The translations under genes and the position numbers were made by a program. Shown one piece after another: positions 1 to 26,833 of a stretch of 26,833 bases of DNA; position 1 is the first letter of the stretch, and each line of letters opens with the position of its first letter. This DNA comes from Fidelibacterota bacterium (GTDB lineage: Bacteria; Fidelibacterota; UBA8477), in the NCBI GenBank assembly GCA_021734045.1, contig JAIPJR010000039.1:1-26833 (forward strand), given 5' to 3'. The notes beneath the pieces are model-generated. The model did not search any database, had not been told where the DNA came from, and saw only the letters and a program-made list of their open reading frames with translations.

Positions 1-2
1 AG

Positions 3-3000
3 TCCGGTGCCACCCAGTCCCTTGAGTTGATCGGTGCCGATATTGCCGGCCAGCGTGTTTCACTGCGGGTGCGGGGCGACATCAATATCAACGGAAATCT
101 CACCAAGAATGATCAGTCCCAGACCGCCACTACCGCCAATCAGTACGAATCCACCAATTTCCAGATCAAGCAGACACAGGCGTTCAAGATTGAAGGGAAA
201 GTGGGTGACCGGGTAAGTATTAATGTGGACCAGGACAGCGAGCGGGATTTTGATTTCGAAAACTCGCTGCAAATTCAATACAACGGAACCGAAGACGAAA
301 TTATCCAGAAGGTGGAGGCGGGAAATATCACCCTGAATCTGCCCGCCACCAATCTGGCTACCTTTTCCAGTAAGAGCAACGGCTTGTTCGGCCTGAAAGC
401 GATCATGAAAGTAGGCGCACTGGACATTACCACCATCGCCTCGCTGGAAAAAGGTCAGCAGCAGAAAAAAACCTTCAGTGGTGACGAAGCCAGTCAAGCC
501 CAGACCGTTCCCGATTTCCGACGTGTTCATCGGAAGTACTTTTTCATCAACGCGTTCTATCGCCGGAAATTTTATCCGTTGAACGAGGCCGGTCTGCACA
601 TCCTCACCGGACGCCGGGTGGTGGATATTGAAGTATATAAATCCATTCTCCCCGGCAGTCAGTTCGACGATTCGGAAATTTATTGGGGGTATGCCAGCGT
701 GGATACCCAGGCCATCGCCCGGAACTGGGTGCGACTGGTACAAAACCAGGATTATACGATTCTGGAAGATTTCGGTGTGCTCAAACTGGAACAACCGGTT
801 CAGACCGATGAGGTGCTGGCAATTGCCTACCGGGACAGCGCTATGACTGACGATGGTACGCTGGTGTACGAGTACGATCCCTTTGGGCAGACATTGGTAT
901 ATCAGGAAGGTACGCTGGGGGAAGTAAGCACGACCGATACCCTGCAACTGGTCATGCTGAAATCGGATGACGCTCAGCCGGGTCAACCGCCCTGGGATCT
1001 TGAGCTGAAAAATGTCTTCTACCTGGGGGCGCAGCCGATTAACAAAGACGGTTTTGAGCTGAAAATTCAGTACACCCGAACTCCCGAAGCCACTGAAGAG
1101 ACGGATGATGGCACCAATTTTCTCCAATTGTTCGGATTGGACCTGTATGATGAGAGCGGCAATCTCCAGTCTGATGGCATTATGGATTTGGACAATGTGA
1201 ATACTATCCGGTTTAACACCGGAGAGGTCTTTTTGCCATACTTACATCCATTTATGCCAGACACGCTTCCCGATGATGCCATCCCGGAGCGCACCGACGC
1301 GCTGGGGAATGTTCTGGGAACCGGCGGTAACCCGAACCTTACGGACGCTAAATATCAGAGCTTTTCCTTTTACGACGAATTGGAAGGTACCAGCAATTAT
1401 CAGAACGACCACAAATTCCAGTTTTCCGTGAAATACTCCAACAAAAGCTCGGTGATTAATCTGGGATTCAACCTCATTGAGGGATCGGAAGAGGTAACAC
1501 TGGATGGGCGGCGGTTGCAGCGGGGGCCCGATTATCAGATCGACTATTTTTCCGGAACACTTACCATTCTGAATGAAGCAGCCTTGGCGCCGGGCGCACA
1601 GTTGGAAGTGAAGTATGAGCAGCACGAGTTTTTCCAGCTGGACAAAAAAATCATCCTGGGTAGTCGCGCAGAGTACAAGTTTGGGAAAAACGAGCAATCT
1701 TTTATCGGTGCTACGGCACTCTTTTTCTCCAAAAGCAGTATTGACGAAAAAGTGCGTATCGGAAAAGAGCCCATACAGAATTTCATCTGGGATGTGAATA
1801 CCAAGATGACCTATGACATGAACTGGCTCACCAAAGCGCTGGACTGGTTGCCGGTGGTGAAAACCGACAAACCCTCCACCCTGAATATTCAAGGTGAAAT
1901 CGCGCAGGTGCGCCCCAATCCCAATACCGCTAACAATCCGGAACTGGGCGATTATGGTGTGGCCTATATTGACGATTTTGAAGGCAGTCGCCGGGAGACC
2001 AATTTGGGTGTTCAAATGCGGAACTGGACCATTGCTTCACCGCCGGTGGATGTGGGAACCGGCGTCATTTCCAAAAACAACCGGAAGCGCGGCTATTCCT
2101 ATTGGTACAATCCCTATCACCGCATTCCCACCAATCAAATCTGGCCCAACAAGGAGACCAGCGCCCAGGCACAAAATGATGTGACGGATGTATTGGTGCT
2201 GGATATGACTCCGGATTCGTCTTTTTGGGTCCGGGATGACCACAATGATCCCACCGAATCCTGGGGCGGATTTATGCGCTCCCTCTCATCCGGGTATTAC
2301 GACCAGACTGAGTCAAAATTTCTGGAGATGTGGGTGAAGGGCGACGTCGGCCGGATTCATGTGGATTTGGGACTCATCTCTGAGGATATCCAGTCGAGCC
2401 CGGCAGAGCAATGGAGCGTGACCATTGACGGGAAAACCGTGGACAAAGGTTGGGGACGGCTGGACACGGAAGATTTACCCAGCGCAACCTCCACGTTGGG
2501 TGACGGGCTGGTATCGGAAGCGGAAGATGTGGGTTGGGACGGCTGGCGCTACACGCATTCGGATACGCTGGACTGGCATCCGAGTTGGGATTTCTGGGCC
2601 TTTGATCCCAATGCCACGACGCTGGATTATTCCCAGGCCAATGGCGGTGAGGGAAATTTCAATGCAGAGGGTGGCCGGTACCCGGACACGGAAGATTTGA
2701 ACAACAATGGTGCGCTGGATATCCGGAATGCCTACTTCACCATTGAAGTGGATTTGTCCCAGGATACCTACATCGCCGGACGAACCCAATATCTCAACGG
2801 TGGATACACCGGCTGGAAACTGATTCGTGTGCCTCTCACGGAATTTGACATTGCCGGGGATGAAAATGCCACGAAGTGGGAGAAAATCAAATACGCCCGC
2901 TTGTGGATGGATGGCGTTCAGGAAAAAACAGCGGTGCAAATCGCCACCATTGATTTGGTGGGGAATGAGTGGCAGGAGACGGCCGGTGTGGGCGTTTTCT

Positions 3001-6000
3001 CCGATTACGAGCGTCAGGATGTCGCTGCTGACACGATTCTCACAAATTTTGATGTGAGTGTGATTAACACCGAAGACAATCCCAACCGGTACAACCAGGA
3101 TTCCCGGGATCCCTACTCGGCACCGCCGGTGGGTGTGCGGGGTATTCAGGATCCCATAACCGGCCTGCGTTCCAAAGAGCAGTCATTGGTGCTGAAAGCT
3201 GAAAATCTCCTGCCGGGACACGCTGTCTCCGCCCGCAAGCAGTTTTACGACACCAAAGACATGAGCCACTACGGAACCTTGAAAATGTTCATCCATGGCT
3301 GGGACCCGGACCGACCGGATTATGAGGCCATTAATAACTTCACCCGCTATGAGGTCAATCCCGATTCCAGTAAGCTGGAGTTCTTTCTGCGTCTTACCCT
3401 GAACAACCAGGATGATTATTACGAAATTCGCAAACCCATTTTTGCCGGCTGGGATCCACGCAACGAATTAAAAGTGCGCATGTCCGACTTGTCCAATTTC
3501 AAGTTATCCCTCAGCGATTCGGTCATGATTGATACCGCGGTGGTCTCCACAGACAACGGCGATTCCACCGTGATAGATACCATTTTCTGGAACGATTTCC
3601 CGGAAGCACGGAAATACGCATCACGCAAATTGCCGGATGGCAGCACCATTGTGGTGAAAGGTGATCCCACCATTTCCCAGGTGAAATATCTGAAGACCGG
3701 TTTCCGCAACCGCGATCCGGTCCAGAGCATGACCGGTGAAATCTGGCTGGATGAATTGCGGGTCACCGATGTGGAGCGGGAAATCGCCACAGCAGCAGTC
3801 GCCTCGGCCAGCATTTCATTGGCTGATATAGGGAGTGTCAACCTGACTATTGACAAACGGGATGCGGATTTCCACAATGCCCAGACCCAGTTCGGTTCCG
3901 GGAGTAATTCCATTTCCGCCGGCGTTAGCGGTAATCTGGCACTGGATAAGTTTCTGCCTGAAAACTGGGGATTGTCCATTCCTGTCAACAGCAGTTACCG
4001 GTTCTCCGAGCGCCAGCCCAAGTACATTCCTGGTACGGATATCCGGGTCATGGATCTGGACCCGTCGTTACGCGACACACTGAATTCGATTACTGACCTG
4101 ACGACCTCCTACAGTTGGAATGTGAGTCTGAGCAAGCGCACCAAATCAGATTTTTGGCTCACCCGGTACACCATTGACAATCTCTCACTGAAGCTGGCCA
4201 ATAATCAAAATTACAGTCAGAGTTCCCAAATTGCCGGCAAGACCACGGGTTCAACCTCAGGTAACATTCGCTATAACCTGAGTTTGGGAAAAGATTTCAC
4301 TATTCAGCCGCTACGGTTTATGGCGGGCTTTCCACTGGTGGGTGAAAAAATCTCCGCATTCACCCTGGGCTACCTGCCCAGCTCTATCTCGTTGGATGCC
4401 AATGGTTCAGAAAATCAGAGCAACACGGAAAAGCGTAACAAAAATGCGGATAAAATTACTTCCCACACCCTTTCGCTGACCCGGAATGTCTCGGTAGACT
4501 GGCCCATTATGCCCACGCTGAATGCCCGCTACTCAAGGAAAATGGACAACAATTTGGACTCACTGGCCAATCAGAAGAAGAGGATTATTGAGACCGGTAA
4601 TCTGGGGCACATGGGGACGCTGCAGGAGTCCTACAGCCTGGCCTGGCAGCCCCGGTTCCTGAAACTGTTTGCTCCCAATCTCTCTTACGCCAGCTCTTAC
4701 CGTGCGGTGGACGCCATCACCACCACCACGCCCGGTGTGGATGCGCTTGTTAATGTCACTGCTTCCACCAGTCTCAATGTGCGCCTCAGCGAGTTATTGG
4801 GATTGGTTTACAAGCCTCAGAGTACATCAACTTCCGGCCGTCCGCCCCAGCCATCACCCCGCGGTCGGCCAACCAAAAGTCGGCGTGATGAGAACAAGGA
4901 ACCACCAAAAGCCGACGCACCAAAAAAAGAATCCAAGGATGACAAATCCGGCGATGACGGTCCCGGTCTGATAAAAACGGTTTTTACCGGTGTGTATAGA
5001 GTGGTTGAAAAAATTGACCCCATTTCCATCTCTGTGAATAATCAACAGTCGCAGGCTCGGAACAAATTGGTGTACGATGATTCCACGGAAATCGCCATCA
5101 ATGATGTGGACTGGCGGTATAAATTGGGATTGGTTGATTCCCCCGGTGATTTTGCCACCTCATCACTGATAACCACACCCGGCTCGGAGAATCAGTCCGT
5201 GAATCTCTCGCTGCGCTCCGGTGTAAAATTCACCAAAGACATTTCCGCCCAGGTAACCTTCAACCATGTGCAGCGGGAAGACAACAGTTACGGCACCCAG
5301 GGTGTGACCAATAAGGTTTCCTACGATTACCTGCCCAGCGGCCCCCTGTTTGGTGAGCCGGACCGGGATTTGAGTACGCTGGGGAAGCAGGGGGTTCCGC
5401 TGCCTTCATTCAGTCTGCGCTGGTACGGGCTGGAAAAGGTCTCTTTTATTAAGAAATTCGCCTCCAGCATGTATGTGGAATCGGGCTACAGGGGGAATCA
5501 GGAAACCAGTTATCAGCGCGGCGATGAGTTCAATGGCCAGACAATTTCGGCTAATTTTTCCCCGCTCCTGGGGGTGACCATGACCATTAAGCCCGGGATA
5601 AATTTCAGTCTGAACTGGAACAATACCCGCAACATCTCAAACGGAACCGGCGGGCTCACCAACATCAAAATGGACCAATCGCTTACCAGTAATATCGGCT
5701 ACAGCCGCCGGTCTGGTATCAATATCCCGATGCCCATGATGGATGATATTTATTTGGAAAATAACATCGATTTTTCCATGAGCATCACCTACAGCCAGAG
5801 CAAATCCTTCCAGGCCAATCCTGACGAAACCGGAGCGCGTCTGAACATTGATTCCAAAGACTACAGCAAGCAAATCATCGTGAATCCCAACATCAATTAC
5901 TCGTTCACCGACCGGATTACAGGCCGGGTGGGATATAATTTCACCCTCACCGATAATCGTATTTCGGGAACCCGTACCGCCAATAAACTGGAATTTGGCG

Positions 6001-6023
6001 TGCGTATTATCATAAAGGGGTAA
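3..6023 (+). CDS. sprA: T9SS outer-membrane translocon protein SprA (5' truncated by window)
   Basis: SprA forms the giant outer-membrane barrel through which type IX secretion clients leave the periplasm. The reading frame is open from base 3, so the true start and signal peptide lie upstream. The first in-frame start-like codon, a TTG at 27, is not a real start. About 2006 residues are visible; known SprA proteins are about 2300-2400. Counting from 27, residues 53-106 carry the family signature (FKIEGKVGDRVSINVDQDSE, then FDFEN and a VEAGNITLNLP stretch). The C-terminus ends in a typical strand with NRISGTRTA and LEFGVRIIIKG. Much of the C-terminal half shows alternating polar/hydrophobic beta-strand pattern. 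Nucleotides 4814-4975 encode a Pro/Lys/Asp-rich hydrophilic insert that interrupts this pattern. The stop is 3 bases before the next gene. Family assignment is firm; the exact domain borders are not computed. Confidence 0.93.
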   Translation, partial: SGATQSLELIGADIAGQRVSLRVRGDININGNLTKNDQSQTATTANQYESTNFQIKQTQAFKIEGKVGDRVSINVDQDSERDFDFENSLQIQYNGTEDEIIQKVEAGNITLNLPATNLATFSSKSNGLFGLKAIMKVGALDITTIASLEKGQQQKKTFSGDEASQAQTVPDFRRVHRKYFFINAFYRRKFYPLNEAGLHILTGRRVVDIEVYKSILPGSQFDDSEIYWGYASVDTQAIARNWVRLVQNQDYTILEDFGVLKLEQPVQTDEVLAIAYRDSAMTDDGTLVYEYDPFGQTLVYQEGTLGEVSTTDTLQLVMLKSDDAQPGQPPWDLELKNVFYLGAQPINKDGFELKIQYTRTPEATEETDDGTNFLQLFGLDLYDESGNLQSDGIMDLDNVNTIRFNTGEVFLPYLHPFMPDTLPDDAIPERTDALGNVLGTGGNPNLTDAKYQSFSFYDELEGTSNYQNDHKFQFSVKYSNKSSVINLGFNLIEGSEEVTLDGRRLQRGPDYQIDYFSGTLTILNEAALAPGAQLEVKYEQHEFFQLDKKIILGSRAEYKFGKNEQSFIGATALFFSKSSIDEKVRIGKEPIQNFIWDVNTKMTYDMNWLTKALDWLPVVKTDKPSTLNIQGEIAQVRPNPNTANNPELGDYGVAYIDDFEGSRRETNLGVQMRNWTIASPPVDVGTGVISKNNRKRGYSYWYNPYHRIPTNQIWPNKETSAQAQNDVTDVLVLDMTPDSSFWVRDDHNDPTESWGGFMRSLSSGYYDQTESKFLEMWVKGDVGRIHVDLGLISEDIQSSPAEQWSVTIDGKTVDKGWGRLDTEDLPSATSTLGDGLVSEAEDVGWDGWRYTHSDTLDWHPSWDFWAFDPNATTLDYSQANGGEGNFNAEGGRYPDTEDLNNNGALDIRNAYFTIEVDLSQDTYIAGRTQYLNGGYTGWKLIRVPLTEFDIAGDENATKWEKIKYARLWMDGVQEKTAVQIATIDLVGNEWQETAGVGVFSDYERQDVAADTILTNFDVSVINTEDNPNRYNQDSRDPYSAPPVGVRGIQDPITGLRSKEQSLVLKAENLLPGHAVSARKQFYDTKDMSHYGTLKMFIHGWDPDRPDYEAINNFTRYEVNPDSSKLEFFLRLTLNNQDDYYEIRKPIFAGWDPRNELKVRMSDLSNFKLSLSDSVMIDTAVVSTDNGDSTVIDTIFWNDFPEARKYASRKLPDGSTIVVKGDPTISQVKYLKTGFRNRDPVQSMTGEIWLDELRVTDVEREIATAAVASASISLADIGSVNLTIDKRDADFHNAQTQFGSGSNSISAGVSGNLALDKFLPENWGLSIPVNSSYRFSERQPKYIPGTDIRVMDLDPSLRDTLNSITDLTTSYSWNVSLSKRTKSDFWLTRYTIDNLSLKLANNQNYSQSSQIAGKTTGSTSGNIRYNLSLGKDFTIQPLRFMAGFPLVGEKISAFTLGYLPSSISLDANGSENQSNTEKRNKNADKITSHTLSLTRNVSVDWPIMPTLNARYSRKMDNNLDSLANQKKRIIETGNLGHMGTLQESYSLAWQPRFLKLFAPNLSYASSYRAVDAITTTTPGVDALVNVTASTSLNVRLSELLGLVYKPQSTSTSGRPPQPSPRGRPTKSRRDENKEPPKADAPKKESKDDKSGDDGPGLIKTVFTGVYRVVEKIDPISISVNNQQSQARNKLVYDDSTEIAINDVDWRYKLGLVDSPGDFATSSLITTPGSENQSVNLSLRSGVKFTKDISAQVTFNHVQREDNSYGTQGVTNKVSYDYLPSGPLFGEPDRDLSTLGKQGVPLPSFSLRWYGLEKVSFIKKFASSMYVESGYRGNQETSYQRGDEFNGQTISANFSPLLGVTMTIKPGINFSLNWNNTRNISNGTGGLTNIKMDQSLTSNIGYSRRSGINIPMPMMDDIYLENNIDFSMSITYSQSKSFQANPDETGARLNIDSKDYSKQIIVNPNINYSFTDRITGRVGYNFTLTDNRISGTRTANKLEFGVRIIIKG

Positions 6024-6026
6024 TCC

Positions 6027-6944
6027 GTGAGTTTTAAGAACAGGCGAGTTTTACACCTTCTTGCCGGTTGGTTCATGATGCTGGGGAGCTCCGGATTAAT
6101 GGCGCAAACCGGCTTCAGTGGCGGCCGGGCTATGGATTACCTGGTGGCACAGTGCGATTTCGGTCCGCGGGTCCCCAATTCAGAAGCGGCGCGGCAGGCG
6201 ATTCAATATTTCCGTGAGGTTTTACAGGCCAGTTGCGACACGGTCATTCTCCAACCTTTTGATGTTCCCGATCCCTATAGCGACGAAACATTGCACCTCA
6301 CCAATGTGATTGGACGATTTGCACCGGAAAAGACGCAGCGTGTGATTTTAGGTGCACACTGGGATTCGCGTCCCCGGGCGGACTTTGATCCGTTCAATCC
6401 CGGTGCGCCGATCCTGGGTGCCAACGATGGCGCCAGCGGGGTCGCCATTCTGCTGGAGATGGCGCGTCAGTTGAAAAAAACGCCGCCCGATATTGGCGTG
6501 GATCTCGTTCTGTTTGACGGTGAGGATTGGGGCAAGGAGGGTGATTTAGATGCCTATTTACTGGGCAGTCGCCATTATGCGAAAAATCCGCTGCCCCCCC
6601 GCGCCCGGTGGGTCATTGTTCTGGACATGGTGGGTGATGCGGAATTGGCGCTGCCGGTGGAGCCCTATTCACACAAGAATTCACCCGATCTGGTTCGGCA
6701 GATTTGGGATATCGGTCGCGAGTTGGGGTATTACCAGTTCAAGCCCTTCCTGGGCACGCCTGTTTATGATGACCATATTCCCTTTATCGAGCGGTATTAT
6801 GAAGCCATTGATATCATCGATTTTGAATATCCTAACGCGGATGAAAATTTTTGGCACACCCATGAGGATACACCAGACAAGTGTTCAGCAGAAAGTCTGG
6901 AGGCGGTGGGGAACACGGTCTTAACCTGGGTGTACCGCCAATGA
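6027..6944 (+). CDS. Secreted M28-family zinc enzyme, glutaminyl-peptide cyclotransferase-like
   Basis: Probably converts N-terminal Gln of exported proteins to pyroglutamate in the periplasm. The start is GTG at 6027, supported by AAAGGGG seven bases upstream. Residues 1-26 are a signal peptide with predicted cleavage at LMA|QTG, so the mature protein would itself begin with Gln. M28/glutaminyl-cyclase motifs occur in order: AHWDSRP (H111), GANDGASG (D134), FDGEDWG (E166, D167), LGSRHYA, LDMVGD (D200), DDHIPF (D249) and FWHTHED (W276, H277). By homology to animal-type glutaminyl cyclases, D134, D167 and H277 would bind zinc and E166 would be the catalytic base. The DDHIPF and WHT motifs favour cyclase over M28 aminopeptidase, but aminopeptidase activity is not excluded. 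The start follows the sprA stop by 3 bases, and the stop overlaps prmA by 4. Confidence 0.85.
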   Translation: MSFKNRRVLHLLAGWFMMLGSSGLMAQTGFSGGRAMDYLVAQCDFGPRVPNSEAARQAIQYFREVLQASCDTVILQPFDVPDPYSDETLHLTNVIGRFAPEKTQRVILGAHWDSRPRADFDPFNPGAPILGANDGASGVAILLEMARQLKKTPPDIGVDLVLFDGEDWGKEGDLDAYLLGSRHYAKNPLPPRARWVIVLDMVGDAELALPVEPYSHKNSPDLVRQIWDIGRELGYYQFKPFLGTPVYDDHIPFIERYYEAIDIIDFEYPNADENFWHTHEDTPDKCSAESLEAVGNTVLTWVYRQ

Positions 6945-7807
6945 CAAAGCAACAGGGAAAAGAACCGGCGGTGTGGCAGTTAGTGAATGTGGTGATTAAG
7001 CCGAAGTGGCTTGAATTGGCGATTGATTTTGCCATAGGATTGGGAAGTTCGGCAGCAGTGGAGACACCGTCCGGATTCCAGGTGGCATTCCCGGGAGCGG
7101 AATCTGATGCTGCAGAAGCCCTAGGCGCGCTAAAAAGCTACCTGCTCGGGATCGGCACCGGTGCGGAGGTATCCACAATGCCGGTCGTTGAGCGGGACTG
7201 GAATGCTAATTGGAAAGCCTTTTTCAAACCGACTCAAATCGGTGATCGGCTATGGGTCATTCCGGAGTGGGAAAATCCTGATTTGCTTGGGGACGCCATT
7301 GTAATCCGGATTCGCCCAGCCATGGCTTTTGGCACGGGGACACACGAGACGACCCAGTTGTGTATGGAATTTTTGGAGACTGTCATGAAGGGCGGCGAGA
7401 GCGTGCTGGATATTGGCGCCGGCAGTGGCATTTTGGGCATCACAGCTTTGAAATTAGGAGCGCAGTCGGTTTTGGGCGTGGAGATTGATGCGGCTGCGGC
7501 AGAGAATTTTCATGAGAATGCCGAATTGAATGGCGTGTCGGATGGGATAACGCTCCAAATCACACCCGAACCCATGCTGGATTCTGTATTTGAAGTGGGG
7601 GTAGCGAATATGATTCAGAGCCGGCTGGAAGCGGCCTTGCCCTATTATCATGACGCAGTGAAACCTGGCGGAACCGTTATTCTCTCCGGCGTCTTGGCAA
7701 AGGACGACACCAGTTTCCGAGCCTTTCTTGATGAAAAATTGCCATGGCGGATTGTAGATGCACGAACCAAAAATGAATGGATTGGATACCAATGTATCGT
7801 GGAATGA
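6941..7807 (+). CDS. prmA: Ribosomal protein L11 methyltransferase PrmA
   Basis: S-adenosylmethionine-dependent methyltransferase expected to methylate ribosomal protein L11 in the cytoplasm. The frame is open further upstream (to 6881), but ATG 6941 is chosen because it forms an ATGA overlap with the preceding stop and gives the usual length (288 residues). The PrmA features are all present: RDWNANWKAFFKP (residues 86-97) in the linker after the small substrate-recognition domain, AFGTGTHETT (129-138), SAM motif I VLDIGAGSGILG (155-166), the acidic motif II residue E181 in GVEID, and VANMIQ (221-226). The family usually has ANI/L-L-A in the last motif, so this loop is slightly divergent. It sits in the middle of a secretion operon, with no obvious functional link. 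Confidence 0.9.
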   Translation: MTKQQGKEPAVWQLVNVVIKPKWLELAIDFAIGLGSSAAVETPSGFQVAFPGAESDAAEALGALKSYLLGIGTGAEVSTMPVVERDWNANWKAFFKPTQIGDRLWVIPEWENPDLLGDAIVIRIRPAMAFGTGTHETTQLCMEFLETVMKGGESVLDIGAGSGILGITALKLGAQSVLGVEIDAAAAENFHENAELNGVSDGITLQITPEPMLDSVFEVGVANMIQSRLEAALPYYHDAVKPGGTVILSGVLAKDDTSFRAFLDEKLPWRIVDARTKNEWIGYQCIVE

Positions 7808-8712
7808 GCAGAAAAATGATATCCGGTTTAAGCCTGATTTTGGTCTTCAATGCATGGTGGGCTTGCGACCAGTTACCCACCTCCATCGAAGACAAGACGA
7901 AAAACGATGCCCTGGGCGGTGAATCGGTCGTGGTGTCCGTTTTAGCGCTGGATTTTGATTATTCGGCGGGTCGTTTTTTTGTCACCGTGAAGGTATTGAG
8001 CAAGGATAGCGTGGAGCGTGTGGTGGGCGAGTTCTCATTTAATGACAGTGTGTACGCACAACTGACGCTGGCGGATGATGGGCAGGGCGAAGACATTTTA
8101 CCCGGAGACAGTCAATTTAATGGGATATGGAATGCCGGCGGCATTGACCCGGCCGTCCAATCCGACTGGGGATTCACGGCAACGGCGTATAGCACAGCCG
8201 GAGATTCTGCCAGTGCCGGAACGACGATTCATTTAACACCGCCGGAGCCGCCGCTGATTGAAGCGATTCAGGCACCCGATACGCTCTATCTGGACGACAC
8301 GGATTGGGTGTTGGATACGCTGCGGGCGCAGGTTTCCCATCCAGAAGGTCTGGATGAAATCCGGGATGTATTTTTCCGCTCCAAAAGGCCCAGTGACAGC
8401 AATTTTGGCGCAGCGTTTAACCTGTGGGACGACGGTGGGCAGACCGTCCTCTTCATCATTCCGCTGCAGAATGATACACTGCGGCTCAGCAGTTTTGATG
8501 CAGTGGCTGGGGACGGCATTTATTCCTTTCCCATCGCGTTGAATCCTGCGGGACAGACGGGCACCACGCACTACCAATTTCAGGCGCGAGCGTGGAACGG
8601 ACAGATCACCGCAATCGTATCGGATTCCCTGGTGATTTTACCGGCAGCATCGGTCCGGAACACTGGTATTATGACAGATTCCCCTTCAACCAATCAAACC
8701 CCGTGGAATTGA
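7804..8712 (+). CDS. Predicted lipoprotein with two DDG...GD motifs, function unknown
   Basis: Unrecognised 302-residue protein. The open frame extends back to 7777, but ATG 7804 overlaps the prmA stop as ATGA and gives a good export signal: a hydrophobic stretch (residues 6-20) followed by Cys21 (AWWAC). The lipobox is imperfect (Trp at -2 and -3), so lipidation is likely but not certain. Two related motifs, LADDGQGED...PGD (89-102) and LWDDGG...DAVAGDGIY (207-240), resemble the Asp/Gly turn motifs of extracellular beta-sandwich modules common in FCB proteins. The rest is beta-rich with many Asp, Gly and Thr. Its place between prmA and a T9SS client, inside the sprA-porV operon, suggests an envelope role, possibly in secretion; this is inference. 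Confidence 0.8.
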   Translation: MSRKMISGLSLILVFNAWWACDQLPTSIEDKTKNDALGGESVVVSVLALDFDYSAGRFFVTVKVLSKDSVERVVGEFSFNDSVYAQLTLADDGQGEDILPGDSQFNGIWNAGGIDPAVQSDWGFTATAYSTAGDSASAGTTIHLTPPEPPLIEAIQAPDTLYLDDTDWVLDTLRAQVSHPEGLDEIRDVFFRSKRPSDSNFGAAFNLWDDGGQTVLFIIPLQNDTLRLSSFDAVAGDGIYSFPIALNPAGQTGTTHYQFQARAWNGQITAIVSDSLVILPAASVRNTGIMTDSPSTNQTPWN

Positions 8713-8716
8713 GCAG

Positions 8717-10366
8717 ATGATGCAAATGACGAGAAATTTTAATAAACGCGGTTTGCCCATGGTAATTCTGATGATTTTGGGAATCTCCCCGTTGTGGGGC
8801 CAACTCATGCGGCCGGTCTCCTATCAGTTAACCGGAGGAGATTCCACGCTGCAGGGCTTGATTGGAAATGGCATCAGTGATATGAAAATGACCGGTGACA
8901 CCGTGTGGCTGGGGTCCGGTCACGGATTGAGTGTGACCCGGGATGGCGGGAATAGTTTCCGCAGTTATTCACGGCAATTTTCTGATATTGGATATGGTGG
9001 TGTATCGGGCTTGACGGTGGCTGGTGACACGGTCTGGGCTGCATTTGCCATTGATTCTCTGGTAGGGGATGAAAATGCCCAGACCGGCGTGGGTATTGCC
9101 CGAAGCCTGGATGGTGGCGCGAGCTGGACGCGCCTTCCACAACCAATGGACACCCTGAAGTGGCATTATATCTACAACGATGCCGGGACACAGATTATTG
9201 ATTCCACGGTGCAGGTTTACTCTACAATTCAGGTATTCGGTCAGGACATTCCGGCTGTGGATGTGGTGACGCCCATAAAAAATGTGACCTTTGATCTGGC
9301 GTATGACGGGAAATGGCTTTGGGCGGCTTCTTTCGCCGGCGGATTGCGCCGGTCCGGAGATCTCGGCGAGACCTGGCAACGCGTTTTACTCCCCTGGGAT
9401 AATGAGGCGCGCCTGGATAGTGGGTTACTGGTAGAATTAGCTCCTCAAATCGCCGCTGACACGGTGGGAACCCGGCAATACACACTGGATCCGGTGTTAC
9501 ATCTGAATCACCGTGTGTTTTCAGTCATTGCCTGGGATGACACGGTATGGGTGGGAACTGCCGGTGGTATCAATGTCTCCAATGACGGTGGTCGTAGTTG
9601 GCGGCACATGAACAGCTCATCCACCAATATGAGTGGTAATTGGGTGGTGGCTTTGCACCGTCAGCAACGCAGTGATGGTCGGGCCGTAAATTGGGCTTCC
9701 ACCGTGACAACCGGTGGCAGCGAGGTGACGGGACTGAGTTATCATTTAGAAGACGAAAGCGAATATTATTGGTATAGCACATTGCCTGGGTTTCGGATTC
9801 ATAATTTTGCCAGTACGGGTGCGGCGATTTATGCTGCTGGTGAGTTGGGATTGTTCAAGTCGAAGGATGGTGACCATTTCGTCTCTTTTCCACCTATCCG
9901 CAGCGCGGATGGTTCCACCAATATATTCAGTGACGCAGCTTACAGCGTGCTGGCCCGGTCTGACGGGGCACTTTGGGTAGGGACGGGTGATGGTTTGGCT
10001 ATTACTTATAATGAAGGATTGACCTGGAGGGTTGAGAAAGCGCAGGCGGAGACCAAAGATCAGGAACTCATCGCTTACCCCAATCCATTTTTTCCGTACC
10101 ACAGCAAACAGCTTCAGGGCGAAGGACATTTGATTATTCAGTACAATGTGCAGGCGGGGGCGTCCGTTTCTCTGAAAGTGTATGACTGGGCAATGTCGGA
10201 GGTTGTGACGCTGCTGGAAGGAGCGACGGCTCCGTTGAACGGTTCGCAGGAATCGTACTGGACCGGCCGGAACAGCGCGGGTCACCGGGTGGCCAACGGA
10301 ACCTATTTCATTCAACTGGAGCAGGACGAAACGGTAACCTGGACGAAAGTGATGGTGATAAATTGA
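8717..10366 (+). CDS. Secreted Asp-box beta-propeller protein with T9SS-type C-terminal domain
   Basis: Predicted surface or secreted protein of 549 residues. ATG codons also occur at 8720 and 8726, so the exact start is uncertain. Residues 1-28 are a signal peptide with likely cleavage SPLWG|QLMR, leaving an N-terminal Gln. Six BNR/Asp-box turns (S-x-D-x-G-x-x-W/F type) are visible: TRDGGNSF (74-81), SLDGGASW (130-137), SGDLGETW (213-220), SNDGGRSW (288-295), KSKDGDHF (381-388) and YNEGLTW (431-437). They indicate a six- or seven-bladed propeller. From about 454, AYPNPFFPY, then VSLKVYD, YWTGRNSAG and NGTYFIQL match the FlgD-like fold of T9SS type A sorting domains. No catalytic residues are recognised. 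It lies 4 bases after the lipoprotein stop and overlaps the next gene by one base (TGATG). Confidence 0.85.
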   Translation: MMQMTRNFNKRGLPMVILMILGISPLWGQLMRPVSYQLTGGDSTLQGLIGNGISDMKMTGDTVWLGSGHGLSVTRDGGNSFRSYSRQFSDIGYGGVSGLTVAGDTVWAAFAIDSLVGDENAQTGVGIARSLDGGASWTRLPQPMDTLKWHYIYNDAGTQIIDSTVQVYSTIQVFGQDIPAVDVVTPIKNVTFDLAYDGKWLWAASFAGGLRRSGDLGETWQRVLLPWDNEARLDSGLLVELAPQIAADTVGTRQYTLDPVLHLNHRVFSVIAWDDTVWVGTAGGINVSNDGGRSWRHMNSSSTNMSGNWVVALHRQQRSDGRAVNWASTVTTGGSEVTGLSYHLEDESEYYWYSTLPGFRIHNFASTGAAIYAAGELGLFKSKDGDHFVSFPPIRSADGSTNIFSDAAYSVLARSDGALWVGTGDGLAITYNEGLTWRVEKAQAETKDQELIAYPNPFFPYHSKQLQGEGHLIIQYNVQAGASVSLKVYDWAMSEVVTLLEGATAPLNGSQESYWTGRNSAGHRVANGTYFIQLEQDETVTWTKVMVIN

Positions 10367-11325
10367 TGCGGTGTTCACTCAAGTTACTGATGGTGTTGGT
10401 GGTGATGCCCTTTGGAATGCACAGCCATATCTCTGGTGCGGTGGGTGGTTACACCGGTACTTTTTTACGCCTGACACCGGATGCTGTTAGTGCCGGCCTG
10501 GGCGGGATAACCCTGTTCGAGGAGGCTTCCGGTTACGCCTTTCTGCACAACCCGGCTGCTCTCACGGAAAGTCAGCGGCGTATTCACGCGGGAACGGTGC
10601 ATCTGCCACTGGATCGGCATCTGTACGGGATTAATTACACCATGGAATTACCACCAACGGCGCATCTGGGGCTGGGTGTGATGAGCGCGGGAACGCGGAA
10701 TATTCCCGGGCGTGATTCCCGTGGATATTACACCGGCGAATTGCAGGACGAGGAGCGGTTGCTGGGGGTTGCCTTTGCAAATGACATCACGTCACAGGCC
10801 ACCGTGGGGGTGACCCTTCAACTGGTACAGCACAAGCTCACCGGCGCTCAGGATACCTGGGATTTGTCAGCCAGCGGTTTTGGCCTTAGCACCGGATTAA
10901 CACTGAAAATGACCCACTCTACAACCGTAGCGGTGAGCCTTCAGAATATCCAATTGAAATACAACTGGAACACCGAAAGTCTCTTCACTTCTGGTCAGGG
11001 ACAAGCCTACTCAGAGCCATTTCCGTTATTGTTAGCGGCGGGATTTCGGCAAAAAACAGGGTCGTTCCAGCTTATGGCTCAGGTAGATGCCTGGCTGGGT
11101 GGCGAAGAATATCAATACCGCGCGGGGTTGATTTATACCGGATTGCGGCAGTTAGCGTTGAGGGCTGGTGCGCAATATATGGATGCGGCATTCTTGCCGG
11201 GTTTCAGCGCTGGGTATCGTCTTCCGGCCGAGTTCGGTCCCCGCATGCAGATCGATTATGGTATTGTTATTGGTGTTCCGGGTGAGGGCGTGCGCCAATA
11301 TATGAGTTGGGAAATGGGGTTTTAA
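10366..11325 (+). CDS. PorV/PorQ-family outer-membrane protein, PorV-like
   Basis: Outer-membrane barrel of the PorV/PorQ family, 319 residues. In studied T9SS systems PorV binds SprA and shuttles clients to the surface. ATG 10366 is preferred over the in-frame TTG at 10363; it overlaps the previous stop as TGATG. A signal peptide covers residues 1-25 (HISGA|VGG). The family N-terminal motif FLRLTPDAVSAGLGG (33-47) is followed by HNPAAL (61-66), equivalent to the usual 'WNPAGL'. The remainder is alternating amphipathic strands ending in YMSWEMGF with a terminal aromatic residue, as expected for a barrel. PorV versus PorQ cannot be settled by eye; being in the sprA operon and first of the pair makes a PorV role reasonable. 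Confidence 0.82.
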   Translation: MRCSLKLLMVLVVMPFGMHSHISGAVGGYTGTFLRLTPDAVSAGLGGITLFEEASGYAFLHNPAALTESQRRIHAGTVHLPLDRHLYGINYTMELPPTAHLGLGVMSAGTRNIPGRDSRGYYTGELQDEERLLGVAFANDITSQATVGVTLQLVQHKLTGAQDTWDLSASGFGLSTGLTLKMTHSTTVAVSLQNIQLKYNWNTESLFTSGQGQAYSEPFPLLLAAGFRQKTGSFQLMAQVDAWLGGEEYQYRAGLIYTGLRQLALRAGAQYMDAAFLPGFSAGYRLPAEFGPRMQIDYGIVIGVPGEGVRQYMSWEMGF

Positions 11326-12203
11326 TGTCATTTATTTTCAAGCTATATGCGTACAACAGGTTTCGTCGCCTGAGTGGATTTATTCTGATGACGCTGGGGC
11401 TGAATCTTTCTGCTGCCGGGGGTGGCTTGGCCGTACTTCAATATCCAATAACTGTGCGTTCCGCCGGAATGGGGCAGCTGCTGGATCCGGCCAATACACC
11501 CACCAGCCTGTACCGATTACCTGACCGCCAGGCGGATGTATCTGCTTGGCAATGGATTAGCGGTGTAAATGGTCTTGCTATTACGGTGAACCGGCAGCCG
11601 GTAGCAGTAACCCTGAATTATTTCAATATCGAAGGTCTTCAGTATCGGGATGACGTGCCTACAGAATTACCCCGCTTTGAGTTCGGATATTCCAACGCCG
11701 CAGTGGGGGTCACCATAGGGCGGGTATTCGGAAAAATCCAAACAGCTGTCAACCTGCAATATCTGTGGGAGCGCACGCTGGATTACAGCGCCGGTGGTGT
11801 GGATTTAAATCTGGCGGCCGCGCTAGATATTGCTGAACGACTATTGCTAACAGGCGGTGTACGGAATGTGGGATTTATGTCTGACTTGAATAGCGAATCC
11901 AGCGAATTGCCTACCGCTGCCTTTCTTCAGGTCGGTTATTCCGGTGACGGACTGGGGATTACGGGAGAATTATCCAACGATGATTTCCCGGTAAAATTGG
12001 GTGGTGAGTACACCTTTCTCTCAATTATTCACCTCTACGGCGGTCTGCAGGTGGGTCGTGATGTGGATGCTGCGGGCATGGATTATTACCCATCAGCGGG
12101 TTTTGAATTAGATTTCCAGACCTTCACACTGGGGTTCGCGCTTCATCAGATAAACCATGTTCTGGGGCCACGTCAATACATTGCACTAGCCTGGCGGTTT
12201 TAG
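11325..12203 (+). CDS. PorV/PorQ-family outer-membrane protein, PorQ-like
   Basis: Second barrel protein of the family, 292 residues. ATG 11325 overlaps the preceding stop by one base (TAATG), with ATGGGGT upstream as a weak ribosome binding site. An upstream in-frame start at 11307 lies inside the previous gene and is not favoured. Residues 13-32 form a hydrophobic export signal after a basic segment (NRFRR). PITVRSAGMG (41-50) is the family's N-terminal glycine motif; it is followed by repeated amphipathic strands and the C-terminal QYIALAWRF with terminal Phe, the usual outer-membrane insertion signal. It is shorter and more divergent than its upstream neighbour, so the two are old paralogues rather than a recent tandem copy. 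It is last in the operon. No strong terminator is seen in the next 199 bases. Confidence 0.75.
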   Translation: MSFIFKLYAYNRFRRLSGFILMTLGLNLSAAGGGLAVLQYPITVRSAGMGQLLDPANTPTSLYRLPDRQADVSAWQWISGVNGLAITVNRQPVAVTLNYFNIEGLQYRDDVPTELPRFEFGYSNAAVGVTIGRVFGKIQTAVNLQYLWERTLDYSAGGVDLNLAAALDIAERLLLTGGVRNVGFMSDLNSESSELPTAAFLQVGYSGDGLGITGELSNDDFPVKLGGEYTFLSIIHLYGGLQVGRDVDAAGMDYYPSAGFELDFQTFTLGFALHQINHVLGPRQYIALAWRF

Positions 12204-12402
12204 CCGAATTTCCCAACACCCAATGGCACAGACCCAGGCATTACAGGCAGTACTTCTTTCATAATACCTTGCAGTTGTTATCCGGGGATGCTTGCCCGCG
12301 GGCTTGACGAGAACGAAGCCGGCCCCGATTGCGCTGCATTAGTGTCCGGTTGAGTTCCCGTATTGAATTTCAGCGGATAAAGTCTTTAATGATGAAATTG
12401 GG

Positions 12403-15400
12403 TTAGTTACCCAGCGCTTCCCGCACCTTTGTGGTCAGGTCATGAATAGCAAACGGCTTCTGGAGAAAATGGATTTCTTCGTCTAAAACCCCGAAGGGTG
12501 AAATCATATTGTCCGTGTAGCCGGACATAAAGAGAACCTTGATGAGGGGGCGTGATTGGGAGAGTTTTTCGTACAGCACCTTGCCATTCATGCCGGGCAT
12601 AATTACATCAGTGACCAATAAATCTATTTCATTATCGGTGGCATCTGAGAGGGTGAGTGCTTCTTCCGCATTCTCAGCCGTGAGGACTTTATAGCCCTGG
12701 TGCACCAGAATATCCCGCACCAGTTCCCGGGCCATCACTTCATCTTCCACCACAAGAATGGTTTCGTTGCCTCCTTTGGCCTCGCTCTTTTTCTTTTTGG
12801 TAGGTTTACCTGACACTGATTCCTCCAGTTGGGGTAAATATACTTTAAATGTCGTTCCGACCCCCGGTTCGCTCGAAGCAAGGATTCGGCCATTATGCTG
12901 CTTGATAATGCCATACGCGGTCGCCAGTCCTAATCCAGTTCCTTTCCCGCGTTCCTTCGTTGTATAAAAAGGTTCAAAAATATGGTCCAATGTCTCACTG
13001 TTCATGCCATGACCATTATCGCTCACGGACAGCACCACATAAGCCCCGGGCTCAATGTCCAGTCCACTTGCCACCAGCGGTTCTTCAACATGGACACGCT
13101 CCGTTTCAATTACGATGAATCCGCCGTCAGCAAGGGCATCCTGCGCATTGCCCGCCAGATTTAGTAACACCTGCTCAATCTGGGACGGATCGGCATTCAC
13201 GCGGGGCAGATCAGGCGCGAGTTTGTAGGTGATTTGAATATCCTCCCGCACGGTCCGGCGCAACATGGTGTTCAGGTCATTTACGACCTGGTTCAGATCG
13301 GTTACCTGCATTTCGATAACCTGTTTGCGTCCGAATGCCAGCAGCTGGGTGGTTAATTCTTTGGCACGCTGGGCGGCGCTGTGGATCTGGTCAAACGTAT
13401 TATGGAGCGGCTCATCTTCTGCCAGTCCCAGCATGGCCATTTCCGAATAACCCAAAATCGGTGTGAGCAGGTTGTTGAAATCATGGGCGATGCCGCCGGC
13501 CAGCAGTCCCACCGATTCCATTTTTTGCGATTGCTGGAGCTGTGCTTCCATCTGCAATTGACGGGTGATATCACGCTTAATGGCTACCAGGTTTACAATT
13601 TTATCTTTACCGTCCACCACTGGAGAAATGGTGGCTTCCTCATCGTAGGTGGAGCCATCGTGCCGGTGCATGGTAGCCCGGCCGGTCCAGCTTTTATGTT
13701 GATCCAGCGCTTGCCGTATGGCTGCAAGTGCAACAGCATCCGCATGATCCGGCTGCAGGTTCCGAAGCACATGCCCCATGCTTTCTTCCCGCTTGTATCC
13801 GGTGATACGTTCAAAAGCCGGATTCACATATAGAACAATTCCTTCGGGATCGGTAATGGCCACCGCTTCACTACTCTGATTGATAGCTGCCTCCAGTCGC
13901 AACCGCGCCTCTTCCGCTTGCATCCGTTCCGTAATATCCACCGCAACACCCAGGAGCCCCACCGGTGTACCCGATTCATCCCGAATCACGGCGGTGGAGA
14001 GGTAAATCGGTACATCTGTGCCATCTTTTCGCCGGTTGTAGAGTTCACCATGCCAGCCACCCTCGCGGGTCTTTTCAAAAATCTCATTATTCATGCTGGG
14101 TGGATTCCGGTCGCTATGCAGAATCGTGGCGTGTTTGCCGATGACATCATCCTGATGATAGCCGTATAATTTGCAGAAGGTGTCATTCACGAAGATGATA
14201 CGGTCATTTAAATCAGTTACCGAAACGCATTCACTGAGATGGCGCAAGGCGTGAGCCATCATGGTGACCTTCTCTTCTGTGCGCTGTCGTTCCAGCGCAT
14301 TCCCGATAATTTCGGCAGCTATTTGGAGGTAATTTTTCTGATACTCAGGGAAGGCATGTTCCTGCCGCAGGGAAGCTAAAAGCAGAAAACCACCCACCTT
14401 CTGATTCAACAACAACGGTGCGATACCAAAGGATTTTGTTCCCTCAGGTGTGAGTTGGTCATACACGCCCAGCGGATCATCTTTAAGTCCGGTAGTGTTG
14501 CTGTAAACGAGAATCTCGCCCCGGGACAGTTGATCCGCGAGCCCGGGATTGCTTTTGGTGTCAACGGATTTCAAGCTCTCGCCAGCGGGAGGCTGGTCAG
14601 TTTCCGACTGCCACACATGCGTTTGGGAGAAGGACAGATTGTCTTTCGAGCGTTGAAATACTGCCACCGAATCCACTTGGATCAGGTCACCTAAATTCTC
14701 CAGTGCGACCTCAACGGCTGCATCTGTATCGTAATGCCCCACAAACGTAGCGGAAATGGCTGATAACAACTGCTCCGCTTTCAGGCGCTGGTTAAGGCGT
14801 TCCTGAATCCGCTTCTGCTGCGATAAGTCCAATGCAGCCCCGATCAAACCCGTTACGGCACCATTCTCGTCAAGGGTGGGCTCCAGTACCAGATTAATAA
14901 AAGCCTTTCCCTCCTCAGCTTTGGTGGTGAGGATTAATTCAGATTGCTGCGGTTTTCCCGTTGACAGGACCTGCTTTTTAAGAGCAGCCACCCTTTGTTG
15001 CTCTATTTCCGGCAATCGGGAGAAAAAATGATCTTCAGGGGTCTCCTCCAGATTGTCCCCGTTACCTTCGGGATCATACATCCAGGTGTAATTCAGATCA
15101 GCGTCCTGGGAGAACACCAAAATTGGAACATGGCGCAGTGCCACCCGGAATCGTGTTTCACTCTCCTGGAGCGCCAGCATGGATTTCTTCAGCGGGGTAA
15201 TGTCGTGTTCGATGCCCTGAACACCGATTTGCCGGCCATTCTCGTCCAAGATTGGCCCCCAGCTCCCGCGAAACCAAAACCACTGGTTATGGACATTTCG
15301 CATTCGGAATTCCACATTTTCGAATGCCTCCCCGTGAAACGCCCGGTCCCAAATTTCCAGCAACCTTTTCTTATCATCAGGGTGAAACCATTCAACCGCC

Positions 15401-16533
15401 TGTATTTTCTGTAATTCCCGGAAAGAGAGGCCGGAAAGTTTTTCCAAAGCTGAGTTAGCGAACACCAGATTTTGATCCATGTCGTAGGCAAAAAGAGCAT
15501 CCTGGGTTTGGGCGGCTATAAGACTCAGGCGTCGCTCCGTGAGATCCAGCGCTTCGGTGGCGGCATCCCGCTCTTTCAATACCCGGATCAATCGGTCGCG
15601 CTCATGGCGTAATTTCCGCCAGCTGAAGAATCCCACAATGACCAGCGTCAGCAGAATCGCAGCAATCACAGCTGACGTGATAAAGATGCGCATTTCGCGC
15701 CGGGAGTAGAGGGCGAAGGGATTCTCGCCGAACCATTTTTCATAAATGCGTGACAAGGTGCCGTTGGTACCCAGTTGGGTAATGGCGTGATTCAATTGCA
15801 AGGAGAGCGCTTTATCGCCGACCTGAACTGCCATATGCACCCGAATGGTGCGCAGTGGAATTTCCGAAAAGGTAATCTGATTCATCAGATTCAGCACGTT
15901 TAGCAGGTAATAGCCCACTTCCCGGATGTATATGACAGCATCCACCTGATGATTGGCCAGTTGGGAGAATGCCTCTTCAGCCGAATGGACCGAGACCTGA
16001 TCAATCCGTGGAATGGAAGCGATAAAGTTGTCGGAAATGGTCGATTGAATGGTGGCTATCCGTTGCCCCCGTAAGCTCTCAAGGGAGTTATAATCCCCAT
16101 CCTCCCGGCGACTAAAGATGACTTCGTCCACCTGGAGGTAGGGTGTTGTAAATTCCATTTCTCCGATCCGCTCAGCAGCAAATCCCACCATGGCCACCAC
16201 ATCAATCTCACCTCGCTTCAGGGCTTCTATTCCCGCCGGCACATTGACCAGTGGGGTATCGATTGTGGTAATTTTGAGATAGTCAGCTGCAGCAGTGAGC
16301 ACATCATGGGAGAGGCCGGTGATTTGATTTTCGCTGTCAAGATAGGCCAGGGGTGCCCGATCCACAGGAAAGCCCACCCGTAGGATATTGGGTACCGAAT
16401 TATCGAACAGCGAATCCCCCACGGGCTGGCTTCCACCCGTCGTGGTGAGCACCAACGTTAGAACGCTAACAATTACGAGAATTCGCCCAAAAGGAATGGA
16501 CTTGGATATGGATGGTAATGACGTCTTTTTCAT
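12403..16533 (-). CDS. Hybrid sensor histidine kinase: SBP_bac_3 sensor, four PAS, GAF, HisKA, HATPase, receiver
   Basis: Inner-membrane sensor of 1376 residues. The frame extends to a TTG at 16584, but ATG 16533 starts a clean signal peptide (MKKTSL..., likely cut at TTGGS|QPVG). Order: periplasmic family-3 solute-binding domain (about 48-272), transmembrane helix (about 281-303), PAS/PAC (341-455), a second PAS-like segment (457-580), GAF (585-735), PAS (760-867), PAS (878-990), then HisKA with AGGIAHDFNN (phospho-acceptor H1017). The HATPase has NLAGNAQDAL, DNGHGM, FEPFYTTK and GKGTGLGLA, and a C-terminal receiver has LLVTDVIMPG (D1309). All catalytic residues are intact. The ligand is unknown; the sensor class commonly binds amino acids or other small solutes. 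There is no DNA-binding output domain and no adjacent regulator, so the phosphorelay partner must be elsewhere. No convincing Shine-Dalgarno precedes the start. Confidence 0.92.
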   Translation of the reverse strand: MKKTSLPSISKSIPFGRILVIVSVLTLVLTTTGGSQPVGDSLFDNSVPNILRVGFPVDRAPLAYLDSENQITGLSHDVLTAAADYLKITTIDTPLVNVPAGIEALKRGEIDVVAMVGFAAERIGEMEFTTPYLQVDEVIFSRREDGDYNSLESLRGQRIATIQSTISDNFIASIPRIDQVSVHSAEEAFSQLANHQVDAVIYIREVGYYLLNVLNLMNQITFSEIPLRTIRVHMAVQVGDKALSLQLNHAITQLGTNGTLSRIYEKWFGENPFALYSRREMRIFITSAVIAAILLTLVIVGFFSWRKLRHERDRLIRVLKERDAATEALDLTERRLSLIAAQTQDALFAYDMDQNLVFANSALEKLSGLSFRELQKIQAVEWFHPDDKKRLLEIWDRAFHGEAFENVEFRMRNVHNQWFWFRGSWGPILDENGRQIGVQGIEHDITPLKKSMLALQESETRFRVALRHVPILVFSQDADLNYTWMYDPEGNGDNLEETPEDHFFSRLPEIEQQRVAALKKQVLSTGKPQQSELILTTKAEEGKAFINLVLEPTLDENGAVTGLIGAALDLSQQKRIQERLNQRLKAEQLLSAISATFVGHYDTDAAVEVALENLGDLIQVDSVAVFQRSKDNLSFSQTHVWQSETDQPPAGESLKSVDTKSNPGLADQLSRGEILVYSNTTGLKDDPLGVYDQLTPEGTKSFGIAPLLLNQKVGGFLLLASLRQEHAFPEYQKNYLQIAAEIIGNALERQRTEEKVTMMAHALRHLSECVSVTDLNDRIIFVNDTFCKLYGYHQDDVIGKHATILHSDRNPPSMNNEIFEKTREGGWHGELYNRRKDGTDVPIYLSTAVIRDESGTPVGLLGVAVDITERMQAEEARLRLEAAINQSSEAVAITDPEGIVLYVNPAFERITGYKREESMGHVLRNLQPDHADAVALAAIRQALDQHKSWTGRATMHRHDGSTYDEEATISPVVDGKDKIVNLVAIKRDITRQLQMEAQLQQSQKMESVGLLAGGIAHDFNNLLTPILGYSEMAMLGLAEDEPLHNTFDQIHSAAQRAKELTTQLLAFGRKQVIEMQVTDLNQVVNDLNTMLRRTVREDIQITYKLAPDLPRVNADPSQIEQVLLNLAGNAQDALADGGFIVIETERVHVEEPLVASGLDIEPGAYVVLSVSDNGHGMNSETLDHIFEPFYTTKERGKGTGLGLATAYGIIKQHNGRILASSEPGVGTTFKVYLPQLEESVSGKPTKKKKSEAKGGNETILVVEDEVMARELVRDILVHQGYKVLTAENAEEALTLSDATDNEIDLLVTDVIMPGMNGKVLYEKLSQSRPLIKVLFMSGYTDNMISPFGVLDEEIHFLQKPFAIHDLTTKVREALGN

Positions 16534-16664
16534 TTCAATAGGTGCCGGTTGTTTCCCCGGTGGGAACGTTACACCGATTGTCAAAAGCGCTGTGTGTCGT
16601 TCGTTTGGCGGGTAGCACGACCCGGAAGAAATACCCTCACCGTAAAATATAAGGTGCGCGGATT

Positions 16665-17651
16665 CTAATGAACCTTGTATTTTTCAGAAACAAGGTTCAG
16701 CAGATCCAGATCTTCCCGTGTCAGGGTAAAATCCATAACACCGGCATTTTCCGCTGCCTGGCGGGGTTTGGATGCACCGGGGATGGCGACAATGGTTTCA
16801 CCATGAAAATGGATGACCCAATTCAGGGCAACCTGGCCCGGGGTCACGCCATATTTTTCCGCCAGTTTCTCCAGATGTGCTACCACCGGACCGCTCTCCG
16901 CAAGTCCGGATTTTTTAAAAGCTGAGAGGAATTTTCGTGGTCCCTGGCGGGTCTTGATTAAGTCAGGATTGTGATGGAATTTTCCCGTGAGTACGCCCTG
17001 AGCCAAGGGTGAGTAGGCAATGATAGTCGTACCCAGCGATTTGGCCATCTCCAAAATCCCATTCGTCTCAATCCGCCGGTCCAGCAGACTGTATTTCACC
17101 TGATTGGATGCCAGTGTCAACCCGCGCGAGGCGAGGGTTTCCGCAGCTTTTTCCATTGCCCGGGCGGAGAAATTGCTCACCCCGATGCTGCGAATGTGGC
17201 CCGCCGCCACTAAATCAGCCATGCGATGCATCTGGGCACTCACACCCGAAAAACTATAGGGCTGGTGCACCTGATACAAATCGATAGGGTAGCCCTGCAG
17301 GAACTTCAAGCGGTTGTCGATGGTTTTGGGGATATTCCCGCTGGTACGGAACAGTGGCCACCATTTGGTGGCGATTTTAATCTTGCCGGGTTCAGCGCCC
17401 AGCTCCAATAGAGCATTGGATAGGGCCTGCTCTGAATTGCCCCAGCCATAGGCTTCGGCGGTATCGAACCAGTTCACCCCGCCCACCAACGACGTTTCTA
17501 CAATATCGGTCATCGTGGGGGAATCCAGGTTATCCCAGAATTTTCCGGTAATGCCCTTACCGTTGGAAAATTGCCAGCACCCCAGTCCGATAGGTGTTAT
17601 GCGAATCTCTGTCCGTCCCAATGGCCGGGTTTCCCGTGGTTTTATGGTCAT
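16665..17651 (-). CDS. Aldo/keto reductase
   Basis: NAD(P)H-dependent oxidoreductase of the aldo/keto reductase superfamily, 328 residues, cytoplasmic. ATG 17651 is preceded by GGGGG eight bases upstream. The catalytic tetrad is complete: D63 and Y68 in FDTAEAYGWG, K96 in IATKWW, H129 in YQVHQP. Further family features are SIGVSNFS (about 155-162), NQVKYSLLDR, AYSPLAQGVLTGK (cofactor loop) and IPGASKP near the C-terminus. These resemble the AKR group of soluble dehydrogenases rather than membrane-anchored ones. The substrate cannot be inferred. It is transcribed in the same direction as the flanking genes but separated by about 120-130 bases on each side, so it may be its own unit. Confidence 0.93.
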   Translation of the reverse strand: MTIKPRETRPLGRTEIRITPIGLGCWQFSNGKGITGKFWDNLDSPTMTDIVETSLVGGVNWFDTAEAYGWGNSEQALSNALLELGAEPGKIKIATKWWPLFRTSGNIPKTIDNRLKFLQGYPIDLYQVHQPYSFSGVSAQMHRMADLVAAGHIRSIGVSNFSARAMEKAAETLASRGLTLASNQVKYSLLDRRIETNGILEMAKSLGTTIIAYSPLAQGVLTGKFHHNPDLIKTRQGPRKFLSAFKKSGLAESGPVVAHLEKLAEKYGVTPGQVALNWVIHFHGETIVAIPGASKPRQAAENAGVMDFTLTREDLDLLNLVSEKYKVH

Positions 17652-17770
17652 GACTGTAGCCCCCGATTCGTGTAAGTGATTATTATCAGTACAAAAATGT
17701 CAAATCGTATCGTTTGGGAAAATTCTACGGCTTAAGTCGGCTGAAAACCTGTCCCGGTTAGTTTCACCCC

Positions 17771-20700
17771 TCACTTCAGTACCGTCATCTTCACCGATTT
17801 TTCTACACCGTCACCTTGCAAGCGGGCAAAATAAATCCCGGCACTGACCGTCAGTCCATTATCATCCCGGCTGTCCCAGATGATGTCATACCAGCCCGGC
17901 GGGGTTTGGTTTTGACCGGCTAAGAGTGTCCTCACTTTTCGGCCCCGTACATCATAGATCACCAGACTCACCCCGTCGGTGCTCGGCAGGCCAAACCGAA
18001 TAGTAGTGACCGGATTGAAGGGATTGGGGTAGTTTTGTTCCAGTACAAATTGTGATGGTAGTTTAACCGCATCGCTTTCGGTTGTTGAGGTCGTCGCCAG
18101 CAGAAAATTAATCACCGCAGACATGACGGTATTCCTGGACGCAGCCGGGTAGATGGTTTCGAACGGGAAGCCCAGATAAACCACTTTACCGGGTTCTGTG
18201 CCTCCGGGAAAGAGTCCATTGAAACTCACACCGCCTATATTGTGGGTGGCCACATTTTGATAGCTCACAATATTTACACTGCCATTGATGGCCGTCAATG
18301 CATCCGGATAGCGCACATTGAATGTCCCGTGGGTGCCATTGTCATACAGGATCGTCCCAATGTCATTGAAAATGGTACCGGGTATGCCCTGAGCGGCGTA
18401 ATAAGTACCGGAAACACCTCCGGGTGCGTCTGCAGAATAGGCTGCTTTCAAGTAATTATGGATGAAATTTTTATCCCCGGTAGAACCCCGGTAGTCCAAA
18501 TCCCAGGCGATTTCCGCACCAGAAACGAAGAGCCGTCCGCCCTGGCGGAGATAGGCCGAGACCAGCGCTTGTTCCGTGGTGGAAAAAGTTTCATCCACGG
18601 TGGATTCCTCACCCAGGATGTAGTCCACGATTAAATAATCGTTCAGATTTACCAGCCCGTTCAGTACGGCGTCATTGGTGACAGATTCAAAACTCAAATT
18701 ATTTTCATGCAGCGCCGTACCGTGCTGCCGAACGAAGTTGAAGGTATTCCCGGCCGACGTGCGGTCAAAGCCGTTCACCAGAAGTACTTTGTTCTCGTCC
18801 GGACCGGACGGGAGAGCTGCCAGAACCTCCGACTCGTTGGAAACGCCGGAAGCATTCTCTGCCACCAACTTGATAAAGAGCAGCGTATCGGGCGGAAGAC
18901 TATCCAGCGTGTACGAATTGGTGCTTATCAGGATGGGATCATCGAATGTCAGCCCATCGCCACTGGTGTAGAGCTGGTACTGCTGAATATTCTCGTCCGG
19001 CTCGATAATGACGCGCGCTTCGCCTGGATTTTCCGATAGAATGGCGAACGAAACCGGCCGGGATGGTAAACTGCCGTCAGGAATGTAGGTGGGCTGTACC
19101 ATGTGTCCCGACTCGTCGCTAAGCAGTGCGTACTGAATTGGATTTCGCAATAGCACGGTGGCATCTGCCATGATATTATCAACAGAAACCTGCCTGTCCA
19201 GAAATCGAATACCATGACTGTAATCCACATAGGTATTCACATGAATATTGGTGAGGGGTTGGATGGGAACACCATTGAGCTGGTGCCAGCCGTAAATGGT
19301 CACATGATCGGGACGACTGGGATCAATGATGAGATTGCTTAGAACCACATCTTTTTTAGTACCACCAATCAGGTCACCAAGGCTGGCCCCGGCTGATACC
19401 AATTGTGCTTCGATAGCTGTATTATGCTCAACGAATTTTGGCACCAGTTCATTCTCATTGCCAACCGGTGCGTAAGTGACAGGAGCCAGATGCACATCGG
19501 CATGGGTCCAGATATGATTCACCAGTTTTCGTGTAGGCATGAACATGCCGTAAAAATCGGCGATATGCTGGGCAGTGATGGGACCCATGGGAATTCGGCA
19601 ATAGTTGGAATCAGCGCCGATTGAGAGATAATCAGGCATGACGCGATAGGTTATGTCGTGGGTGATCCCGGCGGCATCCTGAAAGGTTCCGGTCAGGGTT
19701 TTCAACTCCCGCAGGAAATAGGGGACATTCCCGGTATATAGTTCATTCAGAATGGCATTTTCCCGTTGGCTGAAACTCATGGCAGTGACGGCGCTCATGA
19801 ATTGACTGCCGTTCAGGGCGTCAGCGCGTCGCAGGGGAATCTGTACTGACGGGCGCTCCAGAACACCGGTTTGGACCAGGTCAGAATATGCGCGCTCACC
19901 GTAGTAGGTATAGCCCGAGTTTTCATATTCTGTCCCGGTGACCATGGTGTGAATGAACCCGTTCCGTTCCACTTGAACCGTGTGGAGAATCTCCTGATTG
20001 GGGTTTTTCTTCAGCACGATTTCAATGCGATTATCCAGAGCATAATGCCGGATAAAGTCGTCATTTTCCTCAGTTGTGAAAGTATAGAACTGAGCCAGAT
20101 ACTGCTGCATCATGCGGGAGCGGTACCAGGTACCGCCGGTGGGTGAGACGATGGGCTCGCCATTATAGAGTGCAACGCTGTCGTTATAGGCAATTACGGA
20201 GAGAAACCGGTCAGACGCTCCATTGAGCCAGGTGACGAATTGGGCGCCATAGGTATTATCGTACCCGTAATTGCTGTCCAGGAAGCAGATGCGTTTTACC
20301 CCATCGGGAATTTCACTCACACCATCCAGGTAGTCGAAGATGAACCGGCCGCCCCCGCTGTGTCCCGTGAGTACGACAAACGGCGAATACTCCTGAAAGA
20401 CAGCCAGCAGGTACGCCACGGTTTCCTGGATAATGTCATCGTAATTGGGGTAATTGGTGGTCCAGGCCGGCCAGCTCAGTTGGGACGACTCCAGGTAAAC
20501 AGTAACCAGGTTATAGTCCGGGTTGAGTTGTCGTAGAAAACGGGTCTGGGCACCGATGTGTTGAATGTCGTAATGCCAGTCGTCACCGGTTTCCAGCACT
20601 TTCCCCACGGTATGTTCAATAGTGTTTCCATTGGGTAATGCGTAGAGCGCCAGCCCCATGGATTTATCCACCATGAAGGAATCCACAGCCGGCGCGTTGA

Positions 20701-20884
20701 TGTGAATGGTGATGTTATCCTTTAATTGGAAAGTCGCCACTTGTTCATTGAAGTGTGGACTGGTGGTAAAACCAGGGATTTCCGGTGTGACCTGTCCCCG
20801 GAGCGCGGAAAAACTCAGCGTCAATAGAATGATTGTGTGTGCGAAGAACTTCCCAATATTTTTGGTGTGTTGCCCGGTATTCAT
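17771..20884 (-). CDS. Secreted T9SS client with alpha/beta-hydrolase-like and amidotransferase-like domains
   Basis: Predicted exported protein of 1037 residues. The frame is open to 21172, but ATG 20884 has AAGGGG four bases upstream and begins a signal peptide (cut at SALRG|QVTP), while the longer form would overlap greA. Residues about 90-320 look like an alpha/beta hydrolase: nucleophile elbow TGHSGGG (S176), with D203 (LDSNYG) and H312 (NGFIHTM) as possible triad partners. Residues 335-600 hold a conserved-looking region (MPDYLSIGADSNY, LPTRK-type segment, GGTKKDVVLSN, IYGWH, DYSHGIR) of a kind found with xanthan-lyase-like FCB proteins. A fibronectin-III-like segment (about 604-690) and a class-I amidotransferase-like domain (about 695-935; ILGEESTVDETFS, GGRLFVSGAE) follow. 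Residues 940-1037 (QNYPNPFNP, YDVRGRKV, AGIYFARL) are a type A sorting domain. Substrate unknown. Confidence 0.87.
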   Translation of the reverse strand: MNTGQHTKNIGKFFAHTIILLTLSFSALRGQVTPEIPGFTTSPHFNEQVATFQLKDNITIHINAPAVDSFMVDKSMGLALYALPNGNTIEHTVGKVLETGDDWHYDIQHIGAQTRFLRQLNPDYNLVTVYLESSQLSWPAWTTNYPNYDDIIQETVAYLLAVFQEYSPFVVLTGHSGGGRFIFDYLDGVSEIPDGVKRICFLDSNYGYDNTYGAQFVTWLNGASDRFLSVIAYNDSVALYNGEPIVSPTGGTWYRSRMMQQYLAQFYTFTTEENDDFIRHYALDNRIEIVLKKNPNQEILHTVQVERNGFIHTMVTGTEYENSGYTYYGERAYSDLVQTGVLERPSVQIPLRRADALNGSQFMSAVTAMSFSQRENAILNELYTGNVPYFLRELKTLTGTFQDAAGITHDITYRVMPDYLSIGADSNYCRIPMGPITAQHIADFYGMFMPTRKLVNHIWTHADVHLAPVTYAPVGNENELVPKFVEHNTAIEAQLVSAGASLGDLIGGTKKDVVLSNLIIDPSRPDHVTIYGWHQLNGVPIQPLTNIHVNTYVDYSHGIRFLDRQVSVDNIMADATVLLRNPIQYALLSDESGHMVQPTYIPDGSLPSRPVSFAILSENPGEARVIIEPDENIQQYQLYTSGDGLTFDDPILISTNSYTLDSLPPDTLLFIKLVAENASGVSNESEVLAALPSGPDENKVLLVNGFDRTSAGNTFNFVRQHGTALHENNLSFESVTNDAVLNGLVNLNDYLIVDYILGEESTVDETFSTTEQALVSAYLRQGGRLFVSGAEIAWDLDYRGSTGDKNFIHNYLKAAYSADAPGGVSGTYYAAQGIPGTIFNDIGTILYDNGTHGTFNVRYPDALTAINGSVNIVSYQNVATHNIGGVSFNGLFPGGTEPGKVVYLGFPFETIYPAASRNTVMSAVINFLLATTSTTESDAVKLPSQFVLEQNYPNPFNPVTTIRFGLPSTDGVSLVIYDVRGRKVRTLLAGQNQTPPGWYDIIWDSRDDNGLTVSAGIYFARLQGDGVEKSVKMTVLK

Positions 20885-21128
20885 ACGACCCCTTTTGATA
20901 AGTCCGGCAGCCTGATGGTTAATCGGAAAATCCGTGATGCAACGGGATTCAGTGCAGGCTGTATTGGCAGGATTGTCCCCCATATGATGGCCAAAGTTAG
21001 TTTTTCGTGGCAATAGTTCCTCACAATAATCTGCACCCGGATAATCATGCTGGTCCGTGATGGATCTATGGCGGTTCAGTTGCGTCAAGAAGTAATCTAA
21101 ATGCCAGACGTGGCCGACGGCGTATCGC

Positions 21129-21587
21129 TTATTCCAGCCGCTGGATTTCCTTAATCGTAAGGGTCTTTTCACCGCCCGGCAGGGTGACAGTTACTTCTTC
21201 CCCGATTTTTTTACCCAGAATTTGTTGGGCCAGGGGTGACTGGGTGGTGCAGATATTATCATACAAATCCAGCTCATATTCAGCGGAACCCGCTACGGCA
21301 ATAGTCACATCCCGCTCGCCGTCTCGGTAGGTGACCTTTGTGCCGAAGCCTACATGCTGCAGGTCGATTTCGTGAGGCTCCACCACTTCGTTATGCAGGA
21401 ATTGCTCATAGCGCCGTAGTTTGTCATGCAGTAGCACCTGATTTTCCTTCGCCGCGTGGTATTCGGCATTTTCCTTCAGGTCGCCAAAATCCGCAGCCCG
21501 TTTAATGTCTTTACTGTTCTGCTTAATGGCTTCCTGAATCTCGTCGATCTTGGACCGGATTAAAGTATAAGTGTTTCTGTAAATCAT
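21129..21587 (-). CDS. greA: Transcription elongation factor GreA
   Basis: Stimulates RNA polymerase to cleave backtracked transcripts; cytoplasmic. At 152 residues it is slightly shorter than the usual ~158, mainly at the N-terminus. The N-terminal coiled coil carries the tip motif GDLKENAEYHAAKE (35-48), with the two acidic residues D36 and E39 that act at the polymerase active site. The C-terminal FKBP-like domain includes QSPLAQQILGKKIGEEV (116-132). GreA and GreB are hard to separate by eye; the tip and C-terminal motifs fit GreA. ATG 21587 is the natural start; only a weak GGA lies upstream. A well-formed promoter is seen about 120 bases upstream, so it is probably transcribed by itself. 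Confidence 0.93.
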   Translation of the reverse strand: MIYRNTYTLIRSKIDEIQEAIKQNSKDIKRAADFGDLKENAEYHAAKENQVLLHDKLRRYEQFLHNEVVEPHEIDLQHVGFGTKVTYRDGERDVTIAVAGSAEYELDLYDNICTTQSPLAQQILGKKIGEEVTVTLPGGEKTLTIKEIQRLE

Positions 21588-21705
21588 TCGCTTGTATCCA
21601 ATTGTTTTCAGTTGGGGTTAAAATTGTGTGATTGGTGACTGCAGCATCATGGTCTCCCTGTGGAGAGAGAGAAGCGGTATACAGTCTGATTTTTCCATGG
21701 CTGAA

Positions 21706-21735
21706 AGTATACCATTTTCCGGGGTAGGATGCCAA
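21706..21735 (-). promoter_or_regulatory. Probable sigma-70-like promoter for greA
   Basis: On the minus strand TTGGCA (21735-21730) and TATACT (21711-21706) are separated by 18 bases. Each matches the housekeeping consensus at five of six positions. Transcription would start near 21700 and give a leader of roughly 110 bases before the greA ATG at 21587. FCB bacteria can use a different -33/-7 consensus, which is the main reason for caution. Confidence 0.55.
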
Positions 21736-21745
21736 GTGAATTGGC

Positions 21746-21767
21746 GCATTCGTTGGAAACGGAATGC
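21746..21767 (-). terminator. Weak hairpin just after the second histidine-kinase gene
   Basis: GCATTC and GAATGC form a six-base stem that can continue with GTT/AAC across a one-base bulge. It starts 6 bases after the kinase stop codon and ends before the greA promoter. No T-run follows, so a Rho-independent terminator is only a possibility. Confidence 0.3.
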
Positions 21768-21773
21768 AGCGTC

Positions 21774-23384
21774 TCAGTCAGAAGCGTGGGGTTTCCGGGT
21801 TGGAAAAGTCAACCGGATGGTGGTACCCTGACCCGGTTTCGAATCGATCTGAATGGTGCCGTTATGTCGCACAACCGTGCCATACACCATGGCCAGCCCC
21901 ATGCCGGTTCCCTCCGCTTTGGTGGTGAAGAAGGGTTCCAGGGCCCGTCCTTTCACCTCCTCCGACATACCGGAACCGGTATCCCGGATTATTAAACTAA
22001 CTTTATCATCCGCGTCACGGGTAATGCAGGTAAGTGTACCACCATCCTGCATGGCGTCTATGGCATTAAAGATCAAATTAATGACCGCCTCCCGTAATTC
22101 ACCCGGATTTCCCATGATTTTTGTCCGGCTGGAAAATTCCTGGACCATTTTAAATTTCCCCAGATTCCGGGAGCGATGTTGCGCCAGGTCCATGGATTCA
22201 GAAACCACCAGATTCAAATCCACCGGTTCCAGTGTTTCCGAATTTTCCCGTGGTCGGTAAAACTCTTGCAGTCGCTCCACAATTTCTTCCGAGTCATCCA
22301 CGGCCTTTCGAATCTGTTCCAGGATGGGCTGCATAAAGGATTTGTCCGGCCATTTTTCCGCGTGCATTAGCAGCATGTCCACATTCCCCAGGATGGGTGT
22401 GAGATAATTCCGGAAATCGTGTACAATGCCACTGGCCATTTCACCCAGTGCAGATAGGCGCTGATTCTGAATGACTTTCTCCTGAGCACTCAGAAGCTCA
22501 TTCGTGATTTTGCGAACCTGTAGTTTCAGTGTAATAGCTGCCACGATTAAGGCTGCCAAAACACCGGCCAGAAATACCAGGAAATAGCGTGCCCAAAGCG
22601 GCCAGTGCCATTCTACCGGACGATCCAGCCAACGGCTGATTGCGACATAATAAATGGAATTATCATACTGCTTCATGGTTGCCAGCGAGGCGTCAATGGG
22701 GGAGAGTAACAGTTTGGGGTCACCCTTGGTGACGGCGAATAGCAGCCGGGCGGGACAGCACATGATAGAGGTCGCGTTAACCTGATGATCACGCTGATCC
22801 ACAATACCGAAAAATCGGCTGATAATGCCTGCGTCAGCCTCATGCGCATCCAGTGTCTGGAAGACCTCCTCAAAGCTGTTCACCTCCAGGAATTTACAGG
22901 ATACACCAAAATCGGCGAGATTCTGCCGGAATTCGGCATAGGAATAATCGCCCCGCATCACAGCGATGGTTTTACCTTGTAATTGGGGAATGGTCTCGAT
23001 CTCCGAATCGTGGGGAACATAGATTTGTCCCCAGTTATTCAGCACCGTCTCCTCGTTAAAGTCATAAATCTCTGCCCGCTCCTTTGACCAGGCCACATCG
23101 GGCATGAGGTCAATTTCGCCCGACTCAAGCCGCTCAAGACATTCATACCATTCGCCCGGGACGTAGTGGATAGACCAGTCATTTTCCAGAGCGATCTGGC
23201 GCAGGATGTCTACAAAAATGCCACTGGGATTTCCCGACTCGTCTATAAATATCTTGGGATTATTCTGGTAAATGCCCACACGGATGGTAGGGTTTTCTGT
23301 GGACAGGAGCTCATGGGGGAAGACCAGGCTTAATAGTAGCAGCAGTGTCAGATAAAGGGATAAACGATTTTGGTGACCAATCAC
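21774..23384 (-). CDS. Sensor histidine kinase with periplasmic SBP_bac_3 sensor domain
   Basis: Inner-membrane sensor kinase of 536 residues. The start is GTG 23384; the only upstream purine tract (GGAG) is about 11 bases away, so the start is moderately certain. A signal-anchor or signal peptide spans 8-28, followed by a family-3 solute-binding domain (about 33-260; IRVGIYQNNPK, GIFVDILRQIA, LESGEIDLMPDVAWS, LQGKTIAVMRGDYSY), a transmembrane helix (about 264-287), and a HisKA-like segment with SGIVHDFRNYLTP (H322). The HATPase domain has NLIFNAIDAM, DTGSGM, LEPFFTTK and GTGMGLAMVYG. There is no receiver domain, PAS or GAF. The pair MCC (208-210) in the sensor is unusual for a periplasmic domain. 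It shares its design with the hybrid kinase at 12403-16533, but no cognate regulator is adjacent to either. Confidence 0.9.
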   Translation of the reverse strand: MIGHQNRLSLYLTLLLLLSLVFPHELLSTENPTIRVGIYQNNPKIFIDESGNPSGIFVDILRQIALENDWSIHYVPGEWYECLERLESGEIDLMPDVAWSKERAEIYDFNEETVLNNWGQIYVPHDSEIETIPQLQGKTIAVMRGDYSYAEFRQNLADFGVSCKFLEVNSFEEVFQTLDAHEADAGIISRFFGIVDQRDHQVNATSIMCCPARLLFAVTKGDPKLLLSPIDASLATMKQYDNSIYYVAISRWLDRPVEWHWPLWARYFLVFLAGVLAALIVAAITLKLQVRKITNELLSAQEKVIQNQRLSALGEMASGIVHDFRNYLTPILGNVDMLLMHAEKWPDKSFMQPILEQIRKAVDDSEEIVERLQEFYRPRENSETLEPVDLNLVVSESMDLAQHRSRNLGKFKMVQEFSSRTKIMGNPGELREAVINLIFNAIDAMQDGGTLTCITRDADDKVSLIIRDTGSGMSEEVKGRALEPFFTTKAEGTGMGLAMVYGTVVRHNGTIQIDSKPGQGTTIRLTFPTRKPHASD

Positions 23385-23764
23385 GCCGGAAGTGTCTCCA
23401 CTTTTGGATAATATTGGGTATGTGAAAATATAAGTATTTTAGGTTGAGCGTGCAGGTAAAAAGCGCCGGACTTTAGGCGGGCAGGCAGGGACTGATGCTC
23501 GCTGCATGATCGAATCTGGATTGTTTTGGGTTTGTGGCAAACATGGAAGGATGGTGCTGTTTACTGGAAGGGGTTTTTGTGACGGGGTAGAATCCAGTGT
23601 TCCATCAGCTTTCGCACCCTTGTTCGGATAAATATTTGTGTGGATGGTAATTAGATATTCTCCGGACAAAAAAACCAAATGTCTGGTGCAGGAGCAATAC
23701 AGAGGAGAGGAATATTCTACCTGCAGGTTAGCTTTTTACCCCCTTTAATGCGTCAGAATATTTT
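23385..23764. other. 380-base intergenic stretch between kinase and M56/TonB gene
   Basis: No credible gene. The 79-codon minus-strand frame at 23439-23678 covers a repeat shared with 25915-25982 and has no recognisable protein features. The stretch contains one copy of the 68-bp direct repeat, a 10-base palindrome ACCTGCAGGT near 23719-23728, and an inverted pair GGTAAAAAGC (23455-23464) / GCTTTTTACC (23731-23740). The sequence next to the kinase start is AT-rich, but no promoter with good spacing was found. Confidence 0.6.
23498..23565. repeat. 68-bp direct repeat, copy A
   Basis: Identical over 68 bases and in the same orientation as 25915-25982. It begins CTCGCTGCATGATCG and ends GGTGCTGTTTACT. 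Inside is a short hairpin, GTTTG-tgg-CAAAC. Immediately upstream a partly conserved GCAGGGACTG (about 23485-23494) also occurs before copy B at a slightly different distance, so the full element is longer than the identical core. It is intergenic and not part of a recognised insertion sequence. Confidence 0.9.
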
Positions 23765-24193
23765 TTACGGTGCTGCTGGTTTATCAGTCGCTAATTTAAA
23801 ATGGACGGGAATAGTAACCCATACTGCCACCGGCTGATTATTGTTCAGAGCCGGATTCCATTTGGTTTTTTCAATCGCATTAATCGCGGCTTCGTTTATT
23901 CCACCATCTTCAATCCCTCTGATGATTTTGGATTGTGAGGCATTCCCGTCAATATCAATTTTCGTTTGGACGATTACCATCCCCTCGATCCCGGCTTCCC
24001 GGGCTAATTCCGGATAAATCATATTTTTTTGTATCTCTGCACTCCCTCCCACAGGTTCAGGCGGTGTATCATATTCAACAAATTCAGATTTGGCAGCGTC
24101 AGGTTCCGATGTTCCCACACCTGATTTTGAATACTGACAGCTGATCAGGATGCCGATGATTAATACCATTGCGAACAACAATCGGTGATGCAT
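23765..24193 (-). CDS. Possible separately translated TonB-domain lipoprotein (internal start)
   Basis: This is an in-frame alternative product of the M56/TonB gene, not a separate locus. ATG 24193 is preceded by AAAAAAAGGAGAG with nine bases between GGAG and ATG, the best Shine-Dalgarno seen in the window. The 142-residue product would begin MHHRLLFAMVLIIGILISC, a typical lipoprotein signal: short basic start, hydrophobic core, LISC lipobox with Cys19 and Gln at +2. It would then carry a short polar linker and a TonB C-terminal domain (about residues 45-135). The purine-rich stretch also encodes Lys-Lys-Glu before the fourth helix of the longer protein, so it could be a coincidence of charged codons. 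Confidence 0.4.
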   Translation of the reverse strand: MHHRLLFAMVLIIGILISCQYSKSGVGTSEPDAAKSEFVEYDTPPEPVGGSAEIQKNMIYPELAREAGIEGMVIVQTKIDIDGNASQSKIIRGIEDGGINEAAINAIEKTKWNPALNNNQPVAVWVTIPVHFKLATDKPAAP

Positions 24194-25087
24194 TTTTAAT
24201 CTCTCCTTTTTTTGGGAAGTCCGGTTTACGATATACTCAAAGCGTTGCACCAAACGATGGTGACTTAAAAAAAAGCCACCTGCCAGAACAGGTTGGTGTT
24301 CTGTTTTGATGGATCGTTCCAGTTGATTTAACAGGATGCGTCCATATTGACCTGGATCGGCTTTTATACCGCGAATTGCCTCGTCATCACAAATCCGTTC
24401 TCTCTGGAAGTTCAGTTGATCATTCATCAGCCACACCACCGGATGAAAGAAGTAGAGAATCTTGGCTAGCATCTGCAGGTAGATGACTACCAGATCAAGG
24501 CGATTGATGTGGGCAATTTCGTGAGCTAAAATGCTTCGTAAGTGTATTTCAGACCATTCAACCGCATCACTGGGTAGGAAAATTCTGGGGTGCAGGATGC
24601 CTAAGGTGAACGGCGTGGTAGCCACTTCCGAAGTAAATAGTATTGGTTTCCGTCTAAGCGGACCGGCTTTAATGAGCGCTCTGAGTTTTTCTTGATCTGG
24701 CCAAACCCTGGCATTCTGCAATTTTTTACGGAAACGGATTTCATTGATGCTGAATCGGATTGTCAGAATGATCACGCCCATCGCCCAGAACACAGCTGTC
24801 GTCAGAATCGGATTAAATAGACTGGCCGGAGCATTGCTCCCGAGTATGGGTGGTAAAGTCGTAATAAATGCAGAAGGTGTTTGCAGGATGGTCGTAGCGG
24901 ATCCTGATAAAGAAAACTTTAGCGGGATTAGGCTTTTGAACAGTAAGATGCCCCATAAACCATAGGCAAATTTTGGATACGCATGGCGACTGAGCTGCGC
25001 GAGCGGCCAGATCAGGATTGACAAAAGTAGTAATTGCCAAGATGATCGCCACAGGAGGGTTACGATTTCTGAAAGCAGGTTATGCAT
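23765..25087 (-). CDS. BlaR1-type M56 metallopeptidase with TonB C-terminal domain
   Basis: Membrane protease-sensor expected to relieve BlaI repression, 440 residues. ATG 25087 is chosen because GGAG lies 7 bases upstream and the start overlaps the blaI stop; ATG 25105 is in frame but lacks a ribosome binding site. Three membrane segments (about 11-29, 37-56, 90-112) precede a cytoplasmic M56 domain with zinc motif HEIAH (189-193) and CDDEA (E236 as likely third ligand). A fourth hydrophobic helix (302-316) ends in the lipobox-like LISC (C317). Residues about 345-432 match a TonB C-terminal domain (YPELAREAGIEGMVIVQ, NEAAINAIEKTKWNPA, VWVTIPVHFKL). Classical BlaR1 has a penicillin-binding sensor here, so the signal is not obviously a beta-lactam. 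An internal start could make the C-terminal part separately. Base composition is lower in GC than in most neighbours. Confidence 0.88.
   Translation of the reverse strand: MHNLLSEIVTLLWRSSWQLLLLSILIWPLAQLSRHAYPKFAYGLWGILLFKSLIPLKFSLSGSATTILQTPSAFITTLPPILGSNAPASLFNPILTTAVFWAMGVIILTIRFSINEIRFRKKLQNARVWPDQEKLRALIKAGPLRRKPILFTSEVATTPFTLGILHPRIFLPSDAVEWSEIHLRSILAHEIAHINRLDLVVIYLQMLAKILYFFHPVVWLMNDQLNFQRERICDDEAIRGIKADPGQYGRILLNQLERSIKTEHQPVLAGGFFLSHHRLVQRFEYIVNRTSQKKERLKMHHRLLFAMVLIIGILISCQYSKSGVGTSEPDAAKSEFVEYDTPPEPVGGSAEIQKNMIYPELAREAGIEGMVIVQTKIDIDGNASQSKIIRGIEDGGINEAAINAIEKTKWNPALNNNQPVAVWVTIPVHFKLATDKPAAP
24191..24207 (-). promoter_or_regulatory. Strong internal ribosome binding site and ATG
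   Basis: On the minus strand AGGAGAG (24207-24201) is followed by ATTAAAA and ATG (24193-24191), in the same frame as the M56/TonB gene. It is noted because it decides whether the TonB domain is also made alone as a lipoprotein. Confidence 0.5.
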
Positions 25088-25475
25088 CACCACGCTCCGC
25101 TTCATCCAGTAACTGGCGAATCATTTCAATTTCTTTTGAATTCAAATCGATATTTGGTATCAGATATGCGGCTAAACGGCTTGCTGAACCAGCGAATACT
25201 TGATTTACAAAATTATTGGTCGCGCCTGCAACCACAGATTCACGCGAAACGACTGCACCATAAAAATTGACCATCCCGATTTTTTCTTTTTCCAGATAAC
25301 CCTTACCCACCAATCGTTCCAGGTAGGTTTGGATGGTCGTATAGGCGCGCTGTTTTTCAGGAGGTAATGCTTCCATGACCTCACGTGCAGACATGCGCGA
25401 ACCATCCCAGATTTGATTCATGATGGTCCATTCAAATTTACTGAGGGGGTCTGGATTAGATTTTTTATGACTCAA
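25080..25475 (-). CDS. BlaI/MecI/CopY-family transcriptional repressor
   Basis: Small winged-helix repressor, 131 residues, cytoplasmic. It starts at TTG 25475, supported by AGGAGA with nine bases between GGAG and TTG; no in-frame ATG is better placed. The family N-terminus is clear: LSKFEWTIMNQIWD (11-24), SAREVMEALP, then AYTTIQTYLERLVGKGYLEKEK (44-65; recognition helix and wing). The C-terminal half (FVNQVFAGSASRLAAYL, then SKEIEMIRQLLDEAE) is the dimerisation region cleaved by the M56 partner in known systems. The stop overlaps the M56/TonB gene start, so the two are coupled. A palindromic operator overlaps its own promoter, consistent with autorepression. Confidence 0.92.
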   Translation of the reverse strand: MSHKKSNPDPLSKFEWTIMNQIWDGSRMSAREVMEALPPEKQRAYTTIQTYLERLVGKGYLEKEKIGMVNFYGAVVSRESVVAGATNNFVNQVFAGSASRLAAYLIPNIDLNSKEIEMIRQLLDEAERGDA

Positions 25476-25487
25476 TGAACTCTTCTC

Positions 25488-25529
25488 CTACATATGTAGT
25501 ATAATAGCGACATCATTCGGAGAAGACAA
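25488..25529 (-). promoter_or_regulatory. blaI promoter with overlapping 12-base palindromic operator
   Basis: CTACATATGTAG (25488-25499) is a perfect palindrome with the TACA...TGTA half sites typical of BlaI/MecI operators. On the minus strand a -35-like TTGTCT (25529-25524) and -10-like TATTAT (25506-25501) are 17 bases apart. The palindrome starts 2 bases downstream of the -10, just upstream of the blaI ribosome binding site. A bound repressor would cover the start of transcription of the blaI-M56 operon. Confidence 0.7.
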
Positions 25530-25825
25530 ATGTTTTTTTACCAAGTTGCATAGCAAAGTCAGAGGGCTTTTGTCGGATCAATGACAACGTGCCTGCCTTC
25601 GGAAATCATCAAGACTGATTTCATCTTGGGCATCACCGTTTGTGTTGTACCTGGCCACTTATGCAGGCGGGTCGGATTTGCCTTTAATAGTGGGTGACAG
25701 GTACAAGAGACTCAATACAATAAATCGGTATCCCGTAGGTATCCCATCCTCTGGGAAAAACATGGACATTTATGACGATATATGGAGGGTTGGTAGGTGG
25801 GTGTTCCCTTGGTGGCTCTAAATGA

Positions 25826-25851
25826 AAAGCCCTCAGTTACCGGAGGGCTTT
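25826..25851 (-). terminator. Terminator-like hairpin, possibly bidirectional
   Basis: AAAGCCCTC (25826-25834) pairs with GAGGGCTTT (25843-25851) around an eight-base loop. On the minus strand the stem ends in a short T tract (CTTTTC). It lies about 170 bases after the end of the AAA_14/DUF4143 gene and could end that transcript; the T-run is short. Confidence 0.55.
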
Positions 25852-25914
25852 GCACTTGTACACCGCCCAGCCTTCGCCGGTGGCTCCGGCCTGGCGGGCA
25901 GGGACTGGCTGAAC

Positions 25915-25982
25915 CTCGCTGCATGATCGAATCTGGATTGTTTTGGGTTTGTGGCAAACATGGAAGGATGGTGCTGTTTACT
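25915..25982. repeat. 68-bp direct repeat, copy B
   Basis: Perfect match to 23498-23565 in the same orientation, 2417 bases away. GCAGGGACTG (about 25898-25907) upstream is also shared, with four extra bases before the core compared with copy A. The copy lies just downstream of the AAA_14 gene stop (26019). The two copies bracket the blaI and M56/TonB genes. Confidence 0.9.
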
Positions 25983-26018
25983 CAGGAATTCGGAAATATC
26001 CAAATACCCTGCCGGCAG

Positions 26019-26833
26019 TTACAGCGCCTGTTCAATAATTGTATCCTTGAACACGGGTATCAATGGAATATCAGGGTACTGTTCCCTGAAGGCATTATAT
26101 CTGACTGGTTTGTACAGATTTTCAGAATATTTGATTTCATAAGCATGGCGTTCTGCCACGACAAAATCCACCTCATGACCTTTCTGCGTCCGCCAGAATC
26201 GAATGTCCTCCAAGGAGAATTTGTCCAGGAGCATTCGAAAAAATGCCAGCTCCAGCAAATCACCACGATCCTTCCGTGTACCAATGGGCGTGAAATCATT
26301 CATGAAGTGATTGCGCAACCCCAGATCGTTCATGTATAGCTTAGGCATTTTCCGCAGCTCTTTTGCCAGATTCTTATGAAACGGGCGGACTGCCGATACA
26401 TGAAATGACTTCTGCATGACATACAGGTATGCTTCAATGGTCTTCCGGTCTACACCCAGGTTGCCGACGACACGGGTAGCGTTAAAAAGCCCGGGCTGAC
26501 ATGCAATTATCCTTAACAAATTCATATAAACATCCGGGTGCCTCAGATTTGCTTCATGTGCGTCCTTTTTTCCATATGAATCAGCGATTTCTTTCAACAG
26601 CAATCGTTTTTCATCCAGAACAGGCTCGAGCACGACTTCCGGATATCCGCCATACAGGATGTACTCATTCAGTTTCTGATCCAACGCCTTCCGGTATAAA
26701 GTTGGAATTTTTCCACTATGAACAGCGGGTACCAGATCATCCCTCTCCTCAAAATGGAGGAATTCCCGGAAGGAGAGTGTGTTCAGTGTGTGGATGCGTT
26801 TCCTGCCAGCCAGAGAATCGCGGAATTTCTCGT
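26019..26833 (-). CDS. AAA_14/DUF4143 ATP-binding protein (N-terminus beyond window)
   Basis: C-terminal 270 or so residues of a predicted ATP-binding protein of the AAA_14-DUF4143 type, often found in accessory regions and of poorly known function. The frame stays open to the window end, so the Walker motifs are not visible. The first readable part contains SLAGRKRIHTLNTLSFREFL, the end of the AAA_14 domain, then YILYGGYPEVVLEP. A winged-helix-like segment (about LLRIIACQPGLFNATRVVGN) is followed by the DUF4143 region: GDLLELAFFRML, then FWRTQKGHEVDFVV and AYEIKYS, a D...ExK arrangement like PD-(D/E)XK nuclease folds. The frame's first start-like codon at 26684 (TTG) is internal, not the start. 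Confidence 0.88.
   Translation of the reverse strand, partial: EKFRDSLAGRKRIHTLNTLSFREFLHFEERDDLVPAVHSGKIPTLYRKALDQKLNEYILYGGYPEVVLEPVLDEKRLLLKEIADSYGKKDAHEANLRHPDVYMNLLRIIACQPGLFNATRVVGNLGVDRKTIEAYLYVMQKSFHVSAVRPFHKNLAKELRKMPKLYMNDLGLRNHFMNDFTPIGTRKDRGDLLELAFFRMLLDKFSLEDIRFWRTQKGHEVDFVVAERHAYEIKYSENLYKPVRYNAFREQYPDIPLIPVFKDTIIEQAL

What the first reader, a model, noticed from the sequence alone, without database searches (positions are those of the whole stretch)
6027..20884. Exported proteins predicted to start with glutamine, next to a glutaminyl cyclase
Likely cleavage sites leave Gln at +1 in the cyclase itself (LMA|QTG), the propeller client (LWG|QLM), the 1037-residue client (LRG|QVT) and probably the hybrid kinase sensor (GGS|QPV). 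In Bacteroidetes a bias to Gln after signal peptidase I cleavage, followed by pyroglutamate formation, is known. Here the enzyme directly follows sprA, hinting that N-terminal cyclisation and T9SS export are linked in this lineage. The PorV/PorQ-like proteins and the second kinase do not show it.
Basis: partly seen in the sequence, partly recalled or inferred. Interest (0 to 1): 0.7.

Follow-up and report, generated by a model that had tools for sequence, protein, structure and literature searches.

The report
Bacteroidetes-style N-terminal glutamine rule in Marinimicrobia
In this uncultured marine bacterium, which is not a member of the Bacteroidetes, a large share of exported proteins are predicted to start with glutamine once the signal peptide is removed, and an enzyme that would cap that glutamine as pyroglutamate sits next to the sprA secretion gene; the capping looks general and not tied to that secretion route.

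Summary
The window lies in a Marinimicrobia (SAR406) genome, not a Bacteroidetes one. The cyclase, the propeller protein and the 1037-residue T9SS client carry Gln directly after plausible signal peptidase I sites; the kinase (GGS|QPV) is ambiguous. Genome-wide the bias is strong: with a predictor blind to +1, 34 of 97 exported proteins (35%) have +1 Gln here, 30 of 66 (45%) in 20 other Marinimicrobia, 10 of 21 in a Cyclobacteriaceae control, 1 of 53 in E. coli. The ORF at 6027-6944 is by sequence, active-site residues and predicted fold a type II (M28) glutaminyl cyclase. It follows sprA in 108 of 114 Marinimicrobia genomes compared, and in a Zixibacteria genome, but in 0 of 27 Bacteroidota. 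The proposed functional link to T9SS export is not supported: T9SS clients show the same Gln fraction as other exported proteins (10/26 versus 24/71, p = 0.81), and a ~1 Mb pelagic relative without detectable PorU sortase keeps cyclase and bias. Best reading: the Q-rule, described as exclusive to Bacteroidetes, also operates in Marinimicrobia. Pyroglutamate itself is inferred, not shown.

The parts
27..6023 (+). SprA/Sov, T9SS outer-membrane translocon (5' end cut by the contig start)
   Evidence: TIGR04189 799 bits, cut-off 200; window is C3:1-26833 of G000
6027..6944 (+). Type II (M28) glutaminyl cyclase, signal peptidase I substrate
   Evidence: PDB best matches are bacteroidal QCs, 1e-54 to 1e-40; AlphaFold pLDDT 88.7; VIA Z 43.6 to BtQC, 43.3 to TfQC, 42.8 to PgQC
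6105..6107 (+). Predicted +1 Gln codon of the cyclase (LMA|QTG)
   Evidence: invariant A|Q in 22 of 22 cyclases of the order
7777..8712 (+). Predicted lipoprotein (WWAC lipobox), not a signal peptidase I substrate
   Evidence: sequence; lipobox also in the orthologues
8717..10366 (+). Beta-propeller (BNR) protein with C-terminal FlgD-like/sorting-type domain
   Evidence: weak C-terminal match to PorZ
8801..8803 (+). Predicted +1 Gln codon of the propeller protein (LWG|QLM)
   Evidence: Gln kept in L003 and L004
10363..11325 (+). PorV/PorQ-family protein without +1 Gln
   Evidence: NF033709 61 bits, below its cut-off of 90; cleavage SGA|VGG
11307..12203 (+). Second, weaker PorV/PorQ-like protein without +1 Gln
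   Evidence: NF033709 20 bits
12403..16584 (-). Hybrid sensor kinase with SBP_bac_3 sensor; likely Met start at 16533
   Evidence: Pfam
16426..16428 (-). Possible +1 Gln codon of the kinase (GGS|QPV), ambiguous
   Evidence: blind score prefers TTG|GSQ
17771..20884 (-). 1037-residue T9SS type A client (CTD at the C-terminus)
   Evidence: TIGR04183 28.8 bits, cut-off 23; own-genome hit C3:17786-18031
20792..20794 (-). Predicted +1 Gln codon of the client (LRG|QVT)

Best explanation
Marinimicrobia follow the Q-rule known from Bacteroidetes. Exported proteins are translocated by Sec, signal peptidase I cuts before a glutamine in a large share of them (about 35-45% by a blind crude predictor, probably higher), and the periplasmic type II glutaminyl cyclase encoded behind sprA cyclises that residue to pyroglutamate, which most likely protects the N-terminus from aminopeptidases. 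Shown here: the +1 Gln enrichment, its conservation in orthologues, the homology and active-site match of the enzyme, and the phylum-wide sprA-cyclase pair. Inferred: that the enzyme cyclises these N-termini, and what that does for the cell. The gene pair is a conserved envelope gene cluster, probably an operon, and is not evidence that Gln is a T9SS signal.
For: +1 Gln 34/97 own, 30/66 in 20 other Marinimicrobia, 8/21 pelagic relative, 10/21 Cyclobacteriaceae, 1/53 E. coli, same blind predictor; position profile peaks only at +1; fixed-emission EM 26% (own) and 38% (phylum pool) against 2% E. coli; predictor-free motif test. Orthologues keep Gln over diverged signal peptides. Enzyme: bacteroidal QCs at 1e-54 to 1e-40, aminopeptidases at 1e-10 or weaker; Asp134-Gly135, Glu166-Asp167, Asp200, Asp249, His277 invariant in 28 homologues and Trp276 nearly so, matching the QC marks in PMC7948796; fold nearest to Bt, Tf and Pg QC. 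QC homologue in 146 of 149 Marinimicrobia, nearly all at E < 1e-50; no type I QC in 17 genomes.
Against: No pyroglutamate or enzyme activity was measured. One pocket residue of known QCs (Phe294 of PgQC) is not conserved in the alignment, and most bacteroidal-specific residues of the 6-E loop differ. An aminopeptidase fold (6hc6) also superposes well (Z 30.5). The predictor is home-made; one Marinimicrobia genome (G017) shows only 3/14.
Confidence: 0.82

Rival explanations
1. Gln at +1 and its cyclisation are part of the T9SS pathway: the cyclase sits behind sprA because it prepares T9SS cargo or the translocon itself.
For: sprA-cyclase adjacency in 108 of 114 Marinimicrobia, also in Zixibacteria G151 and genome G155; several SprA proteins themselves start with Gln (G017 LWA|QSP, G155 AYA|QIG).
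Against: Same Gln fraction in CTD clients and other exported proteins. Pelagic genomes without detectable PorU and with 3-4 CTDs keep the cyclase, and G102 keeps the bias. Not adjacent in any of 27 Bacteroidota with the same enzyme. Published P. gingivalis work argues against T9SS control (PMC5837995).
Confidence: 0.1
2. The enzyme is an M28 aminopeptidase, and the +1 Gln bias only reflects the cleavage preference of this signal peptidase I.
For: Pfam names it Peptidase_M28; some of its PDB relatives were deposited as aminopeptidases before being proposed as QCs.
Against: Gly after the bridging Asp and Trp before the His ligand are QC marks, not aminopeptidase marks; sequence and fold nearest to proven QCs; the genome's other M28 protein matches only aminopeptidases.
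Confidence: 0.06
3. The bias is an artefact of the prediction method or of Gln-rich N-termini.
For: A home-made predictor and simple gene calls were used.
Against: E. coli through the same pipeline gives 1/53 at a higher Gln background; Gln is not raised at neighbouring positions or after the same motif in the mature part.
Confidence: 0.02

Closest known systems
Bacteroidetes Q-rule (PMC5837995, PMC10653852)
   Same: Strong Gln enrichment exactly at +1 of signal peptidase I substrates, in T9SS cargo and other exported proteins alike, with a type II QC in the genome.
   Different: Phylum Marinimicrobia; cyclase gene directly behind sprA; cyclase of this order is itself a predicted signal peptidase I substrate starting with Gln, not a lipoprotein; fraction by our crude predictor 35-45% against a published Bacteroidetes mean of 71%.
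PgQC / TfQC / BtQC, bacteroidal type II glutaminyl cyclases (6qql, 6qro, 7d1e)
   Same: Fold, Zn ligands, catalytic residues, Asp-Gly and Trp-His marks.
   Different: Phe294 and most 6-E loop residues not conserved; no lipid anchor in the window's enzyme.
Type II QCs of other phyla (7d1b Fimbriiglobus, 7d18 Acidobacteriales)
   Same: Bacterial M28-type QC outside Bacteroidetes with solved structure.
   Different: More distant (Z 39 and 36); +1 Gln in their genomes not examined here.
M28 aminopeptidases (6hc6, 2ek8, 1cp7)
   Same: Same superfamily and fold.
   Different: Asn/Asp instead of Gly after the bridging Asp, Tyr instead of Trp before the His ligand (PMC7948796); much weaker sequence match.

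Membership tests
[quoted passage not shown]
   34/97 own, 30/66 phylum pool, against 1/53 in E. coli and 10/21 in a Bacteroidetes control
Bacteroidetes Q-rule system | Bias not limited to one export destination | tested here: met
   CTD clients 10/26, others 24/71, p = 0.81
Bacteroidetes Q-rule system | Exported glutaminyl cyclase encoded | tested here: met
   homologue with QC active site and signal peptide; activity not tested
Bacteroidetes Q-rule system | N-terminal pyroglutamate on exported proteins | not testable with these tools
   needs mass spectrometry
Bacteroidetes Q-rule system | Member of the phylum Bacteroidetes (as the published scope has it) | tested here: not met
   nearest named relatives are Candidatus Neomarinimicrobiota, 88% and 73%
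Type II glutaminyl cyclase | Zn ligands Asp, Asp (for Glu202), His and catalytic Glu, Asp | tested here: met
   Asp134, Asp167, His277, Glu166, Asp200 invariant
Type II glutaminyl cyclase | Gly (or Ser) after bridging Asp and Trp before His, unlike aminopeptidases | tested here: met
   Asp134-Gly135 invariant, Trp276 nearly invariant; criteria from PMC7948796
Type II glutaminyl cyclase | Phe at four residues before that Trp (Phe294 of PgQC) | tested here: inconclusive
   Asp at that column, but a gap lies beside it
Type II glutaminyl cyclase | Cyclase activity | not testable with these tools
   needs an enzyme assay
Lipoprotein QC as in P. gingivalis | Lipobox Cys at the N-terminus | tested here: not met
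   22 of 22 in this order end A|Q; lipobox-like Cys in four of the Marinimicrobia cyclases read from other families
Type IX secretion system | SprA, PorU sortase and CTD cargo | tested here: met
   SprA 799 bits, PorU 695 bits, 69 CTD matches
Type IX secretion system | GldL/GldM-type motor | tested here: inconclusive
   TIGR03517 GldM found in none of the Marinimicrobia tested; divergence not excluded; GldL not searched

The most novel reading that the evidence does not exclude
The Q-rule is older than Bacteroidetes and arose with the sprA-cyclase gene pair in an ancestor shared with Marinimicrobia, Zixibacteria and others; its first task was to cap the SprA translocon or its partners, and Bacteroidetes later separated the two genes.
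Probability: 0.2. Interest if true: 0.75.

Novelty: new member of a known kind. Interest (0 to 1): 0.58.

Why it matters
The literature calls the Q-rule exclusive to Bacteroidetes and explains it by heavy proteolysis in that phylum (PMC10653852). A phylum of uncultured, partly streamlined ocean bacteria that shows it at a similar level argues against that explanation and for an older or repeatedly gained envelope trait. The conserved sprA-cyclase pair gives a concrete place to look for a link between the cyclase and outer-membrane export, and a lineage in which T9SS is reduced but the rule persists lets the two be separated.

Tried and rejected
EM with freely learned -3/-1 emissions drifted to hydrophobic positions and was discarded; fixed emissions were used instead. 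E. coli was not held as a whole genome, so 400 kb of MG1655 was read piecewise. Reading by eye would raise client +1 Gln from 13/32 to 16/32; the program's numbers are the ones used for tests. The Phe294 comparison was left open because of an alignment gap. Paper searches for Marinimicrobia with glutaminyl cyclase, and SAR406 with T9SS, found none in the held library; this is not proof of absence.

Full report
Place. The window is contig C3:1-26833 of a 2.54 Mb, 92% complete genome. The closest named matches to the cyclase are Candidatus Neomarinimicrobiota MAGs at 88% and 73%, followed by Poribacteria, Zixibacteria and Cytophagales at 35-48%. The genome is therefore Marinimicrobia, outside Bacteroidetes. 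This matters because the Q-rule papers describe the rule as exclusive to Bacteroidetes, while noting outliers such as Ignavibacterium album at 77% and Chloroherpeton at 55%.

Observation. sprA ends at 6023 and the cyclase starts with GTG at 6027, three bases later. A signal-peptide score built on n-region charge, hydrophobic core and residues -3/-1 only, blind to +1, cuts exactly before Gln in the cyclase and propeller and in the 1037-residue client. The kinase is ambiguous. The two PorV/PorQ-like proteins lack +1 Gln.

Genome-wide test. The same pipeline was run on 735 kb of this genome and on controls. +1 Gln: this genome 34/97 (35%), 20 other Marinimicrobia 30/66 (45%), pelagic G102 8/21 (38%), Cyclobacteriaceae 10/21 (48%), E. 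coli 1/53 (2%). Gln at +3..+10 is 5-6% in the first two sets. Proteins pooled over 20 genomes include some orthologues, so they are not fully independent; the single-genome figure does not have that problem. A predictor-free count gives odds ratios of 5.9 (own), 12.2 (pool), 7.2 (Cyclobacteriaceae) and 0.3 (E. coli). Zixibacteria (5/31), G155 (5/20) and Poribacteria (5/16) show weaker or less certain enrichment.

Conservation. Orthologues in L003 and L004 keep Gln at +1 of the propeller and cyclase despite different signal peptides (cleavage partly read by eye). In all 22 cyclases read from the window's order the signal peptide ends in Ala followed by Gln, while the rest of the signal peptide and the +2/+3 residues vary. 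In some other families of the phylum the enzyme is a predicted lipoprotein, as in P. gingivalis.

Enzyme. The best PDB matches are the Bacteroidetes QCs (1e-54 to 1e-40); aminopeptidases come at 1e-10 or weaker. The alignment of 28 homologues keeps Asp134-Gly135, Glu166-Asp167, Asp200, Asp249 and His277 in all, and Trp276 in 90% or more. These meet the QC-versus-aminopeptidase marks of PMC7948796 except Phe294, which is unresolved. The AlphaFold model (pLDDT 88.7) is closest to BtQC, TfQC and PgQC (Z 43.6, 43.3, 42.8; rmsd 1.4-1.6; 277-278 residues), then to QCs from Fimbriiglobus and Acidobacteriales, then animal QCs. A second M28 protein in the genome matches only aminopeptidases. No type I QC was found in 17 genomes.

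Gene pair. A QC homologue occurs in 146 of 149 Marinimicrobia genomes and SprA in 147. Of 114 genomes with both rows compared, 108 have the cyclase downstream of sprA on the same strand; in the other six the two lie on different contigs. The same order is seen in Zixibacteria G151 and in G155. Among 27 Bacteroidota genomes with the enzyme none has it next to sprA; where both share a contig they are at least 19 kb apart.

Link to T9SS. The genome has SprA, a PorU sortase and 69 CTD matches, so T9SS-type export is likely, though no GldM was found by TIGR03517. CTD clients and other exported proteins have equal +1 Gln fractions (10/26, 24/71, p = 0.81). In three ~1 Mb pelagic genomes PorU is not detected beyond CTD-type fragments and only 3-4 CTDs remain, yet the cyclase is kept, and in the one sampled the bias is kept. 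The Armatimonadetes genome G154 has a homologue but no SprA, PorU or CTD match. The rule is therefore general to Sec/signal peptidase I export, as concluded for P. gingivalis.

Conclusion. Its value is that the Q-rule extends to a second phylum and that the cyclase sits in a conserved pair with sprA. The functional tie to T9SS is not supported by the cargo data. Pyroglutamate formation remains to be measured.

Noticed in passing
G102, G028, G006 (pelagic ~1 Mb Marinimicrobia): They keep sprA next to the cyclase although PorU is not detected and only 3-4 CTD cargo matches remain, so SprA may have another role there.
   Followed up: partly
G000 and 11 other Marinimicrobia genomes: T9SS-type SprA and CTD cargo (PorU in most) but no match to the GldM motor model; motor absent or diverged.
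   Followed up: partly
G151 (Zixibacteria): 120 CTD matches and a PorU sortase in a 2.5 Mb genome outside Bacteroidetes.
   Followed up: no
L107, L108, L109, L110 versus window 6027-6944: Within the phylum the cyclase alternates between predicted lipoprotein and signal peptidase I substrate with or without +1 Gln.
   Followed up: partly
G153 (Poribacteria) L173-L182: 5 of 16 predicted exported proteins have +1 Gln, mostly followed by Asp or Glu; SprA only weakly matched.
   Followed up: no
window 12403-16584 and 21774-23384: Two sensor histidine kinases with periplasmic SBP_bac_3 sensors, about 5 kb apart on the minus strand.
   Followed up: no
window 6027-12203, L003, L004: The run cyclase, PrmA-like methyltransferase, lipoprotein, propeller and two PorV/PorQ-like genes is conserved in two relatives.
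   Followed up: partly
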